Part shown: piece after piece, positions 1 to 64,000 of the stretch
Position numbering within the stretch: the stretch's first letter is position 1
Layout: the number at the start of each line of letters is the position of its first letter
Position numbers and translations under genes: made by a program
Source: Hydractinia symbiolongicarpus
Lineage: Eukaryota; Cnidaria; Hydrozoa; Anthoathecata; Hydractiniidae
Length of the DNA: 64,000 bases
NCBI RefSeq assembly: GCF_029227915.1
Contig: NC_079882.1
Location: 28,758,001-28,822,000 of the forward strand
Reading direction: 5' to 3'
Notes under the pieces: generated by a model
What the model was told of the DNA's origin: nothing
The model's input: the letters and a program-made list of their open reading frames with translations, nothing else
The model's database searches: none

Positions 1-290
1 AACATGTATACAAATTTTTAAAATAAAATTTTAGGTTTTGACGGGCCATTGCTGACGTCGGCAAACTTTTAAAACCCTTACATTTCATTAATCGCTCATC
101 AAAACCACACGATTATATACATTTTCTTGATCAGCTGTGTAAGCTCTACACAATGGAGGAAACATGAAAACAAGTTTCTCAATTTATTTATTGTGTATTT
201 GCACTGCTGACATCAGCAAATAATCTAAAACAACCTATTTTTCCATTGTCGTACTACCTAAGTGGATTACTCCACGGCCCTATCGACTAG
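1..290 (+). mobile_element. Helitron-like element, 3' part
   Basis: This copy ends with a short hairpin (GTGGA/TCCAC, 262-275), then TATCGA and CTAG at 287-290. The next base starts another copy with TC. The body matches the parts just upstream of 875 and 10469. There is no terminal inverted repeat. A subterminal hairpin followed by CTAG is the known Helitron 3' signature. No Rep/helicase gene is present, so the element is non-autonomous. The family call is inference. Confidence 0.6.
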
Positions 291-875
291 TCTATATAAT
301 AATACGCCAGTTCCGTGGTGTCTCTCTGTCACTTTTGCAAAGTGGATTACATTCTTTAAAATTTTCTTTAACAAATTCTATAAAACATCGCCTATAAAAT
401 TGTTCTGTAATTTACCAAACTTTACCGATAAAATAGTATTGACGTCAAAGGAAATTAAGATTAGTGAAGCCATTACAATGCACTTAAAACTTTGAGGCCA
501 AATAACTTGGAAACGAGGTGGTGACGTCAATGTTTTTTCACCGCGTGGGTAACTAGGGACAACCTGGGACCAATTTGGGTAAGTTTTCCAAACCTGGGTC
601 CCCAAATCCGTTTCGGAATGGACGGTTTGATGACGCCATCAAAAAACATTTAAACCTTGATATCTGTGCAACCGTTTGTCAAAGATACATGATCATATAC
701 ATTTTCTTGATCAGCATTTCAAGATCTATACGATGAAGGCAACAGGTATACAAATTTCTAAAAAAATATATTTATTTTGTATTTGCACTGCTGACGTCAG
801 CAAAAAAACTAAAACAACCTATTTTTCCATTGTCCTTCTGCCTAAGTGCATTACTCCACGGGATTTATCGACTAG
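291..875 (+). mobile_element. Helitron-like non-autonomous element, complete 585-bp copy
   Basis: It begins TCTATATAATAATACG directly after the CTAG of the previous copy and ends with CTAG at 872-875, after the GTGCA..TCCAC hairpin. The interior matches 9921-10469 closely. It contains perfect TGACGTCA octamers at 522-529 and 792-799. Copies abut head to tail with no target duplication. I see no coding capacity; the small open frames here are not conserved between copies. Confidence 0.65.
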
Positions 876-960
876 TCTATATAATAATACGCTAAGTGTG
901 TCCGTCTGTCTGTGACAGGCAAAGTTGATATCGTCATTTTCCTCTGATGTTGCCGAAAAA
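876..960 (+). mobile_element. Helitron-like element, 5' end only
   Basis: It starts TCTATATAATAATACGC immediately after the previous CTAG and continues into GTCTGTCTGTGACAGGCAAAG. Similarity fades after about 960 and no matching 3' hairpin follows, so this copy is 5' sequence only or is truncated. Confidence 0.45.
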
Positions 961-1099
961 ATCTTTGATGTAAAAAATATGTCTTCTTTGTCGTGAAAAG
1001 CCGCGAGATTTGTGTGGTTTGTTAAATGAAGTTCTAGCACAAAGTAACGGAAATTGTGTTTGCAAAAAAGATGGCTGTCCTTTTTAAGCATTTGTCTTC

Positions 1100-3166
1100 T
1101 CTTGCCTTCAAAATAAATCTTTACAAAAGCATTTAAAAAGGGGCATGGTATATAAATGAAGTATAGAAAGGTTTGTTTATGTTTTTTAAAGTTTTGATGA
1201 TATTATTGATGCGAGACATGTTTGTTAGCTAGCATCAACCACACCAACAACAACTAGCTAGGTAGCTAGGAATTTATAAATATGTAGCCATGTTCTTTAT
1301 ACCTAGCTAACTCTCCAGTTTATATTTAAGTGACCAGCTATTAGCTGCTGTAGCTACCTTATGTTAGCTTCAGTTTTATGTTGCTTTTTACATGTAAGCT
1401 AATCTTAGTGGTCTTTGCTAAGAATGTGACTGTAACTTATTTTAATTCACATTTTAAGCTTAAATTAACAAGCCACAACAACTTTTAAAAAAGTATTACA
1501 TAATATTTAAGAAGAGTTTAAGGACTGTTTTAAGCAAATAATGTATTTTTCACAATTTGTGTATATATGCAAATAATGTATTTTTCACATTTTGTGTAAC
1601 TAAACTTATATACATCGGTTACATGCAATATGACGAAACGATTTTTATTCAACATGTAGTAATTCTGGTACCTTAAGTGTAGTGATTTTTGTTGTTCTAG
1701 ATGTTCTGACTAAAATGTTTTTGTTTATGGCATTTTGTCTCAATTAAGAAAAGTTTCAACTTTTTTGAGGGAGTACAACACCGAAAAAACTTGTGTTTTT
1801 TTTATATTTTGTGACTCTGTACAACATACCGAAATGACTGATCCCTCTCTATTTATAAATTTGATGCGTTCCAAATCACAGTTTTTTGAAATTTTGGGTA
1901 ATATTTAATGAGTACAAGATGCAAATACTGATTTTTGTTGAATCAGAAGTATTTCCTACAACCATTCTTTTTTTACACTTGTGGAGAAAAAGTGTATGCA
2001 ATATCATCAGAATAACTGATTTTGTTGCAAACTATTTTTCTTTTTCACATTTTGGATTGAAATATTGTTATAAAGGGCATATATCAATAGACATACATAC
2101 ACCAAAATAATTAAATTCTGCAAACTTTGATTTTGTCGTTCACCTCTCATCTTTTATATTTTATTAAACTTTTGAGGAAAACCATAGGAATTATTTAGAA
2201 TTTGTATTTCGTGTTGCAAATTTAGTGCAAAAATTTAACTGTTGTGAGGGAGGACCATATGCAATTATATATACTAAAAATAATAATTTGATATTCTACA
2301 AGTTGTATTTTTGTATGCACTTAAATGACTGCTTTTTCTGAGTTGAATTTGATGGGTTTCATATCAATTTTGTGGAAGATTTTATGGCTGAAGACAATAT
2401 AGAACATGCCAATTGAACTGATTTTTGTTCATATTTTGATTTGCTCCTCATAAACCTTTGTGTTCTACATTTATTGTAAACTTTTGTGAGGAAGGACCAT
2501 ATATATATACAATGTTTTCAAAATAATGATTTTTGTTGATTTGAAATTTACTCCTTGCTCATTGCTTTTTTGACATTTCAGGTTAAAATGTTTGGTAAAG
2601 TCAGTACGGATCATTAGACAAAAAATTGTTTTGTTAACCGGTTAATTTTTACATTTTGTGCATATTTTTGCGGGAGAGGATGGTATGCAACCGAATAAAT
2701 GATTTTTCAAAGTTTAACTTTTTGTTTTTAGGTGTTTTGTGTTTGTTTAAGTTTGGCTTTTTGATATTGTCCAGGTTGTATTGTTGTATAAGCATTTAGG
2801 GAAAAGGCAATGTTTAAAATGCGGAAAGAACTTATTTCATAGATCTGTGCTTACTGTTGCAAGCCTTTCTTTTCGACACTTCAGATTAAAATATTGAAGG
2901 TTTTCAACATAATCACATAATAAGATGTATACATATTTGAGATATGTGTTATTTCTGACATTATTATTATTGTTATCGTAACTGTCTGGGTTGTGACTGT
3001 CAATGTTGTAACTTTCTAATAACTAGATTTTACACCTTGCACGCCGTTGTTTTTCATATTTTGTCTGAAGTTTTGTTGGGAGGATTTCATGCGATTTGAC
3101 ATTTGATATTTTGTGTTAGATTTTAAGAACTTTTTTGTTAAATTATGACTTATATACTTTCTTTTT
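1100..3166. repeat. AT-rich stretch with a diverged ~200-bp satellite
   Basis: No gene recognised. A degenerate block of the type TGAGGRAGGACCATATGCAA followed by AATGATTTTTGTT recurs near 1768, 1979, 2246, 2488, 2670 and 3075. The spacing is irregular at about 180-270 bp (one step roughly double), as expected of an old tandem array. Short TAGCTAGC runs lie at 1230-1290. A self dot-plot would settle the period. Confidence 0.35.
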
Positions 3167-3218
3167 ATGCATTTTCAGACTATTTTTTTTAGTAAAAGGC
3201 ATATTCAATGTACTGTTA

Positions 3219-3754
3219 ATTGCTATGGTTCTGAAGCAACAACACGAAAGCAAACAACAACAATGACAGATAATGTTAGAAGTATATTTCTCTTGTTTCA
3301 TGTCATAACTACACTTGAGTTTGGGGAAAGGGGGGGGGGGATGTCAGGTTTGGTATCAGGGGGGCCCAAACCAGATGCGTGTGTTTCCATCCTTACCCTT
3401 AGTAAGACGTATCTCGTGGAAGCGTTTGCGTATCTCGTGGAAACGCTAACTCAGCAACTCGCTTGGAAATTGCCTATATCTGAGCGACTCACTTGGAAAT
3501 CGCCTACACCTCAGCAACTCGCTTGGAAATTGCCTACATCTGAGCGACTCACTTGGAAATCGCCTACACCTCAGCAACTCGCTTGGAAATTGCCTACCTC
3601 TCCGCGACTCACTTGGAAATCGCCTACACTTCAACAACTCGCTTGGAAATTGCCTACTACCTGCTATGGCGTATCTCGTGGAAACGCACCTTCATTTGTT
3701 AGGGAAACAAACGCATCTTCATCCCATTTGGCTGACGAAGGAAGCCCGACATCC
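3219..3754. repeat. Duplicated cassette, copy 1, with 60-bp minisatellite
   Basis: The segment shares its start (AATTGCTATGGTTCTG) and end (GACATCCCCA) with 4519-5121. The core at about 3449-3660 is a tandem array with a 60-bp unit made of two related 30-bp halves (CAGCAACTCGCTTGGAAATT and GAGCGACTCACTTGGAAATC). The array is free of stop codons in several frames on both strands because its unit length is a multiple of three. I therefore do not call the long open frames a gene. A run of about ten Gs precedes the array. Confidence 0.75.
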
Positions 3755-4173
3755 CCACCAGCGCGGGTCAACAGTGCTTCTACCTCTGGACAAAAAACTT
3801 GGCAATCACAAGTAGCCAAATTTGGATCACCAAGAAAACCTTGAGGCAAGAGCACTGGTGTAAGCGAGCGCGCGTCTTTGATGCCAATTGATCCCTCCAT
3901 CTTGCGTTGTAGATCGTTGCGTGTTGTAGTTCGTAGTATCGTTGCGTGTTATAGTTCGTTGTAGAAGACCCTCTGGGGCTACATCAATTGGTATCGTATG
4001 CACTCGTCATGTGTCGGATGATGGTCCGGTTATCGAGTTAACATAAGGGTCGTGGTTGATTGTAGAATTAGTTAATATGGTGACAGTTGTGGACATTGAT
4101 GCCAGTACATGAAGTGATTGATGTACATAAAATAAAAATAAAAAATATATAATAACAGGGTGGGTGGGTGGCC

Positions 4174-4513
4174 AAACCAAACTATTAGCAAAATGTGATG
4201 ATGGAAACTAGTTGACTTTAGCTGCTCCCATTTTATAGGTAGGCAAGGCACTCTTAGGGGCCTGGATCTACAACAGTATTGGTTAGTTACCTTGAGGGCC
4301 CCTAGTGTTCATGCCTTGTGACCACCCTTTTCACTAGTCTACCATTCTAGATTTGGAATAACATTGAGTTTCTAAAGTATATCCTTCAATGATGCTAGTA
4401 GCCATCTTTGTTGACACTTGAATACTGAATGCAATCAAAGCCAAGCCTCTCAACAAGGTATAAGTACTTACTTCAGGAACCGCAATTAACATGTGGTGAA
4501 CTGTTGGTCCACC
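4174..4513. repeat. Interspersed repeat (about 340 bp), copy 1
   Basis: Near identity with 9457-9797, from AACTATTAGCAAAATGTGAT to GAACTGTTGGTCCACCA. The right end can fold (GGTG..CACC). No coding content seen. It sits directly left of the second minisatellite cassette. Confidence 0.75.
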
Positions 4514-4518
4514 AACAT

Positions 4519-5121
4519 TTAATTGCTATGGTTCTGAAGCAACAACACGAAAGCAAACAACAACAATGACAGATAATGTTAGAAGTATATTTCTCTTGTT
4601 TCATGTCATAACTACACTTGAGTTTGGGGAAAGGGGGGGGGGGATGTCAGGTTTGGTATCAGGGGGGCCCAAACCAGATGCGTGTGTTTCCATCCTTACC
4701 CTTAGTAAGACGTATCTCGTGGAAACGTCTGCGTATCTCGTGGAAACGCTAACTCAGCAACTCGCTTGGAAATTGCCTATATCTGAGCGACTCACTTGGA
4801 AATCGCCTACACCTCAGCAACTCGCTTGGAAATTGCCTACATCTGAGCGACTCACTTGGAAATCGCCTACACCTCAGCAACTCGCTTGGAAATTGCCTAC
4901 CTCTCCGCGACTCACTTGGAAATCGCCTACACCTCAGCAACTCGCTTGGAAATTGCCTACATCTCCCCGACTCACTTGGAAATCGGCTACACCTCAGCAA
5001 CTCGCTTGGAAATTGCCTACTACCTGCTATGGCGTATCTCGTGGAAACGCACCTTCATTTGTTAGGGAAACAAACGCATCTTCATCCCATTTGGCTGACG
5101 AAGGAAGCCCGACATCCCCAA
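4519..5121. repeat. Duplicated cassette, copy 2, expanded minisatellite
   Basis: It is nearly identical to 3219-3754 but has one more 60-bp unit (array about 4752-5023). Sharp homology boundaries with different flanks show that this is a mobile or segmentally duplicated unit. No terminal inverted repeat or target duplication was obvious. Confidence 0.75.
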
Positions 5122-5417
5122 TTTACCCCAAACTGGATTTTTTAAAGGAGACAATTTTGCGATCCATCATGTTATTAGCTAACTTTCAAAATCTGATAAT
5201 ACACAACTTTAAATTGACAAATAATAACTACAATTGCTGTCAATAATACAAAATCAATGAATAAGGATTGTACTTTAATTTAGAGTTATAGCAGTAATAG
5301 CACTATCAATTGTTAGTGGCAAGAATAAACTGAGGATAATTTGGCGGAATCGGGTGAGGATGCTAGGCTGAAGAGAAGATATTGTCTCAAGCTCACGTGC
5401 GTGTTCCCAATAAATTC

Positions 5418-5555
5418 GCTCTTCTCCACTACATCCGGAGCTCTTCTCCTAGTAGTGTTCACTCTTCTCCACTACATCCGGAGCTCTTCTCCTAGTAGTG
5501 TTTTCTGGCTTAACTAATCTCTCAATCACATCCGGAGCTCCTCTCCTGTGATTCC
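5418..5555. repeat. Three hairpins with a conserved loop and changing stems
   Basis: Two direct copies are 43 bp apart (near 5428 and 5471) and a diverged third starts at 5524. Each has the loop TCCGGAGCTCYTCTCC. The first two are closed by CACTAC/GTAGTG. The third is closed by AATCACA/TGTGATT, so both sides of the stem changed together. No known RNA family recognised. Confidence 0.6.
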
Positions 5556-5559
5556 ATTT

Positions 5560-6300
5560 CCTCTATCATACCTCACAAGAACCTACTTTTTATGAGCTCT
5601 GGCTTCTTTTGCATTTCACACCTGTTATTAACCTCTTGGTGCACCACCTCTGACTGTCAGCGCCGCATCCGCCTGCTGTTATTTCCCCAGTCATCTGTCC
5701 TGCTCGCGTGGTGCACCGTCGTTCATCTCCTCGCACCTGTACTTAATTCACCATACTTTTCCAGGGGTACACGCACATCTCTACACTTTGTGGCTGCCCA
5801 GGGCAGCCCAGCACCCCCAAATTCCCCAAATGAAAATTCATTATCTATGAGGCAATATTCTTGACGGGAACTACGACGAGATAATTCAACATGCCATAAC
5901 AGGCTTAACAAATAGACATGAAAAGAAAACTACATGCAAGTGCCTATAAATTAGCCTTTTACAATTCGGGTAATAAAATCCCCATTTGATAAAACGAACA
6001 ATGGGCCAGCCTTAGCCCTTTCCTAAATGGAGCTGTTTTGGATGCCTTGATGTTAAATGTAAATAGCAGTTCTGAAAATAGAAGCCTGACCTTATTTATT
6101 AATCACTCTAGGGCAAATGTATAATAGCTAATATGGAAGATTTCTTCATAAAAAACATAAAAGATAAACTTTTGGGATTTTTTCATTCATTAGTTTTTAA
6201 ATTTTTCCCTGGAAATTTTTAAGGTTTAAAACCCATGTCCCACAGTAACTTTTTCATCCTTATCCTAATGTTAATACATAATCTATGCAACAGTTTTGCA
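5560..6300. other. No recognised feature
   Basis: Mixed composition. Short open frames at 5592-5911 show no family resemblance, splice structure or start context that I can defend. Confidence 0.5.
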
Positions 6301-6309
6301 GTAAAATTA

Positions 6310-6500
6310 AAACACATAAAAACAAAAAGCGGCAATTTTATTTTTTTTTAGATCGCATTTTAAAAGTTTTAAACGAACAGAGGCGATAGAAATGCTTTTT
6401 TAGATCGTATTTTAAAGTTTAAAATCGAAAAGAGGCGATAGAAATGTTTTTTTTTTTCAGACCGCATTTTAAAAGTTTATAAACGAAAAGCGGCATTTAA
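6310..6500. repeat. Degenerate tandem repeat, about 60 bp
   Basis: Three to four imperfect copies of a unit built from T-rich sequence, AGATCGCATTTTAAAAGTTT, and AAACGAAAAGAGGCGATAGA. The remainder to about 7330 shows nothing recognisable. Confidence 0.55.
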
Positions 6501-7331
6501 TAGTTGTGAACAATGCTTCTCGAATGTTTCTTAGATTAAACGCGCTGGAATTTTTTTTTTTTTTTTAATAATTAAATCAACAATACATTCCCGCGCAATG
6601 TATTATAAAACTTCGCGAAAGATTTTTATTATTTGCTTCACGAGCGCATTGTTTCCCAACACGCAAACACACACCCGCAAAACGCTCAAGGGATTTAATT
6701 ATAACAAAAGACAAACGACTGCCGTCCTCCACGCAAAGGTGTGACACTAGCGCGTACGCGGTAGACTACACTCAGACTGTACTGTACTTAATCACTCTAC
6801 AATGACACTTATTTAAATGCCTAATATAAAAGGAATACATAAAATCGGAAGCCTAACCGTATTTATATGCCCAACCATTCTAAATTAAGGGCACTGACAA
6901 TAAAAGCATTTCCAGATTTCCAAATTGCACAAAAGATATAGCCTGATCGAACAATTTTGGGTAGCATTCGAAATACAGCTATGTGAAATGTTTATAAAAT
7001 TGACCCTAAAGACTGGACACATATTGCAAAAAAAAAAATTAAAAAAATCCAACTTAAAGTGAGGTAGGATCGCCTAAGTAGAAATTGCCAATGAGAAGAT
7101 CATGTGGATCTAAACTAGTAATCGGTTGAAAGCAACGCATAATTTTTTTTTATTGGCGTTTAAAAAGGTTCCTTGCGCCCAGGAGTCGAGTCAAAACTTA
7201 TCTAAACTACTCAGGAGTGTTTCACGAGGCTCAACTCCCTGGTTTCACGGTAGTTTAACTACATTTTGCCGCTTTTTGCCGACCGTTGCGCGACTCCTTG
7301 TCCTCTGCCGTAAAATAGTCGACTTCGGCGG

Positions 7332-7460
7332 CAGCCGAAGTGTGGACTTTTGACCCTCTTAAACAAACAAATAATTTTGACGCCAAGAAGAATCGCGCCG
7401 AAGTGTGGACTTTTGGACTCTTGTAAAACAAAGAATATGTGACGTCAAGAAGAATCCCGC
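7332..7460. repeat. Short tandem duplication, about 64-bp unit
   Basis: Two units share GCCGAAGTGTGGACTTTTG and GACG(C/T)CAAGAAGAATC, and a third partial GCCGAAGT follows. The unit is non-coding as far as I can see. Confidence 0.6.
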
Positions 7461-7517
7461 CGAAGTCGTCGATATTTACAGTAAAGAAAGATTGAAATTA
7501 ATTTACTCTACCTATTG

Positions 7518-8000
7518 TTATTGCCTCCCGGTAGCCGGTCGGTTGGATAGGGTAGGATTCAACATGTCTACTGAAAGAAGGCTAAGAAAATTTTGTATTG
7601 ACTTGCAGCAAGTAAATGGAAGGCTTGAATATATGATTGCGGAATGAAGTTGAGCAATGTTGCTAAAAAGAAGCATGACTGGAAAACATTTATTCTCTGT
7701 GTTGCCTGGGATTGCAGAAGAAAGCAGTTTGGCAAAATAAACAGACTTTTTTGAGTTAACAAAATTATAGCATTAACTTTATAATGACAACGTTTTCAGG
7801 TACATCTGTTTACTTTTAATTCCATTGATTCTTGGGCTTTCTATTGCTGTGCTAGCAAGTTTGAGCATGAAACTGTTTATAGTTTCACTTTCAACAACTC
7901 TAAAAAGGCCTGTCTCAAACTCAAAGTTCTTGTGTTGTCTTGGGGTACCCACAAGTAACAAGACATTTGATAACAATACAATAAATAGAAATAGCTGCAT
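7518..8000 (-). CDS. Candidate two-exon secreted peptide, family unknown
   Basis: Exon 1 is 8000-7814 and exon 2 is 7705-7518, joined in phase 1, giving 124 residues. The N-terminus has the form of a signal peptide: MQLFLFIVLLSNVLLLVG, then TPRQHK. The donor is GTAAAC and the acceptor follows a good pyrimidine tract (CTTTCTTCTGCAATCCCAG). The mature part holds three cysteines, all in exon 2, two of them adjacent. The odd number is unusual for a monomeric secreted peptide. I recognise no family. The plus strand of exon 1 can also be read as a hydrophobic segment, so strand choice rests mainly on the ATG, the signal-like start and the matching splice phases. No polyadenylation signal was seen close downstream. 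Confidence 0.35.
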
Positions 8001-9456
8001 AACAACTTGTATGTTTGCTTTGTAGATTCAAAGCTTCTGGCAATAAACACTTTTTAAACGATTTCTTAAAATGCCACAAGGCCACAGACGAGAACACTAG
8101 TCGTGACTAGTTTTGGGAGAATGACTTCGACAAGACTTGATGATGATTGGTTTAAAAGCTCTAATCTTATATCGAGATAATTCCTGGGAACGATGTTAAT
8201 TATAAAAATTAGGAAAAAAGCATGGTTTTAATTAATGGGTGAAATGACGAAAGTTTTTCACATTTCACTAAAGAAGTTATGCTGACAGGCATGGAAAATG
8301 TTTGTGGTTCTACCAACATAACGAAATGACTTAGCATATAGCTATACATATACATCGCTATCCTGATTGACACAAAATGTGTAAATGTAGTTAACGATAT
8401 CTGTTTTTAAATGATTTGTTTTGTCAAAAATTTCAAGTAGTTAGTGTTTATCGCATAACAGCTAGGTATTTCCAAGTGTGATTCAACATTTTAGAGTCTT
8501 AGCCAATAAGGGCTACATATTTTTGACTGAATGTTGTGCTAAATCAGTGGTCATTCACTTGTTGTGGTAGGTTGTGTTGTTTTTAATTAGCTATTGCTGC
8601 GTAAAAACCAAATTTTATATAGCGGCCTTTACTTGTGCAAAATCATGATATAATTTTGCTATTTTTATTTTATTTATCTGTTGTTGTTTATGGTGTACTA
8701 TGATCTAATAATACAAATAAAGCCTATTTACAATGCAGTTTGTGTTGTTGTTGTTGCTTATTTCTCTATCTTTCTCCTTTTCCATGTGATTAAATGTTTC
8801 AAATAGATTAAATATCAAAAGTTTTATTAGTAATAGATACCGTTTTGCATGTCTTTTACAGAATATAGTTTCTCCAAATTTATAGCCTGAATATTGCCCC
8901 TAAAGCAATTATATTCACCAATAACTTACGAAAACAAGCCTGCAAATATTATTCTGGATGTGGAAAAAAGAAGTTTTTCTGGCTAGCTAAGTATAGTCTA
9001 TTATAAGATTAAAAAGGGAAAACACGGGGCCAAATTTTCACGCAGATACAATTTACTATATACAGGTTAGAGCAGGATCGTATCATGATCGTCTATCGCG
9101 GTGAATGAACATAAACAACACTATACATAACATAACGAGTTATCATAATGGCAACCTGGCTACAAGGTTGGCATTACTTGTATAAAAGCCATAATGGCTC
9201 TAGGGTGGTTAAAAAGTGACAGTTTCTGGACTCCTAGCATGATATAATATATAAAATGAAACAAACCGACCTGGCTACATGCAATATCTGTCCTGAAGAA
9301 ATATCTGAAGGTTTCTCCTGATACCAGAGGTACATGATCCAAAATTTGCTAGAGTCATTGGTTGTCATTGGATGCGCTGCCATTATAGTAATTGAAGCCA
9401 AAAGATGGAGTTGATGATATTAGTAGGTTGCAGTGATAGATGATGATGATGGAAAA
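8001..9456. other. No recognised feature
   Basis: AT-rich intergenic sequence with no gene, RNA or repeat boundary that I can support. Confidence 0.5.
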
Positions 9457-9797
9457 CCAAACTATTAGCAAAATGTGATGATGGAAACTAGTTGACTTTA
9501 GCTGCTCCCATTTTATAGGTAGGCAAGGCAATCTTAGGGGCCTGGATCTACAACACTATTGGTTAGTTACCTTGAGGGCCCCTAGTGTTCATGCCTTGTG
9601 ACCACCCTTTTCACTAGTCTACCATTCTAGATTTGGAATAACATTGAGTTTCTAAAGTATATCCTTCAATGATGCTAGTAGCCATCTTTGTTGACACATT
9701 TAAATATTGAATGCAATCAAAGCCAAGCCTCTCAACAAGGTATAAGTACTTACTTCAGGAACCGCAATTAACATGTGGTGAACTGTTGGTCCACCAC
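9457..9797. repeat. Interspersed repeat (about 340 bp), copy 2
   Basis: Same unit as 4174-4513, in the same orientation, with a few substitutions and a short indel. The high identity indicates recent dispersal. It is followed by a Helitron-like 3' end. Confidence 0.75.
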
Positions 9798-9799
9798 CA

Positions 9800-9892
9800 T
9801 AAATATTTGCTGATGTCATCAAAATTCAAATGACAGAACTTTTCAATTGTTTTTCTGCCTAAGTGGATTTTTCCACGGGCCTAATCGACTAG
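9800..9892 (+). mobile_element. Helitron-like 3' end fragment
   Basis: It carries the family ending: GTGGATTTTTCCAC hairpin, GGGCCTAATCGA and CTAG at 9889-9892. Only the terminal part is present. Confidence 0.55.
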
Positions 9893-10469
9893 TATACTAT
9901 ATTAAAATAATGAACCGTTAGAGTGCACTTAAAACTTTAAAGCCAAAAAACTTGGAAACGAGGTTGTGACGTCAATGATTTTTCACCGCGTGGGTGACTA
10001 GGGACCACCTAGGACTAATTTGGGTAAGATTCCCAAACCTTGGTATCCGAATCCGTTTCGGAATGGAGGGGTTGATGACGTCATCATAAAACCTTCAATC
10101 CCTAATATCTCTGCAACCGTTTGTCAAAAGTTCATGATCCTATACATTCTCTTGATTGCTGTTTCAAGATCTATACAATGAAAGCAGCAGGTATAAAAAT
10201 TTCTATAAAATTTTTTTTGGGGGTTTGACTGGCCATTACTGACGTCAGCAAAATTTTAAAACCCTAATTAACCGCTCATCAAAAGCACATGATGATATAC
10301 ATTTTCTTGATCAGCGCTTTAACCTCTACACAATACAGGCAACGAATAAACTAAATTTCGCCAAAATATTTTGTAATTGCAATGCTGACGTCAGCAAAAA
10401 ATCTAAAACACCCTATTTTTCCATTGTCCTTCTGCCTAAGTGGATTTCTCCACGGGCCTTATCGACTAG
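9893..10469 (+). mobile_element. Helitron-like long copy, 5' end eroded
   Basis: From 9921 it follows 476-875 closely and ends with a GTGGA..TCCAC hairpin and CTAG at 10466-10469. The expected TC-rich 5' start is degraded. It contains TGACGTCA octamers at 9967, 10076, 10240 and 10386. Confidence 0.6.
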
Positions 10470-10489
10470 TATAAGAAATTGACGTTAAA

Positions 10490-10627
10490 GTAGTATTATT
10501 GACGTCGCGCTGCAACGTCAGAAAATTTAACATATTAGACATGCATTTTTCGGCGACATGAAAGGAAAATGAACACATCCACTTTGCCTGTTACAAACAG
10601 ACACAGTCTCTGTATTATTATAAGAGA
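10490..10627 (-). mobile_element. Helitron-like 5' fragment, inverted
   Basis: On the minus strand it starts TCTCTTATAATAATACAG at 10627 and runs into GTCTGTTTGTAACAGGCAAAG, like the start of the copy at 876. No minus-strand 3' hairpin is found, so it is truncated. Confidence 0.45.
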
Positions 10628-12239
10628 AATCAAAACGTTCTTACCCTTTTTTGGGGGATTTTTTTTGTTATGGTGGTTGTAACATGTAAATTAATATATT
10701 ATGGAGCAGAGCAAGCCAGTAGCTCTGGTCTTCAAAATTAACACTTTCATCATAAACTTTTGTTCAGCAGACGTGCCGTGCACAGTTCGCCTCCCCCTTA
10801 AAAGCAATTCTAAAATTGAAATATGTCAGATAGAACCTAGATAAAGGGTATGTAAGGTTCGATGCCCAATATTTTATGGGTCTGTAAAAATTGGAATGCT
10901 CTTTAAAACTACAGTGTCCAAGTACTCCAACTAAATTATACCGATAAAAATTTTTTTATGACGGTCGTAGAATTTCACTGCAGGTGCACAAAGCAAGTAA
11001 ACAGATTGAAGTAAAACACAAATAAAGTGAGTGTTGCTGCATACGTGCAGTTATTATTATTTTTATTTACAGATATTTAGTCCAGCCTGTGGATATTATT
11101 AACGTATACAATTTAACAGTGCAAAGGTTCAACATGTCTAATTATTTTACACATATTATATACACATAAAGACGTTAGCATGACAACACATAGTACACAG
11201 TAATTCCCTTACCTATCACAAAATACGTAACACAAGACTACACATAACATAGATCACGACACAACCTAGTCTCTAGGAACTCATACAAATGACTAGTAAG
11301 GGCTTGGAGGAAAGAATACGGAAGGAGAAACAACTCTTTTAAATCTATTGAAACACTGCGTGAGTTTCTAGCAGGTGTCTGTATAGAAACTTAATTTGAA
11401 ATTTTGGCGGTTATGTGACTAAATTATTCGTGAATAAGAATTCGCAACTATGATTGGTTATAAAAACAATTAGATAATTTGATGATGAATTTGATAATAT
11501 TATCAAAACAAGAAGCCATATTGAAATCGGTAAAATTTCTTTTGTTCTTATGTTAACATAATTAGCGAAGAAGCACATGCTCGACACTTTTGTAAACAAA
11601 AAGAAAAAGTTTATATCTCGTTTCAAAACGACGTTCTGTTATAAGAAGTTATTTCTTTAGTTAGAATAAACATTAATCCAGCACACATTTTGTCGGCACT
11701 CGTCCGGCGCATATCTATCTATATTGTTTTTCATGATCAAAGTGGTATACTCAAGCCTGCAAAAATAGGTTAATATCATGGTTAAACGCTTATTTTCAAA
11801 CGTATTGTTGAAGTTTTTAATAGCAATGTTTACCGTCTTATATTAGGCACACTTTCCATACAAATATCACGTGCCTGCAGCGTGTTACAGTCAGATTTCA
11901 GTAGAAAAAAGTTAGCCCCTATTAAAGGAGAATATGGAATTTGATCAATTTTTTGCGAAAAAGACTCGGTCGAGCACCTCACGCACTGATTCTTTTGAAA
12001 TTAAAAACAATAGAAAATTCAATACATTTAAAGCGTACAGAAATGAAGTTGTTTTTCCTTCCGTATTCTTTCCTCCAAGGTAAGGGTAACAAAGTCGCTA
12101 GAGATGAAATAAATGTTATTTTACAGACTGTTTCTGTTTTGTTTGAAAATGTTTTGTTGTCTCTAATGTACAGTCTATATCGTCCACAATTTTCATTTAA
12201 AAAAATGAAGTAATCTATTGAAGCACGTTCATCACCAGC

Positions 12240-13900
12240 CATCTCCGTATGTTAGCAAATATGAGAAGTCTTGTCACGTCTCCGATGGTTGATTATGCAC
12301 TCAGAGCATCTTCCAGTTTCACCGATGCAACAATCATTACAATTCTTATCTGGGCACTGCTACAATATTGTTTTTCTGATCTTTATCAGATTTGTCTTTT
12401 GACTATTCAGATGAATGTTTTGTATATCTATACAGTGTTCTTATTTTAACATTATTTGGTAGAATATAGCCTATTGTTTGGTTCAATCTACGAACTGCAC
12501 CTTGTTTTCTCTTATATGGAAAAACCATGACAGCAGATATTGCTTGGGGTGTGTCATCAGATTCTTCCAAAGTTGGTTGTTGTGGTTGTATTTCAACTTT
12601 TTGTTTTTCTTCCATCATGACGCGTTTTACAACTTTGAATGGAAATTCATTGATCTGAGTAAAAACGTTTTGTAGATGATTCAGTTCACGTTATAGAATT
12701 TTTTGTTAAAACTCACAGCATAGGCTTGTTGCATTAAACATCGTAGTGTGCTGTTTTTCACATATTGGTGCAAACGAGTCCCAATACATGTATATATCGA
12801 TACTCTTCGTCGATATTTCATATACTTCTGCTTAGAAGTTTCCATGTGTTTATTGCGTTATTTCAACATCCAAAAAAGGAATGGTATAATCTGTTTCCAT
12901 CTCAATCGTGAACATGTTTTTTTGAAAATTATTAAGTTTAGAGAGAATATTATTTACTTCATGTGATTTCACAAATGCAAACGTATTATCCACATATCTC
13001 TTCCAAAGCAACATCAGAATTTGTGGGTATAGTACATATTTTTAAATAAACCATAGATATGTTTGCCAAAACGGAGCCAAGCGCTAAGCCCATTGCCATT
13101 CCGTCTATTTGCAAATAACATTGTCATTAAATGTGAATTGAACACTTTTCTTACAAAGAATGAGTAAATTACGTAGATCTTTCTTAGGTTTTTTTAAGTC
13201 AATAACTTTAACAACATACATTTTTTTCATGATATTTTCAAGTGTTTCTTCCAGAAGTCATTTGTGAATAGACGCGTTACATCAAATGATATCATTACAT
13301 GATCATGTGGGAATTTCATTAACTTTAGTTGGTTTACAAAATATTTCGTACTACCAATGTTGTACTGTGTTTTTTAAGACGAGTGATGAATTTTGTTAAA
13401 TATTTTGATACGTGGCAGTGTCAATATTGGAAATATAGGTCGCAGAGGTAACACATTAACATTTTTTGATAGTGATGGTACTTATAAACTTTAGCAGTGC
13501 TATAAAATATATCTGGTTTCGATGCCTGAGGATACAAATCTCGATATTCTTTCTGGCTTAAATGCGTGTATTTATCTGACAATAGTAAGCTTATACATTT
13601 TCGAATGAACGACGATACAACACCCCTACCCTAATCCTGTTTTATAATACAAATGCTTTCACTCTTGAACAGACAGATTCTTTATCACTTCATGATCACT
13701 AATGGCAACTTAATATTGTTTTACTGTGTAAAAGTCTTAAGCGTTTTCCATTTTTGTTGAATTTTATCAAATTCACTAACATCTGTTGAGTGTTGCGAGA
13801 TTCGTTGGAAAATTGACTCAAATTCGGTTCCAGCTGACCAGTTCCATTTGTCGTTGGAATTGCTTGATCAAGTACGAAAGTACTTTTGTTTCACGATGAG
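12240..13900 (-). pseudogene. Penelope-type reverse transcriptase remnant
   Basis: Readable pieces in N to C order are VLPLRPI (near 13430), a SFDVT.LFTN block (near 13290), WKRYVDNTFAFVK (near 12990), IPFLDVEIT (near 12870), and a tail with MMEEKQKVEIQPQQP (12618). They match the usual block order of Penelope RT. The catalytic YVDD box reads YVDN. Several frame changes and stops separate the blocks, so the gene is dead. A GIY-YIG endonuclease is expected after the tail but cannot be recognised with confidence. Confidence 0.6.
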
Positions 13901-14128
13901 ATATCGTGTATAAGAAGAGAAGGTGTGCATGATATTAGGCAAAAACCTTTTGGTAACGTTTTTGTTGTTTAATGGATAACACAGTCACAAGCTACGTAGT
14001 TTCTTACTATAAGTTACCAACCATTGCTCTCATTTGTTTTTTACAGAAGCTATAACACGACATTTAAAGGAATTCGATGTCACAAAACCAGTGCGATCAT
14101 TAAAAGTGTCAAAGATGTCTTTTAGATC

Positions 14129-14175
14129 TTTCGTTCAACCTGCGTGGACACACTGTCCACGCAGGTTGAACGAAA
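14129..14175. repeat. Perfect 22-bp inverted repeat, 3-nt loop
   Basis: Arms TTTCGTTCAACCTGCGTGGACA and its exact complement flank CAC. It sits just outside the right terminal repeat of the Penelope-like element. No hammerhead core (CTGANGA..GAAA) is present beside it. Confidence 0.85.
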
Positions 14176-14252
14176 TATCCGTAACTAAGGTATAAAATTT
14201 ACTAGTGCAAAAGTTCACCATCTCTAATTACTTTACACATATTATATACACA

Positions 14253-14421
14253 CTAGTCGCCCGTGGAAAAATCCACGGGTTCGCCCGTCCTTTATATTTA
14301 CCCGTCGCAACAAAGTGGATAAAAATATATCGCATTTGACATTCGTGTTTCTGTAACATGATTTTTTAACTCAGTGGGGGTCCGTGCAGAGACAGACAGA
14401 CGACGGCTATTATTATAGAGA
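14253..14421 (-). mobile_element. Short Helitron-like unit A of minus-strand trio
   Basis: Minus-strand start TCTCTATAATAATAGCCG at 14421; end CTAG at 14256-14253. The preceding 8-bp stem hairpin CCCGTGGA/TCCACGGG is at 14260-14279. Flanks are A (5') and T (3'). Length 169 bp; non-coding. Confidence 0.7.
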
Positions 14422-14423
14422 TA

Positions 14424-14595
14424 CTAGTCGTTGCCCGTGGAAAAATCCACGGGTTCGCCCGTCCTTTATATTCACCCGTCGCAACAAAGTGGATAAAAAT
14501 ATATCGCATTTGATATTTGTGTTTCCGTAACATCATTTTCTAACTCAGCAGGAGTCCGCGCAGAGACAGACAGACGACGGCTATTATTATAGAGA
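14424..14595 (-). mobile_element. Short Helitron-like unit B of minus-strand trio
   Basis: Same ends as unit A: start TCTCTATAATAATAG at 14595, perfect subterminal hairpin, CTAG at 14427-14424. A dinucleotide separates it from unit A. Length 172 bp. Confidence 0.7.
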
Positions 14596-14779
14596 TAGTC
14601 GTTAGCCCGTGGAAAAATCCACGGGGTCGCCCGTCCTTTAAATTAAGTTGTTGCAACAAAGTGGACAGAAATATATCGCATTTGGTATTGATGCGCATTT
14701 TAAAAATTTCGTGTTTCCGTTACGGGACACGGCTTTCGTGGACACACAGACAGACAGACGACGGCTATTATTAAAGAGA
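14596..14779 (-). mobile_element. Short Helitron-like unit C of minus-strand trio
   Basis: Starts TCTCTTTAATAATAGCC at 14779, preceded by A. It ends in CTA, because the final G is replaced by the start of unit B. This is the longest type (about 184 bp), with the inner block ATGCGCATTTTAAAAATTTC on the plus strand. Confidence 0.7.
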
Positions 14780-14859
14780 TTATAGAGACGTTACCATGAC
14801 ATCATAGTGCATGAGATAGAGGAATTACGATATAGTAATATATAATAAAACATATTATA

Positions 14860-16252
14860 TATTAATAATGTATAGTATTATAGTAATAATGTAATTTTTC
14901 ACGAATTTTGCTGATAAATCAGGCTGACACAACTCGTTCTGCGTTCATGTACATCATCCTTTATTTATATAAGAGAATCGCTACTTTCCCTGACAACAAC
15001 AGCTTCAATGGGTCGAAAATTTTGACGTTATATACAAAATTTTTACAAATTTCACGAAAGTTGATCCCAGCGTAGTTTAATCCCACCTTAAATTACGCTC
15101 TGCCTGATCTTCCGGTCAGTCCAAGGCAAACTAATTGACAGAAAAAAGAAAGACCACAAGCCGCACGAAAACTTCAGTAGAACCCAAAGACAGAAGGGGG
15201 TATAAGAAAGCCACTCAAAAAAAGAAAAAAAAATACGAGTAAATCTTAATTGATCGAAAAAGGAAATAGCTGTAGTTAGAAAACAATATTACCAGATCTG
15301 TCACAAACAGCAAACTTTATTAAAAAAACTTGCGCACATTTATGGCGCGGAGACAAATAACAAAAAGTGAATCGGAGAATTTACTTTCCTTCACCGCGTT
15401 ATTAATGTGGCGAAATTCCGTTCTCATCATTATAACAATATAATTTGCCTTTTGCTTACATCTTAACCAAACTTTGCAAAATCGATGTTTAAAAGTTTTT
15501 ACAGTAATAAAAAATTTATATGTAGATGTTGAAAACAAGTTTTCGAATAATTCGGATTCTTGTCTGGTGACGATACAAATCAGTGGGTCGATTCTGTCAA
15601 AGCTGATCTGCCTGTGCGTTAACCAAGAAGGAAGGCATTAATAAAGATAATGATGTACTTATTTTTTTCAATTCTAGTTGAAATTTGTGTGTTCATGCTG
15701 TTTTCTCCTCCTAAATGTTGATATACGAATTAACTTGAGTACGCATCCCATGTTTTGAGAGGCCTGCACAATTTTTTCCATGCACCTAATATTTCTCGAA
15801 TAACATTTTTTCTGAATTTAGTACATCCCACACCTACCCAACGTGAACAGAAATGAAAAAAATACTCCCGCCGCAAAGAGCAAATAGATTGACTTAATAT
15901 TTCTCTTCTCGCCCACATCTACGCCACGCACATTTTCCCAATACATAATCCCATTTTTGGAATAGGTTTAGTCTTGATAAACTATGGTGGAACCACTTTT
16001 ACTTTACGAGTTAAATAATGCTATTGAACACTCATCTTCTAAATAAATTTAAAAAAGCAAAAAAGGGTGAAAAAAAGTTAAAATATTTACTCACATTGAA
16101 AACTCAAGTTCGGTGCTTAAAGAGGCAAAAATCTATATAGACAGACTCACTGCAACTAAAATTATACTGCTCTTACGTATCCATATTTATTGGTTTAAAC
16201 CACACGTGGCATTCTTTCTTAACATACGAAAGATTCTTTTTATTAGAATATA
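14860..16252. other. No recognised feature
   Basis: AT-rich sequence. A 62-codon minus-strand frame at 15918-15730 has no recognisable family or splice context and is not called. Confidence 0.5.
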
Positions 16253-16643
16253 CAGTAGACGTCCGTTAATTCAAATGCCGCTTAATTTGAACTTTCCGTT
16301 ATTTCGAACAAATTGCCAAGTCGCTTCAGCTTGGTTTAATAAAGTCTCAAATTTTGAGCTGCTTAATTCGAACTTTTTGCCAATTCGATTTTTTAGTCTC
16401 AAGGCTGCATTATGCTCGTTAATTCGAACTTTTGTGTATCGATTAATAAAATCTTATGGGAAAATAATTTTTTTTTTCATTTTTATTCATTTTTATTGCA
16501 TCAATGGAGGCAAAATTTCTTTCAATTTATCAATTAAATCGGCATTTCAATAAAATGAAGTTTATAAGGAATCTGGAGGCCTTGCCCATCGCCAAACAAC
16601 CAACGTCAAAAGATTTTTATAAAAAGTTGTAGTAAAGTTGTAA

Positions 16644-16767
16644 TCTCTTTAATAATAGCCGTATTTTGTCTGTCTGTCCGCTAAAACCGCGTCCTGTTAC
16701 AGAAACACGAAATGCGATATATAAAGGACGGGCGACCCCGTGGATTTTTCCACGGGTTAACGGCTAG
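16644..16767 (+). mobile_element. Short Helitron-like unit D (array of four)
   Basis: Starts TCTCTTTAATAATAGCCG after A at 16643; CCCGTGGATTTTTCCACGGG hairpin near 16738-16757; CTAG at 16764-16767. At 124 bp it has an internal deletion relative to unit E. Confidence 0.7.
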
Positions 16768-16965
16768 TCTCTTTAATAATAGCCGTCGTCTGTCTGTCTG
16801 TGTGTCCGCGAAAGCCGTGTCCCGTAACGGAAACACGAAATTTTTAAAATGCGCATCAATACCAAATGCGATATATTTCTGTCCACTTTGCTGCAACGGG
16901 CTAATTTAAAGGACGAGCGAACGCGACGGGCAAACCCGTGGATTTTTCCACGGATTAACGACTAG
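16768..16965 (+). mobile_element. Short Helitron-like unit E (array of four)
   Basis: Begins with TC directly after the CTAG of unit D and ends CTAG at 16962-16965. It is the full-length type (198 bp), including AAATTTTTAAAATGCGCATC. Confidence 0.7.
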
Positions 16966-17137
16966 TCTCTTTAATAATAGCCGTCGTCTGTCTGTTTCTG
17001 CGCGGACCCCGCTGAGTTAGGACGTCGTCCTACGGAAACACGAATATCAAATGCGATACATCTTTATCTACATTGTTGCGACGGGTGAATTTAAAGGACG
17101 GTCGAACCCGTGGATTTTCCCACGGACTAACGACTAG
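16966..17137 (+). mobile_element. Short Helitron-like unit F (array of four)
   Basis: Begins with TC directly after unit E and ends CTAG at 17134-17137. Its interior is of the GCGCGGACC..GCTGAGTTAG subtype shared with units A and B. Confidence 0.7.
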
Positions 17138-17275
17138 TCCATATTATAATACCCGTATACGTCTGTTCGTCTGTCACGCAAAATGGTAGCTCAGCTGTGC
17201 AAGTAGCGAGAAGCAGGCAATGCGGTATAAAAAGGGCGGGCGAACCCGTGGATTTTATCACGGGCCACCGACTAG
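17138..17275 (+). mobile_element. Short Helitron-like unit G (array of four)
   Basis: Starts TCCATATTATAATACCCG, has a variant hairpin (CCCGTGGATTTTATCACGGG) and ends CTAG at 17272-17275, followed by T. Its divergent interior marks a separate subfamily joined into the same array. Confidence 0.65.
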
Positions 17276-17413
17276 TAAAGTTATATTAGCATAAAACCTT
17301 AAAACGTTTATTAAAATTCTTGTTTTTTCTGAACTTCCGATAATCCGAACATTCGTTAATTCGAACAAATAATTTAGTCCCTAGCGTGTTTAAATTAACG
17401 GACGTCTACTGTA

Positions 17414-19379
17414 TCCCAAAAACACAACGTAAGACAACATACCAATATTTGATCTCCATACTACTGATTTGCGCGACAGAGTTCATGCTCGACGTAAATA
17501 TTCAGTCCTGCACATGGCTTGCGAGTCACAGTTCTGCTTACAAAAAAGTTTTATCACGAAAACATTATTGTGCATGAAGGTGGAGGATATCAACTAGTCA
17601 ATGCTTAAAAAGGACTAAGGATTTCTTAGGCTGTTAGGTTAGATCCGAAATCTAAAACTGTGATAATTCTTGTTGACGTCGTCATGCCCTATTTATTTAA
17701 TTTTCTGGGTCTTCTCGGGCTGTCGCGTTAATTATTCCATGTTGCGGACATCGTAAAGAATTTTGATTTTTAACGTTTTGTGGTGAATTATTTTAGGCGA
17801 TGCTGTTTTGTCATTTCGAGAAACGATCAGAAAAATGGTAGCTAGTAGATAAATTAAAAGTTATTGTGAAAGGCAAGACTTTGAAAATTGGATTTAAAAC
17901 AAATTTAAAACAGGCTTTTTATTTCTTTAAACTAGCGAATTGCTTGTTGATACATGTAAAATATTTTACAGTCTACAAACCGCTATATTTTATCAACAAC
18001 GATAAAAACAGTCGTCACAAAGATTTTCCTAAAATAATAATAATAAAACAACAACAACAAAAATTGATCATAAACTAAGTTTAACTTTTTCGTCAGCTGG
18101 AGAACGTAAGAAAATTATCAGCGCAAAATAAATAAGAAAAGATGAATTAATATACGAAATAAAAACAGCAATAATAATAAAGATCTTTACGGAAAGGATG
18201 ATTAATCTTCCCTAACCCTGAGGAAGGAACTTGGCTGGTTATTTTTAATCTTTATATCCTGTTGACGTGATACATAACTATAAATAATGTAAATAATTTT
18301 CATTTCATTACGGTACCAGTTAAATAAGCTAAATTTTCCTATTGATTATACGTCATGTTTTATTGTAATTCAGATGGAGGTCAGGTTAATGACTCGGAAG
18401 GAAAAACGTCAATAGCGTACTAAGTTTCTGTGAAAAGCTCAATGTTATATAGCGAAAATGAATCGTGTGAGACTGGTTTACTTTTTCTCTTGGTCTATTG
18501 GTTTTGCGAAGTCTACTTGTCTTATGGTGAAATTGACAAGACATGTGGACTTAAGACGCGCACATAGGCACACCCATAGTTATTGACGGTATTTGTTTTT
18601 AAAAGTGAAAGTTTTTCCTAAATCTGTTTATATATTTAAATTGCAAATGGATCGTACTAACCGTGTTTTTTAAGAAAACAAACAAAAAGTGTTAAATTCG
18701 ATCTTATCTTTTGCATTTTAAATCCTAAAATAACGACGTAGCACATTCTTGCAAGTAAGAAATTCGCTAGTTGCAAACAACATGTTGTCTCACGCTGTTC
18801 TGGTTACATTGATATCTGCCCCCAAATGTTCTCACTTGTGGACGCATTGACGTCAAGACCTCTTAATACAAGAGAATAATTCAAACAAATATAGCAATGT
18901 GATGCATTTGAACTGTAAAGGAGGCTTTATACTACTTAAGAACTTATGGTTTGTAAACACATAATAACTTTGTACTCTCAAAGAAGAGTCATTTCCGCCA
19001 TGTTTATTATGTGTTGCTATAGTTTTATTGCTTAATGTTAAAAAACATCCCCACATCGTGTTTACAACGCAGTGCTTTATATGACTAAGATTACACCAAT
19101 GTCTGTTTTGTTATTTCAAGTACCAGAACAATAAGAGGACTATCGTCAGGGGATATTGAAATACTTAAACCACATAATAAAATGAATAAGCACTACATTT
19201 TTTTTCTCTTTCCCACAAAACTTTTGAAAGACATCTGAGAAAACAAACGTATAGGCTATATATAGATTTACAATATATAGCTAAAAGGGGAAGGTTCAGA
19301 AATCACGTTATTTAAAGAAATCGCAACCGTCGTGACAGAGAACACGTGCTGACCACGGTAATCTACTACAATCCAAAAT
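17414..19379. other. No recognised feature; putative TATA near right end
   Basis: AT-rich with no gene seen. TATATATAG at 19256-19264 lies about 115 bp before the start codon of the insulin-like gene and is a plausible TATA box (inference). Confidence 0.35.
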
Positions 19380-19956
19380 ATGTCTGTGATAGCTACAGTC
19401 TTATTGTGTATGCTGACTAGCCTGGGAAGTGTACATACAGCTGAGAAAACTAACGAAGTAAAGCATGGCTATACTGTACATTTGTGTGGAGTAAACTTTG
19501 TCAAGGCTTGGCATACAGTCTGTCGTTGGAAAGTTAATAAATCGGTTGGGGCCACGAAGGTGAAAAGATCGATAACAGGTAATAATCTTACTAAATTTGT
19601 TATTCTAAAGAGTTTAAAATAAAGAGATGTATTTACACATATAAATTGGTGATTTAATTTTTATATTATATTACTATTTACAAAGTTAATTTCAGAAAAT
19701 ATCAAATTGTAATGATCAATGATGAGCATAGTTACTGAAAGGTTCTCGTGATGTGACTTTAATGAGTTGTTTTTGTCTACGTTTAGAAGCAATAAAACCA
19801 CGAGCAATAGATTTGTTAAACCACAAAGGCGCTCTTCAGTTTTTAAATCCATCTCGGAAACGTCGACAAGTACTTCTGGGTGGCACCGATGATGCGAATG
19901 AGGAATGCTGCAACGAATCGTGCTCATTCGCAGAAATAGCAGAATACAAATGCTAA
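19380..19956 (+). CDS. Insulin-like peptide precursor, two exons
   Basis: Exons 19380-19578 and 19787-19956 are joined in phase 1 and encode 122 residues. A signal peptide (1 to about 21) is followed by a B chain with C36 and C48 in HLCGVNFVKAWHTVC, the canonical C-x11-C. Basic site KVKR (60-63) opens the C-peptide. RKRR (90-93) precedes an A chain with C107, C108, C112 and C122. The CCxxxC core is canonical, but the last spacing is nine residues (CSFAEIAEYKC) rather than the usual eight. A phase-1 intron in the C-peptide is a known trait of insulin-family genes. Donor GTAATA; acceptor TCTACGTTTAG. The peptide is predicted to be secreted, processed and to signal through an insulin or relaxin-type receptor (inference). 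It has no operon-like neighbours. Confidence 0.88.
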
Positions 19957-20168
19957 GATGTCGCTCTTAGAAATAGGTCCAACGAAGAAGAAGCTATAAT
20001 CTCAAAAAAAAAACCCCAAAAATCTCTAGTTCTTTTGCTTCGTTAATTATCTTTTTTGACATTTGTTTTTCTGTAAAAAATACATTTTATATATGTGTAA
20101 TTACAAGATGTTATAAATAAGTTGTATATAAAATTTATTAAGATATTTATTTTATAATATTTACGTTA

Positions 20169-20174
20169 AATAAA
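20169..20174 (+). terminator. Polyadenylation signal AATAAA, insulin-like gene
   Basis: An AATAAA lies about 213 bp after the stop codon at 19954-19956, in AT-rich 3' sequence. It is a common motif by chance in such sequence. Confidence 0.4.
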
Positions 20175-20655
20175 TTAAAAAGGTATAGATGTTCAAGCAT
20201 TTCAATTGTTAGGATTATCAATGACACTTCGTGTTCATAGCAGCAAGACATACGACAAGACCACACAACCCTCTAAACCGGATTTCCACTTAGAAATAAA
20301 ACGTATGATAAAGTATTATTTTGGTTTCAATGAAGAGATCAAAAGATAACTATTCTTAATTACTCCTTTGTTTGTTTAATGTTTAAATGTGTACCACAAA
20401 AAAAAAACTTGAATAAATGCAACTTTTTTACGTATCGACACGTATTGACCAATGTATCAAGCTTGTCCAACCAGATCAATTGATTTCTGTGCGATACGCG
20501 TATCATTTTTTTTAATTGAAATTCGGCTTTAGTCCGTTCGCTTGCTTTGAGAAAGATTTTCACAAAGCGAATCGTGAATGCGGAATTAGGTGGCGGATTA
20601 TATGGGCACATTAGATGCGCATTATATTTTTGATTTAGTACGTCCGTCATTCCGT

Positions 20656-20699
20656 AACCATATTTTTGGATTTCTACGAGAAACCAAGAATATGGTTAC
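20656..20699. repeat. Imperfect hairpin
   Basis: GTAACCATATTTTTGG..TTTCT pairs with AGAAACCAAGAATATGGTTA with one mismatch and one indel. It may be the end of an old repeat; nothing else marks it. Confidence 0.5.
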
Positions 20700-23600
20700 A
20701 ATTAAAAATGTTGAATGTAAACAGTCTTTTAAATGTTAAAAAACAAAATGTTTATTTTGAGTATTTTCCAGTGATGAGTTTTTCTAAGAATAAAATTGTA
20801 TCTTATTGGTTAAAAGTATCGGCGAAATCTTTCGCCGCTAGTAAGTAGGAACTGTCGCATGCTCAAACTCATTTCGTCGGCGAATTTGCCGTCCAATTCC
20901 CCGATATAAATCTAACCACTATTTTGACCAAATTAACAATTTTTCGACTTTAGCTGTGCGTATTTAGTAGTAAGGTCTTTTCTTAAGCAATTATATTAAC
21001 GTAAAAATCTATCTTTGATGTATACTAGCTAAAACCCTTAACATAATTTTTACTTCCTTTGACATTTTTTTAAAACTTTTATTTTTAACTTTAGCCTGAA
21101 TTTGTTCTTATTTTTTCATTATCCTTATTTCCAACTATTTCAAGTTCTAGTTTTATACAAGATAATCTTGAAAGCTGAAACTAAGCTGATGAAATCACAC
21201 TTGAACAATCATAAAACCAATTGAAAAGTCTCTCCAATGAGTTGAGGGTAGAAATTTGAAATCTTTATCTTATTACTGGCTCGGTTATTGGAAGCCTCTT
21301 ACTAAACAAGCTCAAATCACACCGACAAGAAGAGAACCTCGCACAACTACAGACAAAGACCAAAAAGGTGGACTGGCTGGCATACAAACAGGAAATAACT
21401 TACAAAAACAACTACCAGTTACCGATTGTAAATTTATCGACGACAGCTGACTTGGACGTAAGTTGCTTAAAATACGGACTCCACAGCTATATCGACAAGA
21501 ATAGGTTCGTATAAAAAGACCTAGCAGTTGAGTGTTAGTGCCTTGCTGAGGAAGTGAATAAGCATGTCGAGGCGGAGGAGAAAGAAAAATTCTACGAATA
21601 CTAGAGAAAGATTACATTGTTCCGAATATTTTACTTGAATATACCTTATCGGGAAAAAAAAGTCTTAGTAAGTCACTTTTCTCCGCCTAATTTTTGATAT
21701 TCCTGTACATAACCTCACAAGGGAATTTGAATCAATTTATTTTTATTTAACTATGTATTCTTTTCATACAAGAATTGACAACCCATTTCTTGCTTCTCGA
21801 AATGAAAAGAACTGAGAGACCATTCGTTGTTTGACTTAAACGAACTACTGATGTTGAGTTGTGTGATTGTTTCATGTTTGTTTAAAAACAAAATGTTATA
21901 TTTTTTATGTCCCCGATTTATTAAGGTGGTAACAATGAGAAAAAAAATATAGGATTAAAAAGTCGGGGTGATTTCTTAATCGAGTATAAAAAATCGGGTA
22001 ATAGTACTAGTCGGGTAAAAAATAATCGGGATAAATTTGGAATTGATTAGAATCTAATAAAATATAATATAATAATAAAATATAATCATAGAAAGAAATG
22101 AAAAGATCATAAAAAAAATCAACATTGAAAAATAAAATTAAAACCATTTAAATAAATTGTCTCTTTAACTTTGCTTAGCTTTAATGAATTTGATTGAAAT
22201 ATCGAACCTAGTAAGGTATAGTACTGCCAGGATTTTATTGAATAAATAAAAAAAGTAGATGGAACAAAACGAGATATGTTTTTCTGGAAAAATTTAACGC
22301 TAATAAATTCGACTAAAAAACGAATAGACTTTATAAAATAATATAATAATCAGAATGAGACTGTTTAAATGCCTGTATTTCGGTCTCTTTTTATAACTTT
22401 AGAAAAAGTACAGTCCACCGCGAAAAAAGCTAAAAGAACACGAATCGCAACCTCCCGATAACAGTCGGGTTTTTGTATTAAAGCTTTGCATACATTATTA
22501 CGGTCATCTCAAAAAAGTCAAAAGTTGAAAAATATTAAGATGGTTATAAAAGTTCCCAAATCAAGATGCTAATCACAATAAATCACATTTCAGACAATTT
22601 AGGAAAAAGGTTTAAGTTTTGTTCCTCCAAACAAGCTTTTTCCACAGCAAATACGGCGTCAGAAGGTGACTTGACGTCAAGAAATTTGGCTGCAAATGCT
22701 ATGTCATAGAGTCAACAATTATAGCCGTCTGGCTGTTTTTGCAATTTGAGGAGGGACATCACCTTACTTACCCAAAAGTATTTTCTGTATAGAGACTGGA
22801 CTACATTTCGGAAAGAGCAAGTTAAAGTTAAATTTAGGCTATCACAAACTTGTACACGATTATTAGAGCAATAGGTAAAGAACCAATGATTACGACAATC
22901 GTGTAGTAGTAGGACGTGTTCTTCGTAGACCGCTTGGTAGGGCTCGATATCTTTTTTTGAGAGTTAAGAACTGTTTAAAATGTCAATGGGGTCCCAATCT
23001 CTTCACAAATCAACTGTTAAACCGACATTCATCTTTCATAAGTAAAAATTCTTTTTCTTTCTGCTCTTCAAGATGTACGAGCGAATTTTTTGTGCTCACT
23101 TGGACCCCTATTTGATTGCTACTGACATACCCCTTTTGATAGTCATGAAATTACTTACTTGCTAGCTAGCTATGGAGCTAGCTACACAAAATAGTGCTTT
23201 GATTAGAGTGCCTTTTCTTCTTAAAGAGCAAGCAACAAAAAACCTTTATCCTGCCTTGTGTAGTTCTTCCATGACTGGATACCAAACTCCTGTTCTTATG
23301 GGAAAGAAGGGGGCTAAAAGTAACTTCCAAATGAGATTTTGTGGGACTACTTCTATCAGATAAAACGTTATATATATTAGCACAGGATTTTTTTTTATAT
23401 TTTTTGCAGAAAAGTTGAAAAACGTGAAAAAAGTTTATTTTCGCTTGCACTGAGCAGCCGGTGAACTGATAATTAACCTGTAACAATATATAGTTAGCCG
23501 ATGCAGGATAATTAGATGCTACGCCTAGTATAATTAGTCGTTAAAAGCTTCTTTGTGTTCTTTACAGCTAACTGCGTCTTTTCCATGTTTTTTTCCTGAA

Positions 23601-23940
23601 ATCAGAATAGTTTTGTTGTTTAATAATATATACGACATATATATGTACTGCTAACTACAGCAAAATTATAATTTTTTTGCAAAATCGTTTCTTGTTCTTT
23701 TTTTTGATTTTAATTGAAGCACAACTTTATGTTGATCTATATAAATATAGATGGCTATGGGGAGATCGATAAGGAAGAAAAGTAAAAAGATTTGTATCGT
23801 ATAAGTAGCTGTATAAGCGGCTAATTATACTGCACACTAGAGTATTTAAAGGAGCTACGGAACAGCTGTTGGTTTTTGACTTTAGTGACACGAAAGTCGA
23901 GCTGGAGGCGGCCAAAAACAAAAATGGCTATTTTCCGGCA
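20700..23940. other. No recognised gene
   Basis: AT-rich. About 21960-22040 holds several TCGGG words spaced by A/T runs. Overlapping small frames at 23172-23486 on both strands have no family resemblance. Nothing is called. Confidence 0.5.
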
Positions 23941-23944
23941 TGTA

Positions 23945-24195
23945 TTTAATTTACAGACTCGAACATATAGATACATCTAGAATTTTTATCTTCTCCAGCC
24001 TTGGTGATGTTTTCATCCAGAATGAGTCTTGCTGAAGTATTTCTTCGTGTGTCATCTCCCTAATTTCTCTCACATGGCTTGGGTTAACCCGGAGCTATGG
24101 TAGCACTCACCAATATTGAATTGCCGCCAAGGGAAATCGAACCCTGTTCTCCCGCACAAAGTGTCAGAGTTATAACCACCAAGCTATGGCGCCAT
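23945..24195 (-). mobile_element. tRNA-derived SINE
   Basis: On the minus strand a tRNA-like head has box A TAGCTTGGTGG (24186-24176) and box B GGTTCGATTTCC (24143-24132, one extra T). A non-tRNA body then runs toward 23945. The arms do not fold into a full tRNA with an intact acceptor, so this is a SINE, not a tRNA gene. Confidence 0.6.
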
Positions 24196-24199
24196 TGAA

Positions 24200-25470
24200 A
24201 ACGGCTAACTATTCTGTTACTGGCTAATTATCAGTTCTCCTTGTGCCTAATTTGTTTGAAATCTTTCTTTAACTCACCCAAAGTATCACAAAAATATTTT
24301 TCTAAGATTTCTTAGAAATGACTTGATTTTTAAAAATCTCACGAAAAGGACCCTCGATTTTTCAAATCCGCAAATTTATTGTGTGTGTACCTTTTTATGT
24401 TTCAACTTGTTGGATTCAATTTGTCAATTTGTCAAACAAAACAACAACCAATCAGTTTCCTCAAAATGAAAACTTGCAACTATTCCGACAACCCGAAAGA
24501 AATTCAAATTTAAGAATTTGAATCAAAAAAGAATAATAAACAATCAGTTAAATTCAATAAATCAATTTCAACAAAATAAATCCTGTATTGTCCACAGGTT
24601 TCAAAATCATGCATCGCCTGCTTAATATGTTACTTGTTTAACAAAGATATCAAAAAGCGGCCTGATTAAATTTATATACAATATATCTGTGCATCACATC
24701 GCATGGATTTGTATCTTTGTATTAAATTCCCTTTTTAAATCAAAGAGACAAAGAGAGATTAAAGAGACACTAATTGAACAACCTGGTTTTAATGCAGTTT
24801 ATGGTAAAATTGTATTCTTGTTTCTTATTTTAAGCGTATTTTTTTCTTAGATCAGCTGTTATCAGACCATGTACCATCATGATTTTCAATACATTTTCAA
24901 CAAAAAAGTAAGTTTTGAAGGCCTAAATACTGAAATATTCAAATGCTAATATGCATTTATGACTGAATTAATAAACAATGCACTACTTCATCAATAAAAT
25001 TGGGCTCGTTCAGAAGTTATTATATTCGAATCGTAAAGTTTCTACATAGCAAGATTTGTATTCTGAAATTTCCAGAATTTTCCTGATTACTTTAAAAATA
25101 TCCAGTTAAAGTTTTAACTGTTATTTTAGAATACTTTATATAGCTATGTAAAATGTTTATTTTTTATTTATTGAGTTGTGGTAGTTACAAAAATAGTTGA
25201 GAAACTCGTGATTTGTTTACCCCATAATTCTCCGTTTTCAAGGTTTACTTTAAATTTCAAAATCCTTTAAGCTAATGACGGAAATCGTAAAGCCGCAGGG
25301 CTTCTTGTTTTATCTCCTTTGTAGACGTTCGTGTACATGGTCGTAGAAATATGCAAGGCAAGATAACATTTTGTTTTTCTTTGACAATGGATCGAAATCT
25401 CACACTCGTAGTTAATATCTTGGTTTGCTGTTGCTAGTTCCAAAATGACTAAAATTATTTCACTTGGAAG
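24200..25470. other. No recognised feature
   Basis: AT-rich intergenic sequence without supported features. Confidence 0.5.
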
Positions 25471-25474
25471 TTGA

Positions 25475-26390
25475 TCAAATTGATTTTTCGTGGCCTACTG
25501 TGTGAGATCCAACGATTCTGGTTGGTTGAGACACGGGATCTTTAACGATTATGAAGGGTTGAGATACGGGATCTTCAACGAGTTCTTCGTTTAAATAAAA
25601 TGGTTTAAGCAGAATGACATTGTGTTTGTTCTTCAAGGTAACTCCTTTCGAATTAGTAAGTGCGCACAAGCTATTTTTCGAGATGGATTGTATGTTGTAT
25701 GAACCGATCCATTTGTACCTGAACTTCCCACCTTTTCTGTCATGCCATTTTTGATTCTGACGAAGTAACCTTTGATCCAATTTGTAACGTCGATCCTGAT
25801 TTGTTGTGTCGTTTGTCGTAGGCTTTCTGCTGCTTCTTTTGGGCCTTTTTGATATTTTGGCTGGCTGTGTTGTGAGCTGTTTCTCGCATTTTAGAAAGTG
25901 AACTCAAAACTGCTCTAAATGTTTCGAAATTATAGGGATCATCAGTTTCGATAGATTCCTTGATTATGTCAAACTTGATATCAATCGGTAGGGTGGATTG
26001 GCGGTTGTACAGTAAAAAAGATGGCGAAAATTTAGTTGAGAAGTGAATCCTCACGCGGTGTGTCCTATCATTTCGAAATGTGTGTTTATAACCATTCACC
26101 TCTGGAATATTACACATATCAACTCCAACTTGTTGCATTACTTTTAACTCGACTGGGATACTCTGGAGATTAGGAGAGATTTTCTTGAACAGTTTCTCTT
26201 GTTATTGACACCTTTAAAATACTTTAACATAGCTCTTAACATCATTGATCATACTATGCCAAAAAAACCTCTGTGATACTTTTTCCTGGATCGACTCCCG
26301 TCCTGGATGCTCATTCAATGCTACTGCTTCAGGGTTATTATTTATTCCCTCGTAGACATCATGAATAATGTTCTGCTTTTGTTAACCTTC
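25475..26390 (-). pseudogene. LTR-retroelement integrase relic
   Basis: Reading down the minus strand there is a zinc-binding-like H..H segment (NEHPGRES, then RFFWHSM, near 26330-26250). After it comes the entry to the core (QVGVDMCNIPEVNGYKH), then the late part FSPSFLLYNRQSTLPID, and a C-terminal module with GKFRYKWIGSYNI and NKHNVILLKP. The stretch that should hold the catalytic acidic residues between the GYKH block and the FLLYNRQ block is missing. A stop interrupts the zinc-binding part and a frame change lies near 25760. It is a dead Ty3/gypsy-type integrase with no LTRs or RT nearby. Confidence 0.65.
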
Positions 26391-26689
26391 AAAGATTACT
26401 CTTTGATTTTTTTTGTATATCAAACGACCATCCGCAATTAAAAAATTCTTACGCGATTTTCTAAAGTTCCTTCTTTGTCCTTTGTCTTTCATCTCTTCTG
26501 GTTACTTTCCATTCCGAAAATAATTCTCGATAGTGTTTAAATTCACATGTCTATGTTTTGGACTTTTGATTTTGATCACTAAACACGCGCACAAAGAAGA
26601 GCTTACCATAACAAAACATTCGAATGGCTTGAAAATTTGATGCAATTCAAATAGCAATGAAGAGTTTTCGCAGCTGGAGTACTCGCCAA

Positions 26690-27605
26690 GTAAATCTTGT
26701 CAGAAACAGGGGAGTACTTATTTCCTAGAGGGAGTACTTATTTCCTAGACTATAAGTACTGAAGAAGTATTTATTTCCTGGAAAAGTCCTGGAAAGTACT
26801 CCGGGAGTAATAATAATTGTAATAGTTGTGCTTGTGCTTTTGTCGTCTCATGTTGCGTCATAAATGTTAATTATCAATGTCTAGGGAACTGTTTTCGTTG
26901 TACGTGTTAGTGATGCATATTGTGCTGTATTGTTTATCTGTTAATCCTGTGTAACCATTTTCTGTATATATTTGCTGGAGTTGTGTTGAAGTGTTCTGTA
27001 ACTGTGTGGATTTGTGGGAAAAAATTTTTTACGTTGTTAACATAATTTGTATCATCAAATATTACAACAAATATTGGCAGTACTGACATTTGATATGACA
27101 AAAAATCAAATATTTAGCATAAATGTCTTATACATTCTCCAACAATACTTAGAGACCTTTTTAAAAAAAATCGTACAGCGTGAACGTTTCTTTCCTTTTA
27201 AAAAAAGTAATTCAAACCAGGTAGATCAACGACTTATGTGCTAAACCAGTAGCTCGTAAAATGCGCTTTCCTTAGCATTTGCCGAAATTACATTTTGCTT
27301 TTATAATCTGTGGATAGTTCAGATAGTTAAGGGCAAGATTAAATGGGGACCAGAGATTCCATACCTCTATAATCCAAATAGATACAATAATTGTTATTGG
27401 CATGATTAGTTAATTAATCTTGCTGCACATAACGTAGGGAACTCCAGTTAGTTGCCATGGAGTTTGATAGCAATATACTAAGTATAAACTAAGTAGCACT
27501 ACATATGTACTTATCCATACGAACTCGAACTACCGGGAAATAAGTACTAGGAAGTATTTATTTCCTAGTAAATTATTACTGGGGAGTAAACTTTTAGGGG
27601 AGTAT
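26690..27605. repeat. Clusters of GTACTTATTTCCTAG motifs
   Basis: Two clusters, at about 26695-26810 and 27530-27600, contain repeats of the word GGAGTACTTATTTCCTAG and close variants. The interior is AT-rich and non-coding. They may be the ends of one non-autonomous element; boundaries are not clear. Confidence 0.4.
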
Positions 27606-28919
27606 GTTTTTACGGTGACACTGGGTTAAGCCACAAGTAACTATGTGCTCCGACGTTAAACACTCTGTGGAGCGCTTAATAAGGCCCTAAACTGTGCCAC
27701 ACCTTTATGAGAAGCGCTTTGGTACAGCTATATATATATAGTATATATTAAATCAAGTGAGATGCACACAACTTTATGGTGTTTCCGGTGTAATATAACT
27801 TCCTAAAACTTTAGCTATAATAAAAACACAGATTACCGTCCGTTGTTAACCCAGTCATAGCAAAAACGGCTAGCCAACCTTTTTTTGTTTTACGGAAAAA
27901 TAAATAAAATTGACTATGGTAAAAAGCTGTTATACCAAACTGAATAGTAATAACTAAGGGTAGCTAGCTAGGTGGCTGTAGAATGCTTCTTAAAAATCTT
28001 CGTTCCCTAGCCAAAATCCTAAAAACGGTGCGTTTAAGATTTGTACATGGCTAAAAACGTGACAGTATGTTTATCTTAACATACAGAAAACAAATACTCC
28101 AAAATAAAGAGCTTTTAGAAGACAAAAGTCAAACAGATCTACAAGCCTAATACTGACCACGACAACTTTCAAAACCAAAATGGCCTTCGTTATCATGTTC
28201 CTACATTGGCATCTCCTGGCCGCGAAAACCTAGAATTGGTTTTTTCACAGAATTAGAGGTTTTGAGTGGTATACTACGTGTGAGCGGTCAAAACAAAGTA
28301 AGTAAAACTATCCTGCTTGTTTTCTGTGGCTCCTAAAAGAAATCGGCGATTAAGATCGAGCGTATTTAAATAATGGATTGATTTTAATCACTTAAAATTT
28401 TTTGAATTAAGGTTAGTAAGTTAAAGTAATTAAATTATTTAGGGAAAAATTAATTTCTTGAATATATTTTAAATCAATAATAAGATTTTTGATTAAAGGA
28501 GGGGCGAACAGCGCAGGCACGGCTGCTGATTGAAAATTCATGATACCAGAGTTAATTTCAAAGCCTATTTACGCTGGGTTGGAATGTTCCTGAAACATCT
28601 GTTCTTAGGAGTTTGTTAACAAATACCATGTTTCTTTCATCCATTAATGTGACTTATTTTATAATTCAGTATTTTTACAGATTTGCCAAACTGGTGGTTA
28701 TATTCAGAAACAATATTAGAATTTTCTCTATATTGTGATGGCAACGCATCGATGATCATACTGTTTTATCCAAAATAATAAACATGATAAAAACGCTATT
28801 AGTTGAATAACAGGACCAAAATATTTTTGTTGTGGCAGCCACAAAAAAGTGTTTTGTTCGCCTCTCCTTTAAAAACCCCATGGTTTTTAAAAATCGAGGA
28901 AAGATCAAAGGGACATAGG

Positions 28920-28965
28920 TAGCCATTTTGAGTGACAGACAGACGCATACGGCTATTATATTAGA
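28920..28965 (-). mobile_element. Helitron-like 5' fragment
   Basis: Minus-strand start TCTAATATAATAGCCGTATG at 28965, directly after the CTAG of the neighbouring unit, then GTCTGTCTGTCACTC. No 3' end is identified. Confidence 0.45.
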
Positions 28966-29106
28966 CTAGTCGTTAACCCATGGAAAAATTCACGGGGTCG
29001 CCCGTCCTTTAAATTTACCCGTCGCAACAAAGTGTCTTCGTAGCACGATTTTCTAACTCAGCGGTGGTCCGCGCAGAGATAGACGCAATACGGCTATTGT
29101 TAAAGA
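28966..29106 (-). mobile_element. Short Helitron-like unit, degenerate
   Basis: Minus-strand 5' end TCTTTAACAATAGCCG at 29106. The imperfect hairpin (CCCATGGA..TTCACGGG) and CTAG at 28969-28966 mark the 3' end. It is older than the 14-kb and 16-kb units, judging by mismatches in the stem. Confidence 0.55.
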
Positions 29107-29164
29107 TTGTTAAATAGCTTTATGTTGTACATTTTGAAGCTAGCTATATATATATATAATTTTC

Positions 29165-29606
29165 TTACCACAATTCCACAAAATGTGCCTCGTCTAGTAC
29201 ACACGAAACAACGTTATCCTGATAGATTTTTGATTTTGGTAAGTTTCTTCCTGTGTGTGACAAAAATGCTTCTGTGAGTCCAAATAAAAAATCAATATCT
29301 CCGTATTCAAATGTACAAACAGATCTTCTCTACCTTCTTACCTTTCATGAGTAGGTGTACACCTTTTGTTGATTGTTAATGATAGCGTTGAGAGGGCTGG
29401 CAACAATAACCATGTTTCTTTTCTTTCATAAAGACATTACAAAAGGAAGTAATTGGTACAATATGGATTTCCCATATCCAGCAGACAAAACTGCAAGAGT
29501 ATCGTTTCCAGTAATTAAATGTTCAAACGATTTGTTTGAGCTTTAACTTCTTTAAATTCTCTAGAGCAAGTCGAAGTTTTGGAAAGAGTTGTGCTATATT
29601 TTCCAT
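29165..29606 (-). pseudogene. RecQ-like helicase relic
   Basis: From 29606 the minus strand reads MENIAQLFPKLRLALENLKK, then after a frame change FEHLITGNDTLAVLSAGYGK (a Walker A-like GYGKS) and LYQLLPF. The block MVIVASPLNAIINNQQK follows, and finally a DExH box, CVLDEAHFVEL (about 29206-29169). The motifs are in the order of superfamily-2 RecQ helicases (motifs I, Ia, II). At least three frame breaks and the absence of motifs III-VI make it a fragment or pseudogene. It lies about 0.7 kb downstream of the THAP-like exon on the same strand. Confidence 0.6.
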
Positions 29607-30289
29607 CTTGCTATCCAGCTAACTAAATTTTTACTCTTCATATGCTTGTTTCTATGCTCAGTTACCTTCTTATGTCCCTTCTGTAAAATCTGGTAAAGCA
29701 AGACAAACGGCTTTTCAAAAATTCCCACTATAGGTGGATATTTGATCAGCTAGTCCAAGAGCTACTTCTTTCGCGCAGCCACATATCAGAAAGAGAAAGA
29801 GAAGCCCTGGAAACGAGATTGACTATTTCAAAAACTTCAAAACATTTGTATTTGATTTATTTGCCATTAATAAATTAAGGTTTAATAATTTTTTCTAAAA
29901 CAATTGTTATTGAAGAACTGATGTTTCATGGAGTAATTTTTGAAGCAAAAAAAAAGTAGCTGCCGAGCCATATTTAGCTTTAGATTTTATAACTAAAAAT
30001 TTGAAGTGAAGCTTGATTTTCACACGGGTTTCCTCATCATATCATAGCAGGTACTGCCATCAATTCTGTCAAACAAATCTAAAAGTGCCAGTAATTCCGA
30101 TTTTTATACGTCTTACCCTGGTCTTCGCTTGCCGTGGGTGGTACGGGGTGACAAAAAGTTTTTTTAGAATAAAGCGCGCACTCTTGCAAGATTTTAAATT
30201 TCTTGGTTTCTGAATGTGAGGAAAAATCCACGTGGGTAAAATTTTTCTGTTCGATAGGTTAGTTTGAAAAAAAAGTTACTAGCAATTAC

Positions 30290-30434
30290 CTTTTGTTTTA
30301 AACATTTTCTCATATTTTCTCTGAATATCAGGCTGTCGAGGTAAACGATAAAACTTTAGTTTATTTCCATCTTGAACTTTCGATAAATAATTGTTAAAGC
30401 ACAAAGATGAACTGCAATGAAACTTCATTTTCAT
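30290..30434 (-). CDS. THAP-like zinc-finger first exon (partial)
   Basis: ATG at 30434-30432 opens MKMKFHCSSSLCFNNY, followed by KLKFYRLPRQPDIQRKYEKM and a donor (AAAAG|GTAATT) at 30290, phase 1. An N-terminal CxxxxC pair, then a FYRLP-type block and a basic helix, resembles the start of a THAP DNA-binding domain. The second CxxH half would lie in the next exon, which I could not find. The frame stays open upstream to about 30509, so an earlier exon start is possible. Possibly the N-terminus of a transposase or of a transposase-derived gene. Confidence 0.45.
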
Positions 30435-31664
30435 ACAACCTACATTGATGACATGTTTACAAACTGAACTGCCGAAGCGCACGACTTTCAGATTTTTTTT
30501 CCCACACAAGTTTGGCTATACCTTAAAAGCGCGCGCCGTGAATGTGGCTAATAAACTTATTTTTCCGAGATATTTCGCTAGAAACGTTTTTGCCAGTAAT
30601 GTTGACATAGTTTTATAAAATCGTAGATGACATAGTTATAAATAATAGGGTATTGGTAGTGGTGGTGATGAAAAATAGTTTGGACATATGTAGATTTTAA
30701 TTTCATATCTTTTGGTATATGTTAAACTCTGTAGCCATGAATCAGGATAATGTGGTGACATTTTTTTTACTGTTAGACAGTATATTTGAAAAAACTTAAG
30801 AAGTTTGCTAAAGCTCTGTGACACTGCATATTACTCGGATCATTTTATAAAAGAGAAACTCTCTAGTAGTTAGCTTATATTGTTAGCCAGCCACAGGAAA
30901 GACACCAAGTGCATATCTGCTTGGGTAAAAACAATGTCACTGTACACTTTCTCTTATCGACTGTTAATCTTAAATTTGTATTGCACTGTCATGGCTAACC
31001 TTATTGTGAGTGTTTTTTTTAAATACGCAATCAACCAATAACAACTAATGCTGGGATGGGAAACTTTTAAGCAACAATGAGTGCTTAGTTTTGTGTTTTT
31101 AGTAACTATAAGAAAATAAAAAAGGGCATCATTTCAGGTGTCATGTTCTTTTCCCCCTTTTTTATATGCAAAGCCACGAAATTTTGCAGAATTATTTAAA
31201 TTGCTTGTTCGCATAAAATGATTTACAATACTGAATTTTATTTACATTCTTGTTTTATCAAATTTTCTATTTTCAGAAAGTCAGTGCTGTTCGAGTAACT
31301 ATTGTGTTTTTATCAAGAAAAGTTTTTAAGTCTAAAATGTAATATTTAAAGCAAACTAATTTAGGAAATTGAGCCTCCAGGGAAAAAAATGTTTTGGACT
31401 GAATCCCTGTAAATTTAAATTTATTTAATAATGAACTTTTAATCTATTGTATTTGGTATATTGTGGAATTATTTTTTAAATGAAAACACAAAAAAATCAT
31501 TCCGCAGGAAGTTGGAAGTCACTCGAAAAATCCATTACATGTTAACATTTTAATTCTGAGAATGAGGGGCTAATTTCCCCAAATAAGTGCAAGATGAAAT
31601 CTGAAATCACAAATGTGTGAAATATAAGTTTAGCATGGAAACCTGTAAAATGTAGACCATCACA

Positions 31665-31847
31665 TCTCTTTAATAATAGCCGTCGTCAGTCTGTCTGTGT
31701 GTCTGCAAAAGCCGTGTCCCGTAACTAAAACACGAAATTTTTAAAATGCGCATCAATACCAAATGCGATATATTTCTGTCCACTTTGTTGCAACGGGTTA
31801 ATTTAAAGGACGGGCGACCCCGTGGATTTTTCCACGGGTTATCGACT
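31665..31847 (+). mobile_element. Short Helitron-like unit
   Basis: TC start after A at 31664 (TCTCTTTAATAATAGCCG), full 183-bp type, perfect CCCGTGGA/TCCACGGG hairpin. The end CGACT is followed directly by the next unit, so the final AG is missing. Confidence 0.65.
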
Positions 31848-31970
31848 TCTCTTTAATAATAGCCGTATTTTGTCTGTGTGTTCGCGAAAGCCGCGTCCCG
31901 TAACAGAAACACGAAATTTTTAAAATGCGCGCCAATACCAAATGCGATATGTTTTTACCGACTTTGTTTT
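31848..31970 (+). mobile_element. Short Helitron-like unit, 3' truncated
   Basis: Starts TCTCTTTAATAATAGCCG directly after the previous unit and follows the consensus to about 31970. The distal part, including hairpin and CTAG, is absent. Confidence 0.55.
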
Positions 31971-33342
31971 GACCGCGTGCACGTAGTATAGCAATCACGA
32001 CGCCTGATTCTATAAAAACAATTAAAGATTTTTGCGACCAAAAAGAATCCAAGATTTTCGCTAAAAAAGACAACTCCACATATTTTCGCGGCTGAATGAA
32101 ATGAACGAAGGCTATTTTGATTCTTAAAAACACAACCAAGATTTTCGTGGCTGAATGTGCAATGTGTAGAAGGTCTGTAGGCCTGTTTGCCTTTTTTTAT
32201 CTTCTGAAAGCTTTGTATTTTTTAATATTTGTTTTCTGTTTGTTTTTAATGTTATTGTCGCCGTTTTTTAGCTACGTACAGATCTTAAACGCACCAGATT
32301 TAGGATTTTTGGCTAGGAACGAAGATTTTGAAGGCAAGCTAGCTAGGGCCTTACTTTTCACTATTCTGTTTGATATGAGAGCTTTTTATCCTACCCACAA
32401 TTTATTTTTATGTTGAGGATGTAGCCGTTTACGTAGCTCCTACATCTGGCTAAAAAGTGAAAGTATAAAAATTTATTGGCTACAACAATATTCTTAAGCA
32501 ATAATTCTTTTTCTTAATGCAGTTAGTTAGGTAGCTATATCTTTTATTATTTTCCTGAAAACTTTTTCTGCAAATAAATTGGCTGAGCGATAGTTGTAGC
32601 TGGACGGGTAACGACAGGCTGTTTTATTTAAACCGAAGTTGCAGTTTTTTTGAAAAAGGGTATTACGCCAAACGCATGTTCAACTCTGTGTAACTGTACT
32701 AACCGCTTTGTTCACTGTTAACAAAGGACTGTTTATTGAAAAAGCTTTAACGTCTATGCGCATGTACAACGTGGTTTATCTATACTAAGAGGTCAGCCCA
32801 CTGTGACAATTAATTTTGGAACTTTCTCTGGGAATTCCGCAAAATAAAATAATATTGAATGATTGTTTTGCTATGATGGAGTAACAACTATTGTTGCAGG
32901 AATGTTATTTTTTGAAAAATATGTCACAGTCGCAACACTATAATGGCGTATGCGCTTCACTTTATTTACGAAATACAGTATACCTGTACTAAAGCGCTCT
33001 ACCTGATCGTGTGGCACAGTTTACCTCTCTTATTAACCGCTTCACACAGTGTTTAACGCTGGGAAAAACCTTAACTTGTGGCTTATCCGCGCGTTTCGAC
33101 GCCAGGTTTCCCGGCTAGTCCGTTATATAATAGGTCAACTTTTATTTTAAAAAGCAATATAACTAATTTTGATTTAAACTCTAACGTTTGTTTTAATAAG
33201 CCAGCTATCTATCTACGCATGTCATACAGTTACATTTAAAGGTAGTATACCTAGCTGGTTAACTGAAAAAATTACAAACAAGCCACTTATAACAGTCCAG
33301 TTGCAGACTTTTATCATACATATATTACCAAATATTAAGTAG

Positions 33343-33477
33343 ATATACAATAGGTAAACATAGGTTATTGAGATTTATTAACCCGAGGTGATTTATATTC
33401 AACGACGCGCAGCGAAGTTGAATATAATATCACCGAGGGTTAATAAATCCAATAACCTATGTTTACCTATTGTATAT
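33343..33477. repeat. Long palindrome, ~60-bp arms
   Basis: Arms ATATACAATAGGTAAACATA.. and their complement pair with few mismatches around a short loop (GACGCGCAGCGA). No coding content. Could be a fold-back element or a recombination-prone site. Confidence 0.85.
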
Positions 33478-34291
33478 ATGTTTTATTATATACCCAAAAG
33501 AGATTGTTATAATTAATATTACTTATTTTGTTTTGATGTTTTTGTAAAAAGAATTTTCTCGACAAAAAAGTTCCCGCCATTTCACGTGTTTGGAAATCGA
33601 CCAATCAGAAAACGGACCACTAAGAAACAACCAATCACAGTTAATTACGATAAAAATTAATGAGGCGGAAAGGATAAAATCAAAACATGCGTTTACGAAT
33701 GTTTTGTCAAAACTATTGTTACGTCACAAGCATTGAATAATACGGGTGGAATACGATTATTTATTCAATGGCTGTTTTTGCTTACGGGTATAAAATAATA
33801 ATAAAGATTGTGAAGTAAAGAAATCATATATGCACTATTCCCCTGAAAAGTAAAAATTAGCTCATAACTAATCTCATTTTTATGTTGTTCTTTGTTTTCG
33901 CATGTGTATTTCGCGGAACAAGAACTGATGTGGAAATAGGCTTATTAATGAGTCATATTATAACAACGTGATTGGTGCAAATACTTTTATTCAATCCAAA
34001 AAAGAATAAATACAATATTTATTTATTTCCTTATTTCAATATTCGTTGTAACTATATTTTAGCTGGGCATTTAACTTTACACATTATTCTGTACGTGTTG
34101 AACATCGTAATGTTTTGTTTACAAAATTTTATTCTATAGAAACTTTCGAATTCTAAAAAGAATGTTTGTTTTTAGACAGGACTGTTTCGAATTTTGACCT
34201 CGAGTGTTAACAAAAGTTTGAATTATATTATTATAAGAACACTAAAATAAAATTCTTATTTTTTATTTTTATCTAACTTAGACGGTTAATA

Positions 34292-34436
34292 AATACAATA
34301 ATAACCGATTATGCCGTGTTGTACCGAAAATATCACCCTCAGTAGTCATTGCATTGACCTCGCAAGCTCGGTCGGCACTTAGACCTCGGGCGATATTTTG
34401 CGGCACAGCCCGGGGTAATCGGTTATTATTGTATTT
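34292..34436. repeat. Second long palindrome, ~50-bp arms
   Basis: AATACAATAATAACCGATTA.. pairs with the complement at 34382-34436, with several mismatches; the arm continues into GCCG and AAATATCRCCC. It shares a GGTTATT-type core and a RATATCACC-type block with 33343-33477, so the two are probably one family. Confidence 0.75.
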
Positions 34437-35171
34437 TTGCAAAAAATGATACGTCACAATGCATTACATCACAACGCACTACGTCACATTGTATTTATAT
34501 CTAATAGGATTGGTTTGCGGACTCAAAGGAGAAAGTTTCATAAGTTTAAAATACCTGCTAAACTCCAAAAATTGCAAAATATTTTTTCTTTCTTTAAACC
34601 AACCCTTAATAGCAAAAACATTCTTGAAATAATATTATTGTGTGCAAGAAAATTCTATAAATACATTTGTAAATATAATAAATTGTTTAGGAAATAATAT
34701 AAATATTATAAATTAATAAATATGTTAAAAAATTGTGACAAATATATAGAAAAACTTTTTTTTACCATCTAAACCATTATGATACCTCTACAAATGTGAA
34801 AGATCATAAAGTTTATATAGTAAATTTTAAGTGGTAAAAAGTGGTAATTTAAACATTTGTTCAGTTGTTTGCATGGACCTTACTTCAGTTGGTCCATGAC
34901 GTCAGGACATCGGTCGCTATTTACCTTTAGTGATCTCATAAACGTTTTATATTGTAAACAATATTCACAGTTACATTCAAAATGATTATATTATTTTTTA
35001 AATTAAAAAAGAAAATAAGAATAAATAAATAAATAAATAAATAAACACGAAATAAAATTGACTTTTTGCGTCAAATTGCGTCAAATAAAGTTGAAACACT
35101 GTTTTATATTTTCCGTATAAGGATGACTTCTTTATAGGATGAAAAAAGCAGTAAGTTTATCTACCAAGTTG
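34437..35171. other. No gene; 3' flank of the channel gene
   Basis: AT-rich with an (AAAT)n run near 35025-35045. No canonical minus-strand polyadenylation signal stood out. Confidence 0.4.
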
Positions 35172-35542
35172 TTAGCGTTTGAAAAGTCGTGTTATGCGAG
35201 AAAATACACCACTAATAATTAATCCAATTCTTCTCATTTTAACCGAGAATGGTACTTTCGGTCTATTCTTTGCATCTTCCTTGTATTCTAAAATCTTTTC
35301 CAACGATACGCCCAGCTCGCTTGGTTTCACAAACTTAAAGTTGACACCATACTTCTTTGACATAGCTGTTCGCATCTTTAGCAACTCTTTTCCGTGTTTG
35401 TAATTAAGCCTTTCGATTTTATCTTCAACTCGTTCGACCAAGTCACGGAATTCTTCGATAGTTTCATTTGCAAATTCTTTCAGGTCTTTGTGGAATTGAA
35501 GCTTGCGTTCTATAAAAGAATTCATAATTCCAGCCTCAAGGC
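35172..35542 (-). CDS. Exon: cytoplasmic tail with coiled-coil
   Basis: About 123 residues. A charged heptad-like stretch (EEFRDLVERVEDKIERLNYK) predicts a coiled coil. The end is basic and hydrophobic (RITRLFKR, stop TAA). The acceptor GTGAAG|GC was chosen because it alone keeps the phase; its pyrimidine tract is poor. No PDZ-binding end. Confidence 0.65.
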
Positions 35543-38500
35543 CTTCACATTTTCTTAGTTTAATTTAAAAAAACTATATTAACGCTAAAGAACAACTCTT
35601 TTAGGGAAATAGGGAAGGGGAAACATGAATCGGTCGTGACGACAAGCAATGTGTGGAAAAAATAATGAATTGCTCTAAAGGATTGAGAAGGTAAACTTCG
35701 ACTCAAAAAGATTTATATACATTAACTTCGGTACAAAAGTCATCATGAATTCAAATAATAGTTCAAAGGCGAAAAAACGTACCTTTGTTGGTGTAAATTT
35801 TACGTTTTAATTTCGCTAACTTGTTTCTTCTGATCGCTTCATAGATCAATCCAATGAATATACACACCAACCACATTATGAGCACTATACGTAGCGTTTT
35901 TTGATATAATGGTGCATTGAAGCTGATGATATCCTGTTCCCCTTCTGTTGCAGTGGTCGTTGTTTCACTTGATGTTTCAGCCGTTCCGTTTGCTTTCTTA
36001 ATTTCAATCGATTTTTTAATTTCCTATGTATAACGAAGTGAAAATTATAATTTACAGGAAAAAAATGTGTGTAAGAATGACGGGAGAGGAAATAGAATGT
36101 TACCTGTAGAAGCTTTGAAATAGCTTTGGAGGTCAGGTCTGTGTTCGCCTTTGCAAATTTTGTCCCACAAACTTTCAATTTTTCCATCTCACCAAATGCA
36201 GCTACGCCAAAATCAGTTGGTTCATCAAAAGCTTTATTAACAGTCAAACCATAATCAGAAATATTGCTTTTTAGAATTTCAGCAACATATCGATCCAGTA
36301 ATGCATATTTCACAGTTTTGTTTTTCAATGGTTCAAAAAGTTCTTCGTATGAGTAGTAAGTAACGTCTAGAAAAGCGGTACAATACAACTCAACTGCATT
36401 TTACATTTGTCTGATATAAAATTTCGCACATAGGTTAACTTGATAAGTGTTCAAATTGTGCAAATTGGAGATAAAAATAAAATAACGTTCTGCTGCATGT
36501 TTTAGCTTATACGAAAATGTTTTCCATAACTTTACAAAAAATAATAATACACATGACTTACTTTTCTCAAATTTCTTAATCCTTTTTTTGCCGTATGTAT
36601 ATTCTGCGCTGCCATACAATGCTAACATCTATTTTTTTTTAAAAAAAACAGAAATGTGAGGATATAAAAAAGAAGTAAAAACAACAACCTAACTACTATG
36701 GTCTGTTTATGAAACCCGCTAATTTATCAGTATAAAGCTGACCACTAGCAATATCTCCATTTACGGGCGAATTTTTTAACCAACCATTTTTTTTCTCTTG
36801 CAAAATACCAAAGATTTTAGGCATGATTCGAGAAGATTCGAATGTTTAAATTGTATTAAAAAATCTCGAAGATGTTGGGACTAGTTCGAGTTACAGAGAG
36901 GTTTATCTAAGGGGCAACAGACTTAGATGCTGAGGTGTAGTTTTCCAGTTTTAGAGCTATACTATAACGTGTTTTTTGTATGGAGATGGGAAGCAGGAAT
37001 TCAAGAAAGCAACAGATATTGGCTGTTAAACTATCCGGGATGCCAAGAGTGTATAAAAGCTACTTTGAGTTCTGAACATGTATAAAAATGCAGAGAAGTA
37101 GTCAAGAATAAAAAAAACATAAATAAAGAATTTAATGTTAGTATTTGAAATATTTGCCATTAGTTCAAGATGGTAAAAAACGAAATTGTAAAACATAAAA
37201 TGTTTGCTTAAAGCAGCTAACCCATAATTTCCAGTTGGTACAATGTTGGTATTTAAAAGCTGCTTATGTTCTATATATTTCGCTAATAAAGATTATACTA
37301 CTTCAATTCAAATTTAAGCAATATATAGCAACAAGATTTGATTTTCTAGCAAAAAGAACATGGTGAATGACCACAAACCTGGTTCAGTTATTTATGCAAC
37401 GACAGAAACACAGTTTTTCAGAACTCATAAAGACATTACCTTATCATCAGGGAGGTTTTGCTTCATTGAATTAATTGAAGCCACTGACAAAGCTGACGAG
37501 AGACTACCAGTAACAATTCCAGTTAACACCAAACCAAGAAGTGTCCAAAACACAATGTATATACGTCCTGATGTAGTCTCAGGTATCTTGTCACCGTATC
37601 TTAATAAAGAGAATTTTACGTATTATTTTATTTCGCTTTTGATTAAGAGGTAAAAAGTAGAGTTTGTTTATATTTGGAAGTAAATAACCCTTTTTAACAA
37701 TCTGGGCTATTTCTAAAAGTCAAAAAATCAAAAAATGTAAAATTTCGTCAAACAAATCATTGCTATTCCCCAGTGAAGTTTATTCCCTATAAAAGTTAGA
37801 AGCACTTTAAAAAATAAAAACATTAACTTCAAAATAACTTTCTCAAAATTATTTGTTAGAAGCTAAAGGAGATACATATAATTTTCGCTATTTTTAAAGA
37901 AAAAATACTACATCTCATTTGCATGGCACACAGACTAAATAAACCTTTTTGACCGGGAGTTGATTTGGCCAATTTAGACAACGTGACAAAAACCTGTTAA
38001 ATTAAAATCACAACAAAATATTTTTTACCATTCCATAATTTTTGAAAATCTTATGAAAATTAGGACTTCATTTGACAACGGGTGATTTTTTCTTTCTCGT
38101 TAAACTTTATTATAACAATAGCGGTTATTTTTTCCTGATTTAGCTTCATAGAAAATAACCAACTTGAAAGACTTTTACGCCAAATTAAATTCAGCTCATT
38201 TCAGCAAATTTTATCAAATTATGCATAGTTTCCACTGATGATAAAGCTTAACAAATGGCCTTTTTGAAAAAGAAACTTCACTTATAACGTTGTTTTTGTT
38301 TGAAATTTTATAATAGAAATTGAATTTTAATTATAATAGTTGTTACCCATGGAAACATCCACAGGTATTATCACACATCAATTTTTCGCTTGTTTTTGCA
38401 GACCTAAGCAAAATATAGCCATACCAACTTTCTCACATTCAGTCCTCATAAAAATCATTTTCAAAAAAGTAAAATAAGGTAGTACCATTGTCTTTTCTAA

Positions 38501-41500
38501 ATTCAGTTCAAAAATGAGGTAGAAGTCATGTTTCAGATTATCGAAATTGTTTACCGAGATAGCCTCTTCAGTAAAGGGGGTTCTAGTGCACGTAAAACTC
38601 CCATTTGAGGTACAAAAGTCGTGCAAGCACAGCAATCGCTCAACTAAACAACTGCCTAAGATATAAATCCCATTCTCATGTTGAACGCTAAGCAGAAAGA
38701 ATAGATTCACACATTTATAGTCTCTGGAATGAATCGGCCGGGGTTTGAACCTTAGACCTCTCACACTGAAAGCGAGCGCTCTACCACAAGGCTACCAGTC
38801 GGTAAAGATAAGTTAAGATAATTTATTTAAATTGAACTAAGAACAAAACGATCCATATTTTTTTTTAACCTCGAAAATGCATTTTTGAAATGTCTTTATC
38901 TCACAAATTCTCACACTGCATGTTTTCCAACTCACATTCGCATGAAAATATCGGTATACCTTCAATGTTCACTATCTCATTAAATAAACGTGAACTTGGT
39001 ATGTCAAGTTCATGTTATTTCATGAAATAATAAGGTGATTTTGAAATAACAGAAATTTAACATATTTTCACTGCGGACTAACATAAAGTAAGAAATTATG
39101 TTTAAAAATTAATTCATGTTATTTTATGTTAGTAAACCACTGGAAACCAAGCTTAAGTGTTTCATGCCCCTTTACTTAAAATTTATGATGCTGTAAGACA
39201 ACACTAACAACAACAAAAACAACAACAAAAACAACAACAAAAACAACAACAAAAACAATAAAAATAACAACAAGAACTGACCCAACAGTGGTGCTTGTCA
39301 TAATAGCCAAATATAAACCTTCAAATATTCCAGCAAGTGACATTCCACGACCTTTGTGTTCGACTTTTGTTGGTTCCTAAAGAATAATGAGTTAAGTTTC
39401 GTTATCGTCTATAAATAATACGATAAGCCGGATTGTATGTGATATTTATGATAGGTGTAAGTGGATTTTCTCATGGGGAAATAGTTGTTGCACAAAAAAT
39501 GATTTTATTATCAAAGCATTTTTGACATTTAAGTTAAGTTTACTTTAATCTAATAAAGGATTTAATCTTTAACCATTTATTTTAAACACTTTAATTCTTA
39601 TAGTAGATTTTTCTCTGGTTCACACAACTCCACATATTTTATTTTATAACTAACCACTCCGTATTTAAATACATTGATTTGGACAATATAAAACAGTATT
39701 CCTTAAGATAATCGTTTACCTCCTTTTTCATGTTTTGGAACTACTTAATTATTTGGTAAAAAAATTAACACTATATGAAACACTTGTTGATGATATAGTT
39801 TATAGCTGGATTTTATAGTGTTAATGTGATTTTTCATACTTTTCCCACTTCCGGTTTAGTAACTTTTCTATAAGTTAAAGGTCACATAGGTCACAGGTCA
39901 CAGGTCAAAATTTTAAAACGTGCCAAATTATGCATATATTCCGATTAGAATGTATGAATATAAACTGCATGTAAACACATTACGCTACTTAACCGCCCCA
40001 ACATCTAAGTCTGTTACCAAACTTAGTCCTTGCTTTCTTTAGAGAATTCGCGCGTTTGGAGTTCTTGCCGTTATTGGTGACTGATAGCATTATCACCGTT
40101 TTTATTTTTATTTTTTGATAGCGACATCGGAAGTGCGCTGAGGACTCAGGTCCTAATAATTAGGCCAACAGAACATTATGCTTTATTATGTTGGTTATTC
40201 TCTATCTACATTACGTTGGTTATGCTCTATCTACATTACGTTGGTTATGCTCTATCTACATTACGTTGGTTATGCTCTATCCACATTACGTTGGTCATGC
40301 TTTACCTACAGGCAAAATATTCTTCTATATGTAGTAATAAAGAGCATTTTACTACAGTTATGCAACATATTATGCCTTATTACTTTGGTTATGGCCTGTC
40401 TTATTGTTAGGGTTAGGTGGAATAATATATTGGTTATGGTCTATCTACAGGAAATATGTTTGCGTTGTGAGGATGTCCAATAATGAGGATTAATGTGTCA
40501 GGTCTATTTGGTTGGGGTAATTCAGTGGACGCGTGTTTTTACCTTGGTAGAGATATCAACCAGTATTACTTTATGGTGTACGTCGTGTGTGTGGGGTACA
40601 GTTGAGCCAGTGTTTTTTAAGTTAAAGATGTGAAAGTGTCCATTCATCCATGTGTATAAAAAATTAACTACACTTACACAAAACCAAAACATTGCTCCGA
40701 AGAACCAATTGAGAATAAAATATAGAGCACATATAGGCAGCGTGGAAAATATCCCATCAAGTAATCCATCTTCAACTTTTGCAGAGGCCTGTGCAGGACT
40801 ATCAGGAACTTCAAGAATGATAAATCCAGGACTGGTTGTAGTAACAACAAGAGAGTAATGGGGTGTAAACTTTCCAGTGTCCAACCTCGGAACTTGCAAT
40901 GCAGTGCCATTTACCGTAAAATTCTTTATATCACTGAACGAGTCCAAATCCACGCGATTGTAAGAGATGTAAACACTTTGATTAAATGAAGTGCAATTGT
41001 GAGCACATGTCAGCAGCATTTGTTCAGTTAAATCCATTACAATACCTTCTGGACGCAAATTGTTACCTTTTGGATAATCAACATAGGGAGGATATACCAT
41101 GTAATTGAGAATCAACTTTGCTTGTGGAACATGGCATGTTTCTAAGTGTGAAAAGTTTAAAATGTGCTGTAAACGTAAAATAAAGTAAAATCAAACCAAA
41201 CAAAATAAAATAAAATGAAATAGTCAGAAGTTTTTTTATTATAACTTGTAACTCACCAAGTCGAACTGGATCGCTTTTAAAACCAACACCTGCATTACTT
41301 CTTGCAGCTACACGAACTCTGTAAACACTATACAATTCTAAACCTTTGAGAACATGAGAAGTTGTTAAAGGGACATCGACTCTGGTAGCTTTTATCAATC
41401 CATCATCAACATCGATTTCACCAGTAGATAGCTTTTCATAGAAGATAGTATATCCTTGTTTAGATCCTTGCCATTGATCATCTGGTATATGTTCCCATTG

Positions 41501-44500
41501 AATTAGGCTTGCATATGGATAGTGGAAACTAGATGCACGTACATTAGAAGGAGCTGCAGTGGGTTCTAAACAAATTTAAAACTTCAGAATAAAAGAAATT
41601 TTGAAAAAGTCCTTGCGCAATAGACGTTTTTACTGATACTACTACTATTTTTGAAATATTCGCAATATAGTGTGGGAAAGTCAAGGTAGTTTCGGAGCAG
41701 GTTAGTTACTTCAAACATTGGTAGGGAATTTTTTTAATGGTGCATTTACAGAACAGTATTGAGAGAGTTTTGATAGTTTAGAACTTAATTTAGGGAGGAG
41801 TTCACTTAAATGTGGTTTAAGTGAAAATAATGCAGGTAGTAAAGTTCTACAATCAAGCCGGCTAGGCTGCATTTATATAAACTAACAGTTGCATTACATC
41901 AAATACCGTTTCTTTGAAAAAATAAGAGAGAAAATTTAATGGAAGTATGCGTGAGATAGCTGTAGCTTAAAATTAAAAACAGCTAACATATCATATGCAC
42001 TATGGTTAGCTCATCATTAGCCCGTTGTCAAAACCAAGCTTGGGGAAATTTCTGTGGATATCTCTAACTAGTATAATACATAACTTGCAAATTTTTTGCC
42101 CCTTGCACTATTTTAAACCTGTTTTAATTTATATATTTTAAAATTTTAAATTTTTCGGCGAATAGCGTTGTAATGTAGAAGTTTTTTAAAAAGAAAATAA
42201 ATAAATAAATAAAATGAGACCTTATTTTTTAACAGGTACTTCTGCCGATAATGAGAACTTAATTTAATACAAATGCCTAGGAAACCCTACTTCGCTCATT
42301 TCTAGAATCTAAAAATAGAAGCATATTGTCATGTTTTACAAGAACGTTCAAGTGACTTTGAAAGCTGCTTGAATGGTTGAAAAGTAAAAAATGATCAAAA
42401 ATAACATTTCTCATACATTTTATGCTTTAAAAAAGCTTCATTGTTGATAATGGTTAAAGAGGTTTTATGTCACTGCAATCAATTGTGACCAAAACAATAG
42501 TTATTGTTTAAATGTGACCACATATATCGATCACTTTTGTTCATAATATGTTCTATAACACATTCGATAATGTGTATTTTAAGTTGGAGAACTCGGAAGA
42601 TTTTTTGGTCCCTCAGGGGTTAGAGGTATCTTGAATATATACTTTTATGTTTTTATATGTAATGCCATTAATTTCATAAAAACTTTAATATTGATTAACA
42701 TGTAGGTGCCTATATCATCATCATTGATCATCTGTTATGTGTTCCCATTCAGTAATGCTTGCGTATGGATCATGAAAAGTTAATACACATTATATTAAAA
42801 ATAAAATAAATATCAGAGTTAACCAAAATGTGTAATAATAAAATAAATCTGATTAAATGTTTCCTTTTTTAAAACGCTTCCTTACCTAATTTTATAGAGT
42901 AAAATTTTATAGTCATGTTGCAAATTCATCAGTCATACTTTAAAATCAGATTCTTACCTGTCTCAAACGTTGAACAGTTTAACTTTTCAGTTGGCTTTCC
43001 TTCCCCCACACTGGTAAAAGCTGTCATCCAAACTGTGTATTGTGTGTTTGCTTTCAAGAAAAATAACTCCATTCTTCTTTTATATGGTTCATCAGTTTCA
43101 TTGACTATTTTATTGCCAAGTTGGTAATAAATCATATATTTTGTTCGAATACCTTCCAAATAAGCAGGAGGAGAGTGTTTCCATTGCAGTAGAAGTGAAC
43201 TGTAACTCACTCCTTCGCAGGTAAAATTGTAAGCAGACATCGATGGTGCTAAAAGTTAACGGTTTATGCACGAGTTTATTACTATATAGCCTTTCATCCT
43301 AGAAATCACCTATTATTGGCAAGGATAAATTACCGAAAAGCATGAAGAATCATTAAACAGCACATCTCCACGACGTATTCAACATATAGAAACCTGACAC
43401 ATTATTTAATACTTACTTCCTTCAGGCGTAAAAATTTGAATAGGTGGACTAGCCAGACCAATAAATTTCGTATCAACAGAAAGACTGACATTATAGAATG
43501 TATAGCCACGCAATCCAGTAGTGTTGAAGCTTACAGTACTAGTACCAGGAACAGTGATGTTGTCCCTATGGGAAAGTTAAAAATAAATTACTAATCAAGT
43601 GAGCGCAACAAAAGTAAAAATATCTCTTTTTTACAAAACTAATACGCGAATAGATTTATTCTCAGGTTCACAGTGCAAATACCTTAAATTAGTAGCAAGC
43701 TATCGAAAAAGTCCACATAAATTCATCCATCACAGCGCGCACGACTAGCTATCACAGGTTAACTAATCTGAAATAACTGACTTGAGAATACAGAAGAAAA
43801 CATACGTGGATGTCAACCAATTTTTACTTATAGTTTTTACTTCTATTGTTTTAAAGGCAAGTATACCTTATGAATTTTTTCATAGTGATTTCATTCCTCT
43901 AACCTAAATGTTTTATTTTTGTTCTATATGTTTTCTGTTAAAGTTCTGAAGCATAGGAGCATAAAAAAACTATGGTGCGGCAAAAATAAGGCACATATTG
44001 GTCATTTTTTAATATATAAACTCTTTGTGTTATATATAGCATATTAAAGTACTTGTGAAAAAAATAAAAAATATCTACATCTCCATCGGCAATCCATCAC
44101 AGTACTGTCCCTCCACACAGAGTGCACTTGATGCATCTCTCCGTTGTCGTGTTGAGTACGTTCCAATTGTCAAATCTTCAGCTCTATATATCGCTTGCAA
44201 CCTCACAGTGTAACCTCTTATAATGCCTGGAATTTTCGTTTCGTCAGGAAGCTCCCATGAAATGCTTATATTATTATACCCTGTAGCCACAGCCTGTAGG
44301 TTTGGGGGAGAAATAATTGACCCTAAAGTAAATACGGTAACGAGTTTAAACAAACTAAAAAAATTGGACATACTAAGGAAATTTTGAGTCTAAAAACAGC
44401 ACAGCACTGTTACTAAGTGCTCCGAAATCTTAATCTGATATGAACATACAGGTCATATTATGGCGCTTGCATCTATCGTAGTTCTCCAGCTACATCATTT

Positions 44501-47500
44501 CCCCCCATATACACTGTAAATATAAACTGTAGTTTTGTAAGCATCTCCATTGACAGCATGAGTGTTGTAAATGACATTGCTTTTAATTTTGGTTAAATCT
44601 TGTTGATTTCTGCCATGTAAGGAGGAATCCTTAATATCACCTGATGATATACAAATAGAGATAGCGCGAAGCCTGGACGCGTAGGGTTGCTAGTCCATTC
44701 ACCCAGTGCCTTAGATATTGCGGTGTTTTGAGAAACCAATGAGAATGCTTTCTTTCATATTTTTAACTAATGGAGATACAGTATTAGCATGATCTTTGCA
44801 TAGTCTGCTACAAACAAAAAGTACTCCTTAAAGTAAGAAGAAAGTCTCTGAGGTGGCTGGTCAAGAATGTTTTTGGCCAAAACGTTCACTTCAGAGCACT
44901 CCACAGTTGAATGTAATGAAGTCCAATCAACAAAGCTTGAAACTATGTGTTGGAAATCGTTTGTGTAGTTGTTAAATCTGAGACATATCTGGTAAGACTT
45001 GGATAGTTAATTTATAATTAAAGCTGTCCTGCTTGTTTATTTTTGGGCATAATTAAGTTGCCACTCCCGTGGCTTTTTATTTATGCAAAGTGTTCATAAT
45101 AGTTTCTCACTGCAAGAGTTTTACCAGCGAAAAAATATTGTGCCAAAAAATTGGTTTTTGGAACAAGGAGGCTCATGACTGTAGTCAGTGCAATTATTAG
45201 TACGAATTGCTCTAAATGCTCCAAGTAAACTACTCTTTGATAAGTTCCTCCAAATGGAGCACTTGGAACATCCAGAGCGGAATCTAATGTTGGACAGCGC
45301 TTTAATGAATAAATATATGCTGAACTTACATGATTCTTCGGTTGTTACAGTAATATTAGAAACCGGTGACACTCCTTTAAAGTTAAAACATGTAACTTCA
45401 ATCCGATAGATAGTAAAAAACTTCAGATCCTTCGCTTCGTAGCTAAATGTTTTTTCGTTACTAAAAAGAGTCATACTGTATTGGTTAAATCAGAAAAAGG
45501 AATATAAATTTGTCTAATTGGTACTTTACAGAAAGATTAATTATTTCTTTGTAAGCTTAACACACACTAACCCTTTTCGTGTTATATTTGTGGTATTTTT
45601 GTCCATTGGATTGTCAACAGATTGGATAGTCAACCTAAAATTCCCAACAACTCCAGCCCATTCTATATCGTATATGTCATTCCATTCAATGTAGATCGAT
45701 GTCGAACTTGTGTTGTAACCCGTGAGATTATAAGGCCCTCTAAATGGTGCTGAAAAATAGAAATTTATAGGTGAGAAAAACTTAAAAAGAACATTAGCGA
45801 TGAGGAGACAACTGTGCATTTATTTAAAGCTCTGCCAATTTTTATTTTAACCCTATTCGGTCGGTTTTTTAATAACTCCTTATTGCTATGTTATATGGTT
45901 ATGAAACTTACTGAGTTTCAATATTTATTTATTAGACACCTGCATGCCAAATTTTTAGGTATGGGACCCTTCAGAAGATTTGATATCAGCCATTACTCGA
46001 AACTACCCCTAGATATCTCTATGAAATCCTTACAATGGGGAAAACTGTTAGGATTATCCTTATAACTTGAAACTTGCAACACAAATTTGTTTTATTAAGA
46101 AGAATCATTTTGCATAATTCGGACACGTGATTAACCCGATTTCCCGTTTTTGTAGGATTTTACCCGAAAATTGGAAAAATTCGTATTTTCGGGCAATTTT
46201 TGCCAATTTTTTATGCGATCTACGTAAAAACCGGAAAATATGACAAATAACTTTTATTTAGCTTTCAGAAACTTCAAACAGAAAGCAAAAATTCGCTCTG
46301 GAACAAAAGTAATTAAATTTTGAGCGGATAGTGACATTTTTAACAAATTTCAAGCTTCTGATGACGTCACAAAAAATGTACTGACGCAAGCAAAAATTTA
46401 TTGCTGCTATTTTGTTCCTTTTATGACGTACTATAAGTGTGCCAAGTTTGATTCAATTTAAACAACCCTATGAAAAGTTATTGAGAGGGGGGGGGGGCGG
46501 ATTCCGGACCGAACAGGGTTAACATTTTGGTTCATATTGATTCTTATTGGAGAAAAGAGGATCAAGCTTAGCTTTTCTATTCTCTGTTTACCTTCTGCAT
46601 CTGTCCAAACAGTGATTGGATCACTAAAAGGTCCAAGGCCAGCAACAGTGTATGCAGCAATAGTAACTAGATATGGTGTATATATTTCCAGCCCTCCAAA
46701 TATGGTAGTTAGTTCATCGTTACTTGAGATGTTTTGCCTTCCCATTTCAACTTCATCCAATGTAATACAAATGGTTAAATATTTAGTGATAATTCCACGC
46801 GTATCTTCTTCAATGGGCTCTGTCCAGTTGACATAAATGCTACGGGAATTATTGTATGCACCAGTAACATTTTGAGGCGGTCCGGTTGGAGCTTGAAAAG
46901 AAGAAATGTTATTGCTAGCTAGGAAACACATTAAAATTTATCAAAATATATTAACTTTTTTCTTACGGGCTTCTCCAGTCTTTATTATTTCAATATCGCT
47001 GTATGCTCCAACACCAATTGTTGTTGCCACTGCAACAGCTACTTCATATTCTCTGTAACCTTCCAAATCATCAATTTCAACTTCATAAGTGCTTGCATTA
47101 ACAATTATGTGGTCAGTAAATTCCGACTTTCCGACACGACGATAGTAAACATGGTATTGGTATGGATAACCAAGCCATTCTCTTACATTTGTTTCTTCGT
47201 TCCATTTAACTTTAAGTGAGTAAGAACCAGTGTCATATCCCCACACATTTTCTTTAAACTTTAGAGGAACTATAAAAAAAAATCAGAAATTAAAGAGGAT
47301 TAAAGTTTCTTAAATAGTCTGAAAGTAATAGAGAAAGTAAATTTAATACTGGATTGATCCGTTAAGATTGTCACAGCTGGTGATTTTGGTCCTGATCCTT
47401 TTTCATTGTAACATTTAATCCTTATATTGTAATGTGTGAATTCTTCCAAATTTGCAATTACAGCAGATGTTATACTTCTGAAACAAAAAGAAAAAAAGTA

Positions 47501-50500
47501 CCAATTAGCAATTACATCGTTATTAGCATCTAGGAAATATATGTTGCGATAATATACCTGTGATAGCTTCTTTTACCACCAGGAATGTCGGGAGGTGAGA
47601 TATGAAGAGTAAATCCATCTGATGCACCATTCCACTGATCAAATGAAATATTATCCCATCGTACAAAAATAGATGTCGAAGACATGTTATATCCCGAAAT
47701 ATGCAAGGGATATCCATCCGGTGCTAAAAATAAAGTGCATATGAGTAAAAAATTGTCTTTTTCTTTACAAACGTATACACTGCATCTCATATGCCCACTA
47801 TCTCGAACTTAAAACACATGCATTGGTAATTTTTCGTACTTTTAGCTAACTCTTACACTTTACTTCAGAAACATTTTCTGGATAACTTTTAGTTCGAGAT
47901 GTAGAGAGAGTGCATTGACAGAAAAGCAGGTTGTAAAAGCAAGTAAAATTATGCATATAATTTATTTTCCTTACGTCCAATACCACTTTGAATTAATGTT
48001 CCGTTACTTTCCGGACCAGCACCTACAGATGTGAATGCAGTGACAGTCACAGCATACCAAGTAAACGCTGTTAAATTGTGTATGTTTGTTGCAAGCTGTG
48101 ATCCATTATTGATTTGGATGATTTGAATAATTTCCGTCAAGTTGCTGGAATAACATGTAACATTATAGCCAATAATTATTCCCTTGCGTAATCTCTCTGG
48201 AACTTTTAGCCAATGAACAACTATGCTTGTTTCATTAATGTCTTCACCTGTTACATTGAGAGGTGGACTCAGTGGGACTATAATGAAAAAAAGGTATATA
48301 TATATATATTAGTTAAAGTTCAACAGCTATATATAGTTAAAGTTTGACTACAGAACCTTTCTTAGTCAAGATTTATAATTTACAGACACTGTGTACAATG
48401 GTGACATTGAATGGAAATACAAAACTTAGTTAAAGAAGTTCATACAATGCTCTCCAGTTATTTCTGTTACAATGCTGCTCCTAGGTCCAATCCCAGCCCT
48501 AGTTGCTGCTGCAACCTGGAAATCATACAGAGTGTAGCTAAACAAATCAACAATATTTGCTTCAGTATTTGGAGCGTCTACTGTCATATTTTGAAATGAC
48601 TGTGTTCCATTTAAACTGTAGAAGACGTAATATAGGTATGGAACACCATTCCATTCTGGTAGTTCAATACTATTCCATTTGATTAAAATGGATGTGTTAC
48701 TTGAATTCGTTGTTGATTGGATAGCAGGAGCTGTTGACGGTTCTACAAAAAATATAAAATGCTTGTCAAGGACGCACAATAATATTAATGCTTTCAGTTT
48801 AATAATCTCGAGCAACCACTAACCTGCTTCTCCTGTTTTGTTTTCAATTTGGTCGTATACATTTGAAAGATAATCATCATTTCTTGCTCGTAATTCAAAT
48901 CTGTAATCACTGAAAGGATATAATCCGCAGACCAAATATTCTTTAACCAATCCTGTTTCAATAAATTCATAATTTGAAGGAGGCCAAAGAGAATACTTAA
49001 GTTCATAACTCCGAAGATAACCCAATACATTCTCTTCTGGAATATGCTCCCATTTTAATTCCATGCAGGATGAATTATAGGGCTCTGCAAATATAAACGA
49101 CGCTGCACCATTTGGGACTAAAAAATCAATGAAAAGATATATATCTATAAATAAAGAAAGATGAAATATTAGTGACCTAATTTAATGTTATTGGTATTAA
49201 CCGTTGAGTCTACCTAAATAGAAGATTCAGGTCGACTTAATAAAAAATAATCAATTGCAACAATAAGCTTCACAATTTTTTAAAAATAATAAACCTATTT
49301 TTGAAGGGAATGAGTAGAGGTAGCTAAGCGCGTTTTGTTTTCTTGTCATGTTTGTTGCCAAGTAAATATAAAAAAATGTATTTTTGCTTGAAAAACATCC
49401 CAAGTTAAGTCAAAAGTGTTTCAAGCCCAAGTGTTTTTGTTCCTAACTTGTTCACTAGAGTTTAAGGTCAAGAAGTTCTAACAAAAATCACTTCCCTCAA
49501 ACTTGCACCTTATAATATTTCCATTCTGTTAGGGAATGTATGGTAAGGGTTAACTTAGAAATTTTTATTCACCTTTTAACACATTTTTGTGGTATACCTT
49601 ACTTAAGTGTCGCTGATGGCGTGATTAATAGAAAAACGAAGGAGACATAGGAATATTTTATTACAATGATTTTATAGCCAGAAGACCTAGCATAATTTTC
49701 TTATTACAAAATTGAAAGAGTTGAGTGAAGAAAAATTACTTGGGGTCGCAAATGAACTTTCTACAGTCGGAATACTGACAGGGCTTGGTTTTTTTTTAAT
49801 GTTCTTTGTTCACGTGATATTTATTGCTAGTTTTTTCTCAAGTTTTGAAAAGAGGATAGCCTCACTCACTCCAAGTAACGTAATTAATTCCTGTATTACT
49901 TAAAAGAGTAAAATTTAGCCATGTTGGCTTTGTATAAATGAAACTCATTTTATCATCCTCAAACAAGCTTAGTTAACTAAGGTAATGATTTAACAACTGG
50001 AGTATAAAGTTTACCATTAGGTGAAATGGCTGGAAATATATTTAAATAAATATTACCTCCTTGTTTAGTTCTTGCAGAGATTTTTGTTGCATTTCCTTCA
50101 ACATTTCCAAGATGGGAATATCCCTCTACGCTCAAAGTATAGTTTGAAAATATATTAAGTCCACCAAAGTTATATTGAGTGCTTCCTCTCGATATATGAT
50201 GGGAAGCAACCAACACATTGTCACTGTCATATGCTCTTACGATAAGAATGAAATTGCCTTGCGAATACAAGCTGCTTAAGTCATAAGAATCCCATCCAAT
50301 GTGAATGTTATATTGACCAGTGCTTAACACTTGTAGATTTTGAGGTTCATCAACTAGAACATTTAGATATGTACTATTGTCTAAGTAAAACACAATACGA
50401 GATACTTGAAATTAATACTCACATGGACATTCTTTCCCGACACATGTGCCATTACTTAGAGGAGGACAAAAACTGTCTTTCCATAAAGGATGGTTGACTT

Positions 50501-50593
50501 CACAGTTGTGTGTATGTACTAATACACCAGTACCACATTGTGAAGAATGACATACACTTGAAGTGGATATGATAAAGTTCTTGCTATTCTGTC
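35172..50593 (-). CDS. TSP1-FN3-glutamate-receptor-like K+ channel, 3' 22 exons
   Basis: Exons (minus): 50593-50423, 50353-50057, 49117-48824, 48742-48446, 48277-47975, 47723-47558, 47477-47350, 47269-46967, 46891-46592, 45749-45572, 45475-45330, 44322-44079, 43565-43417, 43248-42958, 41565-41257, 41141-40678, 39376-39282, 37599-37440, 36628-36562, 36366-36104, 36023-35783, 35542-35172. Every junction is GT/AG and phase-matched; total 5,237 nt, 1,744 residues. Order: TSP1 half, eleven FN3 domains, S1 lobe, M1, pore with TTVGYGDK, M3, S2 lobe, M4, cytoplasmic tail. This is the iGluR topology with a potassium filter, and the module order predicts a plasma-membrane channel with a long adhesive ectodomain. 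No LIVBP-type amino-terminal domain is seen. The canonical S1 ligand arginine is not recognisable, so the ligand is unknown. Upstream exons, including the signal peptide, are not found. The last acceptor (35542) is the weakest. Confidence 0.85.
35783..36023 (-). CDS. Exon: stalk and M4
   Basis: Acidic Thr/Ser-rich stalk (ETSSETTTTATEGE) then TLRIVLIMWLVCIFIGLIYE, a clear membrane helix, followed by basic residues on the cytoplasmic side. M4 is present in eukaryotic iGluRs and absent from prokaryotic GluR0. Confidence 0.8.
36104..36628 (-). CDS. Two exons: ligand-binding lobe S2
   Basis: A 67-nt exon (36628-36562, LALYGSAEYTYGKKRIKKF) joins in phase 1 to 36366-36104. The second starts VTYYSYEELFEPLKN and contains ALLDRYVAEIL, FGVAAFGEM and AISKLLQ. 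The YALLDRYVA and FGVA blocks are those of the second binding-protein lobe in iGluR-like receptors. Confidence 0.78.
37440..37599 (-). CDS. Exon: second half of K+ filter and M3
   Basis: The first base completes glycine, then YGDKIPETTSG and a hydrophobic inner helix (IYIVFWTLLGLVLTGIVTGS). The SYTANLAAF motif of animal iGluR M3 is absent; SLSSALSVAS occupies its place. Donor GATAAG|GTAATG, phase 0. Confidence 0.85.
38380..38803 (-). mobile_element. tRNA-derived SINE in channel-gene intron
   Basis: Minus-strand head with box A TAGCCTTGTGGTAGAGCG (38794-38777) and box B GGTTCAAACCCC (38751-38740). The anticodon stem is intact (CTCGC/GTGAG) with loop TTTCAGT, giving anticodon TCA. A body without tRNA similarity follows to about 38380. 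The acceptor stem does not pair well, so this is a SINE rather than a tRNA gene. Confidence 0.6.
39201..39276. repeat. (AACAAC AAAAAC)n microsatellite
   Basis: CAACAACAAAAA-type simple repeat lying immediately intronic to the filter exon (its donor is at 39281). Confidence 0.85.
39282..39376 (-). CDS. Exon: pore helix and first half of K+ filter
   Basis: Thirty-one codons plus two bases. Encodes a polar linker, then GIFEGLYLAIMTSTTVG, a potassium-channel pore helix entering the filter. It ends after GG of the glycine codon at donor GG|GTCAGT. Acceptor TATTCTTTAG. Confidence 0.82.
40178..40320. repeat. 25-bp tandem repeat in intron
   Basis: Five to six units of ATTACGTTGGTTATGCTCTA plus TCTAC. 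Because 25 is not a multiple of three the apparent frames are meaningless. Located in the intron before the filter exon. Confidence 0.85.
40678..41141 (-). CDS. Exon: ligand-binding lobe S1 and M1
   Basis: Begins TCHVPQAKLILNYMVYPPYV, a periplasmic-binding-type first strand with the PPY turn, then GIVMDLTEQMLLTCAHNC. Ends in a hydrophobic helix (STLPICALYFILNWFFGAMF) that is M1. The donor TGT|GTAAGT is perfect. In animal iGluRs a conserved arginine in this lobe binds the ligand carboxylate; I cannot place an equivalent here. Confidence 0.75.
41257..45749 (-). CDS. FN3 domains 8-11 (six exons)
   Basis: Domains: 8 (45749-45572 plus 45475-45330), 9 (44322-44079 plus 43565-43417), 10 (43248-42958), 11 (41565-41257). 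Domains 8 and 9 are each split by a phase-2 intron at a similar place, like domain 5, which suggests that these three descend from one split ancestor. Domain 9 has an inserted RQRRD stretch and an extra cysteine pair. Domain 11 joins directly to the S1 lobe (..DPVRLE then TCHVPQAK). Confidence 0.82.
42722..42792 (-). pseudogene. Relic of a duplicated FN3 exon
   Basis: TTGATCATCTGTTATGTGTT.. parallels 41473 onward (TTGATCATCTGGTATATGTT..), including CCCATT..GCTTGC.TATGGAT..TGAAA. It matches only the first third of the FN3-11 exon and lacks an open frame or donor. Confidence 0.6.
45851..46518. mobile_element. piggyBac-like MITE in channel-gene intron
   Basis: Flanked by TTAA at 45847-45850 and 46519-46522. 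Ends CCCTATTCGGTCGG and (reverse) CCCTGTTCGGTCCGG form imperfect inverted repeats. TTAA duplication and a CCCT terminus are established for piggyBac. No transposase frame. A poly-G run (46487-46498) lies just inside the right end. It sits between FN3-7 and FN3-8 exons. Confidence 0.75.
46592..50353 (-). CDS. FN3 domains 1-7 (eight exons)
   Basis: Domains: 1 (50353-50057), 2 (49117-48824), 3 (48742-48446), 4 (48277-47975), 5 (47723-47558 plus 47477-47350), 6 (47269-46967), 7 (46891-46592). Each has the FN3 pattern: proline-rich start, a W in strand B (IGW, LKW, IKW, VHW, VRW, VKW, VNW), a Y in strand C, and a late Y-x-V/F core. Most domain boundaries are phase-1 introns, the symmetric class expected from exon shuffling. 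Domain 5 is split by a phase-2 intron. Numerous N-x-S/T sites fit an extracellular location. Confidence 0.85.
50423..50593 (-). CDS. Exon: C-terminal part of TSP1 repeat
   Basis: Six cysteines in the pattern C-x4-C-GTG-..-C-..-C-..-C-x4-C (VCHSSQCGTG.., ending VGKECP) match the thrombospondin type-1 repeat after its Trp-containing first strand. That strand would be in the missing upstream exon. Phase 1 at both ends. Confidence 0.7.
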
Positions 50594-50879
50594 CTGAAAA
50601 ACCATTGTTACATCATAATTAACTCAGTACTTGTACTTTTTAGGGAACTGTTTGTTATGAATGTGTTTTTTTATTCATTTATTTCACGAACATTTTACAA
50701 GTATGGCAATTTTACACATTATAAGGTCTGTTATCAACATGGGTCCTTGAAATAAGTAGGATAAAAATATTAGCAACAATAAAACAAGAAAATGTAAATG
50801 TACAAGAAAAATGGTCAGAATAAAATATATAAACAGCAGAAAACACAAAGAAAAAAAGGCTAAAAATCAAAATACCACA

Positions 50880-51660
50880 CTAGAAAAAATGTGTTGATCA
50901 AGACGAAAAACAAAAAACAAACAAAAAGCCATAAAAAGACTAAATACGGAGATAATATTCTCTCCGTTGCGACTTAAAAATATTGTATGATTCACATTTT
51001 CTAATGTCCAACAGGAGTGTATTGTAAATATGTGCTCCACTTTAACAGAAAGCTTCACGAGCATATTCCAAACTTCTGTTATTTCTTCAGTTATTTCTGT
51101 TGTTACGTGGGTTTCTTGCGTGGTTTGTTTTTGTGAAGGCATTTTTAAAATTTTCACACACATCGTTGTCACAGAAATGGCGAATAAAATTACAAGCTTG
51201 CATTTCTATCATAGTGTCAAGAATTGATTTCCAATAATTGAAGCTGCTCGTCTATGTAAAGATTCGAGTTTGAGTAGTTGTGTCTGAGCATTCTTAGGGT
51301 GAACAAACCCGCAAAATGTTTATACTGGTTGAATCATTGTTTGAAAAATTGCCAATGCAACTTTTTCTGTAGTCAGCTGTCGAATGCGATATAGTAAACG
51401 TTATCTACGGGAAGCTTCTTGATACGTTAAATCAAAGCTGCTACTCAAATTCAATGATGGTTCAATAAGTACACCAAGATACTTATACGTGGATGTTACC
51501 CTCACAGTAGCCATAAGTTACGTTTAATAAGCTGTTTTGTTTAGAAAGGTTATTTTTCGAACCAAATAACATTGCCTCAGTTTTTTCTGTTCAGAGATTT
51601 AAAATTAATTCATTTTCCAAACACCATGCAAGTACAATTCATGTGGAATGAAAGACGGGT
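50880..51660 (-). pseudogene. LINE reverse transcriptase C-terminal relic
   Basis: From 51640 downward the minus strand reads EKTEAMLFGSKNNL, VYKYLGVLIEPSLNLSSSF, LRLLYRIRQL, then a RT tail with SGAHIYNTL and SYNIFKSQ-like blocks in other frames. These are thumb and C-terminal blocks of a CR1/Jockey-type LINE. Many stops and frame breaks. It lies upstream of the first visible channel exon. Confidence 0.55.
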
Positions 51661-53330
51661 CTAAGTCAATTTAGGGGATAGCTAAAACATTTTTATTTGT
51701 TAAGTTCAAAAATTACACCAACTTAATTTTACCAAAATGAGTTAAAATTCCGCGGCAGTATTTTAATAAATCCAGTAATTGCGACAGCAGTTATTTGTTG
51801 TTGTTCAAAATGCTGAATTGCAAGAGTTGGAATGGACATTAATGTTTTATGCATACTTCAGAAAGCTCTTATCATAGAAGTGTGCAGCATTTGGGAACCA
51901 AACAGACTAGGGTCAAGGTTGGCATACAAACTTGGAACTGGTTACCCCTTACGACAAAACACGCAGCGTTGATGCTTGTGCTACATATTGGAAAATTTTA
52001 TGAGAAAAGACACATGCAGTTAATTTTTATACTGTATCCTGGGATGCATTGAAGCATTTTTCTTCAAAATGCTTTTCTATTGATTTTTTTTAATCTGCAA
52101 TATATCAGCTACGTTTTTATCGCTGAGCAAATTGTCTCCAGGATAGCAATTTCATGTCTCTCACTTCACTATTAGCTCTACCAACAGCTAGCTAGATGTA
52201 CTTTGGAATATCCAACAACAACATCCGAGTTACGTAAAAATACGATACCAAACTATTCCAAAAAGAATGTAAACAAACGTATATCAATCCAGTTTGCGTG
52301 AAAATAGATTAACAAGATTCACCAAATTTACACAAATCCTCTTTATTGGAGGCAAAAAAAGTCAATTTGTTTTGAAGTCTAAGCTATTCTTATCTGCATG
52401 TTCGTCCTGGACCGTTCTGCCGTACAGTTTGCATTTTACATCAGTTGCTTGCACCAGAAAAATACTCCGGAGAAACTCTTACCCAGCCAGATGAGCAGCT
52501 TACACCACCAAAACTGGTGCAAATAGTGAAGCCGACACAGACACGAAAAATCAAATATTTTGCAGGACAAAAAAGTAACATTTGTATTGTCTGACAAGAA
52601 CAAGACCATCAAACCCGGACGCGGGAGTGGGGACTCTGAAAACCAGTTTTATACGTCAAGCGCAAAATAAAAAAACACCAGGCTCGCAGAGACACACCTA
52701 ACTATTTGGAGACAAATTTTTGCTATTGTATTTATGCCATGACACTAAAGCTAAATCCGATCCACACTTTAGGCAAAAACTTCTAGAAAAGAGGTTAAAG
52801 AAGATACAGACTTATTTCTATCATACTAATTTAAGTTATCATACACAGCCCAGTCTTATTGCTCACATGTGAAGATAATATGTTAAATATTTTTTTTAAA
52901 CAAAAATCATTCGTGTAGGTATCAAAGGCATATTAACTGGTTTTGGCTATGATAGACATCAATTCTAGTGCACGAGAGACATCTTACGTAAATCTTACAT
53001 AATAGGATCACGTTTCACACAAAAATACTGGAGCTAGTTTGAATTTATTAACAAAGAAGAAGTTTAAAGCGGTGGTCAAGGTGGTAAGAAAAACACATAT
53101 TCAAAAGCAGTATCTTGGATTACATGAATTTTTAACAAAAAGTAGATACGTCATTGGGAATTTCTCATTAAAATTTTCAGGTCTAGTCCAACGTTAAAAA
53201 GTACCTCGGAATTCCTTTAATTAATGAAAAATTGATAAACTGCCCTTTAAAAAAGGGTAACTATGGATTAATTTGCAATCTACTGGCAATCATTCTATTA
53301 GTATTATAATACCGTAGGTTACTGTTAATT
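51660..53330. other. No recognised feature
   Basis: I looked here on the minus strand for a TSP1 Trp-containing exon or a signal-peptide exon of the channel gene and found none that I can defend. Confidence 0.45.
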
Positions 53331-53334
53331 CTGT

Positions 53335-54468
53335 TTGAACAAAAACTTCCAAAAAGTTATTTTTCAGTCATTTGACACTGTTGATCATACTATCCTTTTA
53401 AAAAAACTTGAAAATTATGGAATTAGAGGACTATCTAACTCCTGGTTCAGATCATACCTTAGTAACAGAAAACAATATGTTTCAATAAATGGTTTTGATT
53501 CAAATGTCCAAAATATAACAATAGGAGTACCCCAAGGGTCTGTACTTGGACCTTTACTATTTCTAATTTATATTAATGATCTAAACAATGCAATTAAATA
53601 CTCAACAGTCCACCATTTTGCAGATGATACTAACTTACTGACAATTAGTGATAATTTAAAATCAATAAGGAAGCAATTAAACCTTGATCTAAGATTCCTT
53701 TGCAACTGGCTCCGGGCCAACAAAATATCCCTAAATGCTAGTAAAACAGAAATCATCCTCTTTACCCATCCAAACAAATCTATTGACTATGATATCAAAA
53801 TAAAAATCAATGGCCATAAAATTTTACCTTCTGAATCTATTAAATATTTAGGGATCACTCTGGACAAACATTTAAAATGGCATATACACATAGATAATCT
53901 TAAAGTAAAACTATCCAGATCCATTGGGATATTATCTAAAATAAGACACTATGTTTCCTATAATATTTTAACTAATATATATCATGCTATCTTCTCATCA
54001 CATCTAACTTATGGATGTCAAATATGGGGACATAACAAAAGCACCTACCTGAATAGAATTATCTCCCTTCAAAATAAAGCAATTAAAATTATGAACTTCA
54101 AACCTGCAAACAGCCCTACTTCTCTATTATTTAATAAATCCAAAATACTTACTTTTCCTGACACAATTAAGCTGAAAGACTTTTTATTTGCGTATGATCA
54201 TTATCATAAAAATTTGCCTAAATCTCTGCAAGGCATTTTCACTCTGGTTACAAATACTCATACCCATAATACTAGAAATGCATCAAACAATAACCTAATA
54301 CTTCCAAATGTTAGTACCACTTGGTATGGAATTTATAGTATAAAATATCAATCAATCCGTTGCTGGAATACAATTAATAACCAACACAGTGATAAAAAGC
54401 TGTCATCACTATCCAAAAACCAGTGCAAAAAAATAATTACAAATCAATTGTTAAGTAAATACTTATAA
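53335..54468 (+). pseudogene. LINE reverse transcriptase, 5'-truncated
   Basis: A single open frame of about 377 codons covers the RT from FDTVDHTILLKKL through GVPQGSVLGPLLFLIYINDL, the catalytic HFADDTN box, the thumb (KYLGITLDKHLKW) and the C-terminal tail (THTHNTRNAS). The endonuclease and the N-terminal fingers are absent, as expected of 5' truncation during target-primed reverse transcription. The block style fits the Jockey/CR1 group. The frame is intact, so insertion is recent. A T-rich 3' UTR-like stretch runs to about 54850. Confidence 0.75.
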
Positions 54469-54856
54469 GGAATATATATAAACTAATAATTTATTTGCTA
54501 CACTTAAATTTAAGTTCAATTAGTTATTCATTTTTTGTATATATATAGCTATATTTTTTTTTTATTTAATTTTGTTTAATTTTTGTTTATCTTATTTCAT
54601 TTATTGATTTTTTGTTTGTTTTTCTTGTGTTTTTTTTTTTTGTTTGTTTTGTCTAATTTATTTCTACTACGTATATATATATATGTCTATCTTATTTTTT
54701 TTTTGTTGACAGGGGGGCTAGTTCTTGATTAGATTTATCTATTTGACTAGCTCTCCTGTTAGGTTAGATTATTGCATTATTTATACTCTAGACAATTTAT
54801 TTTTTTTAAAAAAGTTTATTTTTTGTAATCTAACTTAACAAATAAATGTATTTACA

Positions 54857-54894
54857 CAAGATAGTAATTGTGTATTTACACAATTACTATCTTG
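54857..54894. repeat. Perfect 18-bp inverted repeat, 2-nt loop
   Basis: CAAGATAGTAATTGTGTA, TT, then its exact complement. It follows the LINE tail. Confidence 0.85.
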
Positions 54895-55075
54895 CCTGCG
54901 AGGAGTATTCAAATACAGCCGTCCGTCCCAAAATGGAAATTTTTGGCTCTCTGAGCACCGACACGGGAGTAGTCGTGTGTTCGAATCTCATCTTGGTAAC
55001 TATTTTTACTTTTTTTTTTCTTTTTACTATCTCGCCTGCGAGGATAGGTTTCCAACTCGTAACTAACTAAATGTC
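54895..55075 (+). repeat. tRNA-like (SINE-like) fragment
   Basis: Contains a box B-like GTGTTCGAATCTC (about 54977-54989) and two CT(T/C)GCCTGCGAGGA blocks near 54892 and 55033. Box A is weak. It may be a SINE remnant. Confidence 0.3.
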
Positions 55076-55094
55076 CCAAATGGTCAATTGCAAA

Positions 55095-55405
55095 AAGGTA
55101 TGCTCAACATAATAGTGACATCATAATTTTGATTTTTGTCACCTAAATGTCATTTTAGGCCAAAATTGGTCCAAAAATTAAAACTACTTTATTTTAGACA
55201 AAATTTGGCAAAGTCAACAAAAAACGTATGCTGAACATGATGGTGACATTAAAATTTTGATTTTTGTCACCTAAATGTCATTTTAGGCCAAAATTGGTCC
55301 GAAAATAAAACTACTTTATTTTCGATAAAATTTGGCACAGATAACAAAAAAAGTATGCTAACATGATGGTGACATCAAAATTTTGATTCTTTGTCACCTA
55401 AATGC
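55095..55405. repeat. 126-bp tandem repeat, about 2.5 copies
   Basis: Units start TATGCT.AACAT near 55099, 55228 and 55353 and share GATTTTTGTCACCTAAATG and AAAACTACTTTATTTT. No coding content. Confidence 0.8.
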
Positions 55406-55409
55406 TGTT

Positions 55410-56423
55410 TAAGACCATAAACGTTTCAATCGCGCGACTTTTAACCATGGATGATAGGCTGTATTTTTGTTAGCAGAAATTGTAGAATTGGGTCGCATTG
55501 TGGATGTTTCATAGTTGTGCATTTTTAATAGCGAGATAGTTTATGCAGCGCCTGCATCTTGTTCACTTTAATATAAAATTCTCATTTTTTTTAGTGATAA
55601 AACGAAACCTTTAAACTGGGAATAAAACATTTTTCCTAACAAAACCCCCATAAGTAATTGTGCAATTTAGGCATATTATTTTTTAAGAAAATCTTAACAC
55701 TTCATTTACTGTGTAATACGGAAAATCTTTCATGTGTGTGTAAACAGGGCGAATAATAATAAGTCTTGGTAGTTATAAAGTTTTGTTTTATCTTCGTTTT
55801 TAAAAATACAGTTGTCTACTCGTTAAAATCTCACATCTGCTCTCCTGCTGGACACACATACTCACTTATTTTACAAAAACAAAAACAAATATGGTAGACC
55901 AAGCTACCACAAAGGCGCACATCGACAACGCCAACAGGAGACAGATCAGACAGATATACACCTGTCACACTCTCCCCTTATTTAACAAATGTTCCAAACA
56001 TTTTAATAGAAATAACAGCTCTCATCGTAGAAATACTGTTTCAACCCAGTTAAGACCACCGACTTATAACATTATCTTGTAGCCAACATAAAAACCAAAT
56101 GTCAAAAATCAATCAATCAATGTATAATAAAGTGACAATTCTTCTTTAATGCAAACAACGAGAATGTTTTATTAATATGTACAGTTTCGATGTTTTTTTT
56201 CGTTTTTATTTTGTGTATGTGAAACAAACAGTCTTTTAAACAAACAATCAGTTAAGGAGTAAGTAAAACGCCTAATAGTTTAGTCAATATGTAATTTTTT
56301 TCGCACGTCGCATGCTGTACTACATGATGTTTCAATCTCGAGCGCTCCCCCCTTTGCGCATCGCAATCCCCTTTGGACTCACACCCACACTGCTGGTCCA
56401 ACTTGATAAACATTTCCAATTGA
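55410..56423. other. No recognised feature
   Basis: AT-rich. The small frame at 55891-56082 has no family resemblance. I searched for a 3' LTR of the neighbouring retroelement and did not see a match to 62010-62540. Confidence 0.4.
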
Positions 56424-56629
56424 TTGAGTGAAAGGTTTGGCTTGAGGATTCAGAACGTATTTTGTAGTTTGACGTTGTACTCCAATCTGCTTAACAGCTG
56501 GATCACCCATTGTGTTGTAGGTGAACTTTGGTGGTGGTCTGATTTCTCGCTGACTGACGGAATCCTGATCGTCATTTTTAGGTCACCTCTATATCTGTTC
56601 TCATCCTCGTGTATGTCTTCTCCAGAAGA

Positions 56630-56812
56630 TGTTGCCGCATCCTCTTCCATGGAAGATGTTGACGCATCCTCTTCCATGGAAGATGTTGACGCATCCTCTT
56701 CCATGGAAGATGTTGACGCATCCTCTTCCATGGAAGATGTTGACGCATTCTCTTCCATGGAAGATGTTGACGCATCCTCTTCCATGGAAGATGTTGACAC
56801 ATCCTTTTCCCC
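56630..56812. repeat. 27-bp coding minisatellite (SSMEEDAST)
   Basis: About six to seven units of TCTTCCATGGAAGATGTTGA plus CGCATCC. In the retroelement frame (minus) it encodes an acidic nine-residue repeat, STSSMEEDA. Since 27 is a multiple of three, all six frames are open. It sits at the very C-terminus of the polyprotein. Confidence 0.85.
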
Positions 56813-56827
56813 GTCCTTTAAGGATTC

Positions 56828-57343
56828 TTAACCTGCTGAAGTTTCTGCAATGTCCAACTGTACTTTCTGATCTTTGTCACATTCCTCAATCTTGTTTGGA
56901 GGTTTTTGAACTGTGAAATCAACATGTTCAGTCCGTGTATAATTGGAAAGCTGTTGGAAATCTGCAGGGCCGAGTGCGTCATCATCCGAGTTGTTTGGGG
57001 ACTCGTTAATCTCATTTTGGTCGTATGTCGATACAGAACTGTTTAACTTCATTCCTCGACGTTTACTTTGAGTCGTAACTGCAGACGGCTTTGCAGCAGA
57101 GAGCTCAGGTTTCAATGTGTTCCCTTTGACCCTAGCTACTGGTGTGTCTTCCTGTAGTATCAGATTCCGGCATGGCATAAGAAGGTTGCGATTTACCGTT
57201 CTCTGTCGGCTTGATGGGTCGTCTTCTTTTTGGACAGTGTATACTACTCCCCCTTGCTTAATATCTTTGATTGTGTAAACCTTTTGTTCCCAATACGCTC
57301 TTATTTTTCCAGGTCCACCACGTTCCACTACGTTCTTGATCAA
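56828..57343 (-). pseudogene. Integrase C-terminal module
   Basis: IKNVVERGGPGKIRAYWEQK and VYTIKDIKQGGVVYTVQKED form the barrel-like module that follows gypsy-type integrase cores. After it comes a Lys/Ser/Asp-rich tail ending at TAA (56827), beyond which the same frame opens into the Ser/Glu repeat. Confidence 0.65.
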
Positions 57344-57861
57344 AACTCTATCTTCAATTTCAAGTTGTCCAGATTGATGCTGTCGACCCTGTCTGTTTCT
57401 CGCGGCAGCTTTTCTTTTCTCGGTGCTTGCTCTTCAGGCTTGTGTGCCACTTCGATCTCAACTTCACCAAGTGTTCTCAGCATCTGTAACAGCGTCCTGT
57501 TCATCCTCTTCACAAGACCGTTAGTTTGTGGGTGGTAAGGAGTGGTTCGACTTTTTTGTACACCAGATAGGCGATGTAGTTCAGTGAACAACTGACTTTC
57601 GAATTCTCGTCCTTGGTCATGCAGTAGTCTTGATGGTAATCCAAATCGTAGAATGTATTCTCCATATAAGTGCTTTGCTGCTGTTGCAGCACTCTTATTA
57701 CGTGTTGGATATGCTTGGGCATATCGTGTAAAGTGATCCATGATGACCAGGATGTATTCGTATCCACCGCTACTGGTTTCCAAATGGAGATAATCCATCG
57801 CAATCAGTTCCATAGGTGATGATGAGATAATATTTTGTAGTGGCGCAGGCGGTTCCCTCAT
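57340..57861 (-). pseudogene. Integrase core with altered catalytic residue
   Basis: [20 protein letters not shown] and [13 protein letters not shown] hold the first two catalytic Asp. The third block, [20 protein letters not shown], has Lys where the family has the catalytic Glu, so the domain should be inactive. The downstream part is shortened after ML. Confidence 0.75.
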
Positions 57862-58871
57862 TGGTTTCTTTTGGGAAATACACGGTCACTTGTGTCTGGT
57901 AAATTCGCAGATACTTTATACATTCCAGACCAGTAAACTCTTTGTCTTGCTAACTCGAGTCTTGCTAACTCGATCAGCACCAAGGTGGCCATGTCGACAT
58001 GTAGGTGTTGGTACACAAGAGGCTTTAAAATCTTCGGAAGAACTGTCTGGGTAATGTCGCCAGTTTTCCGCCTTAGTCGACCTTTGTCGTCAAGAAAATA
58101 TTTCCGACGGTCCCGCAACATGATACGAACAGCGGGTGATAATTTATCCTTAGGCACATCAGAGCTATTCTTCAGAACATTTATCATCACCGAGATATCA
58201 GGGTCTTTTTGTTGAAGCTCGACCATTTTAGCAGATGGGATCTTATCTTCTTCGCCATACATCAACGGTTCATAGGAAGATAGGTTAACAGCACCTAATC
58301 CTACCCTCCATGCTTCGTTGTTACTGCTTTGCACCTTTACTCCGGCCATTTTTGCTCTGAAGGCATCTTGTGAAAGTTGTTCCGTACAATCAGCAACGTA
58401 TCTCTCAATACCCAAGGGCAACCGCGAAAGGCAATCAGCATCGCGATTAATAATACCAGGTCTATACCGCACACTAAAGTTGAACTCTGAAAGTTCGGAT
58501 ACCCATCTTTGTCCATTAGCGTTCAACTTGCTTGATTCCAGCACGTACAGCAGTGGATTATTATCAGTAAACACGGTGAAATGATCTGCATAGGCTAAAT
58601 ACTCGCGGAATTTCTCCGTGACTGCCCACTTCAGGCCCAAAAATTCTAACTTACTACTGTGATACTTGGTTTCAGCCGGTAATAGGGTTCTGCTGCCGTA
58701 ACCTATTACGCACGTCTTGTCATGTTGTTTCTGATAGAGAATGCAACCAAGTCGCAGTCCACTAGCATCTACGTGTAGGAAAAACTCATCATCATAATTA
58801 GGATATGCCAAAATTGGTGGTTGTGTCACAATGTCAATCAAGGCATTCAAGGCAGCCTGGTGAATAACCAT
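57858..58871 (-). pseudogene. RNase H and integrase zinc-binding region
   Basis: RNase H blocks FFLHVDASGLRLGCILYQKQ, KLEFLGLKWAV, FTDNNPLLYVL and RYRPGIINRDADCLSRLP are all present. The integrase N-terminal H2C2 follows (YQHLHVDMAT..RQRVYWSGM), but the two cysteines are lost where the frame runs into [14 protein letters not shown]. Confidence 0.75.
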
Positions 58872-59150
58872 CCTTGTTCACAATTCTTCCTAAGTATTTC
58901 ATTTCATTCTTGAACATGTCACATTTCCTTGGGTTCAATTTGATACCTTTTGCTTTCAGTCGTTGTAACACATTTCTAATGTGCTCAATGTGCTGGTCAA
59001 AACCTCGAGAGTAAACGATAACATCATCTAGATAAGGAAGGGCATATCGCGAATGTCCTCAAACGTCTGTACCATGTACCTTTGAAATCCTGCAGGCGCA
59101 TTCATCAATCCAAAGGGTATCCTCACCCACTCAAACAATCCCCACGGCGT
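58870..59150 (-). pseudogene. RT catalytic segment, frameshifted
   Basis: Blocks [20 protein letters not shown] and then, in another frame, [20 protein letters not shown] and KYLGRIVNKDGYS. The YLDD box is intact (about 59035-59020), but a frame change lies just upstream. The segment joining this to RNase H is missing. Confidence 0.72.
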
Positions 59151-60500
59151 CACAAACGCTGTTTTCTTCTTGCTTTCTTTGTCAGGTATCCTTGGTAGTA
59201 GGCACGTGTCTGGTCAAGTACTGAGAACCATTGGCTTCCACCAAGGTTATCCAAGGATGTTTGGATTCGTGGTAATGGGTGTTTGTCTGCAATTGTTTTC
59301 TTATTCAGTATCCTGAAGTCGCAACATAATTGTATGGTTCCATCTTTTTTTCTTATTATCACTACAGGTGATGACCAGGCAGATTTCAATTTTTCAATCC
59401 ATCCACGATTCAGTAAATCTTGTAAATGTTGTTTCACATCGTTGTACAAGGGACGTGGTACTGAAATGTAGTTTCTCTGCACGGGAACTTCATCTGTTGT
59501 TCGGATGTCTATCTTAAGGCCTGTAGCACTTCCTATATCGTTTTCATCTTTTGTAAATGCATGTCTTTGTTCCCACAGCATATTCTCCGCTATTTTGCGT
59601 TGGCTGTCTGACAAGGACTCCAGATCAATTCTTTTTAACTGTTGATGATATTTTCGATCGTTTTCCTGAATACTGGCATCGATTTCAACTGATTCGACCC
59701 TGGTGGTTAAGGCTGGATCACTCTCTAAATTCCTAATATGGCTATCTTTTGTATCTAAATCCTGCTCTTCTTTTGCGAACTCTTTGAACTTTACTGGTGC
59801 TGGAGTCATTGATGTAACTGGTTGTAAGGTTCCAAGTAACATTCTTCCAGGAATTTTTACATCAGTGTTTGATATGTTAGTGATAGTGATGGAGGTTCTG
59901 ACCCTTGTTCGTTTCTTAAGTGATAAGATCTGCTCTTTCAACAGCAAAACACCTTCAAAGGGATGATTAGTTATTGGTTCAAACACTACCGGAGTTGTCT
60001 TTTCCATGACCACTGTTTCCAGTTTGCACGGTATTGTCATGGTTTCGCCCGGTTTGATCAGTGCACCAGGCTTCATCGATTTCACAGTACTGATCGGAGG
60101 ATCTTCCTCCTTCGTTAGAATGTATGAACTCGGTGCGTCAAGTTGTGTTTTTTTCAGGTCTGGAAATGTTTCACTTGGCAAAGTAAAATCTACTGCCTGG
60201 TTCTCCTGATTCAATACTGCCGCAATCACGTTATATCCCACAATTGGTTGAACAATATCTTCATTTGTTACAAGGAATGGTACTTGTAGCACAGAACTAT
60301 TCTTTATCTGAAAATCTAATAGCACATAACCCAGGTATGGGATTTTCGTACCATTAGCTGTCTCTACTGTCAATTCTTCACCCAATAATTCAGATATATA
60401 CTTCCAAGATGATAGTCTTTCACTTGTCTGTCCAACCACTGCTTACTAAGCAGACTAACCATATCTCCAGTATCCCAAAGGGAGTCACATTCTGTTGACT
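59150..60500 (-). pseudogene. Aspartic protease and first half of RT
   Basis: The protease active site reads SLWDTGDMVSLL (about 60470-60440), after which the frame changes. The long frame 60439-59150 then carries the rest of the protease (PFLVTNEDIVQPIVGYNVI), a linker, and RT entry blocks ([52 protein letters not shown]). It stops at 59150 in the middle of the RT. Confidence 0.72.
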
Positions 60501-60579
60501 GAATCCAACATTTCATGGTGCAACTCTTTTTTCACTGGTAAATACGAATCTCTCTTCAATTTCTCTCTGTTGTTCATTT

Positions 60580-60745
60580 TCCAACTGTTTTATGGCTGCC
60601 CAAAGAACTTTATGATTTTTCCAATTATTTTCTTGGCATCTTTTACTGCAGTATTTCACCGCATGGCAACCCGAACACAACTTTGCTTCAGATGGACAAT
60701 TGTTATTTACACAGTAGTTGCAAAAAATGAGAGACGAGTTCGTTT
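60580..60745 (-). pseudogene. MYND-like zinc finger in the polyprotein
   Basis: IFCNYCVNNNCPSEAKL then CSGCHAVKYCSKRCQENNW and KNHK: two CxxC pairs, YC-x3-C and H in the order of a MYND finger. The usual last cysteine is replaced by W. MYND fingers bind proline-rich protein motifs. It lies between the nucleocapsid knuckle and the protease and is followed by an acidic helix (QLENEQQREIEERF). Confidence 0.6.
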
Positions 60746-60754
60746 TTCTGGAGA

Positions 60755-60967
60755 CTAGAGGTCGCCTCGATTCTCTAGTCTCTTCTCGTTTGACGACTTC
60801 TTCATCTGACAGTGTCTTGATTGGTGATTCTCACCACCACATTTACAACAGTGGGTACATTGCTCACTTCCCCCTTTCTTTTCACAACTGTCGCAGCCTT
60901 GTCTTTTCCAACTTTGGTTACCACAAAAAGTGTTTCCACGACTTTTTCTCTCTTGGGGTTTATCCAT
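60755..60967 (-). pseudogene. CCHC zinc knuckle segment
   Basis: HCCKCGGENHQSRHC gives C-x2-C-x4-H-x4-C, the retroelement nucleocapsid knuckle. It is in a different frame from the upstream gag-like segment, so a frameshift (programmed or mutational) separates them. Confidence 0.7.
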
Positions 60968-61120
60968 TCGGATTTTTGTGATGTCATCTTCGATACATCA
61001 TTAACTTTAGCTTTCACTTTGAAATCCCGAGAATCATTTTGTTTACTCACCCTTTCATTGAATTCATCATGAGCTTTATTCATTTCAGACATCAGCAGTG
61101 GGTCCGGTGGATCTTTCCAT

Positions 61121-62004
61121 TAATCTAGGAATGGTGCCATATGCATCCTCACGGGTTCGTGTAGTAACCCAGTTCTCAGGGAGTGCATAAAGGCAGCAAC
61201 AACTTGTGATCGGTGGTACTGTACTTCTCCTTCCACTTCTGATGCTTTCAAAATTCTTTGACGTAGACTAAGTGCTCGGAACAAGAACACTGGCCCATCT
61301 TCATTTTCTCTTTGGCACAAATTGTCTAACTCTCAAAACAACTCTGTGGCCGATTTTTCTTTGTACGCACTTCTGATAAGCGTCAGTGTTTCTTCTAGTG
61401 ATATAACTGGGAAGGAGTCTAGGTATGTTCGCAATTCTCCAGCTGGTATTGCTTTTCGTATAGCACTAACTATTTCTAAGGATTTGAACCCTTTCTTCTT
61501 TGCTTCTCCTACTTCCTTACATAGGCTAATATAATTGATTTTCTTATTGTCATCTGTTATTCCAGAGATACAACATTCTTTCCTGAAGGTGCTTGTTCCT
61601 GCTGATTGTAGTCCTAGCAACTTGACCAGGGCTGCCGTAGCTCCCTCCTCTCCCCTGGTCTTTTCAGGACTACCATCTTCCTCCTTGTCAAGTTTTTTCG
61701 AATCAGGGGTAACATCTCCTGCCACTACAGCAGTGTCTAGTTTGAGGAGCTTCTTCAACCTTGGCTGTAAGTCAGCAGGAAGCAATGGTAGCAACCCCTG
61801 GAAAAGATTAACCTTTTGATCTACATCAGTAGTGTCATCCAAAAGTTGTTGCATATCTCTAAGAAGGGCACCTTTATCCCTTCCATCTACTGGGTCTACT
61901 TTCCATTCCGTGGCGATCACTTTCACTATCTCAGGAGGACATTTCCTTAACAGACGCTCTACCTCATCTTGGAGCTCATCTATGGAAGAAATCATTATAA
62001 CCAC
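61121..62004 (-). pseudogene. gag-like region with in-frame stop
   Basis: ATG near 62004. 223 codons to TGA (61333-61335) and then the same frame continues for 71 codons to TAA. Features: acidic and lysine-rich N-terminal region (LQDEVERLLRKCP), then a helical segment (SLCKEVGEAKKKGFKSLEIV) and QVVAAFMHSLRTGLL. No strong match to a named capsid domain by eye; identity rests on position before the zinc knuckle and pol. Readthrough of TGA cannot be excluded. Confidence 0.5.
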
Positions 62005-62009
62005 GTCCT

Positions 62010-62816
62010 AGGTTATAAATTTAGGCTTGTCAGTAGTAATCCTGTCGGCGAGAAGTACCCCTCGATCAATCACAGCCAAAAATTCGCTTGCGCATAAGTC
62101 CAAACTAGAACGGCAACTGTAGATACTAAAAGTAGGAACCAACAGTAACCAACAGTAACCACCAGTATTTTAAAGTAACCACCAGAGAACCAGCTGTTTT
62201 TTTAAGTAACCACAAGAGAACAAGCAGTTATTATTAATTTACTCCAGATAAGGCAGCAACAGCGACGCAAAGGTGTTGTAATTTTTTGCACAACACGTCA
62301 TGACCTTAAACTATCAAATAGAAATAAAAGGGCACCTAGTTCCCAGGGCTTTTTTATACTTTGCTCTTACTAACCAGCTACTTTTAAGTTGTTTTTACGA
62401 GGTTCAATAAATGGATTCTGCGAAGATTAACTTTCGAAAGTAGGAATAAAATTCGCAGAATTAACCAACTTTTATTAAACGGACCGCCCATGACATAACC
62501 AACAATCTCGGACTTCACAAAATTTGCGGAGAGAATTTTTGAATGAATTATTGATTTTGTAGGGCCGAAATTTCACAACATAGCGCTTTTAGACTCCGAC
62601 TTTCTTTTCAAAGGGCAGTGTTTTGGTCTTACTACCAGATCTGAGCAAAACCAGTTTGTTGAAGTTGCATGTGACGCAGCTGGGCGGGCCTGTAAAACGC
62701 CCGTGGCTATACCGTATATATACGGGATCCGCACCACGAGAGTTAATAATGGAAACAAGAAGAACAGAAAAAAATAGTGTTTTCAGATTAAAGTTCATTC
62801 TTTGAAATAAAATGTA
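62010..62816. other. Leader-like region, nothing firm
   Basis: Upstream (minus) of the gag-like frame; it should hold leader and 5' LTR but no repeat to the left flank was found. AGTAACCAACAGTAACCACC-type short repeats at 62140-62220. Confidence 0.4.
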
Positions 62817-64000
62817 ACACGTAAAGTTATTTGGTGGGCTATGAGGAAATTAGGTGTGGATGAGTGACTAGTTACGATGGTACAGTCTATGTACAGCAAT
62901 GCTAGAAGTCGTGTCAGGATTAACGATTCACTTAGTGATGAATTTAGTGTAAATGTTGGTGTACATCAGGGTTCTGTACTTAGTCCTTTGTTGTTTATTC
63001 TAGTCTTAGAAGCGCTGTCGATGGAGTTCAGAACAGGTTGTCCATGGGAGTTATTGTATGCAGATGATTTGGTTCTCATAGCAGAGTCGATGGAAGAATT
63101 AGTTGAAAAGTTTGAGAAGTGGAAGAAAGGACTAGAAGAGAAAGGGCTGAAGGTAAAGACAGGAAAGTCTAAAGTCATGATAAGTAGCATTGCAGCCAAG
63201 TGTGACCTTGTAGTTGGAAAGTGGCCTTGTGGAGTTTGCAGGAAAGGGGTTGGTAGTAACTCAATGTTTTGTCAGACTTGCAAGCATTGGGTACATAAGA
63301 AGTGCAGTAGTATTAGTGGAAGGTTAAGAGCATACAGTTTGTATGCAAGCGTTGCAAAGGTGAGATTATAGAGAATGAAGTATTTCCAGCTTTAATGATG
63401 TACAACAGTGGCTTGTTAGAGATAGTTAAGAACTTCTGTTACTTAGGTGATATGTTGGGCAATGAAGTATGTTGGAAAAAGTGTTACTTGCAGGATAGGT
63501 TCTGCTTGGAAAAAGATTAGAGAGTTACTTCCTTTATTGACTAGCAGAGTCCTGTCAATTGAGCTAAAAGGTAGGTTGTATGAGGCCTGTGTAAGAAGTG
63601 TTATGTTGTACGGTAGTGAGACATGGGCAGTGAAGCAGGAAGATCTTGACCGTTTAGAAAGGAATGATATGAGAATGGTTAGGTGGATGTGTAATGCCAG
63701 TCTGAGAGACAGAAAGAGTTCAGATGAGCTAAGAAGCAGGCTAAGTCTCCGTAGAATTAAAGATGTTATCCAGATAAGAAGATTGAATTGGCTGGGGCAC
63801 TTGGAAAGAATGGAGGAGGATAATTGGGTAAGAAAGTGTAGAGGCTTGATAGTTCCAGGGGCAAAGCCCAGAGGCAGACCGAGAAAGACTTGGCAGGAGG
63901 TTATAAGGACAGACTTGATAGAGAGGAAGTTAAGTTTAGATCTAACACAGTCTAGATCAGATTGGAAGAGGGTCATTAATATACACCGTCCAACCCATGC
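62817..64000 (+). pseudogene. LINE RT with C-terminal zinc finger, runs off window
   Basis: Starts inside the RT: VIWWAMRKLGVDE then a stop, then MVQSMYSNARSRVRI, VGVHQGSVLSPLLFILVLEA and the catalytic LLYADDLVLIAES. A finger follows (CGVCRKGVGSNSMFCQTCKHW then VHKKC; C-x2-C-x10-C-x2-C-x4-H-x2-C). After a frame break near 63490 there is a tail: LLTSRVLSIELKGRLYEACV, VMLYGSETWAVKQEDL, MRMVRWMCNASL and LNWLGHLERMEEDNWV, open to the window end. The SETWA and RLNWLGH tail is typical of one abundant animal LINE type. 5' truncated and decayed. Confidence 0.7.

Follow-up and report, generated by a model that had tools for sequence, protein, structure and literature searches.

Glutamate receptors with a K+ filter are known from bacteria and, in AvGluR1, from the rotifer Adineta vaga; the source study of AvGluR1 is reportedly that of Janovjak in 2011. 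The bacterial GluR0-type channels (‘Group 1’ in PMC2950845) have the segment order S1-M1-P-M2-S2 and a TVGYG filter. AvGluR1 is described in the available parts of PMC12332018 and PMC11479355 as combining the transmembrane plan of eukaryotic iGluRs with a K+ signature filter in an otherwise ordinary eukaryotic iGluR architecture, for which no FN3 chain is named there. The same two sources treat K+-filter glutamate receptors as supposedly connecting K+ channels with the iGluRs of neurons, and the rotifer is the only animal example that these parts name.

The protein described here, from the colonial hydroid Hydractinia symbiolongicarpus, shares the segment order and filter with GluR0-type channels, as well as an inner-helix motif at equal spacing (in five GluR0-type rows of our alignment); an Arg and an Asp are putatively equivalent. 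The bacterial rows stop at the end of S2 and lack an ectodomain chain, whereas the Hydractinia protein continues into a predicted third membrane helix and a cytoplasmic tail that is conserved, and it carries an N-terminal ectodomain of ~1,460 residues. This comparison was made with the GluR0-type rows, Synechocystis GluR0 being known here by description; AvGluR1, likewise compared by description (PMC12332018 and PMC11479355, in part), is similar in being an animal receptor with the eukaryotic iGluR plan and a K+ filter. Animal iGluRs (AMPA, kainate, NMDA, delta, epsilon and lambda) resemble the protein in the predicted order of segments and also in LBD and TMD fold, the latter in a model built with the bacterial rows, but they have a Q/R/N-site pore rather than a K+ filter, and a LIVBP-like amino-terminal domain rather than an FN3 chain. 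DSCAM- and contactin-type adhesion receptors share the signal-peptide-like start and tandem FN3 domains; unlike them, the Hydractinia protein terminates in a K+-filter channel. On the best reading, the known kind is the K+-filter glutamate receptor (GluR0 and AvGluR1), and the novelty is an FN3 adhesion chain on such a channel. We give a probability of roughly 0.55 to a ligand-gated receptor that is selective for K+ and hyperpolarises the cell, its usual amino-terminal domain being replaced by eleven FN3 domains and one FN3-like domain.

Gene structure and ectodomain

In the window (the whole 64,000-nucleotide stretch of DNA that was analysed), a minus-strand gene runs from 50593 to 35172. Its 22 exons have AG/GT at every internal boundary and join into a single open frame, as the earlier note had proposed; the spliced length given there, 5,237 nt, became 5,189 nt (1,728 residues) with the exon 11 acceptor at 45460 instead of 45475. 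These residues are 100% identical to residues 300–2027 of P0013 (NCBI LOC130654183, H. symbiolongicarpus; annotated length 2,027 aa), a match far above chance that also bears out the exon structure. The N-terminal 299 residues of P0013 are encoded outside the window, and the exon starting at 50593 is an internal exon of its gene. A start codon inside the window was rejected on the basis of tblastn: among the matches listed for P0013 residues 1–320 against the window, only residues 299–320 were matched (50594–50529), the others having E-values of at least 3.4. The features are as follows.

50423..50593, minus: exon 1 of the window part, Cys-rich segment (six-Cys, TSP1-like spacing only); internal exon, phase 1-1
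50057..50353, minus: exon 2, FN3-1; phase 1-1; Pfam and P0013 match
48824..49117, minus: exon 3, FN3-2; phase 1-1; Pfam and P0013 match
48446..48742, minus: exon 4, FN3-3; phase 1-1; Pfam and P0013 match
47975..48277, minus: exon 5, FN3-4; phase 1-1; Pfam and P0013 match
47350..47723, minus: exons 6 (47723-47558) and 7 (47477-47350), FN3-5; Pfam and P0013 match
46967..47269, minus: exon 8, FN3-6; phase 1-1; Pfam and P0013 match
46592..46891, minus: exon 9, FN3-7; phase 1-1; Pfam and P0013 match
45330..45749, minus: exons 10 (45749-45572) and 11 (45460-45330, acceptor as in the annotated protein), FN3-8; P0013 match
43417..44322, minus: exons 12 (44322-44079) and 13 (43565-43417), FN3-9; Pfam and P0013 match
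42958..43248, minus: exon 14, FN3-10; phase 1-1; 93% identity to P0015
41257..41565, minus: exon 15, FN3-11; phase 1-1; 90% identity to P0015
40678..41141, minus: exon 16, putative ligand-binding domain (S1 half), then M1 (~40749-40678); hydrophobicity, alignment, P0013 match
40885..40887, minus: AGG, Arg of PR[LM]DTGK[FY]T (P0013 R1571); same alignment column as the Arg in the GluR0-type rows
39282..39376, minus: exon 17, pore helix and filter start (39289-39282, TV plus two of the three bases for the first Gly); P0013 match
37440..37599, minus: exon 18, filter remainder (37599-37590, the third base for that Gly followed by YGD) and M2 inner helix with TGSLSSALS
36562..36628, minus: exon 19, S2 start; alignment, P0013 match
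36104..36366, minus: exon 20, S2; alignment, P0013 match
36293..36295, minus: GAT, Asp of ALLDRYVAE (P0013 D1772); same alignment column as the Asp in the GluR0-type rows
35783..36023, minus: exon 21, S2 end, linker and M3 (~35888-35832), then basic residues; hydrophobicity, P0013 match
35172..35509, minus: exon 22, cytoplasmic tail and stop (TAA, 35174-35172); P0013 match

The ectodomain comprises a signal-peptide-like start (judged from the P0013 sequence), an FN3-like domain, a domain of ~165 residues, the Cys-rich segment and eleven FN3 domains. Pfam fn3 matched 11 stretches in the window model (E=2.8e-88), in agreement with the count in the earlier note, and 11, 8 and 11 stretches in P0013, P0014 and P0015, respectively; the DSCAM-type FN3 profile of Pfam also matches the array. 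The first 299 residues of P0013 gave no Pfam match, and their best PDB match was contactin-5 (E=0.09, residues 19–108). Database entries of these proteins list PF28033, which our Pfam scans did not report. The TSP1 domain that the earlier note placed at the start of the ectodomain was not supported: Pfam at E<=10 (window segment, P0013 residues 1–359 and the P0014 segment) and the 8 PDB sequences matched by a three-row profile of the Cys-rich segment included no TSP1; the resemblance lies in the six-cysteine spacing pattern only.

FN3/channel junction and paralogues

The FN3/channel junction is a phase-1 intron between exons 15 and 16, and FN3-11 is joined to S1 at identical residues in P0013, P0014 and P0015. 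P0015 has the same layout in a 2,036-aa open reading frame within a 6,303-base contig, which is too short for introns, so its FN3 chain and channel lie on one transcript. These gene models support an FN3-chain ectodomain covalently joined to a channel with a putatively glutamate-receptor-like segment order. As the earlier note had it, an adhesion-type ectodomain stands where a LIVBP-like amino-terminal domain would be expected, and Pfam found no LIVBP-like match (E<=1) in P0013, P0014 or P0015.

The paralogue model P0001 (LOC130653900, 513 aa) begins inside S1 and has no ectodomain, which could be taken to mean that two adjacent genes were wrongly fused by the gene model; the joined locus is, moreover, known here from gene models rather than cDNA. 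The start Met of P0001 has an in-frame counterpart in exon 16 of the window gene. However, the P0001 model lacks a signal-peptide-like stretch and the first S1 residues, and the three long models cross the very interval between FN3-11 and S1 in which a transcript break had been named as the decisive counter-evidence. Given this start, the common junction and the P0015 reading frame in a contig with no room for introns, we rejected an artefactual fusion as extremely improbable.

Identity between P0013 and P0015 rises from 30–46% distally to 90–94% in FN3-10, FN3-11 and the pore (93%, 90% and 94%, respectively). The pore, 76% identical to that of P0001, is better conserved than any other part of the protein. 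Outside Hydractinia-type sequences, the FN3-chain and channel layout was absent from word-based searches of 5.8 billion proteins, in which 7,999 (a capped number) and 7,186 candidates were scored; these searches need shared 5-residue words, and distant relatives may escape them. The next matches after the Hydractinia-type proteins, in the 953–3,032 aa range, were P0016 and P0017, which have cyclic-nucleotide-binding domains. We found no paper whose title or abstract opening describes such an FN3-channel protein, and ‘fibronectin’ is absent from the available main text of two animal iGluR phylogenies (PMC12226733 and PMC6307864).

Pore, membrane segments and the S1/S2 region

A K+ filter, TVGYGD, lies in the pore, which matches Ion_trans_2 (E=4.6e-12), and TSTTVGYGD is present in 4/4 Hydractinia-type sequences aligned. 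This filter does not appear in the earlier description of the locus. Three hydrophobic segments (1317–1346, 1391–1409 and 1587–1605 in the numbering of the first window model) accompany the pore loop, and the S1-M1-P-M2-S2 order is co-linear with the GluR0-type rows, with a predicted membrane sidedness. The third segment, corresponding to M4 of eukaryotic iGluRs, follows S2, precedes a basic tail and is aligned in the paralogues.

A K+ channel pore of the ordinary 2TM type, flanked by unrelated sequence and with no kinship to glutamate receptors, would account for several of the profile results. Ion_trans_2 is the best Pfam channel match, Lig_chan (PF00060) falls below its curated cut-off of 30.8 bits (20.0 in the window model and 16.4–17.4 in P0013–P0015; E-values 6.5e-4 to 0.008), and PDB searches returned cation-channel pores only among the best 60 of 261 matches (single sequence) and the best 60 of 270 (Hydractinia-only profile), the latter 60 including no animal iGluR. 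We nevertheless consider this reading unlikely, as the best two non-Hydractinia database matches are GluR0-type K+-filter glutamate-receptor channels (59 and 56 bits), ahead of the best K+ channel (52 bits), and a third hydrophobic segment follows S2. An inner-helix motif of the SYTANLAAFLTV kind is expected of a K+-filter ionotropic glutamate receptor. Here it takes the form TGSLSSALS or TGSLSSAMS, +32 from the filter as in five GluR0-type rows; it occurs in 35 of the 39 rows of the channel alignment (29 of 80 fetched loci used; L058 left out for a stop codon) and in none of 13 control filters from seven other proteins. The fold search also speaks against an ordinary K+ channel, as does a pore tree that places the channel with the glutamate-receptor kind with moderate support (12 of the 13 control filters included; the first filter of P0012 was too short).

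S1 and S2 are each barely detectable by sequence alone. In profile comparisons, S1 scored above 100/100 column shuffles, albeit at a low match probability (3.4%) and over a stretch that stops short of the Arg, while S2 was not above the shuffles; the register of the Arg therefore comes from MAFFT alone, in a low-confidence stretch. An Arg in S1 and an acidic residue in S2 hold the amino acid ligand in glutamate receptors. The aligned Arg and Asp are each present in 4/4 Hydractinia-type sequences, and the distant relative P0010 has His at the S1 position. The fold model was built from an alignment that includes the bacterial rows, and the S1 Arg lies in P0001 residues 52–91, where pLDDT is <50; a fold search with the model matched animal iGluR LBD and TMD, but with TM-scores by query length of 0.14–0.19. 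When the bacterial rows were left out, AlphaFold2 gave a pLDDT of 37, the alignment then being too shallow for an informative test; the modelled fold therefore depends on the alignment. The iGluR-type channel of the earlier note draws on the predicted topology, the motif of the inner helix, the putatively equivalent Arg and Asp, and this fold model, and not on the sequence profiles.

Proposed working of the receptor

On the preferred reading, the protein would be a K+-filter glutamate-receptor channel comparable to GluR0 and AvGluR1, with three membrane-spanning helices plus a re-entrant pore loop. Subunits would assemble as a tetramer whose pore loops dip in from the cytoplasm, and S1 and S2 may enclose a small ligand, an amino acid or the like. 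Because the filter is of the GluR0 and AvGluR1 type, activation would let K+ flow out and hyperpolarise rather than depolarise the cell. An FN3 module is ~3.5 nm long when extended; the stalk of ~12 FN3-type modules could span ~40 nm if extended and position the channel at cell or matrix contacts, with its fast-diverging tip perhaps binding a partner, so that the channel is anchored or its gate biased. This suggests a surface receptor that would quiet the cell on meeting its ligand or partner.

The large ectodomain also fits a non-conducting adhesion receptor or organiser that retains the channel fold in the manner of GluD1, which is described as a synaptic organiser without classical channel activity. 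The conservation of the pore (the highest in the protein) favours conduction, and we regard this alternative as improbable.

Contact or force might instead gate the K+ channel directly, a degenerate LBD binding no ligand and the pore opening when the FN3 chain is bound or pulled. The scarcely recognisable S1/S2 sequence fits this, as do the diverging distal ectodomain and the near pore-like conservation of FN3-10 and FN3-11, expected if they transmit a gating signal. Against it, the residues aligned with the binding-cleft Arg and Asp are retained, and the conservation gradient could stem from gene conversion among paralogues; we hold the idea as tentative, though the least doubtful of the alternatives. 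Slightly more speculative is a contact-gated inhibitory channel of the Hydractinia lineage in which a neighbouring cell or matrix met by the diversifying FN3 tip sets the gate of the putative K+-selective pore. If true, meeting a given surface would itself silence the cell (‘touch this surface, go silent’), several paralogues bearing different tips on one conserved engine.

Returning to the K+-filter glutamate receptor, a cnidarian member suggests that this kind is also present in an early-branching animal group and was refitted there, an adhesion array having taken the place of the regulatory amino-terminal domain, with a phase-1 intron at the join. Should the pore pass K+, the response to an amino acid or a cell contact would be inhibitory instead of excitatory. 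Hydractinia is open to gene editing. It is also a long-standing research animal for allorecognition, as the abstract of PMC12464821 describes.

Gene structure and the stalk–channel junction

Rebuilding the exons from the window DNA gave 22 minus-strand exons running from 50593 to 35172, with AG/GT at all internal boundaries and a reading frame that runs uninterrupted from their first base to a stop codon at 35174–35172. The exon count, splice sites and open frame of the earlier note stand, whereas one boundary had to be moved: the exon 11 acceptor, first modelled at 45475, is placed by the annotated protein at 45460, 15 bases further on. With this acceptor, the model comprises 5,189 nt and 1,728 residues, identical to residues 300–2027 of P0013, the annotated product of the gene (NCBI ‘uncharacterized protein LOC130654183’, Hydractinia symbiolongicarpus, 2,027 aa). 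The N-terminal 299 residues of P0013 open with a hydrophobic, signal-peptide-like stretch (read from the sequence, without a predictor). As they were not found in the 64-kb window, the exons that encode them are expected upstream of position 64000, at a distance of over 13 kb. The filter is interrupted within its first glycine codon by an intron that separates exon 17 from exon 18; the preceding intron, which follows exon 16, contains a tandem repeat at 40185–40310 (25-base unit, 5 copies).

The last tandem FN3 domain, FN3-11, is joined to S1, a putative ligand-binding half, at the same residues in P0013 and in two relatives, P0014 (LOC130654910, 1,733 aa) and P0015 (2,036 aa). P0015 is a 2,036-codon open reading frame within a 6,303-base contig, which leaves no space for introns, and the contig was therefore taken to be a transcript; its source tag, ‘lgn’, presumably denotes an assembly of public reads. 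P0015 shares 69% identity with P0013 across 2,035 columns but is nearer to P0014 (80–99% identity by segment), and thus backs the fusion in a close relative, not at this very locus. With that scope, the proposed joining of the FN3 chain to the channel is upheld. Counting against a single transcript is P0001 (LOC130653900, 513 aa), a relative whose annotation begins at a methionine within S1; it represents a truncated model or else a short form. P0001, P0013 and P0014 presumably lie on one contig of 33,075,650 bases, the longest listed for each.

FN3 chain and N-terminal part of the ectodomain

The earlier note counted eleven FN3 domains, and Pfam fn3 gives the same number in the window part (11 stretches, E = 2.8e-88), with 11, 8 and 11 stretches in P0013, P0014 and P0015. 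P0014 lacks FN3-3 to FN3-5, all three of which are present in its near twin P0015; stalk length may vary through exon loss, splicing or gene-model error. Each FN3 domain is flanked by phase-1 introns, with one extra internal phase-2 intron in each of FN3-5, -8 and -9, and the intron at the FN3/channel junction is likewise phase 1. A domain bounded by phase-1 introns is the usual exon-shuffling cassette. The intron preceding exon 15 (FN3-11) holds a decayed partial copy of that exon (42724–42780, minus strand; 57 bases, 82% identity, E = 1e-12), to judge from its sequence an exon duplication remnant.

Nearer the N-terminus, residues 19–108 of P0013 may form a further FN3 domain (contactin-5 match, E = 0.09), and residues 131–298 gave no Pfam match. 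The Cys-rich segment keeps six cysteines in TSP1-like order in three sequences; this order is all that stays of the suggested TSP1 domain, which found no profile support in Pfam scans or a PDB profile search. The 39 N-glycosylation sequons within residues 1–1,330 of the first window model are as expected for an ectodomain.

Identity between P0013 and P0015 is 43% in the N-terminal FN3-like domain, 30% in the unknown domain, 46% in the Cys-rich segment and 43% in FN3-1, rising to 63% in FN3-2, 75–81% in FN3-3 to FN3-9, 93% in FN3-10 and 90% in FN3-11. Across the channel it is 85% in S1, 94% in M1-P-M2, 75% in S2, 60% in M3 and 57% in the tail. Divergence is fastest at the membrane-distal tip, and constraint on FN3-10 and FN3-11, the two domains nearest the membrane, is similar to that on the pore. 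Such a gradient would be expected of a recognition tip carried by a conserved engine; it could also stem from gene conversion.

Pore, putative ligand-binding domain and proposed working

The pore reads TSTTVGYGD in all four Hydractinia-type sequences. Hydropathy gives M1, M2, an S2 segment, M3 and then a basic tail, which is the iGluR plan and agrees with the iGluR-type channel first described. The pore motif is a K+ filter, and in Pfam the best channel match is Ion_trans_2 (E = 4.6e-12), with Lig_chan (6.5e-4) below the cut-off.

Against the PDB, both a three-row Hydractinia-type profile (best 60 of 270 matches) and the single sequence (best 60 of 261) retrieved cation-channel pores only. In profile comparison, S1 alone scored 19.1 against a best shuffle of 17.5, above all 100 column shuffles, but with a probability of just 3.4%; this match spans 36 columns and stops short of the arginine aligned with that of the bacterial GluR0-type sequences (R1571 of P0013). 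S2 alone scored 15.6 and did not exceed its column shuffles, which ran up to 20.6. With phmmer, the best score of S1 was above 60/60 shuffles, while its summed score was equalled or passed by four of the 60; for S2, shuffles were as high in 8/60 (best score) and 5/60 (summed score). An AlphaFold2 model made without the bacterial rows had a pLDDT of 37, so the evidence for the fold leans on the bacterial alignment, and P0010, a distant relative, has histidine where the Hydractinia-type sequences have the S1 arginine. Given the pore-only PDB matches, the shuffle outcomes, the pLDDT and this histidine, we grade the S1/S2 ligand domain as probable only.

In the most likely scheme, the channel would assemble as a tetramer with the pore loop entering from the cytoplasmic side, the S1/S2 clamshell would close on an amino acid or a ligand of that kind to cause K+ efflux and hence inhibition, and the FN3 stalk would position the channel. 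The chief alternative holds the clamshell to be vestigial, with contact or tension alone gating the pore. Within the clamshell-driven scheme, FN3-10/11 may also link contact to gating, an idea that by itself does not predict the lower identity found in S2, M3 and the tail.

Known K+-filter receptors and other features of the window

GluR0 is described as a bacterial K+-selective glutamate receptor and the rotifer AvGluR1 as the eukaryotic receptor with the K+ signature (PMC12332018, PMC11479355), and the K+-filter group was found in bacteria only, as of 2010 (PMC2950845). The main text of two animal iGluR phylogenies (PMC12226733, PMC6307864) makes no mention of fibronectin. Among the matches listed by shared-word protein searches with the channel region and with S2-to-tail, an FN3 chain with a K+-filter channel is confined to P0015 and two proteins named as Hydractinia. 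P0010 (494 aa) carries the K+ filter and resembles these proteins in its final membrane segment, and Pfam detects no fn3 in it; K+-filter channels of this type may therefore occur more widely. K+-filter glutamate-receptor channels are already known; what is new is their combination with an FN3 chain.

Elsewhere in the window lie:
19362–19622, plus strand: open reading frame with MSVIATVLLCMLTSLGSVHT... and HLCGVNFVKAWHTVCRW, resembling the B chain of an insulin/relaxin-like peptide (Pfam Insulin E = 0.078, below the cut-off)
3450–3662 and 4753–5025: two copies of a 30/60-base minisatellite, inside similar longer open reading frames
53329–54468 (plus), 57340–62007 (minus) and 62868–63371 (plus): open reading frames upstream of the gene, retroelement-like (reverse transcriptase, gag/pol-like) by eye from the list of open reading frames
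56625–56810: 27-base tandem array of 6.9 copies that is open in both orientations and encodes nine-residue repeats (for example DASSSMEDV)
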